Origin: a virus
Direction: 5' to 3' (one strand)
Length of the DNA stretch: 42,561 nt
Virus record (IMG/VR): IMGVR_UViG_3300034102_002314
Coordinates: 1-42,561 of that record
The translations under genes and the position numbers were made by a program. The notes under the pieces were generated by a model. That model made no database searches. It saw nothing but the letters and a program-made list of their open reading frames with translations, and had not been told where the DNA came from. Positions 1-42,561 of this stretch are shown here, one piece after another (within the stretch, counting starts at the first letter, position 1; every line of letters starts with the position of its first letter).

Positions 1-7
1 AAACAAC

Positions 8-496
8 ATGGGTTATCTAGTAAGCAAGCAAACGAAAGCACAACTGGTTGAAGAATTAAAACGTGATAATCCAACTATCACTGACTGGTCATTAGTTGGC
101 AATCATTTATGGGGCTTATATCCAGCCACACAGGGCATTGAAGGTAAATTTAAAGAGGGTGATTTACTAATTCACTTATTCCTACTTAAACCATTTGGTG
201 CTGGTGAATGGGGTTATAATTGTTTTTCAGAATCCGCACATCCATATTATTACACCTGTCCTAAAAAGTTCTTGAAAAAAAGTGTGGTATTATCGCAAGA
301 ATGGCGCGATGATGTAGAACAATACCACGCCAAGAAAGCCAAACGTGCCAGTATGAAATTCAATATCGGTGATGTCATACCATTGGTTAATAGCACTGTT
401 AAACAGGTCGAGATTGTCGGTGTTAATCCATTATTGGGTATGGATATTGCCAGTGGTAGAACATACAAGATACCTAAAAGATTTATTGCTGAATAG
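8..496 (+). CDS. conserved phage protein, unknown function
   Basis: This 162-aa soluble protein contains a central aromatic stretch (GEWGYNCFSES, then HPYYYTCP) typical of a small-protein family common in large phages; no enzymatic motif is visible. The C-terminal 50 residues are basic and could form a small beta domain. The start lies only 7 bases into the window, so its leader and any Shine-Dalgarno are mostly out of view and an upstream start cannot be excluded. The stop TAG ends one base before the -35 box of the next gene. Recognition as a phage family is from memory of similar sequences; the function is unknown. Confidence 0.75.
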   Translation: MGYLVSKQTKAQLVEELKRDNPTITDWSLVGNHLWGLYPATQGIEGKFKEGDLLIHLFLLKPFGAGEWGYNCFSESAHPYYYTCPKKFLKKSVVLSQEWRDDVEQYHAKKAKRASMKFNIGDVIPLVNSTVKQVEIVGVNPLLGMDIASGRTYKIPKRFIAE

Positions 497-533
497 TTGA
501 CAGCTTAACAAAAGCCGTCTATAATGGCGGCTT
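497..533 (+). promoter_or_regulatory. sigma70 promoter with inverted repeat around -10
   Basis: TTGACA 497-502, 17-bp spacer, TATAAT 520-525. AAGCCG (512-517) pairs with CGGCTT (528-533), so the -10 box sits in the loop of a perfect 6-bp inverted repeat. It drives the genes at 559 and 823. Confidence 0.85.
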
Positions 534-558
534 ATTCAAACACATTGGAGCGAACAAG

Positions 559-813
559 ATGCCAGAATTTGAAGTTAGATTTGTTGGTAATAATGATAAT
601 AAGGTTATTTCAGCCGATACCAAAGAAGGTATAACGCAACACGGGGTATCAGTTGATGCCATTGCCATTTATGATGGCGATGGTGTATGGGAAGCCGATT
701 ATGACCTAAATTCACTTGACATAGTGAAAGCGGCAGTGTTATTATTTAACCACGAAATGATTACTTATGTCACATTGCGTGGCATATTACAACACCTTGA
801 ACAAGACATTTAG
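559..813 (+). CDS. small acidic protein
   Basis: An 84-aa acidic protein of unknown function. The start is set by GGAGCG 11 bases upstream and by the promoter at 497-525. No signal peptide, membrane segment or metal-binding motif is seen. The stop TAG overlaps the TAGGAG Shine-Dalgarno of the next gene, so the two are co-transcribed and probably translationally coupled. Confidence 0.75.
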   Translation: MPEFEVRFVGNNDNKVISADTKEGITQHGVSVDAIAIYDGDGVWEADYDLNSLDIVKAAVLLFNHEMITYVTLRGILQHLEQDI

Positions 814-822
814 GAGTAAAAA

Positions 823-1095
823 ATGAAAAAACTACCATTCAATGAATTATTACACATCTTAGCATCAGCTTGGGCTATCCAATTTGACAATTTCTTGGTA
901 TTCCCTACGGTCAACATAACTGACCCAGAAGATGAAGACCCAAGCTTTGAAATCATTACCCTGCAGGATGAGTGGTGGATTTTTAATGAAAATGACTTAA
1001 CTGATTGTTATATCGATAGTAATGGTGATATTCAATTTACCGCCAATAAGGTAGACTATGCCATTACAGTTTTAGACCGTAAAAAAATAGCTTGA
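823..1095 (+). CDS. small acidic protein
   Basis: A 90-aa hydrophilic protein rich in D, E and W (QDEWWIFNENDL), function unknown. It is the second gene of a two-gene operon with the 559 gene; TAGGAG lies 8 bases before its start. The stop TGA is inside the following TTGACA (-35, 1092-1097), a stop-in-promoter arrangement repeated throughout this window. Confidence 0.75.
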   Translation: MKKLPFNELLHILASAWAIQFDNFLVFPTVNITDPEDEDPSFEIITLQDEWWIFNENDLTDCYIDSNGDIQFTANKVDYAITVLDRKKIA

Positions 1096-1123
1096 CAATC
1101 GGTTAAATTGTAGTAATATAACC
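1092..1123 (+). promoter_or_regulatory. sigma70 promoter for a short RNA
   Basis: TTGACA 1092-1097, 16-bp spacer, TAATAT 1114-1119. GGTTA (1101-1105) pairs with TAACC (1119-1123). There is no long ORF before the terminator at 1236-1266. Confidence 0.65.
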
Positions 1124-1126
1124 ATA

Positions 1127-1266
1127 TCTTTTAACTGGCGAACATAGGTGCTATGATGCACAACATTAGAGATTCTACTTTGTAGTTTAATATAATAGAA
1201 TGGGCATAGCCCAGTATAATAGAGGATAAAGATAAGAATGGTATCACATCGATACCATTCTTTTTT
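1127..1266 (+). ncRNA. candidate small RNA with four hairpins
   Basis: A roughly 140-nt unit bounded by a promoter (1092-1119) and an intrinsic terminator. Predicted hairpins: GTGC-tatgat-GCAC near 1148-1161, CTAC-TTT-GTAG (1175-1185), TGGGC-ata-GCCCA near 1201-1213, and the terminator. The only ORF is 11 codons (1153-1185) and could be a leader peptide. The second hairpin in its context TTCTACTTTGTAGT resembles the stem-loop of Cas12a CRISPR repeats (TTTCTACT..TGTAGAT). That resemblance is short and could be chance. Expression is inferred, not shown. Confidence 0.5.
1236..1266 (+). terminator. rho-independent terminator
   Basis: GAATGGTATC (1236-1245) pairs with GATACCATTC (1251-1260), followed by six T. 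The T-run merges directly into the -35 box of the next promoter (TTGACA 1265-1270). Confidence 0.85.
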
Positions 1267-1292
1267 GACATATACAAATAACAAGGTATAAT
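1265..1292 (+). promoter_or_regulatory. sigma70 promoter giving a leaderless mRNA
   Basis: TTGACA 1265-1270, 16-bp spacer, TATAAT 1287-1292. The ATG at 1299 is 7 bases past the -10, where transcription should begin, and no Shine-Dalgarno is present. Confidence 0.75.
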
Positions 1293-1298
1293 AACAAC

Positions 1299-1625
1299 AT
1301 GAAAACATTATTATTTGTATATGGCACACTAAAAGCTGGTTATCCGAATAATGCACTTATATCAGATGGTGAATTGCTTGGCAATCACTTGACAGAACCG
1401 TCTTATACGATGTATGATTTGGGTGCATTTCCAGCCATTAGCCTTGGTGGTGATACCGCTATTCATGGTGAGGTATGGCGTGTAGCAGACCTAGAATTAA
1501 CTGATTACCTAGAAGGTTATCCGTTGTTTTATGACAGGGTATTGATACCCACTGAATACGGTGATGCTTGGGTTTATGTCCTACCAAAAGTTGATGGTAC
1601 AGTAATTCCTGATGGTAAATGGTGA
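1299..1625 (+). CDS. gamma-glutamylcyclotransferase-like (YtfP/AIG2 family) protein
   Basis: A 108-aa protein matching the gamma-glutamylcyclotransferase-like fold: N-terminal FVYGTLKAGYPNN (the substrate-binding YGxL loop, residues 6-18), a central GEVWRV strand, LEGYPxxYDR (residues 71-80, containing the family Glu), and a C-terminal AWVYVL strand. Family members cyclise gamma-glutamyl amino acids to 5-oxoproline or act on gamma-glutamylamines. In a phage it could remodel glutathione or reverse a gamma-glutamyl modification, but the substrate cannot be read from sequence. The length is normal for the short YtfP-type subfamily. It is a single-gene unit with an apparently leaderless start. 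Confidence 0.85.
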   Translation: MKTLLFVYGTLKAGYPNNALISDGELLGNHLTEPSYTMYDLGAFPAISLGGDTAIHGEVWRVADLELTDYLEGYPLFYDRVLIPTEYGDAWVYVLPKVDGTVIPDGKW

Positions 1626-1651
1626 AATAAATACTTGACATCATTTACCAT
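1612..1651. repeat. 10-bp inverted repeat spanning a gene end and the next -35
   Basis: ATGGTAAATG (1612-1621) is the perfect complement of CATTTACCAT (1642-1651). The arms flank the stop codon and the TTGACA of the following promoter. No T-run follows, so an operator or attenuator is more likely than a terminator. Confidence 0.5.
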
Positions 1652-1662
1652 ATAGGTATAAT
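1635..1662 (+). promoter_or_regulatory. sigma70 promoter
   Basis: TTGACA 1635-1640, 16-bp spacer, TATAAT 1657-1662. It drives the 1691 gene, whose start has AAGGAGCG upstream. Confidence 0.8.
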
Positions 1663-1690
1663 GAACATATCTTTTTAAGGAGCGATAAAA

Positions 1691-2107
1691 ATGGCAATAG
1701 ATTATAGAGTTAGTGTAGCAATCCCAGCGGGTATATTAGAATTATTTGGAAATGATGAAGAATTTATCAGGATAAAGAATGACGCAATAGAAAATAGCTT
1801 TGATGATTCTATTTCATGTGGTATGCTATGTGCTGATTTTTCAGACCAAGATGATGCCATACTATGTGAAAAAAAACTAGATGACTTGATTGATGAATTC
1901 AGTAATAGACAACTGGCATGGATACATCATATCAGTCAAATCCAATCGAGCATCGGTGAGCTGGTAGCCAACACATCTAAAGAAATGATGCAAGAACTAT
2001 TAAAACAAAGTGGTGATGGAATCAATAGAACATTAAGCAAGTTCTTGATTGAAGAATCCGAAGAATGGGACACTTTATCAAAAACATTTGACACCGACAC
2101 CAATTAA
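1691..2107 (+). CDS. hypothetical protein, alpha-helical
   Basis: A 138-aa acidic protein, probably helical in its C-terminal half (residues 55-130 are rich in E, K, L and Q), with no recognised domain. AAGGAGCG sets the start. The promoter of the next operon (2088-2115) lies inside its last codons, so the end of this gene carries two kinds of information. Confidence 0.7.
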   Translation: MAIDYRVSVAIPAGILELFGNDEEFIRIKNDAIENSFDDSISCGMLCADFSDQDDAILCEKKLDDLIDEFSNRQLAWIHHISQIQSSIGELVANTSKEMMQELLKQSGDGINRTLSKFLIEESEEWDTLSKTFDTDTN

Positions 2108-2115
2108 GCTATAAT
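2088..2115 (+). promoter_or_regulatory. sigma70 promoter inside the preceding gene end
   Basis: TTGACA 2088-2093, 16-bp spacer, TATAAT 2110-2115; the stop of the upstream gene (2105-2107) is in the spacer. It leads the operon 2143-2310-2471. Confidence 0.8.
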
Positions 2116-2142
2116 GAACACATCTTACACACGGAGCAAACT

Positions 2143-2310
2143 ATGACAACTGATAAGAACTATTGGCATACCTTAACAAAAGAAGAATTGATACAACAAT
2201 GTATCGATTTTGATAAAGAAATCGATGATGTTATGGCTGAAAATGCAACTTTACGGGATGAAAAACTCCAATTACAAAACTTGGTTAATTCCTATCGGAG
2301 CGGTGAATAA
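2143..2310 (+). CDS. small coiled-coil protein
   Basis: A 55-aa protein (MTTDKNYWHTL...NSYRSGE) with heptad-like spacing from about residue 14 to 48 (EELIQQCIDFDKEIDDVMAE and onward), so a short coiled coil is likely. ACGGAGCAAA precedes the ATG. It ends in TAATG, overlapping the next start, which indicates translational coupling. Function unknown. Confidence 0.65.
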   Translation: MTTDKNYWHTLTKEELIQQCIDFDKEIDDVMAENATLRDEKLQLQNLVNSYRSGE

Positions 2311-2471
2311 TGGCAACAACAGTTATGTATGTTACGGTACGCTTAGACATCGAAAGTGAAAAAGCAATTGACTTTGATACTGTATTTTCAGAGATGTCAT
2401 GCGATTTTGAGTCTAATCTTGACGGTATTGAAATCACTGATACCGAAATCACTGATTATGAGGTGGTGTAA
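2310..2471 (+). CDS. small hypothetical protein
   Basis: A 53-aa acidic protein (MATTVMYVTVRLDIE...) that starts and ends at TAATG overlaps, the middle gene of a tightly coupled three-gene operon. The layout (beta-strand start, acidic C-terminus ending in EVV) is loosely like the small proteins at 3426 and 16207, but similarity is too weak to claim a family. Confidence 0.65.
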   Translation: MATTVMYVTVRLDIESEKAIDFDTVFSEMSCDFESNLDGIEITDTEITDYEVV

Positions 2472-2728
2472 TGGTCAAGGCATATAGTTCTTTAGGTAGT
2501 TTCACATTTGACCCAATTTCAGGTGAAGTTTTCATTTCAGAGTTAGATAGTGAAATGGATACACCAATTAGGGTTGACATTGCCGAATATAAACGCTATT
2601 ATGGCACTGAATTCAATGAAGGCGTTGATATTCTTGACATAGGCTACTGGATTAAAGATGGTAGTTATGTGCCAGCAGAAAATGATTGGCGCGAAGAAAA
2701 AAAGCAATTATTGCTTGACAACTTGTAA
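2471..2728 (+). CDS. conserved small phage protein
   Basis: An 85-aa protein with a recognisable layout: FTFDPISGEV, then DIAEYKRYYG, VDILDIGYW and PAENDWREE. This DILDIGYW plus DWR arrangement recurs in large-phage small proteins of unknown function. Last gene of the 2143 operon; the -35 of the next promoter (2715-2720) lies in its final codons. Confidence 0.7.
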   Translation: MVKAYSSLGSFTFDPISGEVFISELDSEMDTPIRVDIAEYKRYYGTEFNEGVDILDIGYWIKDGSYVPAENDWREEKKQLLLDNL

Positions 2729-2742
2729 TAACCAGTTATAAT
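2715..2742 (+). promoter_or_regulatory. sigma70 promoter
   Basis: TTGACA 2715-2720, 16-bp spacer, TATAAT 2737-2742. The leader CACATCTTAACACAACGGAG is shared with the next promoter. Confidence 0.8.
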
Positions 2743-2771
2743 AAACACATCTTAACACAACGGAGCGGAAA

Positions 2772-2978
2772 ATGAGTGAATTAAAAGAATATCGGGTATC
2801 ATGGCAATTTCAACCACATTGCAATAATTCCCGTATGGTGAACTTTGTGATGGCTGAAAGCACAGATAACGCCCGTGCGTTAATCACAGAGTACATTGAA
2901 CGCTATCATGGTCGATCTATGAAAACAATCCATAACATTGAGTTATATGAAAAACCTACGGTTGGATATGTAAAGTAG
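2772..2978 (+). CDS. small hypothetical protein
   Basis: A 68-aa basic protein (MSELKEYRVSWQFQPHC...). The start is fixed by CGGAGCGGAAA directly upstream. No motif recognised. Single-gene unit with its own promoter; the next -35 begins at 2979, right after the stop. Confidence 0.7.
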   Translation: MSELKEYRVSWQFQPHCNNSRMVNFVMAESTDNARALITEYIERYHGRSMKTIHNIELYEKPTVGYVK

Positions 2979-3006
2979 TTGACATCGATACCAATTAGGT
3001 TATAAT
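2979..3006 (+). promoter_or_regulatory. sigma70 promoter
   Basis: TTGACA 2979-2984, 16-bp spacer, TATAAT 3001-3006. The stretch from -35 to -10 is the same as in the promoter at 3630-3657, so one is a copy of the other. Confidence 0.8.
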
Positions 3007-3035
3007 AAACACATCTTAACACAACGGAGCGGAAA

Positions 3036-3269
3036 ATGGCTAATAAAATTGTAATCCAAGTCGAAGGTGGATTGATTCAAAATATCTTTGCAACCAATCC
3101 AGATATTGAAGTTATCATTCAAGATTTTGATGTAGAAGGTTCTACTGATTATTTTACATGGGATGACGGCACAGAAAATGGCACAGAATTCTTGGCATGG
3201 GAAACATCAGTTTCTATTGATGAAACCATATTTGATGATGTAAAATCATACATTGATAAAGCGGAGTAA
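3036..3269 (+). CDS. conserved small protein with VxGGxIQ start
   Basis: A 77-aa acidic protein beginning MANKIVIQVEGGLIQNIFA and continuing NPDIEVIIQDFDVEG. Small proteins with this IVIxVxGGxxQxV plus DxDVEVxxxDxD layout are widespread in phages and plasmids; the function is unknown. First of a three-gene operon (3036, 3273, 3426). Confidence 0.75.
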   Translation: MANKIVIQVEGGLIQNIFATNPDIEVIIQDFDVEGSTDYFTWDDGTENGTEFLAWETSVSIDETIFDDVKSYIDKAE

Positions 3270-3272
3270 ACC

Positions 3273-3416
3273 ATGAATTTAGGTTGGATAGTTATTGGAC
3301 TAATCGCGTTGCCAGTTATTGTCACTGGTGTTAGTGAATATACCACTAAACAATGCAAAATGGAATATGCTCAGAGTAATAAAACAGCAGACGAAATCAA
3401 TAAAATTTGTAGATAG
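3273..3416 (+). CDS. single-pass membrane protein, 47 aa
   Basis: MNLGWIVIGLIALPVIVTGV forms an N-terminal transmembrane segment, followed by a short polar tail (residues 21-47) with two cysteines. GGAG 8 bases upstream overlaps the end of the preceding gene. Possible inner-membrane protein acting on the host envelope; the role is unknown. Confidence 0.65.
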   Translation: MNLGWIVIGLIALPVIVTGVSEYTTKQCKMEYAQSNKTADEINKICR

Positions 3417-3425
3417 GAGCAAAAA

Positions 3426-3626
3426 ATGACACAAGTAAATGCAACCGTAACAATTCGCTTGGTATATGATACCGATGATTTACAAACAATCGATAAAGCA
3501 TCATTAGTAAAAGAGCATTTAACGGACATGGTAAATGAATTAGCTGGTGATGGTAAATTAAGTGGTCATCACGATATGACCATTGATAATTGGGATTGTG
3601 AAGTATCAGCAATTGAAATCAATTAA
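3426..3626 (+). CDS. small hypothetical protein
   Basis: A 66-aa protein (MTQVNATVTIRLVYDTDDL...). TAGGAGCAAAAA, overlapping the previous stop, provides the ribosome site. An N-terminal beta-strand and an acidic C-terminus (NWDCEVSAIEIN) are visible; no family identified. Confidence 0.7.
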   Translation: MTQVNATVTIRLVYDTDDLQTIDKASLVKEHLTDMVNELAGDGKLSGHHDMTIDNWDCEVSAIEIN

Positions 3627-3629
3627 ATC

Positions 3630-3657
3630 TTGACATCGATACCAATTAGGTTATAAT
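3630..3657 (+). promoter_or_regulatory. sigma70 promoter
   Basis: TTGACA 3630-3635, 16-bp spacer, TATAAT 3652-3657; near copy of the 2979 promoter. Confidence 0.8.
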
Positions 3658-3693
3658 AGACACATCTTAAACAACACTGACAGGAGCAACATC

Positions 3694-4329
3694 ATGGGCT
3701 TAGATTCTTATTTGAATGCAAGAAAAACTTTATCGCCAAAAAAGCGTAAAGAAAAAATGTATATCAATTATTTCAATACCTTAAACGAGCCAGCGGTAGA
3801 TGACGATGATGGTTTATACGTTTCTGAATACTTCGGCAACGGTAAGCAAATTTTAGAAGACTTGGCAAAACTACCACGTCTTGATGGGCAAATTGGTCAA
3901 TTAAAAACCATTAAACGAGTTGGTGATACTTGGATTGTCGAAACCGAAGCTGGGTACTGGCGTAAAGCAAACCAAATCCATAACTGGTTCGTTGAACATA
4001 CCCAAGATGGGGTTGATGAATGCCAATATACACTTGTTCCAGTAGAAAAACTAGAACAATTGCAATTGACCATTAGACAAGCCCTTGGCGGTGTTAAAAT
4101 GCCACCTAATGATGATACCAAGTTTAATTCTTATAACTGGACACCATCAAATAAGGTACAGGCTAGATTAAATGGACTGATGCCTAGTACATCAGGGTTC
4201 TTTTTCGGCTCTACCGATTATGACAAGTATTATCTATGGGATTTAAAAGAAACCCGCGAAACCCTAAGAAAAGTATTGTCAAAAGCATCAAAAACCAATT
4301 GGGAATTTATCTATCATTCAAGTTGGTAA
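3694..4329 (+). CDS. conserved phage protein (MGLDxYL / YWRKANxIHxWFV family)
   Basis: A 211-aa protein with the two hallmarks of a common large-phage family of unknown function: N-terminal MGLDSYLNARK and central GYWRKANQIHNWFVEHTQDGVDECQ (about residues 87-111). A C-terminal acidic and aromatic region (FFFGSTDYDKYYLWDL) follows. AGGAGCAACATC precedes the ATG. Single-gene unit. The conserved W/H/C-rich core suggests a structural or ligand-binding site, but no activity can be assigned. Confidence 0.8.
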   Translation: MGLDSYLNARKTLSPKKRKEKMYINYFNTLNEPAVDDDDGLYVSEYFGNGKQILEDLAKLPRLDGQIGQLKTIKRVGDTWIVETEAGYWRKANQIHNWFVEHTQDGVDECQYTLVPVEKLEQLQLTIRQALGGVKMPPNDDTKFNSYNWTPSNKVQARLNGLMPSTSGFFFGSTDYDKYYLWDLKETRETLRKVLSKASKTNWEFIYHSSW

Positions 4330-4333
4330 GTTC

Positions 4334-4370
4334 TTGACAGAATAACCAAGAGCCGCTATAATGGCGGCTC
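4334..4370 (+). promoter_or_regulatory. sigma70 promoter, -10 box in a perfect hairpin loop
   Basis: TTGACA 4334-4339, 17-bp spacer, TATAAT 4357-4362. GAGCCGC (4350-4356) and GCGGCTC (4364-4370) leave exactly TATAATG as loop. Drives csrA. Confidence 0.9.
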
Positions 4371-4408
4371 AGCTAAACAAAACACACACATACATTACGG
4401 AGTACAAA

Positions 4409-4594
4409 ATGCTAGTATTAACAAGACGTTTAGGCGAAACAATCATCATCAACGATAACATCACCGTCACCGTTCTAGGCATTCAAGGCGGACAGATTAA
4501 ATTAGGAATGAACGCACCAAAAGACGTTGAAATCCACAGAGAGGAAATCGCTGAAAGAATCAAGCGCGAAGGCAAACGCGAAAAAGCAATCTAA
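4409..4594 (+). CDS. csrA: CsrA/RsmA translational regulator
   Basis: A 61-aa protein that aligns end to end with bacterial Csr[52 protein letters not shown]. The RNA-contact residues of CsrA (L4, R6, R7 in strand 1 and the V-x-I-H-R-E-E segment ending in R44) are retained. CsrA dimers bind GGA motifs in mRNA leaders, usually blocking ribosome entry. Start chosen at 4409 because it gives the exact CsrA N-terminus and has TACGGAG upstream; an upstream in-frame ATG (4361) overlaps the -10 box. The phage's own leaders nearly all carry ACGGAGCA, so self-regulation is possible. Confidence 0.95.
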
Positions 4595-4603
4595 TCATTT
4601 AAC

Positions 4604-4629
4604 GGGGTATTTAACGATACCCCATTCTT
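4604..4629 (+). terminator. hairpin after csrA
   Basis: GGGGTAT (4604-4610) pairs with ATACCCC (4617-4623), followed by ATTCTTA. The T-run is weak, so termination may be partial and allow expression of the 4654 genes, which have no own promoter. Confidence 0.6.
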
Positions 4630-4653
4630 AACTATTCATACAAGGAATTAACT

Positions 4654-4812
4654 ATGCAAATTCAGTTCTCAGAAGTCGTTATTGGTCAAAAATTTACTGA
4701 CCTAGATAAAGGTAAGCAGTATATCAAAACCGAAGATGATACGGCAGAATTACTACAATTTGATGGTAAAGTCAATGTCTTCACACCAGACCACGCGGTT
4801 GAGGTAGAATAA
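4654..4812 (+). CDS. small conserved phage protein
   Basis: A 52-aa protein with the layout F-x-x-V-x-x-G-x-x-F-T-D-L followed by YIKT (MQIQFSEVVIGQKFTDLDKG...), a beta-rich motif seen in many tiny phage proteins. CAAGGAAT precedes the start. Ends in TAATG, coupled to the zinc-ribbon gene. No promoter between it and csrA, so it is probably expressed by read-through. Confidence 0.65.
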   Translation: MQIQFSEVVIGQKFTDLDKGKQYIKTEDDTAELLQFDGKVNVFTPDHAVEVE

Positions 4813-5015
4813 TGGCACTTAGTAATGAGGAATACATTGTAAGAAAAGCTCAACAATGTCCAATTTGCAATAGCTATCATATTGAAGCTGGTGCGTCTAC
4901 ATTTGATGGTCATACATTAACACAAGAGATAGAATGCCATGAATGTGGCGCGATGTGGGATGATGTATATGAAACGACATTAACAGGGTATGATAACCTT
5001 GAAGAAGGCGAATAA
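4812..5015 (+). CDS. zinc-ribbon protein
   Basis: A 67-aa protein with two CxxC knuckles, CPIC (about residues 17-20) and CHEC (about 42-45), spaced as in a zinc ribbon, and an acidic C-terminus. Such small zinc ribbons often bind nucleic acid or RNA polymerase, but here this is only a possibility. Coupled through TA(A)TG overlaps to genes on both sides. Confidence 0.75.
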   Translation: MALSNEEYIVRKAQQCPICNSYHIEAGASTFDGHTLTQEIECHECGAMWDDVYETTLTGYDNLEEGE

Positions 5016-5176
5016 TGGCTATTTTTAAGCGTGTGCCGTGGCGAGTATTTGACCCACGCACGAATAAACTAATCGATATGGTTTACTTTCCAGCGTCCTA
5101 TGATGCTAAGTCAATCAAGCGTGAATTGATTTTATACTATGGTTATAAAGGTCAATTTGAAGTAGAACCAAAATAA
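5015..5176 (+). CDS. small protein of the W-V-F/Y-x-DGY paralogue family
   Basis: A 53-aa protein (MAIFKRVPWRVFDPRT...YYGYKGQFEVEPK). It shares a layout with the products at 5432 and 21086: W-x-V-[FY]-x(5-8)-L-I-D-x-V-[YF], then V/I-[KR]-x-x-L-I, G-Y and a final strand I/F-x-V. Three copies in one window suggest duplication. Coupled to the zinc-ribbon gene by TAATG. Confidence 0.65.
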   Translation: MAIFKRVPWRVFDPRTNKLIDMVYFPASYDAKSIKRELILYYGYKGQFEVEPK

Positions 5177-5177
5177 G

Positions 5178-5211
5178 TTGACAATTGTATCCATTGGCTT
5201 ATAATGGATAC
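5178..5211 (+). promoter_or_regulatory. sigma70 promoter with 9-bp inverted repeat
   Basis: TTGACA 5178-5183, 16-bp spacer, TATAAT 5200-5205. GTATCCATT (5187-5195) and AATGGATAC (5203-5211) are perfect arms that straddle the -10. Confidence 0.85.
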
Positions 5212-5234
5212 ATCTTAACACGGAGAATAAACCA

Positions 5235-5435
5235 ATGACACCGATTGAAGTTATAACTGAAATTGCAAAAACTCAATTAGGTATTGAAACATTAGAAACC
5301 AGAAACCGTGATAGTTTAGATTTTCACGATTGTTCTGTATTCAGTATCAAGAAAGCCTTAATGTTAGCCTATAAAGCTGGTCAACTAAATGGCATTATCA
5401 CAGTTAAACCATTTGACAACAAGGAATTAGTATGA
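5235..5435 (+). CDS. conserved protein with LETRNxDSLDFH motif
   Basis: A 66-aa protein carrying LGIETLETRNRDSLDFHDCSVFSIKKAL-AYKAG, the hallmark of a small family found in phages and plasmids (I believe DUF6900, from memory). Function unknown. Ends with ATGA, overlapping the next start by four bases. Confidence 0.8.
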   Translation: MTPIEVITEIAKTQLGIETLETRNRDSLDFHDCSVFSIKKALMLAYKAGQLNGIITVKPFDNKELV

Positions 5436-5647
5436 ACATTGATGACATTGATGATATTGATGAAACATCAGAACAGATACCAACACTTAAAGAGAGCGGC
5501 AAGCATTTAAAGGCTTGGAAAGTTTTTCTTGACTATGCCCTTGTTGATACTGTATATTATGCCGATGATATGGATGAAAAACAAGTCCGTAGAGCATTGA
5601 TAGCAGTAGATGGTTATCCCCGTGAAATTACAGTTGAGGCAGAATAA
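5432..5647 (+). CDS. small protein of the W-V-F/Y-x-DGY paralogue family
   Basis: A 71-aa protein with an acidic N-terminal extension (NIDDIDDIDETSEQ) and then KAWKVFLDYALVDTVYYADDMDEKQVRRALIAVDGYPREITVEAE, the clearest version of the family also seen at 5015 and 21086. Overlaps its neighbours on both sides (ATGA, then TAATG). Function unknown; possibly a small modulator duplicated within the phage. Confidence 0.75.
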   Translation: MNIDDIDDIDETSEQIPTLKESGKHLKAWKVFLDYALVDTVYYADDMDEKQVRRALIAVDGYPREITVEAE

Positions 5648-5712
5648 TGATTTATTATTTGATTGGATTGTTTATTGTTGGATTCCTTATTGGTCAATGG
5701 ATGAGGGATTGA
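5647..5712 (+). CDS. 21-aa membrane peptide
   Basis: MIYYLIGLFIVGFLIGQWMRD is almost entirely a transmembrane helix with a charged tail. It starts in the TAATG overlap with the previous gene and is followed one base later by the next ATG. A real gene is supported only by this packing. Confidence 0.45.
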   Translation: MIYYLIGLFIVGFLIGQWMRD

Positions 5713-5713
5713 T

Positions 5714-5875
5714 ATGTATCAAGTTATCATTAACAACACCACCAACTTTTTCAACTTCTTAGAAGCGGCAAAAGCATTTGCAAAAGCATCAGGACTATGG
5801 TATGCTATCGCAAAAGAAGATGAAGGTATCATTTTCACACAGGATGATGAAATTTTTGAAGGATTACTTGAATGA
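5714..5875 (+). CDS. small hypothetical protein
   Basis: A 53-aa protein (MYQVIINNTTNFFNFLEAAKAFAKASG...EIFEGLLE) with an amphipathic helix at residues 13-27 and an acidic end. No Shine-Dalgarno; tight packing suggests re-initiation. Its end overlaps a tiny ORF (5872-5907) that runs into the homing-endonuclease insertion. Confidence 0.6.
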   Translation: MYQVIINNTTNFFNFLEAAKAFAKASGLWYAIAKEDEGIIFTQDDEIFEGLLE

Positions 5876-5907
5876 AAAACCACGAAGAATTATTCATTGC
5901 GGGTTAA
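5872..5907 (+). pseudogene. 11-codon ORF cut by the homing-endonuclease insertion
   Basis: MKNHEELFIAG starts in an ATGA overlap like its upstream neighbours but stops after 11 codons where it meets the 3' end of the opposite-strand HNH gene. It may be the stump of a gene interrupted by the mobile element; the remainder cannot be identified with certainty downstream. Confidence 0.35.
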
Positions 5908-6627
5908 TAATATTTGTTTATACAATGGATGATTTATTGCATCTTCGGTAATAGTATTACTTTTTGATATATTATCATTAGCCCAGTATGGACGTAAATT
6001 AGTATAATGATTTAATAATATAATTTCATTCTCAGTTATTGCGAACGATGATGGTATGATATGGTCAAGATGCCACGCACTACGGTTATCCCAATTCATA
6101 CCATCTAAAAATTGGTTGTCAATGTATATTTTGAAATCTTCAAAAGAACATCCGAGAATTTCATAGGTTTTAGATTTTTTTGAATATCCGTTATTACGGA
6201 ATGAACTACTAATAAGAGAACTTAAATTTTTCCGTAGTTTAAATAATGGATCGGTTGAACGACGTATGGATTCTTTTTCAGATATGGTTTTACGATTTAG
6301 TTTTATCCGTTGTCTTACTTTTTCTTTGTTATTAGTATACCAGATATTTGATTTATTGCGGTAGTGTTCTGAATTTAATTGACGATGTTCTTTAGCTCGA
6401 CTAGATGTACATGATTTGCAGATTGATTTGAATCCATCTTTAGAATAACTAGATTTATGAAACTCATCGTTAGTCAATACATTATTGCAGTTTGCACAAT
6501 GCTTATATCCTACTTGTATTATAGTTTCGCTTCTGTTATACTTTACATCGTTATAGCGTCTATCACAGTTTTTTACACATTGATCTAACACCATGTTTAC
6601 CATATTTGTTTTTACTAAATTGGTCAA
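5890..6627 (-). CDS. HNH homing endonuclease
   Basis: A 245-aa protein with a zinc ribbon (CANC about residue 44, CKSC about residue 70) and a C-terminal HNH nuclease core: WHLDHIIPSSFA, then LNHYTNLRPYWANDNISKSN. This layout is typical of free-standing phage homing endonucleases, which cut alleles lacking the gene and spread by recombination. It is the only minus-strand gene for several kb and interrupts a chain of overlapping small genes, so it is an insertion. The exact start is uncertain: several in-frame ATGs exist and no clear Shine-Dalgarno is visible. Confidence 0.9.
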   Translation of the reverse strand: MTNLVKTNMVNMVLDQCVKNCDRRYNDVKYNRSETIIQVGYKHCANCNNVLTNDEFHKSSYSKDGFKSICKSCTSSRAKEHRQLNSEHYRNKSNIWYTNNKEKVRQRIKLNRKTISEKESIRRSTDPLFKLRKNLSSLISSSFRNNGYSKKSKTYEILGCSFEDFKIYIDNQFLDGMNWDNRSAWHLDHIIPSSFAITENEIILLNHYTNLRPYWANDNISKSNTITEDAINHPLYKQILLTRNE

Positions 6628-6674
6628 TTGCTAAACTCTGATTACATTTTTTTTACAATGCTTGTGAATTGGTT

Positions 6675-6750
6675 GATAAATATCCATGCTGATAGTTCCT
6701 TATAAACTGTTAGAGTAGTTGGGACTGTCAATCCGCGAACTACATTTTTT
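6675..6750 (+). ncRNA. structured RNA element, copy A
   Basis: Starts with the T4-late-like GATAAATA (6675-6682). Two hairpins follow: CUGAUAGUU/AACUGUUAG with G-U pairs, then GUAGUU...AACUAC enclosing a GGGA/UCC inner stem, and a T-rich tail (ATTTTTTATTTATT). Copy B at 30856-30932 has the same layout. The wobble pairs are valid only if the + strand is the RNA. Confidence 0.5.
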
Positions 6751-6763
6751 ATTTATTTTATTT

Positions 6764-6985
6764 ATGAATGACAAACAAAAAACATTTCATTCTGATGCTG
6801 AATTGATGAAGGCATTACTAGATGGTCAAGAATTACAATCAGTTTATAACAATGGGTTTATTAAGTTGGATACTAATGGTAATTTGTTGTTTATTAAAAA
6901 GCATTGGCAATATATCAATCGCCGAGATTGGCTAGTAAATATGGATCAGGAGGATATTGACAATTCACATGAAACCAAGAATTAA
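6764..6985 (+). CDS. small hypothetical protein
   Basis: A 73-aa protein from MNDKQKTFHSDAELMK. Start chosen at 6764; the upstream frame (from 6719) runs through the structured RNA and is unlikely to be coding. No Shine-Dalgarno precedes it, consistent with its original upstream region having been displaced by the homing-endonuclease insertion. It overlaps the next gene by 17 bases. Confidence 0.6.
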   Translation: MNDKQKTFHSDAELMKALLDGQELQSVYNNGFIKLDTNGNLLFIKKHWQYINRRDWLVNMDQEDIDNSHETKN

Positions 6986-7136
6986 ATTAAAGATTGCCAA
7001 TGGTATCTGGTTATGTTATGATGACCATATCGAAGGTAGGGGCAAGACACCACAACAAGCGTGGTATGAATACAAGAAAAAAATCATTGACAATGTTATA
7101 AAGGATGTGTATAATTATGAAACAAGTATGGGGTAA
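6969..7136 (+). CDS. small basic protein
   Basis: A 55-aa protein (MKPRIKLKIANGIWLCYDDHIEGRGKTPQQAWYEYKKKI...). The pattern NGIWxCYDxHIxGRGxTPxxAWxxYK is shared by small phage and phage-like proteins of unknown function. AGGAGGAT lies 14-21 bases upstream. It overlaps genes on both sides, and a consensus promoter (7087-7115) lies in its 3' end. Confidence 0.7.
   Translation: MKPRIKLKIANGIWLCYDDHIEGRGKTPQQAWYEYKKKIIDNVIKDVYNYETSMG
7087..7115 (+). promoter_or_regulatory. consensus sigma70 promoter inside coding sequence
   Basis: TTGACA 7087-7092, 17-bp spacer, TATAAT 7110-7115. Transcription would start near 7122, after the ATG of the 7117 gene, so it would serve the genes from 7336 onward, or the 7117 gene may use a later start. 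Confidence 0.65.
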
Positions 7137-7326
7137 CATTGTTACACTAATTATCGTTGGGATAGCAATTATATTACTACTCATTTATAATGATGATAAT
7201 CCAAGTAAAACTTTACATGATAAAGTTTCAATGGTAATACCAAAAAAAGAAGAAATAGTAATCATAGAACAACCAGCAGAAGACAAGCCGTTGTTATATG
7301 TGATTAAACCAGTAAAATCAATTTAG
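7117..7326 (+). CDS. single-pass membrane protein
   Basis: A 69-aa protein: MKQVWGN followed by one hydrophobic helix (IVTLIIVGIAIILLLIY, residues 8-24), then a polar, charged tail. Start 7117 chosen because AAGGAT precedes it; an ATG at 7105 adds only MCII. It begins a run of four small membrane proteins (7117, 7336, 7542, 7643) that could act together on the host envelope, for example in superinfection exclusion or lysis timing; this is inference. Confidence 0.7.
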   Translation: MKQVWGNIVTLIIVGIAIILLLIYNDDNPSKTLHDKVSMVIPKKEEIVIIEQPAEDKPLLYVIKPVKSI

Positions 7327-7335
7327 GAAATTTTA

Positions 7336-7545
7336 ATGACTAATATCCCAGAGGACAATATGCTAAGAAGACATTATTTAACAGAGTTAAAAGCCAAACA
7401 ATCAGCTAACTTCGATGGCTTTTTAAAAGCTACTGAAAATACCTTGAACCCAGAAAGCGAGGTACATTATTACCCGTTCTGGAGTAATGCAGTATTGTTG
7501 CCTTTAATCGGCTTTGTGTTTATGATGTGCGTGGTTTTCTTATGA
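7336..7545 (+). CDS. C-terminally anchored membrane protein
   Basis: A 69-aa protein with a polar N-terminal 48 residues and a C-terminal hydrophobic helix (AVLLPLIGFVFMMCVVFL). It ends with ATGA, overlapping the next gene by four bases. Confidence 0.7.
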   Translation: MTNIPEDNMLRRHYLTELKAKQSANFDGFLKATENTLNPESEVHYYPFWSNAVLLPLIGFVFMMCVVFL

Positions 7546-7643
7546 AACAAGGTTGGGAAATCATTAAACTTATCATTACCCAGTTATCGCCTATTGCGAT
7601 GACAATGGCTTTTTTAATCGTTCTTTATAGTATCTTGCAATGA
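7542..7643 (+). CDS. 33-aa membrane peptide
   Basis: MKQGWEIIKLIITQLSPIAMTMAFLIVLYSILQ: short polar start then a membrane helix. ATGA overlap with the previous gene and TGATG overlap with the next show coupling. The N-terminus MKQGWEII resembles MKQVWGNI of the 7117 product, suggesting distant duplication. Confidence 0.6.
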   Translation: MKQGWEIIKLIITQLSPIAMTMAFLIVLYSILQ

Positions 7644-7753
7644 TGGAAAAGATTAGAGATTTTTTAGAAAATGCTGTGATTGTTATTGTTATGACATTTA
7701 CAACCATTGCAATAGTTTCAATAGCTTATAACTTCTTGATAAAAACTGATTGA
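7643..7753 (+). CDS. 36-aa membrane peptide
   Basis: MEKIRDFLENAVIVIVMTFTTIAIVSIAYNFLIKTD has one transmembrane helix (about residues 11-32). Its stop TGA (7751-7753) lies inside the TTGACA of the next promoter. Last member of the membrane-protein cluster. Confidence 0.6.
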   Translation: MEKIRDFLENAVIVIVMTFTTIAIVSIAYNFLIKTD

Positions 7754-7777
7754 CATTATACCGGACTTCGGTATAAT
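7750..7777 (+). promoter_or_regulatory. palindromic sigma70 promoter
   Basis: TTGACA 7750-7755, TATAAT 7772-7777. ATTATACCG (7755-7763) and CGGTATAAT (7769-7777) form a perfect palindrome with loop GACTT. The promoter at 8232 has the same arms with loop AAGTC, the reverse complement. Confidence 0.85.
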
Positions 7778-7799
7778 AAACGAATAAGTTGGTAGATTT

Positions 7800-7979
7800 A
7801 TGAATAAAAGTAAAACGGAAATCATGCAAGCATACGAAACTTGTGATAATAAAGAAGATTTTGAAAATGCAATGCACGAAATTGGCGATCTATCTAATCA
7901 AATGATAGAAGTGGTTAAAAAAGCGCGTAAAAGAATGATAGATAAAGGATTATTGGAAGCCAGCGATGAAGATTTATGA
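7800..7979 (+). CDS. small helical protein
   Basis: A 59-aa charged, mostly helical protein (MNKSKTEIMQAYETC...LLEASDEDL). No normal Shine-Dalgarno: the leader AATAAGTTGGTAG is the same as the first hairpin arm of the non-coding RNA unit at 8266, so this gene and that RNA share a promoter-leader module. It overlaps the next gene by 14 bases. Confidence 0.6.
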   Translation: MNKSKTEIMQAYETCDNKEDFENAMHEIGDLSNQMIEVVKKARKRMIDKGLLEASDEDL

Positions 7980-8235
7980 AGTCGTAGATAAAGATAATCC
8001 TTATAATACATGGTATTCTTTTGCGGTTGATTTACAAGCACTTGATAAATTGTATAGTTTTGTGATGAAAACCAGTAATAATTTCAATCTACCATCAGAG
8101 ATATTTGATGAAGATGAGTTATTATTTCTACTTACTTCATTAAGTAAAATAGAAGAAAATGTTAATACTTTTATACCACCTGAAAATGAATGGTATCAAA
8201 AAACTAAACAACTTTCAACCTATTTAAAAGGTTGA
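7966..8235 (+). CDS. small acidic protein
   Basis: An 89-aa protein (MKIYEVVDKDNPYNTWYSF...) with no recognised domain. The C-terminal IPPENEWYQKTKQL resembles the PAENDWREEKKQL end of the 2471 product. It overlaps the previous gene in another frame; its stop TGA is inside the next -35 box (8232-8237). Confidence 0.65.
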   Translation: MKIYEVVDKDNPYNTWYSFAVDLQALDKLYSFVMKTSNNFNLPSEIFDEDELLFLLTSLSKIEENVNTFIPPENEWYQKTKQLSTYLKG

Positions 8236-8259
8236 CATTATACCGAAGTCCGGTATAAT
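8232..8259 (+). promoter_or_regulatory. palindromic sigma70 promoter of ncRNA unit 1
   Basis: TTGACA 8232-8237, 16-bp spacer, TATAAT 8254-8259. Arms ATTATACCG (8237-8245) and CGGTATAAT (8251-8259), loop AAGTC. Confidence 0.85.
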
Positions 8260-8265
8260 AAACGA

Positions 8266-8371
8266 ATAAGTTGGTAGCTTTACCTACCAGTTTATAACAG
8301 GTACGCTAATACCTGTTCAACAAGTAGCCGCCTGCTTGTTAAAGTCTAACTTGTATTTAGACTGTTTTTTT
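8266..8371 (+). ncRNA. non-coding RNA unit 1
   Basis: A roughly 105-nt RNA made entirely of hairpins: H1 AAGUUGGUAG/CUACCAGUUU (8268-8293), H2 AACAGGUA/UACCUGUU (8296-8317), H3 AACAAGUAG/CUGCUUGUU (8319-8340), then a terminator. H1, H2 and the terminator recur in unit 2 with compensatory G-U changes, which argues for selection on RNA structure. No ORF. Role unknown; T4 encodes small stable RNAs near its tRNA genes, a possible analogy. Confidence 0.7.
8343..8371 (+). terminator. rho-independent terminator of ncRNA unit 1
   Basis: AGTCTAA (8343-8349) pairs with TTAGACT (8357-8363), followed by G and seven T. Confidence 0.85.
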
Positions 8372-8385
8372 AAATGAAATACTGA

Positions 8386-8413
8386 TTGACATTATATCGA
8401 AGTTTGGTATAAT
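8386..8413 (+). promoter_or_regulatory. palindromic sigma70 promoter of ncRNA unit 2
   Basis: TTGACA 8386-8391, 16-bp spacer, TATAAT 8408-8413. Arms ATTATATCG and TGGTATAAT no longer match as DNA but still pair with G-U wobbles. Confidence 0.8.
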
Positions 8414-8419
8414 AAACAA

Positions 8420-8750
8420 ATAAGCTGGTAGGTAAAACTACCAGCTTATAACGGGTAGGGGAATACCTGTTAAAGCAAAAGTGACCGTAATCATACGCAT
8501 CCAGCATCTTGATCGCGGAATCTACTAAAAATTACTTACGATAAATAGCACGAGTTATACCTAAGCCATGTCGGGTAAGTGCATGGCATTCAATATACCC
8601 ATTACCCAATAGTGGTTATATTGAATAATTTAATGTTTTCATTTTCATTTTTTTATTCTTTCTATGTTTATAGGTTAAACAGTAATACCTAAGCCATGTC
8701 GGGTAAGTGCATGGCAAGTTTTAAAGTCTAATTGGTATTTAGACTGTTTT
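8420..8750 (+). ncRNA. non-coding RNA unit 2 with two copies of a 32-nt repeat
   Basis: Paralogue of unit 1: H1 AAGCUGGUAG/CUACCAGCUU (8422-8447), H2 AACGGGUA/UACCUGUU (8450-8471) and the same terminator (AGTCTAA 8725-8731 / TTAGACT 8739-8745, TTTT). About 250 nt separates H2 from the terminator and holds a 32-nt direct repeat (8557-8588 and 8685-8716), each copy with a GCCATG/CATGGC hairpin, and between them TTCAATATA/TATATTGAA (8589-8625). A GATAAATA late-like element at 8540-8547 may start a shorter late transcript. Confidence 0.6.
8557..8716 (+). repeat. 32-bp direct repeat pair
   Basis: Identical copies at 8557-8588 and 8685-8716, each containing GCCATG-tcgggtaagtg-CATGGC. They bracket the 8589-8625 hairpin. 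Confidence 0.9.
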
Positions 8751-8807
8751 AAAGTGTTCCAGAAACTTAATAAAATCGCTCAAGTATAACCGAGTTTATT
8801 AAAGATT

Positions 8808-8889
8808 ATAACAAGCCTCTTAACAATGCTCAAACCTGTTATTACTTAACCCTGTCAAGCCTCTTAACAATGCTCAAACCGACAGGGTT
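8808..8889 (+). ncRNA. two hairpins presenting the same 25-nt loop
   Basis: The 25-nt sequence starting CAAGCCTCTTAACAATG and ending CTCAAACC is present at 8812-8836 and 8856-8880. The first is closed by ATAACA/TGTTAT (8808-8813/8837-8842), the second by AACCCTGTC/GACAGGGTT (8848-8856/8881-8889). Loop identity with unrelated stems suggests the loop is the functional part. A third hairpin just upstream (near 8765-8805) presents GCTCAAGTATAACC. Confidence 0.55.
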
Positions 8890-8899
8890 AAAATAAAGC

Positions 8900-8927
8900 T
8901 TGACAATGTAGTAAAATGTAGTATAAT
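8900..8927 (+). promoter_or_regulatory. sigma70 promoter of tRNA-Met
   Basis: TTGACA 8900-8905, 16-bp spacer, TATAAT 8922-8927. Confidence 0.8.
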
Positions 8928-8955
8928 AAATAACATATAAATTAGAGTGTTTTGT

Positions 8956-9032
8956 GATCCCTTAGTTTAAATAGGAATAAAACACACCGCTCATAACGGT
9001 TGAGACTCTCAGTTCGAGCCTGAGGGGGATCA
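8956..9032 (+). tRNA. tRNA-Met(CAU)
   Basis: Complete cloverleaf: acceptor GATCCCT/GGGGATC, D arm GTTT/AAAC, anticodon loop CTCATAA (CAT at 8992-8994), T arm CTCAG-TTCGAGC-CTGAG. One C-T mismatch at pair 27-43. CCA is not encoded. A CAU anticodon could also be tRNA-Ile after lysidine modification. The acceptor helix continues outward without a bulge: AGTGTTTTGT pairs with ACAAAACACT, giving about 16 bp of uninterrupted helix from 8946 to 9042. Confidence 0.85.
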
Positions 9033-9055
9033 CAAAACACTTTAAAATCAATAAC

Positions 9056-9850
9056 TTACATAATACTTTCTATGTTAAACAAATTGAAAATGATTTGTTT
9101 AATTTCATTCTTTCGTACAATCCCTAATTTATGTGGAAAGGCTGACCATTTAGCCTGATCCCTATCAGTTTCAAATCCTTTTACTTCCACATATAAATCA
9201 AACGCAGGAAGATAGAAGTCTGGGAAATACAGTCTAGTTCCATTCCATTCATATTCAAATCCTGTTAATGGTCGTTCTGCGATTATATTATGTTGTTTAC
9301 ACCATAGATAAAACTTTACTTCCCATTTACCTTTTAATTTCATACCATCAATTTCATAGGTTTTTACTCTACCTTGATTACCAGCACAATATGATTCTGG
9401 ATTGTCGATAACTACTTGTTTCATAATACGCTTAAATTTTTCTCGTTGCTCAATAGTCCAAGTTTTCTTATGATTGATATTGCTTAATTTTTGACGAGTT
9501 TCTAATGAAACAATCGGTACTGGTAGTCCTAATAATCTAGCTTTAGAAAATTGATTATATCCTTTACGATCTGTTTTTTTGCCTTTCCTTGATTTGGACA
9601 TTATCAGCTTATCAGGATTTTTTGTGCATCGTAATTGATGTTGGATCAATGAATTTTTATTGTGATTTTCTACGCCACAAAATTGACAGGTATCGCCAAT
9701 TGATGATACACTTGATTTTGTTAGGTTTACACGAGTACCACCTTTATTACAACTAACTCCTTTAATATGTTTTTCAAAATTACATATTCTTATTTCTGAT
9801 TTACAGTTGATGCAACAAATTGTGTTGACAATATAGATTCTTTTTGTCAT
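9056..9850 (-). CDS. homing endonuclease with zinc fingers and a PD-(D/E)XK-like nuclease domain
   Basis: A 264-aa protein. The N-terminal third has zinc-binding pairs (CCINC about residue 12-16, CQFC about 54-57 with a downstream H and C, C2H2-like); the middle is basic with NUMOD-like helices (SLETRQKLSNINHKKTWT); the C-terminus GTRLYFPDFYLPAFDLYVEVKG carries the D...E-V-K core of PD-(D/E)XK nucleases. The whole is typical of free-standing phage homing endonucleases. It sits between two tRNA genes on the opposite strand, a common niche for such elements. TCATAATGACCTCC (read on the - strand as GGAGGTCATTATGA) gives a strong Shine-Dalgarno at the start. Confidence 0.88.
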   Translation of the reverse strand: MTKRIYIVNTICCINCKSEIRICNFEKHIKGVSCNKGGTRVNLTKSSVSSIGDTCQFCGVENHNKNSLIQHQLRCTKNPDKLIMSKSRKGKKTDRKGYNQFSKARLLGLPVPIVSLETRQKLSNINHKKTWTIEQREKFKRIMKQVVIDNPESYCAGNQGRVKTYEIDGMKLKGKWEVKFYLWCKQHNIIAERPLTGFEYEWNGTRLYFPDFYLPAFDLYVEVKGFETDRDQAKWSAFPHKLGIVRKNEIKQIIFNLFNIESIM

Positions 9851-9884
9851 AATGACCTCCAGTTATAAATAATTTAGTGGGACA

Positions 9885-9929
9885 GCCCAGTTCCTCTAGG
9901 CTGGGTTTCAAGATAGTGCAAATATCTTG
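9885..9929 (+). ncRNA. two hairpins upstream of the second tRNA unit
   Basis: GCCCAG (9885-9890) pairs with CTGGGT (9901-9906); CAAGATA (9909-9915) pairs with TATCTTG (9923-9929). No T-run follows. Could be a processing signal or a protein-binding element. Confidence 0.4.
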
Positions 9930-9950
9930 ATTACCACAATTATTTATCAC

Positions 9951-9983
9951 TTGACAGGAACGGGGTGATAGCTTATAATAAGC
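9951..9983 (+). promoter_or_regulatory. sigma70 promoter of the tRNA-Arg unit
   Basis: TTGACA 9951-9956, 17-bp spacer, TATAAT 9974-9979. GCTTA and TAAGC flank the centre of the -10. Confidence 0.85.
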
Positions 9984-9997
9984 ACATAAAGAACATA

Positions 9998-10098
9998 TAG
10001 TAAAACATCTTGTTATTAGGGTATTAAAAGTATCCGTCTTGGCAGGTTCAACTCCTGTAATCAGTGGTGTGAGAGTATCAGGGTGTTTTACTATATGG
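9998..10098 (+). ncRNA. tRNA-like RNA enclosed by an 18-bp stem
   Basis: ATATAGTAAAACATCTTG (from 9996) pairs with CAGGGTGTTTTACTATAT (to 10096) with two G-U pairs. Inside lie an anticodon-like hairpin GGGTA-TTAAAAG-TATCC (7-nt loop with T33 and AAA) and a T-arm-like hairpin GCAGG-TTCAACT-CCTGT. No D arm and no standard acceptor stem can be drawn: 20 nt follow the T arm before the closing helix. It may be a degenerate tRNA, a reduced tRNA or a tRNA mimic. Confidence 0.5.
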
Positions 10099-10106
10099 TT
10101 AATTAT

Positions 10107-10178
10107 GCCCTTATCGTTTAATGGATAGGACATGGGATTTCTACTCCCAGAATGGAGGTTCGATTCCTTCTAAGGGCG
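10107..10178 (+). tRNA. tRNA-Arg(UCU)
   Basis: Acceptor GCCCTTA/TAAGGGC, D arm GTTT/GGAC, anticodon stem TGGGA/TCCCA with loop TTTCTAC (TCT at 10140-10142), T arm GGAGG-TTCGATT-CCTTC, discriminator G. Reads AGA/AGG, codons that are useful to an AT-rich phage. Co-transcribed with the tRNA-like RNA from the 9951 promoter. Confidence 0.92.
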
Positions 10179-10227
10179 CATATTATCAAAATAAAGCGTT
10201 TTAAACACGTTTTAAACAAAACCCATC

Positions 10228-10250
10228 CTACCCTACTGGGTAGCTAATTT
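10228..10250 (+). terminator. possible terminator after tRNA-Arg
   Basis: CTACCC (10228-10233) pairs with GGGTAG (10238-10243), followed by CTAATTTT. The T-run is modest. Confidence 0.5.
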
Positions 10251-10306
10251 TAACGTATTTAATGGCTATTTTAAAAATGTTGCATGAACATCGTCAATTG
10301 TGCTTG

Positions 10307-10332
10307 TATAATACATCAAAATGCTGTATAAT
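10307..10332 (+). promoter_or_regulatory. two extended -10 elements
   Basis: TGTATAAT at 10305-10312 and again at 10325-10332, both with the TG of extended -10 promoters but no good -35. They may add transcription into the AAA ATPase gene. Confidence 0.45.
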
Positions 10333-10394
10333 GTGGCGAAAAGCATCGAAAAATTTAGCACATTAAAAATTAACAAAATACAGTGATTTTTATA

Positions 10395-10423
10395 TTGACA
10401 TAGACATTTTTTAATGCTAAAAT
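10395..10423 (+). promoter_or_regulatory. sigma70 promoter of the AAA ATPase
   Basis: TTGACA 10395-10400, 17-bp spacer, TAAAAT 10418-10423. The ATG at 10414 lies inside it, which excludes that start. Confidence 0.75.
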
Positions 10424-10455
10424 CAGTTTTCTTTCAACAACTAACACGAGCAACT

Positions 10456-11250
10456 ATGACTAAGGTAATAGAAACAGACGAAGAAATCATGGAACGACTA
10501 CGGGAACGCTTTGAGTTCTTGGAAGACATGACCAGAGCAGTTAAGAGTGGCAAGGTACGTTCGATGATTGTATCCGGTGCGGCTGGTGTAGGCAAGACAT
10601 TTGGTGTAGAAAAGGTATTAGGCTACCATGATATGTTTGCCACGATAGCCAATGACCAATCATTAAAGAAATACGAAATTGTACGCGGTGCAATTGGTGA
10701 ACTTGGTATGTTCAAGAAACTTTATGAATATCGCCACGCAAAAAATGTAGTAGTATTCGATGACTGTGATGATGTATTTCAATCAGACCGTAGCTTGAAT
10801 TTATTAAAAGCGGCACTTGATACCAGTAAGAAACGAATGTTAAGCTGGAACTTTGATAGCCATTCACTACGCGATGAAGGAATCCCAAATACCTTTGAAT
10901 TCCAAGGTGGTGTTATCTTTATCACTAACCTTGATTTTAGACACGTTAGAAGTAAGTCATTGAAAGCACATTTTGAAGCATTGGAAGACCGATGCCATTA
11001 CTTTGATTTAACTGTACATTCAATCAGGGAACGAAGTTTAAGAATTAAACAGGTAGTTTCTGATGGTATGCTTGATGATTTAGATTTAACCGATGAAGCT
11101 AAACAGGCAATTGTAGACTATGTTCTGGATAATAAAGATAAAATCAAATTATCGCTAAGAACGGTGTCTAAGACAGCCGAATTAGCCGAAGCCTTCCCTG
11201 AAAGCGATAAATGGAAAAAAGTCGCTAGAATGACACTCAGAGAAGTTTAA
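10456..11250 (+). CDS. AAA family ATPase, phage type
   Basis: A 264-aa ATPase: Walker A GAAGVGKT (residues 41-48), Walker B VVVFDDCDD (98-106), sensor-1 Asn in VIFITNLDF (153-161), arginine-rich HSIRERSLRIKQ (188-199). This family is widespread in large phages; the segments LEDMTRAVKSGKVRSMIVSG and DDCDDVFQSDRSLNLLKAALD are characteristic. The substrate is unknown; DNA or protein remodelling during early infection is plausible. Start 10456 chosen because the longer ORF start at 10414 is within the -10 box; GAGCAACT is a weak Shine-Dalgarno. Its transcript continues into the structured 3' RNA at 11255-11487. Confidence 0.85.
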   Translation: MTKVIETDEEIMERLRERFEFLEDMTRAVKSGKVRSMIVSGAAGVGKTFGVEKVLGYHDMFATIANDQSLKKYEIVRGAIGELGMFKKLYEYRHAKNVVVFDDCDDVFQSDRSLNLLKAALDTSKKRMLSWNFDSHSLRDEGIPNTFEFQGGVIFITNLDFRHVRSKSLKAHFEALEDRCHYFDLTVHSIRERSLRIKQVVSDGMLDDLDLTDEAKQAIVDYVLDNKDKIKLSLRTVSKTAELAEAFPESDKWKKVARMTLREV

Positions 11251-11254
11251 TAAC

Positions 11255-11487
11255 CGAATTCGATAGGTTAGTAGGATTGCTCCCCGAACCCCTATCAAAT
11301 GCCCTGCTCCCAAAGCCTACAATGCTCCGTATGGCTATTGGTTGAGCTGATAATAAACCGTTGTGAAACGGTACGATAGCACAACATTACAAATCATTGC
11401 TCCGAAATGTAATGTTGAACCGCTATCATCTATACAGCCCTTGACATCCTATCACTGCTCCGATATGGTGTCAAGGGCTTTCTTTTA
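11255..11487 (+). ncRNA. multi-hairpin RNA with five TGCTCC (anti-ribosome-site) motifs
   Basis: Non-coding 230 nt after the ATPase gene, ending in a strong terminator. TGCTCC occurs at 11278-11283, 11305-11310, 11323-11328, 11398-11403 and 11456-11461. At least four are in hairpin loops: GATAGG/CCTATC (11262-11296), AGCC/GGCT (11314-11336), CAACATTAC/GTAATGTTG (11382-11417, itself enclosed by GATAGC/GCTATC) and the terminator stem. TGCTCC is the exact complement of GGAGCA, the ribosome-binding site before most genes here. It probably derives from the ATPase 3' UTR, as no clear own promoter is seen. Confidence 0.75.
11436..11487 (+). terminator. rho-independent terminator with TGCTCC in its loop
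   Basis: AGCCCTTGACATC (11436-11448) pairs with GGTGTCAAGGGCT (11467-11479) through one G-T wobble, then TTCTTTT. Confidence 0.9.
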
Positions 11488-11516
11488 TTGACACTGATTA
11501 ACATATCCTGTACAAT
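11488..11516 (+). promoter_or_regulatory. sigma70 promoter
   Basis: TTGACA 11488-11493 begins right after the terminator T-run; 17-bp spacer, TACAAT 11511-11516. Confidence 0.75.
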
Positions 11517-11545
11517 CTAAATATCAATCACTAATGGAGTTATAC

Positions 11546-11914
11546 ATGAATAAAACATTACAATCACTGGTAAACGGTATCATCCATGCTGACCAAGTAT
11601 CTAAACATGATGAAGTTGATGTGATGCTTAATTATTGTATGTTCAATTTAACCGCACCAGATAAAAAAGAGATTGACACGTTAAGATTCATTTGTAATGA
11701 TGTGCGAGTAACTGGCGACAATTGGACACAAGCCGAATGGGAACACCGATTTAATACCATGCGGGTAGAAGTCCTACCAATTGCTATTATCAAGTATTTG
11801 GTATCAGTGAAAGGTATCGAGATTCAATCAGAAAAGATACCATCACGCACCATCAAGGCATTCCGTAATCGCTATGGATTCTTATTTGAAGAAATGCTTG
11901 ACACCAATGATTAA
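11546..11914 (+). CDS. hypothetical protein
   Basis: A 122-aa helical protein (MNKTLQSLVNGIIHADQ...) with no recognised domain. Start 11546 is preferred: the ATG at 11534 overlaps the GGAG that serves as the ribosome site for 11546. The basic segment PSRTIKAFRNRYGFLFEEM near the C-terminus could be nucleic-acid-binding, but this is a guess. The next promoter's -35 lies within its last codons. Confidence 0.7.
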   Translation: MNKTLQSLVNGIIHADQVSKHDEVDVMLNYCMFNLTAPDKKEIDTLRFICNDVRVTGDNWTQAEWEHRFNTMRVEVLPIAIIKYLVSVKGIEIQSEKIPSRTIKAFRNRYGFLFEEMLDTND

Positions 11915-11925
11915 ACAGTTATAAT
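11898..11925 (+). promoter_or_regulatory. sigma70 promoter
   Basis: TTGACA 11898-11903, 16-bp spacer, TATAAT 11920-11925; leads the 11955-12176-12347 operon. Confidence 0.8.
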
Positions 11926-11954
11926 AACCCTATCTTAATTAACCGGAGCAACAA

Positions 11955-12170
11955 ATGAACGAAATGACCCCAGAACAAAAAAGACGTATCTTATCAGAAG
12001 CCGCATTCATTACCATTGATGGTTATTGTTATCGCATGGATGTATGCGATGAAACCGAATTTTACTATACTGATGAACACGATGGTGAACAATACTGTGA
12101 TACCTATGAAGAAATCGACCTATACGAAGTCGAGTTATACAAACTTCAAAAAATTCAAATCAAGGAGTAA
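11955..12170 (+). CDS. small acidic protein
   Basis: A 71-aa, strongly acidic, tyrosine-rich protein (DETEFYYTDEHDGEQYCDTYEEIDLYEVELY). Such charge could mimic DNA, as many phage anti-restriction proteins do, but there is no sequence match to a known inhibitor. CCGGAGCAACAA precedes the start. Confidence 0.7.
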   Translation: MNEMTPEQKRRILSEAAFITIDGYCYRMDVCDETEFYYTDEHDGEQYCDTYEEIDLYEVELYKLQKIQIKE

Positions 12171-12175
12171 AAACA

Positions 12176-12334
12176 ATGCAAGAATATGATGTATATCTAC
12201 GAGAATTTTGCGATGGTGAATGGTTGGATGAAATAGTCTTTGAATGTTCTGCCGATGATTTAAACCATGCCGAAGAACAAGCACTTGACGCTTACCCAAA
12301 CTGTGTGGTATTATCAGTAGCAATAGCTAACTAA
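12176..12334 (+). CDS. small acidic protein
   Basis: A 52-aa protein (MQEYDVYLREFCDGEWLDEIVFECSADDL...). AAGGAGTAAAAACA precedes it and the same ribosome site is repeated before the next gene, so the two leaders are duplicated. Function unknown. Confidence 0.65.
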   Translation: MQEYDVYLREFCDGEWLDEIVFECSADDLNHAEEQALDAYPNCVVLSVAIAN

Positions 12335-12346
12335 GGAGTAAAAACA

Positions 12347-12757
12347 ATGACACAACAAATCACTTGGGAACAATTTGAAACCTATCGCCCAGAAACCAAT
12401 ACATTTGACCCAAATGCCTCAATGGGTGGGCTTATGTTTGAAACCTATGGGGATGAATACGAATACGTTTTATCTATTCAAAATTCAGAACCAGAACGTG
12501 TTTGGACTGTTATGTGCGATACCGGAAATGTTGATGTAACAAGTGGCTGGCATTATGTCAATCGCTTGGGATATATCATTACCCAAGAACCCGCTGTTGG
12601 ATTGATTGACGTTATAAACGAAGAATACAATGAAGTCAAGGACTTTTATAGCCACCAATGCCCATCATGTGACGCATTTATAGAAGGTAATCCCGAAGTC
12701 GGTGATTCTTGTGATTGTGGGTTTGTATTCGACTTAGACGACTTCATGGAACGATAA
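12347..12757 (+). CDS. protein with C-terminal zinc ribbon
   Basis: A 136-aa protein. Residues 1-100 form an acidic domain with no match; the C-terminal part has CPSCDAF and DSCDCGFVFDL, spaced like a zinc ribbon. Last gene of the 11955 operon. Confidence 0.75.
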   Translation: MTQQITWEQFETYRPETNTFDPNASMGGLMFETYGDEYEYVLSIQNSEPERVWTVMCDTGNVDVTSGWHYVNRLGYIITQEPAVGLIDVINEEYNEVKDFYSHQCPSCDAFIEGNPEVGDSCDCGFVFDLDDFMER

Positions 12758-12765
12758 ATTAAACA

Positions 12766-12799
12766 TTGACACCTATTCAGGGCTATGAAATAATAGCCC
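12766..12799 (+). promoter_or_regulatory. sigma70 promoter with GGGCTAT/ATAGCCC repeat
   Basis: TTGACA 12766-12771, 17-bp spacer, AATAAT 12789-12794. Arms GGGCTAT (12780-12786) and ATAGCCC (12793-12799), inner GAAATA. Confidence 0.8.
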
Positions 12800-12825
12800 T
12801 ATCTTAAACATTGACGGATCATCTA

Positions 12826-13158
12826 ATGAATAACTTTATAGCATTTCATTTTAGCGATAATGATTTTCACGGTTGCCTTAGACTGGCTTTAAACCATATC
12901 ATTGAAAATCGATGTGAGGAACTAACACTAGAAAATTATAAAACCATTGCAGTTAAAGCAATGGTGGCTTTTGACTCAATCGATCATATTAGTAATTGGT
13001 ATCTTGATATGGATAAAAGTTATGATTATGAAAGATATACCAAATACTGTAATGATACATTGAAAGTATCATTTATCAAGTCAATTGATGAGTTAGACAA
13101 CTTTGAAGGTTATATTATTGATAACAACCGTCTAACTGTTTTTTATCATGGCTATTGA
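12826..13158 (+). CDS. hypothetical protein
   Basis: A 110-aa protein (MNNFIAFHFSDNDFHGCLRLALNHIIE...). Start 12826 has GGATCA at the position where other leaders have GGAGCA, a one-base variant that should weaken translation. An in-frame TTG at 12811 lies before that site and is not used. Its stop TGA is in the next -35. Confidence 0.7.
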   Translation: MNNFIAFHFSDNDFHGCLRLALNHIIENRCEELTLENYKTIAVKAMVAFDSIDHISNWYLDMDKSYDYERYTKYCNDTLKVSFIKSIDELDNFEGYIIDNNRLTVFYHGY

Positions 13159-13182
13159 CAATTAGCAATAACCTAGTATAAT
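13155..13182 (+). promoter_or_regulatory. sigma70 promoter
   Basis: TTGACA 13155-13160 (containing the upstream stop), 16-bp spacer, TATAAT 13177-13182. No inverted repeat around the -10. Confidence 0.8.
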
Positions 13183-13209
13183 TCAATACATAACTCAGGA
13201 GCAAACACA

Positions 13210-13578
13210 ATGAGCGAATTAAAACCTTACGAAATTTTCAGCAGTTCAGAATGGGATAGCCCACCAGATTATTATCTATGCGATAAAACACATTTTGAAC
13301 CATTGATTGAAAAAGCCAGAAAAGCATTAAATGATACTGGTGGTGATTACATGGTATTCTGGTGGGTTGATGAAAATCCTAATTCAATGTTTATAAAACG
13401 CATTGATGATGATGAAGAAGTAATAACATCGATTGACGATAGTGATTATTCAGAATTTACCGATGATGATTGCGAAATTGAATGGGGTGGCACACATCTT
13501 AAAGTATTTAAGAATGCAACTCAACTGTTTTGGGAATCGAAATATACTGACGAAAAGTTATGGTGTGATTTAGAATAA
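13210..13578 (+). CDS. hypothetical acidic protein
   Basis: A 122-aa acidic protein with a WDSPPDYYLCDKTHFEPL start and a central FWWVDENP segment; no known domain. CAGGAGCAAACACA gives a clear ribosome site. Single-gene unit. Confidence 0.7.
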   Translation: MSELKPYEIFSSSEWDSPPDYYLCDKTHFEPLIEKARKALNDTGGDYMVFWWVDENPNSMFIKRIDDDEEVITSIDDSDYSEFTDDDCEIEWGGTHLKVFKNATQLFWESKYTDEKLWCDLE

Positions 13579-13580
13579 AG

Positions 13581-13609
13581 TTGACATCATTCAAGAACAA
13601 TGCAATAAT
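13581..13609 (+). promoter_or_regulatory. sigma70 promoter
   Basis: TTGACA 13581-13586, 17-bp spacer, AATAAT 13604-13609. Confidence 0.75.
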
Positions 13610-13642
13610 AACACCAACTTAAACATTGACGGAGCAACCGAT

Positions 13643-14002
13643 ATGCTAACAACCAAATTAACAACTGACCAATATACCGACTTAATGAAAATGATTGATT
13701 ATGTCCTTGATAGCGAACGTAATCACTACCTTGAAACCGTTGATAGCCATGAAAGCGAAGCCGCTGAAAATCATATCTATACCATTGCCAAACGGGTATC
13801 AGAGGTATTCAACCCAGCACCAAAAAGATTTAACCATGCCTTCGATATTGCATTCAGCGTGGAAAATACCGACCCAGACGGCTATGCTACTGCCGAAGAA
13901 TTGATTGCCGCATTAGAAGACAAGCTTAACCAATTTAAAACAGACCCACAATCAATTATTGAAGCGGCTGGCGCATCATTCGATACCTACGAAGTCGAAT
14001 AA
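13643..14002 (+). CDS. conserved phage protein with HAFDIAFSVE motif
   Basis: A 119-aa protein. The C-terminal half, FNHAFDIAFSVENTDPDGYATAEELIAALEDKL and ending AAGASFDTYEVE, matches a common family of phage and plasmid small proteins of unknown function. The N-terminal half is helical. GACGGAGCAACCGAT precedes the start. Confidence 0.78.
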   Translation: MLTTKLTTDQYTDLMKMIDYVLDSERNHYLETVDSHESEAAENHIYTIAKRVSEVFNPAPKRFNHAFDIAFSVENTDPDGYATAEELIAALEDKLNQFKTDPQSIIEAAGASFDTYEVE

Positions 14003-14007
14003 AGTTA

Positions 14008-14041
14008 TTGACATAAAAACAGGGCTATTATTACATAGCCC
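14008..14041 (+). promoter_or_regulatory. sigma70 promoter with inverted (flipped) -10 palindrome
   Basis: TTGACA 14008-14013. GGGCTAT (14022-14028) and ATAGCCC (14035-14041) enclose TATTAC, the reverse complement of GTAATA in the sister promoter at 14515. At the -10 position this leaves TTACAT (14031-14036), a poor match. Confidence 0.7.
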
Positions 14042-14065
14042 TATCTTAACTAACCGGAGCAAATA

Positions 14066-14506
14066 ATGGCAACACGTTCAACAATCGCGATTGAATTAAC
14101 TGATGGTACAGTAAAACAAGTTTATAGTCATTGGGATGGCTACCTATCATATAACGGTAGGTTATTACTGGAAAATTACTCAGACCCTAAAGTCCTCGAA
14201 GACCTAATCAACTTAGGTGATATTAGCAGTCTAAGAGAAACCATTGGTGAGAAACACCCATTTGATTCTAGTGATGCTGGTATCTTTTATGACCAATATA
14301 AAGAGTTATATGGCAAAATGACAACCTTCTACGGGCGTGACCGTGGTGAAGATACGATCAGTGCTAGAACCTTCCCTAACTTTGAAATGTATCGCTTATC
14401 AGGCGAGAAAGAGGAATATGATTACATCCTACGCAACGATGGTCAATGGTATGTAAATTTCGGGCGTGGCTACACTGAACTAACCCCAGCAATGGTTGAA
14501 GAATAA
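14066..14506 (+). CDS. conserved phage protein (MATRSTIA...HWDGY family)
   Basis: A 146-aa protein with the family signature MATRSTIAIELTDGTVKQVYSHWDGYLSYNGRLLLENY and later LINLGDISSLRE. This family is found in very many large phages and has no assigned function. CCGGAGCAAATA precedes the start. Its promoter carries the flipped -10 palindrome. Confidence 0.85.
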   Translation: MATRSTIAIELTDGTVKQVYSHWDGYLSYNGRLLLENYSDPKVLEDLINLGDISSLRETIGEKHPFDSSDAGIFYDQYKELYGKMTTFYGRDRGEDTISARTFPNFEMYRLSGEKEEYDYILRNDGQWYVNFGRGYTELTPAMVEE

Positions 14507-14514
14507 AAATTAGA

Positions 14515-14548
14515 TTGACATGAAAACAGGGCTATGTAATAATAGCCC
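14515..14548 (+). promoter_or_regulatory. sigma70 promoter with GGGCTAT/ATAGCCC repeat
   Basis: TTGACA 14515-14520, 17-bp spacer, AATAAT 14538-14543. Arms 14529-14535 and 14542-14548, inner GTAATA. Confidence 0.8.
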
Positions 14549-14577
14549 TATCTTAACACAACAACGGAGCAAATATC

Positions 14578-15018
14578 ATGGGCTATTACATCCAAATCAA
14601 AGAATCAACAGCAGTTATTCCAGCACATAACAAAGAAACAGTTTTAGCAATCTGGAAAGACCTAAACAATCCAGAAAACAATCATCTTAAAAACGGTGGT
14701 GGTTGGACTGGTGGCGAGAAAACACGCCATTGGTATTCTTGGATGGATGCTGATTATGACCAAACCTGTCATTGCGTAGGTGATGTTCTAGCACAAATGG
14801 GATTCGATTATACCTTACATGATAACGGTGATGTATCCATTGATGGATATGATAGCAAAACTGGGCAAGAAGATTTATTCCTTAAACGTGTAGAAAACCT
14901 TTTAACAGGCGAAATTGAATGGTTAGGGGAAGAAGGCGAAACATGGACTACTAAATTTAACGGTGATGATGTTATCGCAGGACAAGTAATAACCAAATCA
15001 TTACCATTTATTGATTGA
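14578..15018 (+). CDS. conserved phage protein (MGYYIxIxES family)
   Basis: A 146-aa protein starting MGYYIQIKESTAVIPAHNKETVLAIWKDLN, then NGGGWTGGEKTRHWYSWMDADYDQ, a layout seen in other large phages; function unknown. The aromatic and acidic core and the repeated D-x-D stretches suggest a compact alpha/beta fold. Its stop TGA is inside the next TTGACA. Confidence 0.8.
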   Translation: MGYYIQIKESTAVIPAHNKETVLAIWKDLNNPENNHLKNGGGWTGGEKTRHWYSWMDADYDQTCHCVGDVLAQMGFDYTLHDNGDVSIDGYDSKTGQEDLFLKRVENLLTGEIEWLGEEGETWTTKFNGDDVIAGQVITKSLPFID

Positions 15019-15048
15019 CATAACAACTGGGCTATTATTACATAGCCC
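15015..15048 (+). promoter_or_regulatory. sigma70 promoter with inverted (flipped) -10 palindrome
   Basis: TTGACA 15015-15020. GGGCTAT (15029-15035) and ATAGCCC (15042-15048) enclose TATTAC, the flipped form. The -10 position reads TTACAT (15038-15043). Confidence 0.7.
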
Positions 15049-15075
15049 TATCTTAAACACAACGGAGCAAAGCAA

Positions 15076-15210
15076 ATGAACATTAAAATAACATTACCAT
15101 CAATTACCGTAGATTGGGCTGGCGCAAAAAAAGATTTAGTGGTATTGTTTTCAATTATGTTGACAATGATTTATTCTTATGTGATTTATGTGGTATTAAC
15201 ACATAACTAA
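15076..15210 (+). CDS. 44-aa single-pass membrane protein
   Basis: MNIKITLPSITVDWAGAKKD then a membrane helix (LVVLFSIMLTMIYSYVIYVVL). ACGGAGCAAAGCAA precedes the start. Expected in the host inner membrane; role unknown. Confidence 0.65.
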   Translation: MNIKITLPSITVDWAGAKKDLVVLFSIMLTMIYSYVIYVVLTHN

Positions 15211-15251
15211 TTCCAATTAGAATATACTCACACTAAACAGGAGCAACGACC

Positions 15252-15521
15252 ATGACACCAGACGAAATTAAAGTATTAGAAGCCGCTATTGATTTATGTG
15301 GTGGCTACGATAAGGTTAGAAAATACATCGATGAAAAGAACGCTGACATCAGTATTATCTGGAATGTAGAAGATGTGATGGCACGAGCTAATGAACGCCA
15401 TATCCCGATAACACATGACCAAGCTTATACTATCCTAACCAATATGAAACGCAGACACGATGCTACATTAGGTATCAATTGGGATGTTATCGATTGCCAT
15501 ATCGATAATAACATCGAATAA
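15252..15521 (+). CDS. hypothetical protein
   Basis: An 89-aa protein (MTPDEIKVLEAAIDLCGGYDKVRKYIDEKNAD...). The segment ARANERHIPITHDQAYTILTNMKRRHDATLGINWDVIDCHIDN is typical of a small phage family with a conserved IPITxxQAxxIL segment; function unknown. AGGAGCAACGACC gives the ribosome site. No clear own promoter upstream, so it may be co-transcribed with 15076. Confidence 0.75.
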   Translation: MTPDEIKVLEAAIDLCGGYDKVRKYIDEKNADISIIWNVEDVMARANERHIPITHDQAYTILTNMKRRHDATLGINWDVIDCHIDNNIE

Positions 15522-15526
15522 AATTA

Positions 15527-15560
15527 TTGACAACAATCTGGGCGTATGTAATAATAGCCC
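15527..15560 (+). promoter_or_regulatory. sigma70 promoter with GGGC/GCCC repeat
   Basis: TTGACA 15527-15532, 17-bp spacer, AATAAT 15550-15555. GGGCgTAT and ATAGCCC arms, one extra base in the left arm. Confidence 0.75.
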
Positions 15561-15586
15561 TACATTAACCAAACGGAGCAATGATA

Positions 15587-15817
15587 ATGTTGACATTTAA
15601 ACTAACTGGCAATATCTTGGAAGTTATTGAAACTACCATGACATTTAATAATACCTTGAAATCATACTGGTATTATGACATTATTAACTGGCGCAAATCA
15701 ATCACTGGTAAACAAGGTGCAAAGATAGACCGCGATATTGAGCCTTGGCAGATTGAATGGATTAAGCAACATTATTATTCAAAAGTAGGGTTGACATCAG
15801 ATTTGGTTGCTGTATAA
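15587..15817 (+). CDS. small hypothetical protein
   Basis: A 76-aa protein (MLTFKLTGNILEVIETTMTFNNTLKSYWYYDI...). Start 15587 is preferred to the ATG at 15581 because GGAG (15575-15578) is then 8 bases away, the usual spacing here. Its stop TAA (15815-15817) lies in the TATAAT of the next promoter. Confidence 0.7.
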   Translation: MLTFKLTGNILEVIETTMTFNNTLKSYWYYDIINWRKSITGKQGAKIDRDIEPWQIEWIKQHYYSKVGLTSDLVAV

Positions 15818-15824
15818 TACAACC
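15791..15824 (+). promoter_or_regulatory. sigma70 promoter overlapping a gene end
   Basis: TTGACA 15791-15796, 16-bp spacer, TATAAT 15813-15818. GGTTG (15805-15809) and CAACC (15820-15824) enclose the -10. Confidence 0.8.
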
Positions 15825-15844
15825 AACTTAAGAAGGAGCGAAGT

Positions 15845-16016
15845 ATGAACACTTACACAGTTATCTTATCACAATGGCAAACGTTCGTTTGTTGATAAGA
15901 TTTTTAAAAACATCACGGCTGATAACCTTATTCAAGCTGGTCAATTAGCATTAGCTAAATGGAATAAACCGGATGCAGTTATCAATATGTGCTGGCGCAA
16001 TTGGAGTAAAGCATGA
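15845..16016 (+). pseudogene. frameshifted small gene
   Basis: The frame from the ATG (AAGGAGCGAAGT upstream) reads MNTYTVILSQ and then stops at codon 17. A one-base shift near 15875 (CAA T GGC AAA) restores a long frame, GKRSFVDKIFKNITADNLIQ and onward to NWSKA, ending in TGA at 16014-16016 and coupled to the next start. The combined product would be about 56 aa. This may be a mutation, a programmed +1 frameshift or an assembly indel. Confidence 0.6.
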
Positions 16017-16210
16017 CATACCAACAACCAGCATTAGGTACATTAGATGCACAATTAACACCAGCAGATAAACCTACTGTTATCGTTAAAATGTTTAAGT
16101 TCGATAGCATTAGACAGGAAGCCTACTGGGTTACACAATACGTTAAACAGTTCAAGACCATTGAACAAGCCAATAATTATATCAATCAAGTAATGGAGCA
16201 AAACAAATGA
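16013..16210 (+). CDS. small hypothetical protein
   Basis: A 65-aa protein (MTYQQPALGTLDAQLTPADKPTVIVKMFKFDSIRQEAYW...). TTGGAGTAAAGC in the end of the previous frame provides the ribosome site, which argues that the shifted frame upstream is translated. Overlaps the next start by four bases (ATGA). Confidence 0.65.
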   Translation: MTYQQPALGTLDAQLTPADKPTVIVKMFKFDSIRQEAYWVTQYVKQFKTIEQANNYINQVMEQNK

Positions 16211-16380
16211 CACCAAAATTCAGAGCAGTAGAAGTAAAACTTACCGTTTATGTGCCAATCGATACTTCACATGATGTCGATGAAACACTAGATTACTTAA
16301 ACGACAAATTACATACAGACCCAGAATTCTACGGTGAAATCGACTTCGGTTGCATCAACTTCACTGATGAAGTAATCTAA
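16207..16380 (+). CDS. small acidic protein
   Basis: A 57-aa protein (MTPKFRAVEVKLTVYVPIDTSHDVDETLDYLNDKL...NFTDEVI), beta-strand then helix then acidic tail. TGGAGCAAAACAA serves as ribosome site. Function unknown. Confidence 0.65.
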   Translation: MTPKFRAVEVKLTVYVPIDTSHDVDETLDYLNDKLHTDPEFYGEIDFGCINFTDEVI

Positions 16381-16386
16381 ATTAAC

Positions 16387-16415
16387 TTGACATAAACAAT
16401 ACACAATGTAATAAT
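16387..16415 (+). promoter_or_regulatory. sigma70 promoter
   Basis: TTGACA 16387-16392, 17-bp spacer, AATAAT 16410-16415. The right half (GTAATAATAGCC) matches the GGGCTAT promoters but the left arm is lost. Confidence 0.75.
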
Positions 16416-16446
16416 AGCCATATCTTAACTAACTGGAGCAATCACA

Positions 16447-16693
16447 ATGAATACACTAGAAACTTCAATATCATGCGAAATCGATGACTTAATTAAATGT
16501 GTAATGGCTGATACTGGTAAATCATTTCAGCAAGTGGAAAAAGAAATAATACATCTACCCAGAAAATACCAAAACTTTTGTAACTACAAAATTCGGTAGA
16601 GATGAAGCCATAGACAATTGGTTATATGAATCTATCTATAAAATCCTAGATGAAAATAACATCCAATCAGTTTATATCACCGAAGCAATTTAA
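16447..16693 (+). pseudogene. frameshifted small gene
   Basis: The frame from the ATG (CTGGAGCAATCACA upstream) gives 50 codons ending at 16599. In the +1 frame, coding-like sequence starts near 16550 (YIYPENTKTFVTTKFGRDEA) and runs to EAI and TAA at 16691-16693. The junction is near the A-rich run GGAAAAAGAAATAATA, suggesting a one-base slip. The rejoined protein would be about 81 aa. Confidence 0.6.
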
Positions 16694-16707
16694 ACGGAGC
16701 AATATCA

Positions 16708-17274
16708 ATGAAACAACTAATTACCAATATCTACCCAATTACCGAACTAACAGAACAACAACTCAATAAAGCACACGACAAATTCATTGAAAACCTAGAA
16801 TTCATGGATGAGTTTGTTATAGAAGATATTAAAAACATTGCTAAAACTATCGGTATTCAAATCGATGAAATCCATTACTCAGGGTTCTACTCACAAGGCG
16901 ATGGTGCTATGTTTACAGGCACTTATCAATATAACCCTAATTGGGAAAATGACCTAACCGCATACTCACCCAATGAAGATACCATTAAAACCATTGCCAA
17001 AAATTTAGAATATGCCAATGATAGAAAAGATTTAATCGCTACCATTGCCCATACCAATAGCCGATATTATCACGAAGATACCGCTGATATTACTATCACA
17101 GTCGATGATATGGATATTAACCCAATCTATTCACTAGACCTAAAAGCCTTCATGCGATGGATGTATGAGCGCCTAGAAACAGAATATGAATACCAAATGT
17201 CATTAGATGCCTTTAAAGAAACCGCTTTAGATAATGATTACCACTTCGATATAGACGGTAATCTTAAAGGTTGA
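16708..17274 (+). CDS. conserved phage protein with HYSGFYSQGDGA motif
   Basis: A 188-aa protein. Residues about 50-75 contain DEIHYSGFYSQGDGAMFTGTYQY, the hallmark of a widespread phage family of unknown function. The rest is acidic with a helical C-terminus. ACGGAGCAATATCA precedes the start. Its stop TGA is inside the next TTGACA (17271-17276). Confidence 0.82.
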   Translation: MKQLITNIYPITELTEQQLNKAHDKFIENLEFMDEFVIEDIKNIAKTIGIQIDEIHYSGFYSQGDGAMFTGTYQYNPNWENDLTAYSPNEDTIKTIAKNLEYANDRKDLIATIAHTNSRYYHEDTADITITVDDMDINPIYSLDLKAFMRWMYERLETEYEYQMSLDAFKETALDNDYHFDIDGNLKG

Positions 17275-17300
17275 CATAAACAATGGGGCTATGTAATAAT
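17271..17300 (+). promoter_or_regulatory. sigma70 promoter, decayed palindrome
   Basis: TTGACA 17271-17276 containing the stop codon; TAATAA/AATAAT at 17294-17300. GGGGCTATgtaata is kept but the right arm has become ATAACACC. Confidence 0.7.
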
Positions 17301-17326
17301 AACACCATATTAACAAGGTGCAACCC

Positions 17327-17758
17327 ATGATTAACTTAAACAATACCTATACCACCGAAAACGGTAAAGAAGTCGTACTATACGAAATCATCAACAATCA
17401 AATCATCGGGCGAGTTAAACACGATGATAAATGGCACGGTATGCAATGGGATACCAACGGACAATGCCCTAATACTAACCTGTGCCTAAAAATAAAACCA
17501 GCAATCACAATCATCTCAGTTTCAAACGTATCACCACTAACTAAACAAGTTCCATACTACGGCAGACTCTTTACAGTACCAGCCGACACAACATATATGG
17601 CTACCGATAAAAATGGGTGTCTTTATGCCTATACTGGTAATAAACTACCAAAACCAAACTTGGTATCTGGCTGTTTCACTGTGAATGATGATATTACCTT
17701 TATCGCACAACTTGAATTTGAAGGCGAGTGGACTAAATCAGTAACCAATGTAGAATAA
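17327..17758 (+). CDS. hypothetical protein
   Basis: A 143-aa protein (MINLNNTYTTENGKEVVLYEI...), probably beta-rich, with two similar-looking halves each starting with a Y-T/F-V strand pattern. Start 17327 chosen; the GTG at 17318 overlaps the AAGGTG ribosome site. Part of VxxxYxTxxGKxVxL resembles small phage beta-domain proteins; function unknown. Confidence 0.7.
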   Translation: MINLNNTYTTENGKEVVLYEIINNQIIGRVKHDDKWHGMQWDTNGQCPNTNLCLKIKPAITIISVSNVSPLTKQVPYYGRLFTVPADTTYMATDKNGCLYAYTGNKLPKPNLVSGCFTVNDDITFIAQLEFEGEWTKSVTNVE

Positions 17759-17760
17759 TC

Positions 17761-17790
17761 TTGACATACACATACTAACACAAGGAGCAA
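17761..17790 (+). promoter_or_regulatory. relic promoter lacking its -10 palindrome
   Basis: TTGACA (17761-17766) is followed only 17 bases later by AAGGAGCAA (17782-17790). Compared with sister promoters, the entire -10 and inverted-repeat segment is missing. Confidence 0.55.
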
Positions 17791-17795
17791 TAACC

Positions 17796-17969
17796 ATGAC
17801 AATGACCGCACAAGAATTACTCGACCACCTAACAGCCATTAAAGAACTTCATAACTTATCCGAATTTCAAGTAGTCTTTGAAGACCATGACAACTCATTG
17901 AATGTACAATACTTCAATGTTTATAGTGCTAGAATCAAGATCGTAGATAAAGAACTTATTTTAACTTAA
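17796..17969 (+). CDS. small hypothetical protein
   Basis: A 57-aa protein (MTMTAQELLDHLTAIKELHNLSEFQVVFEDHDNSL...). AAGGAGCAATAACC precedes it. Because the promoter in front has lost its -10, expression probably depends on read-through from 17271. Confidence 0.65.
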   Translation: MTMTAQELLDHLTAIKELHNLSEFQVVFEDHDNSLNVQYFNVYSARIKIVDKELILT

Positions 17970-17978
17970 GGATAAACA

Positions 17979-18134
17979 ATGAATGAACAAATCAAACTCG
18001 ATATGGCTCAACAGAATATCAACAACTATTCTTATAGACAAGGTAATAATTGTATCATCGTCAACTACGGGAGAACTGAATGCTATTACAAATTCAACCA
18101 AGATAATAATATCATCGATGTAATCTTTGACTAA
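17979..18134 (+). CDS. small hypothetical protein
   Basis: A 51-aa polar protein (MNEQIKLDMAQQNINNYSYRQGNNCIIVNYGRTECYYKF...). AAGGATAAACA precedes the start. Last + strand gene before the DnaA-box region. Confidence 0.6.
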   Translation: MNEQIKLDMAQQNINNYSYRQGNNCIIVNYGRTECYYKFNQDNNIIDVIFD

Positions 18135-18141
18135 ACATCCA

Positions 18142-18158
18142 TAATGCTAGCTGTGCAT
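18142..18158 (+). repeat. ATGCTAGCTGTGCATA element
   Basis: ATGCTAGCTGTGCATAA matches the core of the 33-bp tandem repeat at 26022-26087 and the spacer of several promoters (ATGCTAGCTGTATAAT). Confidence 0.6.
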
Positions 18159-18186
18159 AATACCACCAGTACCACTATACATACCC

Positions 18187-18432
18187 TGTGGATAACCTGT
18201 GGATAACCTGTGGATAACCTGTGGATAACTCTCAAGAACTCTCAAGAAGGAGTGAAATAGAGTGAAATGCTTACTAACCATTTTATCTACACCAATTTTC
18301 ACAATAACAAACCTTTTATTATATCATTTTAGCCAAAATTATGCAACCCTTTTATGCACAATAGAAGCACGTTTCTAACACGATGTCAAGAGAAAAAGTT
18401 GGCACGATTCTTGCATAAAAAAGTTATCCACA
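18187..18432. other. candidate replication origin with five DnaA boxes
   Basis: TGTGGATAA, a perfect consensus DnaA box (complement TTATCCACA), occurs four times at 18187-18195, 18198-18206, 18209-18217 and 18220-18228. The repeat is exactly 11 bp, so all boxes face one side of the helix. A fifth, inverted box TTATCCACA is at 18424-18432. Between them is AT-rich DNA (18265-18360, with TTTTATTATATCATTTTAG) that could unwind. No gene lies between 18135 and 18503. Alternatively the array titrates host DnaA. Confidence 0.75.
18400..18416 (+). promoter_or_regulatory. sigma54-type promoter
   Basis: TGGCACG (18400-18406), ATTC, TTGCAT (18411-18416): a perfect match to the -24/-12 consensus TGGCACG-N4-TTGCW. 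The same 20+ bases occur on the - strand at 28094-28110. Confidence 0.6.
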
Positions 18433-18446
18433 GGCTGAAAAACCTC

Positions 18447-18475
18447 TTGACAAGCAGGAATGCTAGCTGTATAAT
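18447..18475 (+). promoter_or_regulatory. sigma70 promoter, extended -10
   Basis: TTGACA 18447-18452, 17-bp spacer ending GCTAGCTG, TATAAT 18470-18475. Confidence 0.85.
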
Positions 18476-18503
18476 CTGATAATATACACTTAACTGAGCG
18501 AAT

Positions 18504-18821
18504 ATGATGCCTATACACACGAATGATGATTTATACATGAATGCCGCGAATACACCAGCGGTATTTGGTAAGGTTGAGAAGAAGGTTATTAAGCAAGTGA
18601 AGTTGAAGCCAGTTAAGGATGATAATTACATCAAGAATCATATACAGGTAATTGCTCCGATAAGATATACCAATCAAGTTCCGTTAGAAGCAAAGTTGGT
18701 ATGTTATGCGATTATGTTGTTTATTATTGGATGTGCATTATGGGATGGATATAGACTTATCAGTGCGTGTTATCGAGGAATAACCAAGTGGATATACAAT
18801 GATGCTAGCTGTATATTGTGA
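18504..18821 (+). CDS. C-terminally anchored membrane protein
   Basis: A 105-aa protein: polar, lysine-rich N-terminal 70 residues (VEKKVIKQVKLKPVKDDN), then a membrane helix (LVCYAIMLFIIGCALWDGY). ATG 18504 or 18507 could be the start (GAGCGAAT upstream). Its last codons (GATGCTAGCTGTATATTG) come from the GCTAGCTG promoter-like element, as in the 25858 gene, so the C-terminus DASCIL may be a by-product of that repeat. Confidence 0.65.
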   Translation: MMPIHTNDDLYMNAANTPAVFGKVEKKVIKQVKLKPVKDDNYIKNHIQVIAPIRYTNQVPLEAKLVCYAIMLFIIGCALWDGYRLISACYRGITKWIYNDASCIL

Positions 18822-18826
18822 TAAAT

Positions 18827-19040
18827 GATAAATAAATATGTAATAAAGATATATTAAGAAACCAATCCTTGCAGTCCAATAAGTCGAGAATATGTTTGGC
18901 TAAGATATATTGATATTATAATAGGCAATTGTAGTGGAGCTGACCATAGAAACAGGACAAACAATTAGAATCTTCAAAATAACTTCCATAGCTGTTTTAG
19001 CGAAGGAGGCTTTTCTTTGTCTGGACAAAAGTAAATAAAT
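18827..19040. other. intergenic region, possible structured leader
   Basis: No ORF is convincing between 18822 and 19095. A GATAAATA late-like element is at 18827-18834; AAGATATATT is present twice (near 18847 and 18900). A CTTC..AGC/GCG..AAG hairpin near 18986-19010 precedes GGCTTTTCTTT. A small RNA is possible but unproven. Confidence 0.35.
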
Positions 19041-19069
19041 TTGACAGATATTTCAAAAACTGCTATGAT
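19041..19069 (+). promoter_or_regulatory. sigma70 promoter
   Basis: TTGACA 19041-19046, 17-bp spacer, TATGAT 19064-19069. Confidence 0.75.
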
Positions 19070-19095
19070 GACACCATCTTAGACAGGAGCGAAAC

Positions 19096-19311
19096 ATGAG
19101 AGCGAATTGGGATTTATCGGGAAGAATGATTAGTGGTAAATATCACGGCATTCCATATCGAGGCATCATTGAAACTACTAGGGTTTGTTATGGTACTGAT
19201 TTGGTGTTTAGAGTACAGTTAATGGACATGATAGAGGTCTTCGGGGAATGGCGTTCTGTTATCTTAGTCCAGCAAGAACGGGATAAAGAAAACTATGAGC
19301 TTGACGTATGA
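19096..19311 (+). CDS. small hypothetical protein
   Basis: A 71-aa beta-rich protein (MRANWDLSGRMISGKYHGIPYRGIIETTRVCYGTDLVFRVQLMD...), similar in layout to small phage proteins with GxYxGxPYxGxIxxTRxxYG; function unknown. CAGGAGCGAAAC precedes the start; ends with ATGA overlapping the next gene. Confidence 0.75.
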   Translation: MRANWDLSGRMISGKYHGIPYRGIIETTRVCYGTDLVFRVQLMDMIEVFGEWRSVILVQQERDKENYELDV

Positions 19312-19490
19312 TAGCACTTATATTATGGTTGTTTGTTATTGCCATATCGTTTGTGTTCTTATTCATGTTCATTGAATTGGTTGTAATTTTATTCGTTGGA
19401 TTTGTGGCACTGGAGTTATGGCAACAGGGATTCTTAGGGCAGTTATTGGTTATTGGTGTTCTATTAACTTTCATTATTTTTAAAAAATAG
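19308..19490 (+). CDS. two-helix membrane protein
   Basis: A 60-aa, almost wholly hydrophobic protein with two membrane helices (residues about 2-30 and 38-57) and a KK end. It starts in a four-base overlap with the 19096 gene, so the two are coupled. Confidence 0.65.
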   Translation: MIALILWLFVIAISFVFLFMFIELVVILFVGFVALELWQQGFLGQLLVIGVLLTFIIFKK

Positions 19491-19491
19491 G

Positions 19492-19520
19492 TTGACATTA
19501 TAGAGATTCGTTGTCATACT
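19492..19520 (+). promoter_or_regulatory. weak sigma70 promoter
   Basis: TTGACA 19492-19497, 17-bp spacer, CATACT 19515-19520. Confidence 0.5.
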
Positions 19521-19544
19521 GTTCACATCTTAACGGGGACAGAT

Positions 19545-19745
19545 ATGACAACGCAACGTGGTATCAAGGTTAATCAGATATGTATGAACTGTGAAGGTTT
19601 ATTTATGGTTCGTAAAGCTGAGGTAAATCGAGGCAACGGGAAGTATTGTTCTCGAACTTGTAAGCTGGAACATCAGCATAAACTAGGTTATTATCGAGAG
19701 CATTTAGCCGAGTTGAATAAAAAGATTGACAGCATAGAATGCTAG
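19545..19745 (+). CDS. zinc-finger protein, paralogue of the 24359 product
   Basis: A 66-aa protein with CMNCEGLFMVRKAEVNRGNGKYCSRTCK: two zinc knuckles (CxxC and CSxxC) separated by 17-18 residues, with R-G-x-G-K-Y/F-C-S in common with the 24359 product. This zinc ribbon also appears as an accessory domain in HNH proteins, but no nuclease motif is present. The last codon and TAG stop are formed by the GCTAGC of the next promoter. Confidence 0.75.
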   Translation: MTTQRGIKVNQICMNCEGLFMVRKAEVNRGNGKYCSRTCKLEHQHKLGYYREHLAELNKKIDSIEC

Positions 19746-19754
19746 CTGTATAAT
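19726..19754 (+). promoter_or_regulatory. sigma70 promoter, extended -10
   Basis: TTGACA 19726-19731, 17-bp spacer with ATGCTAGCTG, TATAAT 19749-19754. Confidence 0.85.
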
Positions 19755-19781
19755 GTACGACATCAACACTAGGAGCAAGTA

Positions 19782-20051
19782 ATGACACCATCACAATTGA
19801 AGTATAAAGTAAATGAATTCAAACCAGATTCATATTATTTTAATCGTGGATCAATGAAATTTTTTGGTGATACCATGCGTAATTATGGTGTAAGATCAAC
19901 TAATGTCAATGTACTTTCACAAGGGCATGGCGTGATTATTACTGATTGTTGGGAACTCTATCGCAAGCGCCCAGTAAAAAATGGTTTACAACGTAGTGTA
20001 TATTTTGATAAAATTACATTTAAACGAGTATTTCCATTAGGGGATGAATAA
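19782..20051 (+). CDS. conserved phage protein (FFGDTMxNYGV family)
   Basis: An 89-aa protein: DSYYFNRGSMKFFGDTMRNYGVRSTNV, then CWELYRKRPVKNGLQRSVYFDKITFKRV. This arrangement is shared by many phage and some plasmid proteins of unknown function. AGGAGCAAGTA precedes the start. Confidence 0.82.
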   Translation: MTPSQLKYKVNEFKPDSYYFNRGSMKFFGDTMRNYGVRSTNVNVLSQGHGVIITDCWELYRKRPVKNGLQRSVYFDKITFKRVFPLGDE

Positions 20052-20052
20052 T

Positions 20053-20190
20053 ATGCCAGCAAGATATATTGTAAAGGTTTGGGATGGTTATAGCAATCGT
20101 TCCAGTGAGATGTTCGGCACTTATGATTATTTGGCTAATATGTGCAGTCGTTATCCGGCTGGATATATTTGGAGTATTGAACCAGCTTGA
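20053..20190 (+). CDS. small hypothetical protein
   Basis: A 45-aa protein (MPARYIVKVWDGYSNRSSEMFGTYDYLANMCSRYPAGYIWSIEPA) with a VKVW start and a closing YxWSIEPA strand. Follows the 19782 gene after one base; no separate Shine-Dalgarno. Stop TGA is inside the next -35. Confidence 0.6.
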   Translation: MPARYIVKVWDGYSNRSSEMFGTYDYLANMCSRYPAGYIWSIEPA

Positions 20191-20215
20191 CAAGTGATAA
20201 TGCTAGCTGTATAAT
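20187..20215 (+). promoter_or_regulatory. sigma70 promoter, extended -10
   Basis: TTGACA 20187-20192 (contains the upstream stop), 17-bp spacer with ATGCTAGCTG, TATAAT 20210-20215. Confidence 0.85.
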
Positions 20216-20246
20216 GTACGAATAAATCAACCACGGAGCAAATCAA

Positions 20247-20324
20247 ATGAAAGTTATTGAATTCATCAAAAATGCCTTCAATGAAGGTCGTCGTCAAATC
20301 CCACACGAACAATACTGGAAATAA
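20247..20324 (+). CDS. 25-aa peptide
   Basis: MKVIEFIKNAFNEGRRQIPHEQYWK, amphipathic and basic. CACGGAGCAAATCAA gives a full-strength ribosome site directly after a consensus promoter, which supports it as a real gene despite its size. Confidence 0.6.
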   Translation: MKVIEFIKNAFNEGRRQIPHEQYWK

Positions 20325-20327
20325 GCA

Positions 20328-20417
20328 ATGGTTAAGATAGTTTATACAATGGGTCAATGGTACTGGTCAACTGATGGCATCGACTGGTATTCAAGTAAAG
20401 AAAGAAATTTTATTTGA
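20328..20417 (+). CDS. 29-aa peptide
   Basis: MVKIVYTMGQWYWSTDGIDWYSSKERNFI, tryptophan-rich. It follows the 20247 gene after three bases and its stop TGA is in the next TTGACA, the same packing rule used by accepted genes here. Confidence 0.5.
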   Translation: MVKIVYTMGQWYWSTDGIDWYSSKERNFI

Positions 20418-20450
20418 CAACAGCTTAACGAGCCGTTAAAATAGCGGCTC
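20414..20450 (+). promoter_or_regulatory. sigma70 promoter with inverted repeat around -10
   Basis: TTGACA 20414-20419, 17-bp spacer, TAAAAT 20437-20442. GAGCCG (20430-20435) pairs with CGGCTC (20445-20450). Confidence 0.85.
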
Positions 20451-20474
20451 AATCAAACAATGGAGCAGAACTAA

Positions 20475-20786
20475 ATGAACACAACAACTAGAATTTTTAA
20501 AGGTCGCAGTGGGTGGCAAATGGAATCAGCTATTAAGTTAGCTGATAATCGTCAGCTAACAGTATTGACAATGAAACGCCATGATGGTAGACTGATTACT
20601 TCGGCTAGTGTAGGTGTACATGATAACGGTTTTATCTGTCATCGAGTACATCAGGATTTCAGCAGACGATTGATCATTGAATCTGTTAGAGTAACAGAAA
20701 AAGCGGTTGGCACACAACACCAACAAGCCTTGAATGATATTGATTCGCTATTAGCTGAAATTACCGAATTTTACGAAACAGCATAA
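20475..20786 (+). CDS. conserved phage protein (GRSGWQ...TMKRHDGxLxTSASV family)
   Basis: A 103-aa protein with the conserved run RQLTVLTMKRHDGRLITSASVGVHDNG and a helical C-terminus starting RVTEKAVGTQHQQAL. Known only as a phage/plasmid small-protein family of unknown function. GGAGCAGAACTAA precedes the start. Confidence 0.8.
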   Translation: MNTTTRIFKGRSGWQMESAIKLADNRQLTVLTMKRHDGRLITSASVGVHDNGFICHRVHQDFSRRLIIESVRVTEKAVGTQHQQALNDIDSLLAEITEFYETA

Positions 20787-20792
20787 AAAGAT

Positions 20793-20830
20793 TTGACAAG
20801 TTAAAAAGATGGTGCGATAATAGCACCATC
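20793..20830 (+). promoter_or_regulatory. sigma70 promoter with 8-bp inverted repeat
   Basis: TTGACA 20793-20798, 17-bp spacer, GATAAT 20816-20821. GATGGTGC (20808-20815) and GCACCATC (20823-20830), loop GATAATA. Confidence 0.88.
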
Positions 20831-20853
20831 TTAAACATTGACGGAGCAGAAAA

Positions 20854-21021
20854 ATGAATTATTTCAGCACACGATATGAAGCCCAAAAAGCTTTCCCTAA
20901 TGCCATAATTAGAAAAATAAAAATATCAGTGGCGCATGTTGTCGCTAATGCTGGTCAGTTTGTGGTTTTTAATGATTACACCACGTATGACCAATGGCGA
21001 TCATTGGGCTATGTAAAATAA
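20854..21021 (+). CDS. small basic protein
   Basis: A 55-aa protein (MNYFSTRYEAQKAFPNAIIRKIKISVAHVVANAGQFVVFNDYTTYDQWRSLGYVK). ACGGAGCAGAAAA precedes the start. Function unknown. Confidence 0.65.
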   Translation: MNYFSTRYEAQKAFPNAIIRKIKISVAHVVANAGQFVVFNDYTTYDQWRSLGYVK

Positions 21022-21024
21022 TTA

Positions 21025-21058
21025 TTGACAGGTGCGTTATATCAATCTATAATGCACC
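21025..21058 (+). promoter_or_regulatory. sigma70 promoter with 11-bp inverted repeat
   Basis: TTGACA 21025-21030, 17-bp spacer, TATAAT 21048-21053. GGTGCGTTATA (21031-21041) and TATAATGCACC (21048-21058) pair with one G-T wobble; the -10 is in the right arm. Confidence 0.88.
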
Positions 21059-21085
21059 TATCTTAACAACACCGGAGCAACAACG

Positions 21086-21232
21086 ATGGCCGCTTGGAAT
21101 GTTTATTTGTACGGCAGATTGATCAACACTGTTTTTTATTTACCATCATGTGACCGTGATTATGTCCGTGAAGGTTTAATAAACCATGATGGATATAATC
21201 CATCGATCAAGGTTTATCGCAGACAAAAATAA
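21086..21232 (+). CDS. small protein of the W-V-F/Y-x-DGY paralogue family
   Basis: A 48-aa protein (MAAWNVYLYGRLINTVFYLPSCDRDYVREGLINHDGYNPSIKVYRRQK), third member of the family seen at 5015 and 5432. CCGGAGCAACAACG precedes the start. The family pattern (V-R-x-x-L-I-x-x-D-G-Y-x-x-x-I-x-V) is recognisable from other phages, function unknown. Confidence 0.72.
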   Translation: MAAWNVYLYGRLINTVFYLPSCDRDYVREGLINHDGYNPSIKVYRRQK

Positions 21233-21235
21233 TAG

Positions 21236-21273
21236 TTGACAGTAATTTGGGATGGTGCGATAATAGCACCATC
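21236..21273 (+). promoter_or_regulatory. sigma70 promoter with 8-bp inverted repeat
   Basis: TTGACA 21236-21241, 17-bp spacer, GATAAT 21259-21264; GATGGTGC/GCACCATC arms at 21251-21258 and 21266-21273. Confidence 0.88.
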
Positions 21274-21295
21274 TTAACCAAACGGAGCAATAGCG

Positions 21296-21517
21296 ATGAT
21301 AGAAGTAAAATTTCAAATCCAATCAGGATTGCCAGCTTCTCAGGCAACCAGTCGTTGTGTTATAACAGAAACAAACGAAGTTATAGCCGAATTTTCAGCG
21401 GGTGAATTGAGTCTTGATCCGATGTATCCGAAAAAACATTATAACACGTTATTAAAAAGCCACGGGTGGCAAGTAGCGAAGTTATCAAGCGATCAAGTAT
21501 TTTTAAAACAAATTTGA
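21296..21517 (+). CDS. small hypothetical protein
   Basis: A 73-aa protein (MIEVKFQIQSGLPASQATSRCVITETNEVIAEFSAGELSLDP...), predicted alpha/beta. The leader CGGAGCAAT is a 9-base perfect complement to ATTGCTCCG of the RNA at 11255-11487. Its stop TGA is in the next TTGACA. Confidence 0.7.
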   Translation: MIEVKFQIQSGLPASQATSRCVITETNEVIAEFSAGELSLDPMYPKKHYNTLLKSHGWQVAKLSSDQVFLKQI

Positions 21518-21551
21518 CAAGTTAAAAAGATGGTGCGATAATAGCACCATC
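21514..21551 (+). promoter_or_regulatory. sigma70 promoter with 8-bp inverted repeat
   Basis: TTGACA 21514-21519, 17-bp spacer, GATAAT 21537-21542; GATGGTGC/GCACCATC at 21529-21536 and 21544-21551. Near-identical to the 20793 promoter. Confidence 0.88.
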
Positions 21552-21573
21552 TTAACCAAACGGAGCAATAAAA

Positions 21574-21894
21574 ATGAGCATTACCAAAGAACAAGTTGAA
21601 AACTATTTGAATGTCATCAAAGCCGATTATGCTAATTGGCATCGTAATGTTATGGGCTATAACAATCAAGCGGCAATCGATCATTTTAATGCCAGTGTTC
21701 GAGTTGACGAAGGAAAATCATATCTGAAAGTAATTAAAGATGGTTCTGTTCACAGCTTTATCGTTAAAGCTGACAGCGGTAAATTTAAAGCGGGTGATGT
21801 TTTAAAAGCCGCTAGTTTTAAAGCACCAGCAAAAAACTTTTCTCGTGGTAATATCATCACTGGTGAATTGTCGCAAATTAGCTGGTCGATGTAA
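21574..21894 (+). CDS. hypothetical protein
   Basis: A 106-aa protein: helical start (MSITKEQVENYLNVIKADY), then FNASVRVDEGKSYLKVIKDGSVHSFIVKADSGKFKAGDVLKAASFKAPAKNF, a beta-rich part typical of a small phage family with KFKxGDxLKAxxxxxPAxNxxRG. Function unknown. CGGAGCAATAAAA precedes the start. Confidence 0.78.
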   Translation: MSITKEQVENYLNVIKADYANWHRNVMGYNNQAAIDHFNASVRVDEGKSYLKVIKDGSVHSFIVKADSGKFKAGDVLKAASFKAPAKNFSRGNIITGELSQISWSM

Positions 21895-21902
21895 AATAAT
21901 TA

Positions 21903-21936
21903 TTGACAGGTGCGTTATATCAATCTATAATGCACC
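21903..21936 (+). promoter_or_regulatory. sigma70 promoter with 11-bp inverted repeat
   Basis: TTGACA 21903-21908, 17-bp spacer, TATAAT 21926-21931; arms 21909-21919 and 21926-21936 as at 21025. Confidence 0.88.
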
Positions 21937-21962
21937 TATCTTAACCAAACGGAGCAAACCAG

Positions 21963-22397
21963 ATGTCACAATCATTGATCAACGACCTTGAACAATCATT
22001 TAAAACACAGTTTCCGAAAGGCTATTTTAGTGCCTTTATGGATCAAGGCTTATCCGGTCATCAAATCAATGTTCGGTGTGGCTTGATTGGTGATTTGAAT
22101 GATGTATCGAATAAGATTCGCCCAAATGATCCGATGTTTCACCAGTGGCTTATTTTCTTATCCGGTGATAATCTGGAAAAAATGGAAGTCAGTTATTTAC
22201 AAGGCGGCTTAGATTTAAAACCTGATGCTGGATCATATCTTGCCATTAAGCGCCTTAAAACAGGTTTTAGACAGTTTACAGGTGATGAGAAAAAAGCATC
22301 CAAAGCCTTTGACAAGTTTTTTGTTAAGTTACGCGGTTTAGTTGATGAGAACAATGGTTCTTTGTTCAATCGCGAGATGTATAAAGATTATATTTAA
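21963..22397 (+). CDS. hypothetical protein
   Basis: A 144-aa protein (MSQSLINDLEQSFKTQFPKGYFSAFMDQGLSG...). Contains an N-terminal helix, a central FHQWLIFL segment and a basic C-terminal helix (FTGDEKKASKAFDKFFVKLRGLV). Resembles phage proteins with FPxGxxxAxxxxxLxxxxxxxFxLGxxxDxxNxIRxNDPxxH; function unknown. Confidence 0.75.
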   Translation: MSQSLINDLEQSFKTQFPKGYFSAFMDQGLSGHQINVRCGLIGDLNDVSNKIRPNDPMFHQWLIFLSGDNLEKMEVSYLQGGLDLKPDAGSYLAIKRLKTGFRQFTGDEKKASKAFDKFFVKLRGLVDENNGSLFNREMYKDYI

Positions 22398-22401
22398 TTT
22401 C

Positions 22402-22435
22402 TTGACAGGTGCGTTATATCAATCTATAATGCACC
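22402..22435 (+). promoter_or_regulatory. sigma70 promoter with 11-bp inverted repeat
   Basis: TTGACA 22402-22407, 17-bp spacer, TATAAT 22425-22430; arms 22408-22418 and 22425-22435. Confidence 0.88.
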
Positions 22436-22461
22436 TATCTTAATCAATCGGAGCAAATCAA

Positions 22462-22797
22462 ATGGCAAGAAAAACAATTGAAGTATCAATACTGGTAGCC
22501 GAAGCCAACGAGTTTTTTAAAACCTATGATCCAAATAATGTATCATCGGATTTTGTCAATGGTTATAGATATATGGTTGAACGTATATTGCATAATTCAG
22601 GCAATTATAAAGGATTTAATTATCTATTTCCTAATGAAATTGATCCCAAATTTCAAGCTGGCATCAATCCTGAATTTATAGGCAAAGCTAATAGATTTAT
22701 TGATAAGCACGGCGATACCTTCGAGAATTATCATGCTGGGACTACCGATCAATGCTTTATTGATACCGACCCAAATAGAATTCATTTTTACATTTAA
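22462..22797 (+). CDS. conserved phage protein (LHxxGNYKGFxYL family)
   Basis: A 111-aa protein. VSILVAEANEFFKTYDPNNVSSDFVNGYRYMVERILHNSGNYKGFNYL matches a small family present in many large phages, where the VLHxTGNYxGFxYL segment is conserved; function unknown. CGGAGCAAATCAA precedes the start. Confidence 0.82.
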   Translation: MARKTIEVSILVAEANEFFKTYDPNNVSSDFVNGYRYMVERILHNSGNYKGFNYLFPNEIDPKFQAGINPEFIGKANRFIDKHGDTFENYHAGTTDQCFIDTDPNRIHFYI

Positions 22798-22800
22798 GGC

Positions 22801-22834
22801 TTGACAGGTGCGTTATAACAATCTATAATGCACC
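22801..22834 (+). promoter_or_regulatory. sigma70 promoter with 11-bp inverted repeat
   Basis: TTGACA 22801-22806, 17-bp spacer, TATAAT 22824-22829; arms 22807-22817 and 22824-22834. Confidence 0.88.
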
Positions 22835-22863
22835 TATCTTAACAACAACACCGGAGCAAAGTA

Positions 22864-23100
22864 ATGGAAGTTTTAGAATTAGCAGTTTGTGAAGATTGCA
22901 TTCAATTAATCGCGAATGGCGAATTACCAGTTGACAGCACCGAAGAAATCGATTATGCTATCATTGAAGGCACGAAAGATGCGTTCTTTGGTGGTGCAGA
23001 GCTGGGTTTCTCGCATAAGCCTTGTGATTGTTGCAAACGCAATTTAGGCGGGGATCGTTTCTCAGCTTTTAAACCACTTGAAATAGCCACGCTATATTAA
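22864..23100 (+). CDS. zinc-binding small protein
   Basis: A 78-aa protein with CEDC (residues 9-12) and CDCCKRNLGGDRFSAF (from about residue 54), a probable zinc site joined by a helical linker. Similar small proteins with xCxxCxxxxANG and PCDxCxxxLxGxRxxA are common in phages; function unknown. CCGGAGCAAAGTA precedes the start. Confidence 0.8.
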   Translation: MEVLELAVCEDCIQLIANGELPVDSTEEIDYAIIEGTKDAFFGGAELGFSHKPCDCCKRNLGGDRFSAFKPLEIATLY

Positions 23101-23109
23101 AATAAAATC

Positions 23110-23143
23110 TTGACAGGTGCTATTAGAATTGAGATAATAGCAC
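23110..23143 (+). promoter_or_regulatory. sigma70 promoter with 8-bp inverted repeat
   Basis: TTGACA 23110-23115, 17-bp spacer, GATAAT 23133-23138; GTGCTATT (23117-23124) and AATAGCAC (23136-23143). Confidence 0.85.
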
Positions 23144-23170
23144 TTTATCAACAACACCGGAGCAAATCAA

Positions 23171-23545
23171 ATGGCATACATGAGCCAAGATAGAAAAAAA
23201 GAATTGACACCAGCAATCAAAGCGGTGTTGAAAAAATATAACCTAAAAGGTTCAATTTCAGTAGATAATTATTCATCATTGATTGTTACAATTTCAAGTG
23301 GTGATATTGATTTTTTGAAAGATAGTGGTCATGGTCATATCAGCGTTAATACCTATTGGATTGCGGATCATTTTACTGGACGTGCTAAAGATTGTCTGCT
23401 AGAATTGAAGGCGGCAATGATGACCGGCAATCATGATAATTCTGACATCATGACCGATTATTTTGATGTCGGTTGGTATATTGACATCAAAATCGGCAAA
23501 TGGGATAAACCATATAACTATACTGGTGAAATAGAATTTGCATAA
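23171..23545 (+). CDS. conserved protein, LPD29-like
   Basis: A 124-aa protein starting MAYMSQDRKKELTPAIKAVLKKYNLKGSISVDNYSSLIVTISSGDIDF and ending DYFDVGWYIDIKIGKWDKPY. This is a well-known small phage/plasmid family, which I believe corresponds to the large polyvalent protein-associated domain LPD29 (from memory). Function unknown. Full-length by the look of both termini. Confidence 0.82.
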   Translation: MAYMSQDRKKELTPAIKAVLKKYNLKGSISVDNYSSLIVTISSGDIDFLKDSGHGHISVNTYWIADHFTGRAKDCLLELKAAMMTGNHDNSDIMTDYFDVGWYIDIKIGKWDKPYNYTGEIEFA

Positions 23546-23549
23546 ACGC

Positions 23550-23584
23550 TTGACAGGTGTATTATGCTAGCTGTATAATGCACC
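23550..23584 (+). promoter_or_regulatory. sigma70 promoter with 10-bp inverted repeat
   Basis: TTGACA 23550-23555, 18-bp spacer, TGTATAAT with -10 at 23574-23579. GGTGTATTAT (23556-23565) and ATAATGCACC (23575-23584), loop with GCTAGC. Confidence 0.85.
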
Positions 23585-23611
23585 TTTATTCACTAACACG
23601 GAGCAAATCAA

Positions 23612-23845
23612 ATGGCAGTATCAATCAAAGTAGAACATACCGACACCTTCGGCGGAGAGTCAAATTATTCGTGGGTTCGCCGTCATGCCTTAGAAGTTAA
23701 GACCGATAGCCGATTGGCTATTGTGAGAGCCGCGAAAAAAGCGACTGGATTCAATGGCATCAAATCCAAGGTACATGACTTCGGTGATATGATTGAAATC
23801 AGACCAGCGGGACTTTGCCAAATTGCCTTTATAACTTTCGATTAA
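23612..23845 (+). CDS. conserved phage protein (HTDTFGGExNYSWVRR family)
   Basis: A 77-aa protein with VEHTDTFGGESNYSWVRRHALEV, then AIVRAAKKATGFNG and a final strand. Highly recognisable small family of phages and plasmids; function unknown. ACGGAGCAAATCAA precedes the start. Confidence 0.85.
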   Translation: MAVSIKVEHTDTFGGESNYSWVRRHALEVKTDSRLAIVRAAKKATGFNGIKSKVHDFGDMIEIRPAGLCQIAFITFD

Positions 23846-23852
23846 AAAAGGC

Positions 23853-23887
23853 TTGACAGGTGCATTATGCTAGCTGTATAATGCACC
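23853..23887 (+). promoter_or_regulatory. sigma70 promoter with perfect 10-bp inverted repeat
   Basis: TTGACA 23853-23858, 18-bp spacer, TATAAT 23877-23882. GGTGCATTAT (23859-23868) and ATAATGCACC (23878-23887). Confidence 0.87.
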
Positions 23888-23913
23888 TAACTTAACACAG
23901 CGGAGCAAATAAT

Positions 23914-24189
23914 ATGTGGTGGACATCATCCTGCGGTCGTATTGAATTGAATATCACCTTGAACAATGCGAAAAAAGCTTGTCATACAGGTGAATGTGAA
24001 ATGGATGTTATCGCATTATCTGAAAAGGTGTCAATCAAAAGACAAACAAAATTGATTGACAAAGATATTTTGAGTAGTGTATTATCAGAATATGGTGCAT
24101 GGGATCAAAGCGATTTAAAAGACCATCAACAAAATATAATCAGATTATTGTGGCTTGCTTGCGGTGATCTGGTGGATGATTACGATTAA
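23914..24189 (+). CDS. conserved phage protein (HxGxCxxDV...EYGAWD family)
   Basis: A 91-aa protein: ITLNNAKKACHTGECEMDVIALSEKV, then VLSEYGAWDQSDLKDHQQNIIRLLWLACGDLVDD. The H-T-G-x-C-x-x-D-V and EYGAWD-x-x-x-L-x-D-H motifs define a common phage family of unknown function. CGGAGCAAATAAT precedes the start. Confidence 0.85.
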   Translation: MWWTSSCGRIELNITLNNAKKACHTGECEMDVIALSEKVSIKRQTKLIDKDILSSVLSEYGAWDQSDLKDHQQNIIRLLWLACGDLVDDYD

Positions 24190-24206
24190 ACAGCGGAGCA
24201 AAAAAA

Positions 24207-24290
24207 ATGATTGAATTTATAGCGGTTGTTGTGATAACCTTGGGTTTTATTTGTGGTTATGTTTTTTTAACGCTTGAATTATTGGATTAA
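24207..24290 (+). CDS. 27-aa membrane peptide
   Basis: MIEFIAVVVITLGFICGYVFLTLELLD is one membrane helix. GCGGAGCAAAAAAA precedes the start, a full ribosome site, supporting it as a gene. Downstream partner of the 23914 gene. Confidence 0.6.
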   Translation: MIEFIAVVVITLGFICGYVFLTLELLD

Positions 24291-24297
24291 AAAAAGC

Positions 24298-24335
24298 TTG
24301 ACAGGTAATTGGGATGGTGCGACAATAGCACCATC
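24298..24335 (+). promoter_or_regulatory. sigma70 promoter with 8-bp inverted repeat
   Basis: TTGACA 24298-24303, 17-bp spacer, GACAAT 24321-24326; GATGGTGC/GCACCATC at 24313-24320 and 24328-24335. Confidence 0.85.
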
Positions 24336-24358
24336 TTAACGAATTGAGGGTTTTAATC

Positions 24359-24652
24359 ATGGCAGATTTAATCGCAAAAACTGGTTATGTTTGGGTAAAA
24401 TGTAAAAAATGCAATTGCGATTTTCAAGCTAGAATCGCTGATCGGAAACGTGGCTGGGGGAAGTTTTGTTCAAAATCCTGTAAAGCCAAAGAACAGGAAA
24501 ACCGCACTGGTCAATATCGTGCCTATGCGTCAAGACAGGTGCAAAAAATATCTAATACAATGCCAAGACCTAATGCCACAACAGCAAAGGCCGAAGGTGG
24601 CGGCTTTGTGTATATCAACGGGTTTGGTTGTTGGGATGACCATAAACATTAA
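24359..24652 (+). CDS. zinc-finger protein, paralogue of the 19545 product
   Basis: A 97-aa protein with VWVKCKKCNCDFQARIADRKRGWGKFCSKSCKAKEQ: CxxC and CSxxC zinc knuckles joined by a basic segment, as in the 19545 product, then a glycine-rich C-terminus ending in DDHKH. Start 24359 (GAGGG upstream); an in-frame TTG at 24344 is not needed. Possibly nucleic-acid-binding. Confidence 0.75.
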   Translation: MADLIAKTGYVWVKCKKCNCDFQARIADRKRGWGKFCSKSCKAKEQENRTGQYRAYASRQVQKISNTMPRPNATTAKAEGGGFVYINGFGCWDDHKH

Positions 24653-24655
24653 GTA

Positions 24656-24683
24656 TTGACAAAGGCTAGAAGTGTGATAAACT
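24656..24683 (+). promoter_or_regulatory. sigma70 promoter, weak -10
   Basis: TTGACA 24656-24661, 16-bp spacer, TAAACT 24678-24683; AAAGG and CCTTT arms around it. Confidence 0.6.
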
Positions 24684-24719
24684 ATCCTTTCTTTCAACGA
24701 TACAAACGGAGTAATGAAC

Positions 24720-25085
24720 ATGGCTAAAAAACAAAATTATGTTTCAGTTGATATGGCGCGGGAAGTATTTACGCGTCAATTGAATTACATCAACCCAGCG
24801 CGGGATGATAGCGATGACCAAATTGCCATGCAACAGCTTGGTTTAGAAGTTTTACTTCGTGCCATTGCTGATATGTCATTGGAAGAAAAGGAAAACTTGA
24901 CCGATCAGGTTGAAGGCCGGAACGCTAGATTATACTTTTTTGGCGAAGTTGGCAAACGATTGATGGTATCGTTAGGCATCGATCCTGAATTTGCCTACAA
25001 AGTAGCTTTGTTGGTGGGTGAACCATGTCAGAGCGTGGACGACTTCAAAGGCGTTCAAACCGAAGTCGAAACTGAATTTGAATAA
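24720..25085 (+). CDS. hypothetical helical protein
   Basis: A 121-aa acidic helical protein (MAKKQNYVSVDMAREVFTRQLNYINPARDDSDDQIAMQQLG...). Start 24720 gives the usual 8-base spacing from GGAG; the ATG at 24714 would be only 2 bases from it. No domain recognised. Confidence 0.7.
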   Translation: MAKKQNYVSVDMAREVFTRQLNYINPARDDSDDQIAMQQLGLEVLLRAIADMSLEEKENLTDQVEGRNARLYFFGEVGKRLMVSLGIDPEFAYKVALLVGEPCQSVDDFKGVQTEVETEFE

Positions 25086-25091
25086 AAAAGC

Positions 25092-25128
25092 TTGCAATTG
25101 ATTTTGAAGTCGCTATAATAGCGGCTTC
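25092..25128 (+). promoter_or_regulatory. sigma70 promoter, -10 box in hairpin loop
   Basis: TTGCAA 25092-25097, 16-bp spacer, TATAAT 25114-25119. GAAGTCGC (25106-25113) and GCGGCTTC (25121-25128) with one G-T pair, loop TATAATA. Confidence 0.82.
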
Positions 25129-25155
25129 TTTAATCACTTTCCTTCGGGGGATTTT

Positions 25156-25410
25156 ATGGCAAAGTCTACTTTTTCACATACCATTGACCATTCAATCGCG
25201 GGTATCCCGTGCCTGATCGGTGTGTCTGATTATTACCGTCAGGATGCCAGCGGTCGTGGTGCATCCAATGATTTGGATGCTGGGGGATATTCAGAATGGA
25301 ATGGTGAAATTCTGGATAGAAAAGGTTATCCAGCGCCTTGGCTTGAACGTAAAATCACCAGCCGCGAACAGGACAAAATAGATCAAGCGGTGGATGATTA
25401 TTTTTCTTGA
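25156..25410 (+). CDS. conserved phage protein (DRKGYPAPWLERK family)
   Basis: An 84-aa protein: SIAGIPCLIGVSDYYRQ, then GGYSEWNGEILDRKGYPAPWLERKITSREQDKI. Common small family in phages and plasmids with conserved IPCLxGV and LDRxGxPAPWLERKL; function unknown. The ribosome site is CGGGGGATTTT. Stop TGA is inside the next TTGACA. Confidence 0.83.
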   Translation: MAKSTFSHTIDHSIAGIPCLIGVSDYYRQDASGRGASNDLDAGGYSEWNGEILDRKGYPAPWLERKITSREQDKIDQAVDDYFS

Positions 25411-25442
25411 CATAACCACCAGAGCCGCTATAATGGCGGCTC
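25407..25442 (+). promoter_or_regulatory. sigma70 promoter, -10 box in hairpin loop
   Basis: TTGACA 25407-25412 (with upstream stop), 16-bp spacer, TATAAT 25429-25434. GAGCCGC/GCGGCTC at 25422-25428 and 25436-25442. Confidence 0.88.
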
Positions 25443-25479
25443 ACCTGATTTATTTTTTTCTTTTTTACGGAGTTTTATC

Positions 25480-25788
25480 ATGGCTAAGTCAGCACCGGCA
25501 GTACGTTTTTTCTCTGGTTATAACAGCAGAGGCCAAAGAGCAGAGGCCGCGATGAGAGCGGACGGGGTTTTATTCGCCCGTTGTTGTGTATGGAACGGGC
25601 GTGGCTATGCCTTTGAAAAATGGTGGGAATACAAAGATCCGTCTTGGATAACTGAAATCGAAAATCGATATTCAGGCGAGAAAATAAAGCTCGAACGTCC
25701 ACTTTTAGGATTTGGGTTTTCAAGGCTCGAAGAGTATCCAGAGTTGGCAATCCCACGGGTGCGATTGCCATTGCCTGAAATAGCTTGA
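25480..25788 (+). CDS. hypothetical basic protein
   Basis: A 102-aa protein (MAKSAPAVRFFSGYNSRGQRAEAAMRADGVLFAR...), with FEKWWEYKDPSW and a final proline-rich strand. The leader (ACCTGATTTATTTTTTTC to ACGGAGTTTTATC) is identical to that of the 25858 gene, a duplicated promoter-leader cassette. Stop TGA is in the next TTGACA. Confidence 0.7.
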   Translation: MAKSAPAVRFFSGYNSRGQRAEAAMRADGVLFARCCVWNGRGYAFEKWWEYKDPSWITEIENRYSGEKIKLERPLLGFGFSRLEEYPELAIPRVRLPLPEIA

Positions 25789-25820
25789 CAATCGCACCAG
25801 AGCCGCTATAATGGCGGCTC
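25785..25820 (+). promoter_or_regulatory. sigma70 promoter, -10 box in hairpin loop
   Basis: TTGACA 25785-25790 (with upstream stop), 16-bp spacer, TATAAT 25807-25812. GAGCCGC (25800-25806), GCGGCTC (25814-25820). Confidence 0.88.
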
Positions 25821-25857
25821 ACCTGATTTATTTTTTTCTTTTTTACGGAGTTTTATC

Positions 25858-26040
25858 ATGGCAAAGTATTATTATGACGTTGTTGTTTGGGAAGGCCGCT
25901 ATTCATACAGAGCGGTTAGTGAACATTCTACCACGGTTTATATGGATACCGTGCTATCCAGCTTTGATAATGAAGTTGATGCAATAGCCGAAGTCAATAG
26001 ACTGGAAGCGCTATCAGATAATGCTAGCTGTGCATATTAG
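25858..26040 (+). CDS. small hypothetical protein
   Basis: A 60-aa protein (MAKYYYDVVVWEGRYSYRAVSEHSTTVYMDTVLSSFDNEVDAIAEVNRL...). The last residues NASCAY are encoded by the first copy of a 33-bp tandem repeat (26022-26054), so the reading frame has been extended or cut by that repeat. Confidence 0.68.
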   Translation: MAKYYYDVVVWEGRYSYRAVSEHSTTVYMDTVLSSFDNEVDAIAEVNRLEALSDNASCAY

Positions 26041-26087
26041 CATATTCTGATATGTGCTAGCTGTGCATATTAGCATATTCTGATATG
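26022..26087 (+). repeat. perfect 33-bp tandem repeat, two copies
   Basis: Identical units at 26022-26054 and 26055-26087, each TGCTAGCTGTGCATATTAG followed by CATATTCTGATATG. TGCATA and TATGCA allow hairpins. The core TGCTAGCTGT also appears at 18142 and in five promoter spacers. Confidence 0.92.
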
Positions 26088-26098
26088 CACAATCGCGC

Positions 26099-26130
26099 TT
26101 GACATTGTGTATAGGCGCGATATAATACAC
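26099..26130 (+). promoter_or_regulatory. sigma70 promoter with 6-bp inverted repeat
   Basis: TTGACA 26099-26104, 16-bp spacer, TATAAT 26121-26126. GTGTAT (26107-26112) and ATACAC (26125-26130). Confidence 0.85.
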
Positions 26131-26158
26131 GTTCACCTGATAACTTAACGAGGTTTTT

Positions 26159-26278
26159 ATGATGGATGCACACGTTCAAGAGTATTATAATTTTCTTGAT
26201 GCTTCATACGAAGCAAAAGTCGCAATTCAAATGCAAGCGGCAGAAAATCGTTGGCTTGAACACTGGGATGATTATTAA
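26159..26278 (+). CDS. 39-aa helical peptide
   Basis: MMDAHVQEYYNFLDASYEAKVAIQMQAAENRWLEHWDDY, a single acidic helix. ATG 26159 or 26162 could be used; CGAGG is a weak ribosome site. A consensus promoter directly upstream supports it. Confidence 0.6.
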   Translation: MMDAHVQEYYNFLDASYEAKVAIQMQAAENRWLEHWDDY

Positions 26279-26287
26279 AATCATTGC

Positions 26288-26323
26288 TTGACATAACCAC
26301 CAGAGCCGCTATAATGGCGGCTC
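26288..26323 (+). promoter_or_regulatory. sigma70 promoter, -10 box in hairpin loop
   Basis: TTGACA 26288-26293, 16-bp spacer, TATAAT 26310-26315. GAGCCGC (26303-26309), GCGGCTC (26317-26323). Confidence 0.88.
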
Positions 26324-26353
26324 ACCTTAACTTTAACTTTACGGAGAAAAACC

Positions 26354-26686
26354 ATGACAGATTTTAACACTATCCACGATCAAGCCACTACTGCCGCCAA
26401 AACTGCGGCTCTTGATTATTTCAATTCAGAATTAGGTGGCAAAGACCACCTACCATGCGGGTTCGCCCGTGTCAATGTTTACGGTGTGAAGGGATCAACC
26501 AAATTAGGCAAACAGTTGTTGGCGCTGGGATTTTACAAATCTTATTCAAGCAAGGCATTAACCTTGCATAATCCAGCGCGGATGATGGTTCAAAACGTCG
26601 ATACCTTGTATGCTGGGGCGATTGCCTATGCCAAGGTTTTACGGGATAACGGGATCGAAGCTTATCCCGATCAAAATCTGGATTAA
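26354..26686 (+). CDS. conserved phage protein (PCGFAxVxVxxxKGSTKLGK family)
   Basis: A 110-aa protein: HLPCGFARVNVYGVKGSTKLGKQLLALGFYKSYSSKALTLHNPARMMVQNVDTLYAGAIAYAKVLRDNGIEAY. This family (conserved PCGFA, TKLG, QNVD and AGA) is frequent in phages and integrated elements; function unknown. ACGGAGAAAAACC precedes the start. Confidence 0.85.
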   Translation: MTDFNTIHDQATTAAKTAALDYFNSELGGKDHLPCGFARVNVYGVKGSTKLGKQLLALGFYKSYSSKALTLHNPARMMVQNVDTLYAGAIAYAKVLRDNGIEAYPDQNLD

Positions 26687-26688
26687 AC

Positions 26689-26783
26689 GATAATCATTCG
26701 CATCTGTACTTGATAATGATTATCAAGTACAGATGCGATGTTTCACGGGATGTTTCACGCGATTGATAATCATTCTCATTCTC
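26689..26783. promoter_or_regulatory. cluster of Fur-box-like sequences
   Basis: GATAATCATTCGCATC (26689-26704), TTGATAATGATTATCAA (26710-26726) and GATAATCATTCTCATTCTC (26765-26783) each resemble the host Fur consensus GATAATGATAATCATTATC. The middle one is the core of a 39-bp palindrome. Confidence 0.5.
26699..26737. repeat. 39-bp perfect palindrome
   Basis: CGCATCTGTACTTGATAAT (26699-26717), centre G, ATTATCAAGTACAGATGCG (26719-26737). No T-run follows. It lies 12 bases after the stop of the 26354 gene. Confidence 0.9.
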
Positions 26784-26889
26784 GAACGACATTTTTTGTC
26801 GCTGGGATTATGTAATCGCGTGATCCGTTATCAATTTTAGATTAAAGGCAATCTGAGCCGTTTTGAGCGGTTTTTGTTGTTTATCAATG

Positions 26890-26913
26890 CCATTGATAGG
26901 CTCAATGGTTTTT
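26890..26913 (+). terminator. rho-independent terminator
   Basis: CCATTGA (26890-26896) pairs with TCAATGG (26902-26908), followed by five T. No ORF is convincing between 26687 and 27117. Confidence 0.75.
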
Positions 26914-26983
26914 CGTGCTTTATACGCGATTTTTTATAATCTTGCGTAGACTTTGCCACACCTAAAAATAAATGAAAAAAAGA

Positions 26984-27011
26984 TTGACGGCTTTTTTCAA
27001 TCCTGTATAAT
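26984..27011 (+). promoter_or_regulatory. sigma70 promoter with long leader
   Basis: TTGACG 26984-26989, 16-bp spacer, TATAAT 27006-27011. Confidence 0.75.
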
Positions 27012-27017
27012 TCAAGG

Positions 27018-27117
27018 CCTACAACGGTAGACGCTCTTTAAAAATACGGACACGGACACGGACACGACCCGCGCGATATAGCCGCGCGGATTATCAATTT
27101 TTTATAGGATTAAAACA
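27018..27117 (+). promoter_or_regulatory. structured 5' leader with clustered GGA motifs
   Basis: The 100-nt leader has GGACAC three times in tandem (27049-27066), a GC-rich hairpin CCGCGCG/CGCGCGG (27069-27089) and the ribosome site ATAGGATT. Five GGA motifs make it the best CsrA target candidate in the window. Confidence 0.55.
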
Positions 27118-27642
27118 ATGTTTAACAAAATTCAAAACGCTTTGAATAACGTAAAAGGTAGCACAATTTGTCAAATTGAAACGCTAACCCCTGTTAGCCT
27201 TTCAGCCGCCAATAAAAAAGCGGGGATTGTAATAGAAAAACAATCCACGGGTTCGGTGATGTTATTTAATAACATCAATGACACTACAGACCCTTATTTA
27301 AACAAGGTGTTAAAAACATCTAACGCTGAAAGTTTTGAAAAAACAGCAACGTACTTTCATCACTTGGATACTTATTCACTTTGCAAACATAATACAAAGG
27401 ATGAGTATTATTTGAGTTTAATTTGGAATAATTCTAAAGCGGATTATTTTATAAACGGTAAACTTGCGACACGGGAACAGGTGGCGCAATATCAAACCCC
27501 AGCAGAGGCGAAAAAAACGCTAGACACTAGCGGCGTGGTTGTCAATGTTAAAAATAACATTGAACATCAAGCAATTTTCAGAATAGTTAAGCTGGAAAAC
27601 ATAAAATATCTAAAAATAAAAGGGCAGATTATAACTGCCTAA
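27118..27642 (+). CDS. conserved phage protein, unknown function
   Basis: A 174-aa protein (MFNKIQNALNNVKGSTICQIETLTPVSLSAANKKAG...). Conserved blocks recognisable from other large phages: LNNVKG start, THFxHxDTxSLxxHxxxxxYL, YFINGKLATREQVAQYQTPAEAKKTL, and a final NIEHQAIFRIVKLENI. No enzymatic motif. It has the longest and most structured leader of the early genes, which suggests special regulation. Confidence 0.8.
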   Translation: MFNKIQNALNNVKGSTICQIETLTPVSLSAANKKAGIVIEKQSTGSVMLFNNINDTTDPYLNKVLKTSNAESFEKTATYFHHLDTYSLCKHNTKDEYYLSLIWNNSKADYFINGKLATREQVAQYQTPAEAKKTLDTSGVVVNVKNNIEHQAIFRIVKLENIKYLKIKGQIITA

Positions 27643-27658
27643 CATTCAATATAAATTA

Positions 27659-27682
27659 GCTGGATATACTATTATATCCAGC
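27659..27682 (+). other. intergenic hairpin
   Basis: GCTGGATAT (27659-27667) and ATATCCAGC (27674-27682). Followed by CTTCAATAAAC, not a T-run, so processing or attenuation is as likely as termination. Confidence 0.55.
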
Positions 27683-27715
27683 CTTCAATAAACTATTAAG
27701 TAAGGATTAAAAAAA

Positions 27716-27907
27716 ATGAAAGTATTTAAAACAGAACAGAACGCGGTAGACCGCGCAAAGCGGTTATTGGCTACCGTTTTTAATGGTAGTCCTTCAATCC
27801 AAGACTCTTGGATTGAAGGCTGTACAGCCTTCGTTTTTATCCCCTACGTTGGGGGTTATCACGTTCGGCAAGTAAACGGCAGGTTTTCTTTAGAGTTTGA
27901 TAGATAG
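27716..27907 (+). CDS. small hypothetical protein
   Basis: A 63-aa protein (MKVFKTEQNAVDRAKRLLATVFNGSPSIQDSWIEGCTAFVFIPYVGGYHVRQVNGRFSLEFDR). AAGGATTAAAAAAA precedes the start. Codons for PSIQDSWIEG form a 29-bp palindrome (27791-27819). Last early + strand gene; transcribed with the 27118 gene. Confidence 0.7.
   Translation: MKVFKTEQNAVDRAKRLLATVFNGSPSIQDSWIEGCTAFVFIPYVGGYHVRQVNGRFSLEFDR
27791..27819. repeat. 29-bp palindrome inside a coding sequence
   Basis: CCTTCAATCCAAGA (27791-27804), centre C, TCTTGGATTGAAGG (27806-27819), perfect and fully within the 27716 gene. Confidence 0.9.
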
Positions 27908-27919
27908 AGGGTATTATAT

Positions 27920-27973
27920 CCCCAAGCGATATATTCAGGATAAACTAATATGTTCTGAATATATCGAGTGGGG
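27920..27973. repeat. long inverted repeat after the last early gene
   Basis: CGATATATTCAG (27927-27938) and CTGAATATATCG (27955-27966) pair perfectly, and CCCCA/TGGGG extend the stem after a 2-base mismatch. A G-rich run (GGGGGTGGGGG) follows. Confidence 0.75.
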
Positions 27974-28071
27974 GTGGGGGTAATATACATAATAATATAT
28001 TTTTATGTTATCGCGTAATAAAATAATATATTTTTAATATATTTTTTTCTTGACAAAAAAATAAAAATATG

Positions 28072-28175
28072 ATAGGGGGGGGGTGGGGGTGCTATGCAAG
28101 AATCGTGCCAACTTTTTTTCAATCGCGTGAAAAAAAGTTCTTGACAAAAATAAAAAATTCTGATAGGGGGGTGGC
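28072..28175 (+). other. G-tract region
   Basis: TGATAGGGGGGGGGGTGGGGG (from 28069) and a similar TGATAGGGGGGTGG (from 28161), each preceded by CTTGACA plus A/T-rich DNA. The two roughly 50-bp halves are related. They could form G-quadruplexes on the + strand. No gene is supported in 27908-28782. Confidence 0.5.
28094..28110 (-). promoter_or_regulatory. sigma54-type promoter, second copy
   Basis: On the - strand TGGCACG (28110-28104), ATTC, TTGCAT (28099-28094). Shares AAAAAGTTGGCACGATTC and TTGCATA with the + strand site at 18400. No gene follows at once on the - strand, so an RNA or a binding-only role is possible. Confidence 0.5.
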
Positions 28176-28231
28176 GTGTAAATGAGAATTATTCGCAACA
28201 AAATTGTGGAGCCGTGCAAAAAACTTCTTGA

Positions 28232-28387
28232 TTTTATCAACAATTTTTCTATCTATTTTATCAACAATTTTTCTATCTATTTTATCAACAATTTTTCTAT
28301 CTATTTTATCAACAATTTTTCTATCTATTTTATCAACAATTTTTCTATCTATTTTTCTATCTATTTTTCTATCTATTTTTCTATCTA
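28232..28387 (+). repeat. 24-bp/12-bp tandem repeats
   Basis: Five copies of a 24-bp unit (TTTTATCAACAA + TTTTTCTATCTA) at 28232-28351, then three copies of the second 12-bp half at 28352-28387. Reading frames through it encode only repetitive NNFSIYFI and are not genes. TTATCAACA differs from a DnaA box (TTATCCACA) by one base. Confidence 0.95.
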
Positions 28388-28405
28388 TTTTATTTTCTAA
28401 AATAG
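28385..28405. other. hairpin at the end of the tandem repeats
   Basis: CTATTTTA (28385-28392), loop TTTTC, TAAAATAG (28398-28405). The next 280 bases up to 28684 contain no supported gene, only A/T-rich DNA. Confidence 0.5.
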
Positions 28406-28683
28406 ACCCCTATATGTTGAAAAACAAGTCGCATAATCTTTAAGTACCTCCCCCCAACTTTTCTGACGGATAATTTTTTTGAAAAAAATCCGAAAATTTT
28501 GGGTAAAAAACTAAGTGGGTATAGTGAAAACCGTTTTTCAAAAATTCCCGGAAATTTTTTTATTTTGTTGAAATTAGAAAAATTTGGCTGACAAAGTAAG
28601 TGTATTAAGTGTTAATTACCTTATAAAATTTTCCGGCGCAAAAATTTTTTCTGAGTGTGATGAAATTTGTGGAACCTGTAAAA

Positions 28684-28716
28684 CTCTTAGATACTCATTC
28701 AGTATCAGAGAGTAAT
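28684..28716 (-). terminator. possible terminator of the - strand operon
   Basis: On the - strand ACTCTCTGATACT and AGTATCTAAGAGT pair with a 2-base mismatch, followed by TTTAC. It lies downstream of the last - strand gene. Confidence 0.5.
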
Positions 28717-28782
28717 TAGAGGTTAGTTAAATAGAAGGAATGTAGTGAGTACATCGCTGGTTTTTGATCCAAGTCCCTATTC

Positions 28783-29074
28783 TTATGCGATTGGTGGTTG
28801 GTTATTAGTTGGGCTTTTAGGAAACTTATAATTGAAGTTAGTTTTTTGGTATCCACGTTTGCCTTTTGTAGTGATATTAACACCGATTGCTGTATAATCT
28901 TTTTTCATCATTCTAGCTGCTTGTTGTCTACCGTTAGTAAAGCTTGGTCTTTGTGGATTGACTTCTTCGGCATCTGAAGTTGTATCGATTGGTTCGTCTG
29001 GGTGTTCATATTGATATATCACCCCTGCGTTATGTCCTAGGTCATATTGATTCTGTAATTTCTTTAATTTTCAT
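28783..29074 (-). pseudogene. frameshifted gene with MKIKEIT start
   Basis: The ATG at 29074 (overlapping the stop of the previous gene) encodes MKIKEITES and hits a stop after 10 codons. One frame over, coding resumes at once as QYDLGHNAGVIYQYEHPDEP and continues for about 85 codons. The GHNAG segment and the polar tail resemble the GHKAG segment of the 31055 product. Either a real frameshift, a +1 recoding site or an assembly indel at about 29045-29050. A translatable ORF also starts at 29022 (79 aa). Confidence 0.6.
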
Positions 29075-30206
29075 TATTGCCCCTATATTTTGCAATTATA
29101 TTTTGATATTGTGTTGGCCACCGTCTTTCTATAATTGATATGAAATGTGGTAGGTAGCCTGGTAGTTCCTTATTACATTGATGTAGTGCAAAGTTAACTG
29201 CACTTGGGTCCGGGGTGTTTTGAATATAGAATAATGACATATAATCTGTCAAAACTGCTGCCTGTTGAACAGTTGCCGGTGGATTGTCTAAATACTGTAT
29301 ATCGTTTGGGTCTTTTTTCACCAATAATATTTGGTATTTGTGCGGCAATGGTAATCGATTCTTATTCCACTTATATGCATACATATTATCAATAGCCCAA
29401 TTATAATAGATTTCAATCTGTTCTTTAGTAGGTTTCTTCATGGATAGAACTATTCTTGGGTCCTGTTTAACCAGTGCATCATTCGATAATGTCGGATTCG
29501 ATGATTTTTGATATTTAAAAGTATCCGTGTCCACGTATGTATCGATATTCACTCTGTTATCGTTTTCGATTCTGCGTCTTTCAATTATAGCTTCAATAGT
29601 CAAACCCGATTTAGATAAGAAAATAGTTTGTGCTGGTTCTGTTTTATGAATAATTCCGTCGCCGTGGTCTACGACCATATTATAACCGGCTGTTTTAAGA
29701 ATTTTCATCATCGTGATTCCTTCTTCTCTAGGGGTTTCACTATTACTTCTAACAATATTATAAATCTTATACCATAATTTTCTAGAAGAAGTTATATTAT
29801 ATTTGACTAGTTCTTTACTTTCATCATTGTCTATAACTTTAGCAGCCGCGTTTATAATTTTTATTCTCGCCTTTTGTAATGGTGTATTTTGTAAATCCAA
29901 TGCATTTGACATGTCATCGGCGGTGAATATTACCACAAACTTTCTATCACCGGCAAAGGGCACATTTAAATTTCGTTTGTACACATATTCAAATGGATAT
30001 GCACATATCCCAAACGGGGTTGCATAAGAATGTTGTGGATTAATTCCTAATTTGTTATCATCTGTGAATCTAACAAAAAGATTATCCATTTTTCCACCGT
30101 TTTTCTCAAGTGCTTGATTCAGTTGGTCCATTTCAGAAATTTTGGAATTCTGTTTTGGATTTGTTCTGAGTTCAACTAGAACTGTTGTAATTTCTTTAAT
30201 TTTCAT
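29064..30206 (-). CDS. conserved large-phage protein with MKIKEIT N-terminus
   Basis: A 380-aa protein. It starts MKIKEITTVLVELRTNPK and has a block FTDDNKLGINPQHSYATPFGICAYPFEYVY...NVPFAGDRKFVVIF (about residues 47-92) that I recognise from other large phages, where it is uncharacterised. The N-terminal heptapeptide is shared with four neighbouring, otherwise different genes. Overlaps both neighbours by about 10 bases (ATGAAAATTAA), so it is coupled to the kinase-like gene upstream. Possibly a virion-packaged effector (inference). Confidence 0.75.
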   Translation of the reverse strand: MKIKEITTVLVELRTNPKQNSKISEMDQLNQALEKNGGKMDNLFVRFTDDNKLGINPQHSYATPFGICAYPFEYVYKRNLNVPFAGDRKFVVIFTADDMSNALDLQNTPLQKARIKIINAAAKVIDNDESKELVKYNITSSRKLWYKIYNIVRSNSETPREEGITMMKILKTAGYNMVVDHGDGIIHKTEPAQTIFLSKSGLTIEAIIERRRIENDNRVNIDTYVDTDTFKYQKSSNPTLSNDALVKQDPRIVLSMKKPTKEQIEIYYNWAIDNMYAYKWNKNRLPLPHKYQILLVKKDPNDIQYLDNPPATVQQAAVLTDYMSLFYIQNTPDPSAVNFALHQCNKELPGYLPHFISIIERRWPTQYQNIIAKYRGNNEN

Positions 30207-30792
30207 AAGTAGCTCCGACGATTGGATCTAGGATAACTGGGGTATTGTTACGTAATAGGACGTTACCTTTATGTAGGTCCAACTCGGGTTGAGATGGTAA
30301 TTTATCCATATCGTCAATAATTTCAAAAATACCTGGATAGTGTTGCAGTAGGAATTCTTTTTGGTCAGTTGTTAATTCACGTGCGTAGAATAGTGGTTTA
30401 ATAACTGCCATTAGATCTGAAAGATTCTTACCAACAATTGGTTCTAATTTTTCCAATCTAATCACGAATGTATTTTCGTTGATTCTAATGATAGGTCCGG
30501 TAGTTTTTGGGACATTTGGGTTATGTTGATGTGTTCTAATATATTTAATATATTGTAAAAATGCTGGGTCGTGAGTAAAGATTTTTAAAACCCAGGGATA
30601 AGTTGGGTGAATATAAGCTGAACCGTAGGATCCGGTACCCAGGTGTTTAAATCCGTTATCCAACATATATTTTTGAAACTGTTCCAATTTATCAATACGG
30701 GGTTTAAAAGCGCTCAAATCACCTTGAAATGTTTGAGATGCTTGTTGGAAATGTGGATGGCTTTTATATCCGGTTAATTCTTTAATTTTCAT
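30196..30792 (-). CDS. protein-kinase-like protein 1
   Basis: A 198-aa protein with a compact kinase-like pattern: glycine loop GTGSYGSAYIHP (residues 52-63), VLKIF with the ATP-binding Lys70, hinge-like IRLEKLEP (111-118), catalytic-loop-like LDLHKGNVLL (171-180, D172 and N177) and VILDP (187-191, metal-binding Asp). It is shorter than normal kinases (about 250 aa or more), with the C-lobe trimmed. The N-terminus MKIKELTGYK is shared with its paralogue at 31341. A GATAAATA late-like element lies just before the ATG. Kinase activity is inference. Confidence 0.75.
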   Translation of the reverse strand: MKIKELTGYKSHPHFQQASQTFQGDLSAFKPRIDKLEQFQKYMLDNGFKHLGTGSYGSAYIHPTYPWVLKIFTHDPAFLQYIKYIRTHQHNPNVPKTTGPIIRINENTFVIRLEKLEPIVGKNLSDLMAVIKPLFYARELTTDQKEFLLQHYPGIFEIIDDMDKLPSQPELDLHKGNVLLRNNTPVILDPIVGATYEN

Positions 30793-30796
30793 ATTC

Positions 30797-30868
30797 TTAT
30801 TTATCGTAAGCTAAAATGAAATATGTTTTATGTTCTGGTTTTTTGAAAGCGATGTGATAAATATCCAT
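30797..30868 (-). pseudogene. 3' remnant of a 31933-type gene
   Basis: A 23-codon frame ending IAFKKPEHKTYFILAYDK matches the C-terminus IGFNKPEHKTFFLIGYTK of the 31933 product. Only this tail is left; upstream of it is the structured RNA element copy B. In the intact copy (31933) the same tail lies directly before the kinase-like gene 2, so the whole gene pair was duplicated and this one later interrupted. Confidence 0.6.
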
Positions 30869-30932
30869 GTTGATACTCATTTTCAGTATTAAAGTAGTTG
30901 GGGATTGCCGTCCCGTGAGCTACATTCTTGTT
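30856..30932 (+). ncRNA. structured RNA element, copy B
   Basis: GATAAATATCCATG (30856-30869) is identical to copy A (6675). Hairpins: UUGAUACU/AGUAUUAA, then GUAGUU...AGCUAC around GGGA/UCCC. Stem bases differ from copy A but pairing is kept, with G-U pairs only on the + strand. Confidence 0.5.
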
Positions 30933-31054
30933 TATCTCTTCCTTAAAATATCCCCCATTAAAAGGAAGTGTGGTAGATTGTTAAGTACCTTGCTATTTTT
31001 TTGCTGGGGGGAATTTTTATTAGCGTGAAATGAAAATTCCCCGGGTAAGGATGG

Positions 31055-31336
31055 TTATTTATATTGTGATCTTGGAATCTGTTTAAACTTAGCGAATCTA
31101 CCATTTTGTCTAACGCCGCCTGAAATTTGATTTTGTGTACCGGCATTACGATGGTTTATAGCGATTTCTGTACCGTTATTAAAGCTATTACTTGGTGTAT
31201 TGGATTTATTATTGGTATTGGTTTTTAGTTCCCAATCTCTACCTGCTTTATGACCTGAGCAATCTTGTGTACAAGGTCTACCGAAGTAAGTAAGTTGTTC
31301 TAGTATTTCTTGATCTATTAATTCTGATATTTTCAT
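31055..31336 (-). CDS. small protein with MKISELI start and DCSGHxAG motif
   Basis: A 93-aa polar protein: MKISELIDQEILEQLTYFGRPCTQDCSGHKAGRDWELK, then a low-complexity N/S-rich part (NTNNKSNTPSNSFNNG) and a basic end. The CTxDCSGHxAGxxW segment with a downstream SNSFNxG occurs in several large-phage proteins of unknown function (from memory). The N-terminal peptide is the same type as in the kinase-like neighbours. Follows the 31341 gene after four bases. Confidence 0.7.
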   Translation of the reverse strand: MKISELIDQEILEQLTYFGRPCTQDCSGHKAGRDWELKTNTNNKSNTPSNSFNNGTEIAINHRNAGTQNQISGGVRQNGRFAKFKQIPRSQYK

Positions 31337-31340
31337 TAAT

Positions 31341-31928
31341 TTATCCTAGTAGTGGGTCGGTTATAACGATTGTATTCTTTCTAATCATTAAGTTGCCGTG
31401 GTGTAGATCGACTGAGAATCCTGAGTTAACTATATCTTCTAGTACTTCTATTATTTCTGGGAAGGCTCTTTTAAGAGTAGTTTTGACTTCTGGGGTTAGG
31501 TCTTCTTTTGAGTCTATGCTAGTAATGATACCGATAAGTGGATTCATTTTTAGGTTATGAGGCATTTCTTGTAGTTTTTCAATTCTTACTAGGTAGGTAT
31601 TGCCCATGAATGAATCTGAAGTAATTGGTAGTGGATTTCCTTTTACTTTGGGTACGTGAGGATTGTGTTGGTTATTTTTAGCGTAGTTAAAGTAGTGAAG
31701 GTATCCGTTATCATCTGTAAATATTTTGAAGACCCAAGGATAGGTTGGATGTTCGAAGGCCATTCCTGACACACCTGGTTTACCTAGTTGTTTAAAGCCT
31801 TGTTCTTGGATATAGGTTGAGAAAGTTGCTAATTTTTGTCCGACTGTTAGTCTATAGTTTTTAAAGATTTCGACAGCTTTTTGGTAATGTGGGTCGTTTT
31901 TATAACCAGTTAGTTCATTTATTTTCAT
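31341..31928 (-). CDS. protein-kinase-like protein 2
   Basis: A 195-aa paralogue of the 30196 product: MKINELTGYK start, PTYPWVFKIF with Lys68, LVRIEKLQ, VDLHHGNLMI (residues 173-182, D174 and N179) and VITDP with Asp191. The glycine loop is degraded (LGKPGVSGMAFEH instead of LGTGSYGSAYIHP), so nucleotide binding may be altered. AGTATAACC and CTAAATAATA precede the start, a late-like element with no obvious Shine-Dalgarno. The pair may work as a heterodimer or on different host targets (inference). Confidence 0.72.
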   Translation of the reverse strand: MKINELTGYKNDPHYQKAVEIFKNYRLTVGQKLATFSTYIQEQGFKQLGKPGVSGMAFEHPTYPWVFKIFTDDNGYLHYFNYAKNNQHNPHVPKVKGNPLPITSDSFMGNTYLVRIEKLQEMPHNLKMNPLIGIITSIDSKEDLTPEVKTTLKRAFPEIIEVLEDIVNSGFSVDLHHGNLMIRKNTIVITDPLLG

Positions 31929-31932
31929 ATTA

Positions 31933-32154
31933 TTATTTAGTATAACCGATCAGGAAAAATGTTTTGTGTTCTGGTTTGTTGAATCCTATGATGAGGTTAT
32001 TAGAGTTATTGATATATTTCCAATCTTGCATATGGTTTCCTATGTGGGAATTAAGCCAATCTTCTAGATTGTTTATTTCTGTAAACCAAGATTTTATATT
32101 ATTAATATCTGTGGTTGGCCATTTTAATTTTGCGTGGTATTGAAATTCTTCCAT
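31933..32154 (-). CDS. small hypothetical protein
   Basis: A 73-aa protein (MEEFQYHAKLKWPTTDINNIKSWFTEINNLEDWLNSHIG...) ending FNKPEHKTFFLIGYTK. It precedes kinase-like gene 2, and a remnant of a second copy precedes kinase-like gene 1, so the two genes form a conserved pair. GTAAATAATAAC just before the ATG looks like a late promoter rather than a ribosome site. Confidence 0.7.
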   Translation of the reverse strand: MEEFQYHAKLKWPTTDINNIKSWFTEINNLEDWLNSHIGNHMQDWKYINNSNNLIIGFNKPEHKTFFLIGYTK

Positions 32155-32189
32155 GTTATTATTTACTATAGCATGGAAGATGATATTGC

Positions 32190-33572
32190 TTATTCTGGTA
32201 GATTATTAAGAAGATTTCTCAATTTTGAGCTTTGTACATTAGCTGTTATTTTTGGGTCTTCTACTGTGGATCGTTGTTTAATGCTTTGAAGAAGAGCGGA
32301 TCCTGCTGATTGAGTAGAAGAATTTCCGTATTCTTGTTCTTGTTCGCAATCAGATATTCTTAGCGAGTCGATATTAAATTCCAGGTCTATTTTTTGTCCT
32401 ACACCTGGGCTTGACCGTGTTTTCATTAGTTGTATTTGGTATCTACCGCGTTCACGCATTGCTCTACTGGTAAATATACCGAATAGGTTATCAGCGGTAT
32501 TGATTTTAGAGATACCGCCTGATATATGGCTATGATCGAATTCAACTTCTTCTACTGCTGATCTATTAAGCTGTGATGCAGTAACAAAGATACAATTTTT
32601 TTCAACTGCCAAGTTTCTAAGTTCTTCTGAGACGTATTTGTCTTTGATGAACAGATCTGCTGGTGAGATTTTTTTACTCATTGGCATTAGAAGGTCGAGG
32701 TAATCTACTAGTAGTACATCAACTTTTCTTTCGTATTTTATTTCATATTCTTTAAGGAATGCTCTAACATCATTAGCATTCTTACCTGATGGCATATATT
32801 TGACTTGTAATGATCCTGCTTTTTTGCTGATCATTTTAACTTTCATTTCTACGTCATCTAGTTGTTTAAAGACATCTTTTGTAGCTATACCGGTCATCAT
32901 TGAATCTATCCGCATTGAGACCAGTTCTTCTGAAAGTTCGAATGTAAGGTATATGACATTAAGACCTTGCATTGCCCAGTTAACGCCTAGATTGGCAAGG
33001 AACAGTGATTTACCTGCGCCTGAACCACCTGCGAAGATATTAAGTTCTCCTCTATTCATACCGCCGAATAGTTTATCATCTACTGCTTTCCATCCGGTAG
33101 AGATTTGGCCATTTTTATCTTTGATTTTTAGTAGTCTATTTCTAGGACTTTCGAAGTAATCGGTGCCTAGGTCTTTTTGTAGACCTACTTGAACTGCTTT
33201 TTTAACTCTATCTTCTACTGTCCCATATTCTCCTTTTTCTAGGTCATCGGCTGATTCTAGGATAGCACGTTCTAGTCCTTTATGACGAGTAAATGTTTCG
33301 AATTCTTCTAGAAGCCAATCGTAGTTTGCTTCTTGTAGGTTTTCTGGATATTTAAATGAAACCCCGGTAGCGGCGTTGATGATATCATAGGTTGGCATTA
33401 CCCCATATGATTCAACATATTTATCGAGGAATTCAGCTGCGACTTGTAGTTTTCTATCGAATAGTGTATGGTCGAAGATTGATTGGCATCTTATAAAAGT
33501 TGATGCATCTGACATCATCATTTCTAGGTAAAGTTTTTGTATATCATATCCATAATCTATATTTTTTTTCAT
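32190..33572 (-). CDS. replicative DNA helicase, T4 gp41 / DnaB type
   Basis: A 460-aa RecA-fold helicase: N-terminal helical domain, linker, then GGMNRGELNIFAGGSGAGKSLFLANLG (Walker A GGSGAGKS at residues 182-189), FELSEELVSMRIDS (motif 1a), VLLVDYLDLL (Walker B 286-295), and TASQLNRSAVE (motif 3). Length and layout fit T4 gp41, which unwinds DNA ahead of the fork as a hexamer and works with the primase encoded next to it. GAGGGATT before the ATG is a clear ribosome site. The C-terminal 50 residues are polar and probably flexible. Confidence 0.93.
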   Translation of the reverse strand: MKKNIDYGYDIQKLYLEMMMSDASTFIRCQSIFDHTLFDRKLQVAAEFLDKYVESYGVMPTYDIINAATGVSFKYPENLQEANYDWLLEEFETFTRHKGLERAILESADDLEKGEYGTVEDRVKKAVQVGLQKDLGTDYFESPRNRLLKIKDKNGQISTGWKAVDDKLFGGMNRGELNIFAGGSGAGKSLFLANLGVNWAMQGLNVIYLTFELSEELVSMRIDSMMTGIATKDVFKQLDDVEMKVKMISKKAGSLQVKYMPSGKNANDVRAFLKEYEIKYERKVDVLLVDYLDLLMPMSKKISPADLFIKDKYVSEELRNLAVEKNCIFVTASQLNRSAVEEVEFDHSHISGGISKINTADNLFGIFTSRAMRERGRYQIQLMKTRSSPGVGQKIDLEFNIDSLRISDCEQEQEYGNSSTQSAGSALLQSIKQRSTVEDPKITANVQSSKLRNLLNNLPE

Positions 33573-33653
33573 AATCCCTCATGTTATATTGTTATGAGCA
33601 TCCTTGCTCTTAATTAAAAACTTTTACGTTATATTGTAATTCGAATTATTTTT

Positions 33654-34628
33654 TCATTGTTTATCCTTAAACCATTGTTTTTCCCTTAGTTGTATTTTAA
33701 GGGGGTTTGATTGTATTGACTGTACTATCAAGTAAAGAGTAGCTAGTCTGCCTAACTTAACTACGCAGTCATTGACATCTTTTATGCCGTCTGGATAATT
33801 AGGCATAGACACTGACCAGCCATATTCAAGTGCTTGTTTAATAACTTTTTGACCTGCTTTATCTCTATCTGGAACCAATACTAATTGTTTGTGTACTTGT
33901 TGTAGCAAGTAGTTTTGTTGGTCTTTTATTTCTGAACCTAATAATGCACATCCATCTATACTAATGGCATCCAATGGTCCTTCACATACTATAATGAATT
34001 TTCTGTCATCATGTTGTTTATCTAGGTTAAAGACGTAACCTGGTTGTTGTTCAGACAGGTATCTGATTTTATCTTCATTTACTGCCCTGGCTGTATACCC
34101 TACAATATTATTTTGATAATAGAATGGTATGATTAATCTATTATTAAATCCGGTTCTATGGGTCCAATAAAAGTTGTAATCTTCTAGATATAATCCTCTA
34201 CTATTGAGATAATTTAAAACTGGTAATAGCTTTTCTGGTACGTTGTCTATATAATTTAAAATTGGTTGGGCATCTAATGGTAATGCTCTGGTGTCAAACT
34301 TTGGAATAATTTGGTTATCCAAGGTCATGGTTTGTTCATTAAGTAATTTTATTGCTTCGAAGCTTAACTTAGTAATGGTATCATCGGCAATGCCCAAATG
34401 ACGCATCAACGCTTTCATATTTTTACTAAGTTGTCTTCCAGGTTGCCAACTTGCTTTAAATCCGCAATGAAAGCAATGATAAGTCACGGCATCGCCTTCA
34501 TTTACGATGAAACCGCCTCGTTGTCGTTTGTCTGCACAGCAAACTGCATTAAAACTTATCCAACCACTTGGAGTTTGTTTACGTTTTGCTGGTAGAAATA
34601 AATGTAATGTTTCAGGTATTAGGCTCAT
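33654..34628 (-). CDS. DNA primase, T4 gp61 type
   Basis: A 324-aa primase: N-terminal zinc-binding part (CCADKRQRGGF...YHCFHCGFKASW; Cys30/31 and Cys52, Cys55), then a TOPRIM domain with IVCEGPLDAIS (Glu216, Asp219) and VLVPDRDKAGQ (Asp254, Asp256). It makes RNA primers for lagging-strand synthesis with the adjacent gp41-type helicase. Upstream of the helicase in the same transcription direction, separated by about 80 bases with a GAGCA/TGCTC hairpin. Confidence 0.92.
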   Translation of the reverse strand: MSLIPETLHLFLPAKRKQTPSGWISFNAVCCADKRQRGGFIVNEGDAVTYHCFHCGFKASWQPGRQLSKNMKALMRHLGIADDTITKLSFEAIKLLNEQTMTLDNQIIPKFDTRALPLDAQPILNYIDNVPEKLLPVLNYLNSRGLYLEDYNFYWTHRTGFNNRLIIPFYYQNNIVGYTARAVNEDKIRYLSEQQPGYVFNLDKQHDDRKFIIVCEGPLDAISIDGCALLGSEIKDQQNYLLQQVHKQLVLVPDRDKAGQKVIKQALEYGWSVSMPNYPDGIKDVNDCVVKLGRLATLYLIVQSIQSNPLKIQLREKQWFKDKQ

Positions 34629-34643
34629 AATAAGCCTATTATA

Positions 34644-35741
34644 CTATGAAACTACTATCTTGTCAATAGTACCAGAATAATTGGCACCAGTTACTGCTGG
34701 AAAGAATTTGCTATTATTAGCAGAGGTTCCGGTCCAACTTATATCGCCAATAGAGCTAATAGTATAACTAGATGGGGCTGTTGAACTGACCCCATGAACT
34801 GAAGTTACTGTAATAATAAGGTCATTGATTCCATCAATACCACCAACATGACTCCCTGGAATTTTTATAATGGAACCTGCCGTATAACCAGTTCCAGTAC
34901 TATGCACTACAACAGAATAAGTAGTACCAGATTGACGCACATCAAATGAAGCACCCACTCCATTTACTGAAGGTGATTGATATGATACTCTAAAATATTC
35001 ATAATCACCGACTGGAATACTTGTCCCAAATGGTATAATACCGGTATATAATCCATCAGCTGCTGATTGGTTCCACGCACCAAATGGTTTACCAGCTGCT
35101 TGGAATGCTTGAAGATTAATAGTGCTGTTGGTAGTTGCATCTAACCAGATAGAACCAGCAAAGTTAGTAACATAGATATCAAAATTCAATGTTTCTGTTG
35201 GTATTGCTTCATAGAATTTACAAGGGATTGCACTAGAGTGATAGATTGGAACACCGTTCAAGTCTATTTCTGCGGTAAATGTATTATATATCTTAGAATC
35301 CCGTATTAATGGCATTGCATCCCCTACAAGTTCTATAGTTCCAACTGCTCCGAATCTAGCATCCGTATACAAGAGCACATCTTTACCATCTTTAAGTGCT
35401 GACACACTATATTTTAGATATTGGTTATCTAAGTCTACTAAATCTTCTTGTGGAATGGTTACTGTTGCTATTCCTTTAATTAATGTTGGTACAACATCAT
35501 AGGGGCTATTAGGTAATTCATACCCACTTGCATCCATTATATTAAGTTTGATTTGGCTTATAGTAGTTAAATCTATTCTTTTTTGATCAGCATTTTTGAT
35601 ATCGAATTCAATCGTATTGTCGATTCCGTTATAAATTTTTACATTTCTTTGATACACGTTTGTAAACTCCACATTGAATCCTGCAAGATCAGCAAGCAAT
35701 ACTATTCTATTAGGGTATAAATAACTTGATATTTTTTGCAT
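34644..35741 (-). CDS. virion structural protein (baseplate / tail-fibre type)
   Basis: A 365-aa, beta-rich, acidic protein with no cysteine-rich or enzymatic motif. The N-terminal YPNRIVLLADLAGFNVEFTNVYQRNVKIYNGIDNTIEFDIKNADQKRIDL resembles the BppU_N-type domain of tail-tip proteins. The C-terminal part (GTGYTAGSIIKIPGSHVGGIDGINDLIITV) looks like a repeated beta-domain of fibre proteins. Its - strand promoter region has GATAAATACATT, a T4-late-like element, consistent with a virion protein. The exact structural role is not clear. Confidence 0.75.
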   Translation of the reverse strand: MQKISSYLYPNRIVLLADLAGFNVEFTNVYQRNVKIYNGIDNTIEFDIKNADQKRIDLTTISQIKLNIMDASGYELPNSPYDVVPTLIKGIATVTIPQEDLVDLDNQYLKYSVSALKDGKDVLLYTDARFGAVGTIELVGDAMPLIRDSKIYNTFTAEIDLNGVPIYHSSAIPCKFYEAIPTETLNFDIYVTNFAGSIWLDATTNSTINLQAFQAAGKPFGAWNQSAADGLYTGIIPFGTSIPVGDYEYFRVSYQSPSVNGVGASFDVRQSGTTYSVVVHSTGTGYTAGSIIKIPGSHVGGIDGINDLIITVTSVHGVSSTAPSSYTISSIGDISWTGTSANNSKFFPAVTGANYSGTIDKIVVS

Positions 35742-35765
35742 CTAGCAACATCCTTATAATTAATG

Positions 35766-35792
35766 TATTTATCGGAAATGTTATGATAAATA
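35766..35792. promoter_or_regulatory. divergent late-type promoters
   Basis: GATAAATA is present on the - strand (35773-35766) facing the structural gene and on the + strand (35785-35792) facing the 35816 gene. T4 late promoters have TATAAATA as their only -10 element. Confidence 0.55.
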
Positions 35793-35815
35793 TTTAGACT
35801 TTTTAAGATAATATA

Positions 35816-36190
35816 ATGACAACATTAAGAGATAATATAGAGAACAATTTACCATTTATCAGTGTGATCACATATGGTGGTAACGAATATATAGGTATAG
35901 TAATAAATCAGGATCAATATGTAACTAGTTTTTATGATTACAATTCGATACGAACCCAAGAAGAAAAAAAATTATTCTTAGAGATTGGTGAGATTTGGTG
36001 GTGGGAATCTAACAGACAATTTCCTATTTCTATATTTTGTCGAGATCAAATCCACCCATTTAATTATATTGTAAAAACATTTAATAGCAAAGATACTCGC
36101 ATAATTTTAGGTCCAGTAGTTAATTTAATGGAGCTAACAATTAAGCGAGTAAAACGTAAATCAATTACACTTGTTAGAAAATCTAAGTAA
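35816..36190 (+). CDS. conserved phage protein (IWWWESNRxxPISIF family)
   Basis: A 124-aa protein: NNLPFISVITYGGNEYIGIVINQDQYVTSFYDYN, then LFLEIGEIWWWESNRQFPISIFCRDQIHPFNYIVKTFNSKDTRIILGP. I recognise this as a conserved family in T4-related large phages, function unknown. It is the only + strand gene in the right arm and overlaps the end of the 36183 gene by 8 bases. No clear Shine-Dalgarno; the late-type element at 35785 may drive it. Confidence 0.8.
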   Translation: MTTLRDNIENNLPFISVITYGGNEYIGIVINQDQYVTSFYDYNSIRTQEEKKLFLEIGEIWWWESNRQFPISIFCRDQIHPFNYIVKTFNSKDTRIILGPVVNLMELTIKRVKRKSITLVRKSK

Positions 36191-36746
36191 AGTTTTCACA
36201 TATTAAATTCATTTGGACAACTATCGCCATTGCATAGCTATGTGAATGCGATTTTTTAAAGTAATAGCCATCATTAACCGGTTTTTCCCAAACTTCTTTC
36301 ATTATCGTCGGCCAATCTTTCCCAATCAGATAACGTTTTGCTGGTCGGATCATCGATAGGACGGCAGCTAATTGTTCCACTGAAGTCGGCAAGGTCTTCC
36401 TCAGAATGTCTCCGTGTCCGTTCAAATGAAATAACAGATTTACAAACTCGTCGTTTAATAAAAGTTCCCATAGTGGTTCAGTCTCCATCAAAGAAATTAA
36501 ATGGTCATTATCACGAATGCCATTATATACATGTACATTCAAGAAGTCAATCTTGAAGTATCCCCGTTGTTCAGCCTGTTTATAATCAATTGTACTAAGA
36601 TTAGAAATTGGATTATAAGGAATTTCATGAACATACACACCGGTATTATGTGCTACTAGGATTGTGTCTGTCTGTCTGGATGCGGTAATATGCTGTATTT
36701 TGTCTAAAGCAATTTTTCTATCAGCGAAATCAATATCAATATCCAT
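36183..36746 (-). CDS. miniature DNA polymerase III alpha-like (C-family) protein
   Basis: A 187-aa protein that lines up with separate core segments of bacterial Pol III alpha: MDIDIDFADRKIALDKIQHI (PDFDVDF segment, with the two catalytic Asp), TGVYVH...YFKIDFLNVHVY (FDFLGL segment, third catalytic Asp), GHGDILRKTLPTSVEQLAAVLSMIRPAKRYLIG (LRPGP segment) and FKKSHSHSYAMAIVVQMNLI (the FNKSHAxAYA segment). PHP, fingers, beta-clamp-binding and OB parts are missing. It may be an active minimal polymerase, a primer-handling factor or a decoy. Role unknown. Confidence 0.8.
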   Translation of the reverse strand: MDIDIDFADRKIALDKIQHITASRQTDTILVAHNTGVYVHEIPYNPISNLSTIDYKQAEQRGYFKIDFLNVHVYNGIRDNDHLISLMETEPLWELLLNDEFVNLLFHLNGHGDILRKTLPTSVEQLAAVLSMIRPAKRYLIGKDWPTIMKEVWEKPVNDGYYFKKSHSHSYAMAIVVQMNLICENFT

Positions 36747-36784
36747 TTATACCCACTTACATTTTTTGTATGGTGTTGAATCTT

Positions 36785-37474
36785 TCATAAGTTTGATTCA
36801 TTAATTACGTGTTTAACCATGTCAGTATCAGATTGTAATCGTTTAAATTTAACTAACCAAAATTGTGGATCGATTACTGGACTTATCATTTGCAATTGTT
36901 CATCATTTAATCGTTTCAATAGTTGTTTACCAGTAGATGAATTTAAAATTAACCATGGACTTACTTTACCATCTTTAATATCATATGTCGCTCTTGATAG
37001 ACTAACATATAAAAAATAATGATTCCATGAAGAATTGTTATTATCAGCCCATAGTAGCATATGATCAATACTACGTTGTAGAGCTGTTTCTACATTTTCT
37101 GATCGTATTAGTTCTACAACATACTTATCATATAATTCATCTCTACACCAATGATCTAGTTTAACCCCACTTTTAATAACATAATCAATGAAATGATTTG
37201 GATATAATGGATTTACATTATTAACAAAGCTACCAAACTTAACAAATGCATTGTAATATGGACTTTTTGAAAAATCAACATATGTTTTTTCATGTTTTGC
37301 ATTTTGAGTTAATTTGTAAAAACGTTGATACGTGTCGAACCCTATTACTACATGTTTCTCAGATTGAGCAAGTGCTCGTCGCTTTTGCTCACATACATGT
37401 GTTATTAAAGTACTTTCCCGTGAATATCCATGGTTACAATATTGACAAATATAAGGTTTGGCAGGTGTTGACAT
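36785..37474 (-). CDS. conserved phage protein with N-terminal C2H2/C2HC zinc finger
   Basis: A 229-aa protein starting with PYICQYCNHGYSRESTLITHVCEQKRR (Cys10, Cys13, His26, Cys28), then a helical domain: FYKLTQNAKHEKTYVDFSKSPYYNAFVKFGSFV, DHWCRDELYDKYVVELIRSE, DGKVSPWLILNSSTGKQLL. The whole looks like a family conserved in T4-related phages whose role I do not know. It starts in a TAATG overlap with the 37474 gene, so the two are coupled. Confidence 0.78.
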   Translation of the reverse strand: MSTPAKPYICQYCNHGYSRESTLITHVCEQKRRALAQSEKHVVIGFDTYQRFYKLTQNAKHEKTYVDFSKSPYYNAFVKFGSFVNNVNPLYPNHFIDYVIKSGVKLDHWCRDELYDKYVVELIRSENVETALQRSIDHMLLWADNNNSSWNHYFLYVSLSRATYDIKDGKVSPWLILNSSTGKQLLKRLNDEQLQMISPVIDPQFWLVKFKRLQSDTDMVKHVINESNL

Positions 37475-37962
37475 TATTTTAATATTTTATTAATTTCGGT
37501 ATCAGATAATCCATTATCCATGGCAAGTTCTTTAATGTCTTTATTAGACATAATTGTTGCTAATAGTTCAATTTCATCTAGTTTCTTAGATTTATATATT
37601 TCAGCTAAAAATTTTATTTTTTTATCATCTGTATTGACTTTCTTTTTATTACCAATCCATTCATGATAATATGTAGTTTTTTTATCATAACTACAAATAC
37701 ACAATAAAAGCCATAACAGCTTTGGGTGCTTTTGTATCACACTCCAGTTTTTATTATAATATTCATTAACTGCTAATACATAATGTTCTTGTACATCTTT
37801 ATTTTTTGTTTTCACGTTACTAATGTATCGATTAAGATTCCACAAGTCACCGATTATATCTTTACGACCGTCATCAGTTGATGCGTCCCATAACTCTTTA
37901 ATAGCTAAATCAATAGCAGGAATCATATCCTTAAATAAATCCACGTGTGCATTCTTTCCCAT
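37474..37962 (-). CDS. conserved phage protein, possible clamp-loader small subunit (gp62-like)
   Basis: A 162-aa helical protein: DLFKDMIPAIDLAIKELWDASTDDGRKDIIGDLWNLNRYISNVK, then HPKLLWLLLCICSYDKKTTYYHEWIGNKKK and KFLAEIYKSKKLDEIELLATI. Proteins with FKDMIPxIDxxxKxLWD...GDxxxLNRYISxV are conserved beside replication genes in T4-related phages. The gp62 assignment is a guess from size and neighbourhood, not from sequence match to T4 gp62. Coupled to the 36785 gene. Confidence 0.6.
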   Translation of the reverse strand: MGKNAHVDLFKDMIPAIDLAIKELWDASTDDGRKDIIGDLWNLNRYISNVKTKNKDVQEHYVLAVNEYYNKNWSVIQKHPKLLWLLLCICSYDKKTTYYHEWIGNKKKVNTDDKKIKFLAEIYKSKKLDEIELLATIMSNKDIKELAMDNGLSDTEINKILK

Positions 37963-37983
37963 ATATTTCCTATTATACTATAA

Positions 37984-38490
37984 TTATGTTAATCTATCAA
38001 GATGAATTAGTTCACTTTGTCGTGATACTTCTTTTACAAAATAAGCACATGGTGGATTAGCTCCAGAAGTTAATGGAGTTGATAGCAACTGTCCATTCTT
38101 CATTTTTGGAAAATACCATTTTACATCATTGTAGAAATTTATTATTTCAACAGGTTGAAATTCTAATCGGTATGAACTTAGTGGGTTATAAACAAAAGCT
38201 TCAAAACCTCTATCATTTAAGCTGGTCAATGGTAGTATTTCTATATTTGCTGCACTATTACTATCACCTACCGCAATGCACCAATCCAATGGCATTGTTA
38301 TTTCATTATCACCAATTTTCAAAACCATTGCTGGTGAATTGAATGATTCTAAAAATATAAGAGGAACAAAGAAAAAATCTGGGTCCATTGGATTACTGTT
38401 ATCTAATACAGCAAATCGTGTTGTATCATCAACCTCATCAGGAAGATTATTCAATGAGAATGAAATATTATCTAGTGTTAAAATTTGCAT
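37984..38490 (-). CDS. conserved phage protein next to uvsW
   Basis: A 168-aa protein, beta-rich in the first half, ending with LTSLNDRGFEAFVYNPLSSYRLEFQPVEIINFYNDVKWYFPKMKNGQLLSTPLTSGANPPCAYFVKEVSRQ, a very conserved block in T4-related phages. No function known to me. Its start is one base from the stop of the UvsW-type gene, so it is in the same operon and probably linked to DNA replication or recombination. Confidence 0.8.
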   Translation of the reverse strand: MQILTLDNISFSLNNLPDEVDDTTRFAVLDNSNPMDPDFFFVPLIFLESFNSPAMVLKIGDNEITMPLDWCIAVGDSNSAANIEILPLTSLNDRGFEAFVYNPLSSYRLEFQPVEIINFYNDVKWYFPKMKNGQLLSTPLTSGANPPCAYFVKEVSRQSELIHLDRLT

Positions 38491-38491
38491 G

Positions 38492-41077
38492 TTATTTGTT
38501 CCAATCTATTTTATCTAATGTAAATGGATATTTTGCATCTTTGTAGAATTTTTTACGTTCAGTGAGATGACGCTTTGCAAATTTACATGTTGATGTAATG
38601 TCCCAGATTTGAACAAAATCCTTGTCTTTTGCTTTTCTAACGCCTCTACCAATAGATTGTATAACTCTAGTAAAGCTTTTTCCTGGTTCTAATAATACCA
38701 AATTAAATATACGAGGTATGTTGAGACCAACTGCTGCAACTCCATATGTTGCTACAATAAGTTTGTTATCGCTTGTTTTGACTTCATCATATTCATCTTT
38801 TCTGTCCTTGGTCTTAACGCTACCATGAATGAACACAGAATCTTCAATTTCATTGATAATGAAATTTCCAGTGTCAATCCTATTAACTAATACTAGGGTA
38901 TTACCAAATTTAGTAATATCACGTATTAAGTTGCTAATATATCTCATCCGTTCTTCGTTAGTTACCAGATATTTAACTTCATCAGTATATGCTCTAAATT
39001 CTGGAATATCTATTAACTGTTGAATATTAACATGACATTGTGATAATACACCCATTTCTTGTAATTCATATGCTTTGATTCCACCAACTACTTGACCAAT
39101 GCTGGCAAATATACTTTCATATTCATACTTCTCTTTTGGTATAGTACCGGTCAATCCCCATCTAATGGGAGCATTACAAAGGTTTTGTGTTAATAAGTTC
39201 TTTAACACATCTGCTTTAGCCATATGTACTTCGTCAACAATTACTGCTTTAACATCATCTAGGAATTCAGCTAATGTTAATATATCATGTTCTTGATTTT
39301 TACTTTTTTTATCTAGAATATTGAGACTTTGCCAAGTACATATTGTATGAGTTTTATACAAATCTTTTCGATCACCATAATAAACACCAACATCTAAACC
39401 ACAGTTAATAAAGTCTTCTTCAGTTTGTTCAACTAATGATTTATTGGGCACTATGATAATAGTTCTACCAAATTGTTCACATACTTGAGATAATGTGGCG
39501 GTGGTAATAGTATTGTGTGTTACAATATAATCATCTGTAATATATAAATGATCTGGACTATCGATTAAAATACATTTAACACATTCAGTAGATACCTGCT
39601 TGATATCAGTTACATTAAGTTTCAATGTATTGCCATATTGATATTTAAAATTAGTAGCATTAACTTTCCGAGTCAATGAAGCAAGAATCCAAGGTTTCGG
39701 AAATTTAGTCGTAACAAGATAGGCATCTTTACATGATTTACGAGTTCCATTATACATATATGTTCTATTAGTTTTATGTTTTATTTTAGCAATACCACCA
39801 ACACTACGAATAAGTTGTTGAAATCCTTTAGCTAATTCTAAACTAGTACTAGTGAAAGTAACACTAGATTTATCAATGGTTCCGTCACTATCAACCAATC
39901 CTCTTATTAATTCAAATCTCTGTTCTAAACTTGCAGTGAAATAAATTTCAGGTATAAATTTAGAATGACTATATGTTTCCATCAAATTTAGTTCTTTTAA
40001 AATGTGTACATATTTGTGAAATGAACTGTTAACATCAGTAATATTGTCATTCGAATTTCTATCTTTGTTTTTCAGGTAGTTGGATTTAGTATCTTGCAAA
40101 ATTTCATTGGTTGCAAATGTGATATTATAATCATACCTGGATATATGGTTAACCTTGTAATTAACATCCAATTTCGATGAAACCTTATCAATTAACTCTT
40201 GATCTGCAGAAGTAAATGAAACTTTGTTATTTCTAAAACTACCATCACCCAATAAAAACCCAAGCAACCACGGATCCATTGGTAACATAATATCAACATT
40301 ATCATCTTCCATCGTAACTAATGGAATACCGATGTTACGTTTAGTAGATGATTTTAATTTGATTAATTCATTAGTTGAAATATTTCGATATGGACCCGTA
40401 CTTGATCTTTTCCAATCAATATTATATATTCTCCAAATATGATCACCACATGATCTAGTAGATCTACCATCACTAAATGTTAATTCATATACATCCTTAA
40501 TACCAGGTTCATATGTATCTAGTATCTTTGCTGGTTTACCGGTTGGTGTTATGACATAATCACCAACTTGTAACTCCCCCATAGTTTTCCAACCGAAATT
40601 TGTCAATACCTTACTAGAATAGGGCTGACATTTTCCAGCTCCAGTAGCAATCTCTTGTAAACTTTGTGGATTTTCTAAAAATCGATTAATTGCATCGACT
40701 TGGTAGTCACGTAACATTATTGGGTCACCCTCAAATGGATGTCCTTTTGGCCATACTTTACCTTGATCTGCCCAATATGTTTCTGTGATTTTAATAAAAT
40801 TTAATGAGATCGGGTTTCTTTCATCTACAACATCATCGATCTGAACACCCATTTTATTGAGAATACTAAGTATGGTTTCTAATTGACTTAGATATCCATT
40901 GCCACCTAAACCAAATAAACTAACACTTCCATCCCATCTTCCTAATTTATATGCTGGATGATATTTGGCATATGGTATTTCATACTTAAATGTTGCAGCC
41001 AATTTCTTTCTTGCATCAAGCGGTAATCCAGTAATTTTAATATTTACTTCATCACATATTGTTAATGTTATTGTCAT
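38492..41077 (-). CDS. uvsW: UvsW-type DNA/RNA helicase containing an intein
   Basis: An 861-aa precursor. The N-terminal 90 residues form the UvsW substrate-binding domain; LRDYQVDAINRFL is the Q-like motif; the helicase Walker A is split as ATGAGK (144-149) / TITT (523-526) by an intein at residues 150-522. Motif II is DEVH (615-618), motif III GLTGT (641-645), motif VI QSIGRGVRK (807-815). After splicing the enzyme is 488 aa, close to T4 UvsW (503 aa), which unwinds R-loops and branched DNA and shuts off origin replication late. AAAGGGAATT precedes the ATG. Confidence 0.95.
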   Translation of the reverse strand: MTITLTICDEVNIKITGLPLDARKKLAATFKYEIPYAKYHPAYKLGRWDGSVSLFGLGGNGYLSQLETILSILNKMGVQIDDVVDERNPISLNFIKITETYWADQGKVWPKGHPFEGDPIMLRDYQVDAINRFLENPQSLQEIATGAGKCQPYSSKVLTNFGWKTMGELQVGDYVITPTGKPAKILDTYEPGIKDVYELTFSDGRSTRSCGDHIWRIYNIDWKRSSTGPYRNISTNELIKLKSSTKRNIGIPLVTMEDDNVDIMLPMDPWLLGFLLGDGSFRNNKVSFTSADQELIDKVSSKLDVNYKVNHISRYDYNITFATNEILQDTKSNYLKNKDRNSNDNITDVNSSFHKYVHILKELNLMETYSHSKFIPEIYFTASLEQRFELIRGLVDSDGTIDKSSVTFTSTSLELAKGFQQLIRSVGGIAKIKHKTNRTYMYNGTRKSCKDAYLVTTKFPKPWILASLTRKVNATNFKYQYGNTLKLNVTDIKQVSTECVKCILIDSPDHLYITDDYIVTHNTITTATLSQVCEQFGRTIIIVPNKSLVEQTEEDFINCGLDVGVYYGDRKDLYKTHTICTWQSLNILDKKSKNQEHDILTLAEFLDDVKAVIVDEVHMAKADVLKNLLTQNLCNAPIRWGLTGTIPKEKYEYESIFASIGQVVGGIKAYELQEMGVLSQCHVNIQQLIDIPEFRAYTDEVKYLVTNEERMRYISNLIRDITKFGNTLVLVNRIDTGNFIINEIEDSVFIHGSVKTKDRKDEYDEVKTSDNKLIVATYGVAAVGLNIPRIFNLVLLEPGKSFTRVIQSIGRGVRKAKDKDFVQIWDITSTCKFAKRHLTERKKFYKDAKYPFTLDKIDWNK
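39512..40630 (-). mobile_element. mini-gene of a LAGLIDADG intein in the Walker A motif of UvsW
   Basis: The intein occupies precursor residues 150-522 (373 aa). It begins with Cys (CQPYSSKVLTNFGWKTMGELQVGDYV, block A), has TRSCGDHIWRI (block B), two LAGLIDADG-type motifs LLGFLLGDGS (271-280) and IRGLVDSDGT (391-400), and ends with CILIDSPDHLYITDDYIVTHN (blocks F/G), followed by extein Thr523. All residues needed for splicing are present. The homing endonuclease appears intact. The insertion point between K and T of GAGKT is a favourite intein site. Confidence 0.95.
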
Positions 41078-41121
41078 AATTCCCTTTTTTTAATTCGCTC
41101 ATCCTAGAACGATATTTTATA

Positions 41122-42315
41122 TTACCAACGACTTGAATTAAGCATTATTGGTTGTTCTTTTGTATATGTTATGATTAAATCACAACGAGTTGCATAAACT
41201 GCAGTTTTAGAGGGCACACCCAGCGAGTTATTATTGATTGCTATTACAGTTTTTGGTTCCCAATCAGATTTTAAGAAAAATTTAGGTAAAGTTCCTGCTA
41301 AAATTCCAGCGATTGTTAAATCCTTATCTAATTGTTGATTGTAATTATGATCAGCAATAAAGGTATTAAATTGTTTACCTGAACTATTATCTAATCTAAA
41401 ATAGATTCCAACCCCATCGGTAATATTATTTTCAACTAATGAATCTGATAATCCGTACAAACTTGCACAGGTTTTTATTGCATCAGTATTTTCAAATACA
41501 AATAAAATAGGCAGTCTATTTAATTCACGCAATGATGCAATTAATTCAGATAATGTATATTTGGTATTATTAATCCATAATTTAGGTGTAGAACGTTTTG
41601 CTATAATTTCAGTTAATGATGGGTCTGCTGAAAAATCATATAAGCGTTGTGGTATTTGATATTGATGCCTTAATCGTCGATCTGCAACAATCAATGAATC
41701 TAAGTTGGTGTTTTTACCGATATCATCCATAATAATTGCTTGTGCTGCATCATCCGCTATATTGGTTAATGTAAACTGATTATTAATTTCTACCTGATCC
41801 CATGAACATATTGTATCATAATATTCTAAAATTTCATCACTAATATCAAACCCTAATGGGGATAATGAATTAACTAATTCAACAATATGATGTTCAGTGA
41901 GTGGAGAATGAAATTCTTTACCACTAGTTATCATAGTCATTGGTACTGTTTTATACAAATTTAACATAAAATTTCTGAATGAATTAGAATAATTAGATTC
42001 AATAAGTATATGTTTAGAACCAGTATTATCATCAGTGGCAATACTCATTTTTTTAATATATTCGATATTGCGAAATGGTTTAGACCAAGTAGGGGTTAAT
42101 AATGCATCATATATATCTGGTTCAATACCCCTAATAGATGATTTAATAGTGTTTAATAGTGATAAACAGAATTGAGATTGACCTGCTGTAAGGAATACAT
42201 GATTATCAATCGTTGAAACTAATCCGCGTAGTGCTTTTACATCTGCAGGTTGTAAAATTGACACCAATTGTGGATCGTTTACTAATGTTCTAAGTATTTG
42301 GTCTATTGTTTTCAT
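41122..42315 (-). CDS. conserved phage protein, unknown function
   Basis: A 397-aa protein beginning MKTIDQILRTLVNDPQLVSILQPADVKALRGL; FLTAGQSQFCLSLLNTIK and a later basic ADRRLRHQYQIP segment are visible. No Walker, zinc or nuclease motif. It lies directly upstream of uvsW in the same direction, so a DNA-metabolism role is likely but unproven. Its ATG is 7 bases after a TATAAT, so the mRNA is probably leaderless. Confidence 0.75.
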   Translation of the reverse strand: MKTIDQILRTLVNDPQLVSILQPADVKALRGLVSTIDNHVFLTAGQSQFCLSLLNTIKSSIRGIEPDIYDALLTPTWSKPFRNIEYIKKMSIATDDNTGSKHILIESNYSNSFRNFMLNLYKTVPMTMITSGKEFHSPLTEHHIVELVNSLSPLGFDISDEILEYYDTICSWDQVEINNQFTLTNIADDAAQAIIMDDIGKNTNLDSLIVADRRLRHQYQIPQRLYDFSADPSLTEIIAKRSTPKLWINNTKYTLSELIASLRELNRLPILFVFENTDAIKTCASLYGLSDSLVENNITDGVGIYFRLDNSSGKQFNTFIADHNYNQQLDKDLTIAGILAGTLPKFFLKSDWEPKTVIAINNNSLGVPSKTAVYATRCDLIITYTKEQPIMLNSSRW

Positions 42316-42322
42316 ACCAAGT

Positions 42323-42364
42323 ATTATACAATATTGTTAAAAGAAAGTCAAGCAAATGCTTGAC
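42323..42364 (-). promoter_or_regulatory. sigma70 promoter built on the upstream terminator
   Basis: On the - strand TTGACT (42364-42359), 17-bp spacer, TATAAT (42328-42323). The -35 is part of the terminator stem. Confidence 0.7.
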
Positions 42365-42367
42365 TTT
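42344..42367. terminator. bidirectional rho-independent terminator
   Basis: AAAGTCAAGCA (42344-42354) and TGCTTGACTTT (42357-42367) form a perfect 11-bp stem; the - strand reads on into CTTTCTTTT. Confidence 0.8.
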
Positions 42368-42370
42368 TAG

Positions 42371-42561
42371 TTAAATTGTGGCATCTTCCATTCCAGCCAC
42401 TCGTAATTTTACGATGTTGGTAATTTGCCATTGTTTCTGGTCCAATGCCTTGGTAATTCCTAACCATTTATTTCTTATTAATGCAAAATCATTAATTATT
42501 TTTTCGAAATCTACAACTTCTGCTTCACCTTCTACGAATCTATCACATTCTTTTTGTGATA
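42371..42561 (-). CDS. C-terminal part of a - strand gene, cut by window edge
   Basis: Sixty-three in-frame codons with no stop until TAA at 42371-42373: ...SQKECDRFVEGEAEVVDFEKIINDFALIRNKWLGITKALDQKQWQITNIVKLRVAGMEDATI. Helical and charged; the start is outside the window. The terminator at 42344-42367 follows directly. Function cannot be told. Confidence 0.65.
   Translation of the reverse strand, partial: SQKECDRFVEGEAEVVDFEKIINDFALIRNKWLGITKALDQKQWQITNIVKLRVAGMEDATI

Follow-up and report, generated by a model that had tools for sequence, protein, structure and literature searches.

The question raised by this locus is whether the region that follows a phage ATPase gene encodes an RNA whose hairpin loops are directed against the ribosome-binding sites of the phage itself. 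The window, i.e. the whole stretch of DNA analysed, is a contig from an uncultured virus (42,561 bases, 34.8% GC), whose minus strand holds replication genes (UvsW-type helicase, DnaB, primase) and whose plus strand holds many small genes. The UvsW-like helicase gene (38492-41077, minus strand) has an internal LAGLIDADG homing-endonuclease domain, which is probably an intein, and the region 31341-31928 (minus strand) gave a weak match to a phage protein kinase inhibiting host transcription (phrog_15752). Two tandem abiF RNAs (RF03085; 32 and 54.3 bits) were found on the plus strand at 8808-8843 and 8851-8887, near a direct repeat, tacctaagccatgtcgggtaagtgcatggca (8558-8597 and 8686-8716, plus strand), in a stretch without clear genes. 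No Abi_2 gene was found in the window alongside them, and an orphan defence-associated abiF RNA in a phage might act as a decoy antitoxin.

The element downstream of the ATPase gene

The element (11251-11487, plus strand) follows the gene for an AAA-type ATPase (10456-11250, plus strand; phrog_1250), a homologue of T4 NrdC.10. The longest ORF begins at 10414, but the start is probably the ATG at 10456, because position 10414 is overlapped by the -10 hexamer of a sigma-70-like promoter (TTGACA-17-TAAAAT; 10395-10423, plus strand). This promoter, recognised by its consensus match only, is the likely source of a transcript carrying both the ATPase and the RNA. No promoter-like site belonging to the RNA itself was found in the approximately 200 nt upstream of it, and the site at 10395-10423, before the ATPase, is the nearest upstream one able to yield the RNA. 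On the simplest reading of the sequence, therefore, the ATPase transcript probably has the RNA as its 3' end.

Five copies of TGCTCC, starting at positions 11278, 11305, 11323, 11398 and 11456 of the plus strand, lie within 184 nt (11278-11461), in agreement with the five copies in 185 nt reported in the first-pass annotation. Outside the RNA, the plus strand of the 42.6 kb holds only two further copies. The maximum number per such span in 300 shuffles was one (252 shuffles) or two (48 shuffles), and never more than two, so a chance origin of the cluster of five was rejected. The predicted fold of 11251-11487 (237 bases) has an energy of -78.8 kcal/mol, versus -47.6 +/- 4.0 kcal/mol for shuffles (z = -7.9). 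In this fold, copies 1, 3, 4 and 5 occupy 8-nt hairpin loops, the last of them being the terminator loop, just as had been claimed for at least four of the copies. Predicted hairpin 1 (11262-11296) carries the loop AUUGCUCC at 11276-11283, hairpin 2 (11306-11347) the loop AAUGCUCC at 11321-11328, and hairpin 4 (11375-11427) again AUUGCUCC, at 11396-11403; the predicted terminator (11436-11487) consists of a hairpin with the loop ACUGCUCC at 11454-11461 and then a U-rich tail. Part of copy 2 (11305-11310) contributes to the base of hairpin 2, where 11306-11309 pair with 11344-11347; all these features are on the plus strand. A genome-wide ranking of the hexamers in predicted loops placed other frequent loops, many of them AT-rich, above TGCTCC.

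No Rfam family matched the RNA of the window at the gathering threshold or at E <= 1, none matched the RNA of 12 relatives at the gathering threshold, and no DNA match to the RNA was found among 50,697 phage records. Based on the fold and the five TGCTCC copies, we describe 11251-11487 as a putative multi-hairpin anti-Shine-Dalgarno RNA with predicted boundaries, which probably forms the 3' UTR of the ATPase mRNA.

Ribosome-binding sites complementary to the loops

The plus strand contains 30 copies of GGAGCA, 29 of which lie shortly upstream of an ATG. The leader sequence that had been described for the early genes was thus recovered before 29 start codons, all on the strand of the RNA. At positions 15574, 16695, 21283 and 21561 the sequence is CGGAGCAAT, the 9-nt complement of ATTGCTCCG; this perfect complementarity had been recognised in the first-pass annotation, but its position in the RNA is 11396-11404 rather than 11397-11404. 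The main run of putative targets (11945-24200, plus strand) comprises 26 GGAGCA Shine-Dalgarno sequences of small plus-strand genes. Three further sites (2133, 3416 and 3683, within 2133-3688, plus strand) have neighbouring genes that use GGAGCG, which is able to pair with UGCUCC via a G-U pair. Most tagged genes are each preceded by a separate sigma-70-like promoter, and the position of the -10 region implies short leaders, of about 25 nt. Tagged sites precede small early-type genes, which we take to be early because of their promoters, small size and position, and of those genes for replication and virion proteins that were sampled (helicases, SSB, UvsX, terminase, portal, baseplate), almost all lacked a tag. 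The early promoters, for example those before 14066, 14578, 21296, 21574 and 25480 (plus strand), have inverted repeats around the -10 region (GATGGTGC GATAATA GCACCATC; GGGCTAT..ATAGCCC; AGCCGCTATAATGGCGGCT). The arms of these repeats vary by gene yet remain complementary, and one element was found in both orientations; an operator, a cruciform or repeat conversion may be the cause.

Tags were found almost only on the strand of the RNA, both in the window (19/66 versus 0/27 on the opposite strand) and in G002 (25/60 versus 0/72), G003 (22/54 versus 0/32), G016 (13/87 versus 1/85) and G021 (12/103 versus 0/106). Many of the minus-strand genes of G002 (L021, L023) share TTGAGGTG before the start, a Shine-Dalgarno type unlike that of the GGAGCA genes. 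The predicted duplex of the tagged window genes with the loops has an energy of -13.8 kcal/mol, versus -6.0 kcal/mol with the tail of the E. coli 16S rRNA, a stand-in that may differ from that of the host. For untagged window genes the predicted energies with the loops were -6.9 kcal/mol (plus strand) and -4.5 kcal/mol (minus strand).

The ATPase of the window does not itself have the full tag: the leader of the ATG at 10456, given this probable start, is ACACGAGCAACT, which is tag-like but one G short. This bears on a reading in cis, according to which the main partner of the 3' hairpins would be the ribosome-binding site on the very ATPase transcript that carries them, in autoregulation, and the other matches would arise from one shared early Shine-Dalgarno sequence. 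The loop does fit the ATPase's own site in distant relatives with one hairpin (L008, L011, L015, L016, L062, L246 and L248). However, the ATPases of the window and of L003-L005 lack the full tag, yet 20-31 other genes are tagged, and four or five loops are more than one site in cis would need. Hairpins with class B loops (see below) are also found after genes whose own sites are untagged. We therefore consider a role mainly in cis to be unlikely.

Joint variation of loops and sites in related phages

The RNA was located 3' of T4 NrdC.10-like ATPase genes in many uncultured phages. L003, L004 and L005 (ATPase identities of 93%, 78% and 65%) have GGAGCA sites, and TGCTCC loops directly after the ATPase. 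Hairpin 1 of L003 presents the same loop as that of the window, with TGCTCC retained on a swapped stem, and the hairpin stems of L004 and L005 are wholly unlike those of the window. The conservation of the TGCTCC loops in related phages, by which the first-pass annotation had proposed to check its claim, was therefore observed, with loops kept while stems were replaced, which is the opposite of the pattern named there as refuting the claim. L006 (58% identity) shows two loops of the sequence TTCGCTCC, and GGAGCG is more frequent than GGAGCA before its early genes.

A profile scan of viral contigs for relatives of the ATPase provided approximately 90 additional loci, with three classes of loop and site. 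Class A combines GGAGCA(A) sites with TTGCTCC loops (pair TTGCTCC/GGAGCAA), class B combines GGAGCGA(A) sites with ATTCGCTCC loops (pair TTCGCTCC/GGAGCGAA), and class C combines GAGGGCA(A) sites with TGCCCTC loops (pair TGCCCTC/GAGGGCA). Single site/loop matches were found in the distant relatives L011 (GGAGCTA/TAGCTCC), L015 (AGGAGCTA/TAGCTCCT), L016 (AGGGAGTA/TACTCCCT), L248 (AGTGAGAA/TTCTCACT) and L246 (AGAGAGGTT/AACCTCTCT); in the last of these several genes share the site, and the complement lies outside any clear hairpin.

In 37 representatives (75% identity), the site of each ATPase was compared with the 3' region of the same locus, and the longest complement averaged 6.35, versus 5.44 +/- 0.17 when partners were permuted, with none of 20,000 permutations reaching 6.35, and 5.34 for shuffled 3' regions. 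The loop class was the majority site class in 31/37 loci, and the site class in 11/14 representatives, a value attained by 12 of 20,000 permutations. Classes A, B and C correspond largely to clades, so these match statistics overstate the number of independent events, and we count some six to eight independent cases in which loop and site changed jointly.

The association was also found when loci were chosen by their loop alone. Selection by the class B loop CCGATTCGCTCCCGG yielded at least 80 loci, of which a minority, from unrelated contigs, look like chance matches. Among the matches listed for these loci, the strand of the RNA had 225 GGAGCG, 39 GGAGCA, 18 GGAGCT and 12 GGAGCC (294 GGAGC), and the opposite strand 13, 10, 7 and 13, respectively (43 in total). 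The 16 loci chosen by the loop TAGTGTGCCCTCGCTA had 50 GAGGGC, four GGAGCA and no GGAGCG, and the ATPase was present in 13 of the 16. A pattern scan for pairs of class A loops returned apparently unrelated, untagged sequences and served in effect as a negative control. Among the matches listed, class B loops sharing a locus with the ATPase lie 25-153 or 587-922 bases past its stop codon, and small genes intervene in the four loci of the latter group that were inspected. Other class B hairpins follow small genes with untagged sites of their own, which favours action in trans. A hairpin with a class B loop was also observed after a small gene with the motif MATxKKFxVAGVST (L283, L296, L309, L325, L333 and L342) and after a MKRFNPETKTFKVF-like gene (L275, L277, L281 and L337). 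Given these hairpins after other small conserved genes, one phage may have two such RNA loci.

The loop ATTCGCTCC was exact in 91 of the 114 class B hairpins, on about 70 different inner stems. The conserved element is thus the loop, as would be expected if the loop were the pairing surface. The 15-nt core of class B, CCGATTCGCTCCCGG, is near-invariant with its closing pairs included, and this could point to hairpins serving as protein sites (for processing, termination or a regulator), with no role for base-pairing. The closing pairs differ in classes A and C, however, and a protein site leaves unexplained why the loop tracks the complement of the ribosome-binding site of each clade; we find this explanation scarcely credible.

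Another possibility is that the loops resemble the anti-Shine-Dalgarno end of the 16S rRNA and follow a host-driven preference for Shine-Dalgarno sequences, the correlation being due to shared ancestry and host. Every loop contains CUCC or CCUC, the 16S core, and the correspondence of classes to clades would also fit. However, the extension of the sites past GGAG or GAGG (CA, CG or GC) matches the loop and goes beyond what pairing with the 16S rRNA, which leaves it unpaired, would need. The extension is enriched at start sites (31/48 versus 8/54 in G003; 15/55 versus 8/399 in G016). Those genes of these phages that lack the tag have other sites, the class B pair of L008 stands alone, far outside clade B, and loops stayed fixed while stems were replaced. 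Mere resemblance to the 16S rRNA therefore appears very improbable.

The pattern has exceptions. The loops of L061 and L244 match their own sites only partly and L063 is mixed, and no matching loop was found near the GGAGCA-type sites of L101, L115 and L120. In the contig of L067, a single candidate TTGCTCC hairpin was located at another place, on the strand that also carries the GGAGCA sites. The element was absent from the cultured T4-like ATPase relatives KVP40, AM101, JS98 and PM2, which have plain terminators or almost no gap at this position; in PA5oct, 8 nt match its own site, but they lie inside a terminator stem. These exceptions narrow the generality of the association and leave the core finding intact. 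A leader-pattern scan for further class A phages returned mostly single, chance-looking matches; a fragment of 24.8 kb without the ATPase (L184, G030) has 12 clustered GGAGCA sites.

Proposed mode of action and comparison with known systems

The claim that the RNA is built to bind many phage ribosome-binding sites is strongly supported, since loops and sites change jointly and loops outlast stems, and its predicted pairing with the early sites can be regarded as well supported. Because the tips of the hairpins and the signal at the genes change together across related viruses, the RNA very probably controls early protein production, most likely by switching it off. We estimate a probability of roughly two in three for a multi-loop antisense RNA, encoded in the 3' UTR, that would pair in trans with early Shine-Dalgarno sequences and block their translation. 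The first-pass annotation had proposed either a switch shutting off early translation or a 3'-UTR-derived regulator tied to the ATPase gene, and the anatomy of the locus favours both together.

Once transcribed and released as predicted, this 3'-terminal part of the ATPase transcript would display the complement of the early Shine-Dalgarno sequence in several loops. These loops would pair in trans, over approximately 7-9 bp, with GGAGCA(A) on many early mRNAs with short leaders, and the pairing would block 30S binding. Early translation would then fall once enough of the ATPase-plus-RNA transcript had accumulated, so the predicted timing is that of a self-limiting brake tied to transcription of the ATPase. 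Escape is predicted for genes whose Shine-Dalgarno type differs, among them those for replication and virion proteins.

We infer repression, rather than another outcome, from the analogues NfeR1 and LhrC. The data that support pairing leave the sign of its effect unset, and they would also fit an RNA by which early mRNAs are protected, stored or degraded together with it, or a sponge of tagged mRNAs keeping the RNA off host targets. A stable duplex at the ribosome-binding site could, for example, keep a nuclease such as RegB away from GGAG (PMC3014915). However, duplexes at Shine-Dalgarno sequences usually stop initiation, as for NfeR1 and LhrC (PMC10746234, PMC4132741), and RegB was not found in the contigs of the relatives. 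Pairing without repression thus seems improbable.

The NfeR1/alpha-r14 ("cuckoo") sRNAs of alpha-proteobacteria have three hairpins with one identical unpaired anti-Shine-Dalgarno motif on differing stems, and their redundant sites silence mRNAs at translation start (PMC10746234). The phage RNA likewise has several hairpins with differing stems and one identical, unpaired anti-Shine-Dalgarno motif. Unlike the alpha-r14 motif CCUCCUCCC, which is a general anti-Shine-Dalgarno sequence, the phage loops are UUGCUCC, UUCGCUCC or UGCCCUC; they exceed the Shine-Dalgarno core, vary by clade and co-vary with the early sites of their own phage. Furthermore, alpha-r14 is encoded on the bacterial chromosome and has metabolic targets, whereas the phage RNA lies 3' of a phage gene. 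In the LhrC1-5 RNAs of Listeria, CU-rich motifs recur redundantly, in the loop of a hairpin, in a single-stranded stretch and in the loop of the terminator. Any one of these can bind a Shine-Dalgarno region, and several mRNAs might be bound by one RNA (PMC4132741). Redundant motif copies (1, 3, 4 and 5), including one in the terminator loop, are also a feature of the phage RNA, but LhrC has a short UCCC motif, is stress-induced and has few host targets, and both its sequence and its host differ; no homology to LhrC was detected, as no Rfam family matched the phage RNA. We know of no private tag in the LhrC system and of no co-variation with its regulon.

In T4, RegB cuts GGAG in early mRNAs and RegA is a repressor (PMC3014915). 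The phage RNA is similarly predicted to act on early mRNAs at the ribosome-binding site, but the T4 factors are proteins (a nuclease and a repressor) rather than an RNA. No match to RegA or RegB (PF01818, PF10715) was found in the contigs of 12 relatives (30-183 kb, and possibly incomplete) by searches that recovered RegB in JS98 and RegA in JS98 and KVP40. Known phage-encoded regulatory RNAs such as OOP, PreS, VpdS and 24B_1, as far as they are described in a review (PMC12197685), have host RNAs or at most a few transcripts as their targets, and for none of them is a match to the early-gene ribosome-binding sites of a phage as a set described there.

We regard as an even bet the broader proposal that each clade of these T4-like phages has a private Shine-Dalgarno "address tag" and a cognate, co-evolving multi-loop anti-Shine-Dalgarno RNA, an RNA-only counterpart of the RegA/RegB shut-off that spares other sites. 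If the RNA acts as proposed, it would be a viral regulator of an entire early regulon, working via the ribosome-binding sites, with naturally occurring matched changes on record for both partners, and the odd Shine-Dalgarno extensions (GGAGCA, GGAGCG and GAGGGC), unneeded for 16S pairing, would be explained. Early shut-off would have an RNA-based route in phages for which the T4 proteins were not found, and the natural classes would provide ready-made orthogonal Shine-Dalgarno/anti-Shine-Dalgarno pairs. No published description of such an RNA was found, mainly in the open-access literature. The loops are complementary to the target sites, with the support of their joint change, as in trans-acting anti-Shine-Dalgarno sRNAs. 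By its predicted way of working, the phage RNA therefore belongs with the multi-loop anti-Shine-Dalgarno sRNAs, and a virus-encoded member with a private, co-evolving tag on its whole regulon appears to be new.
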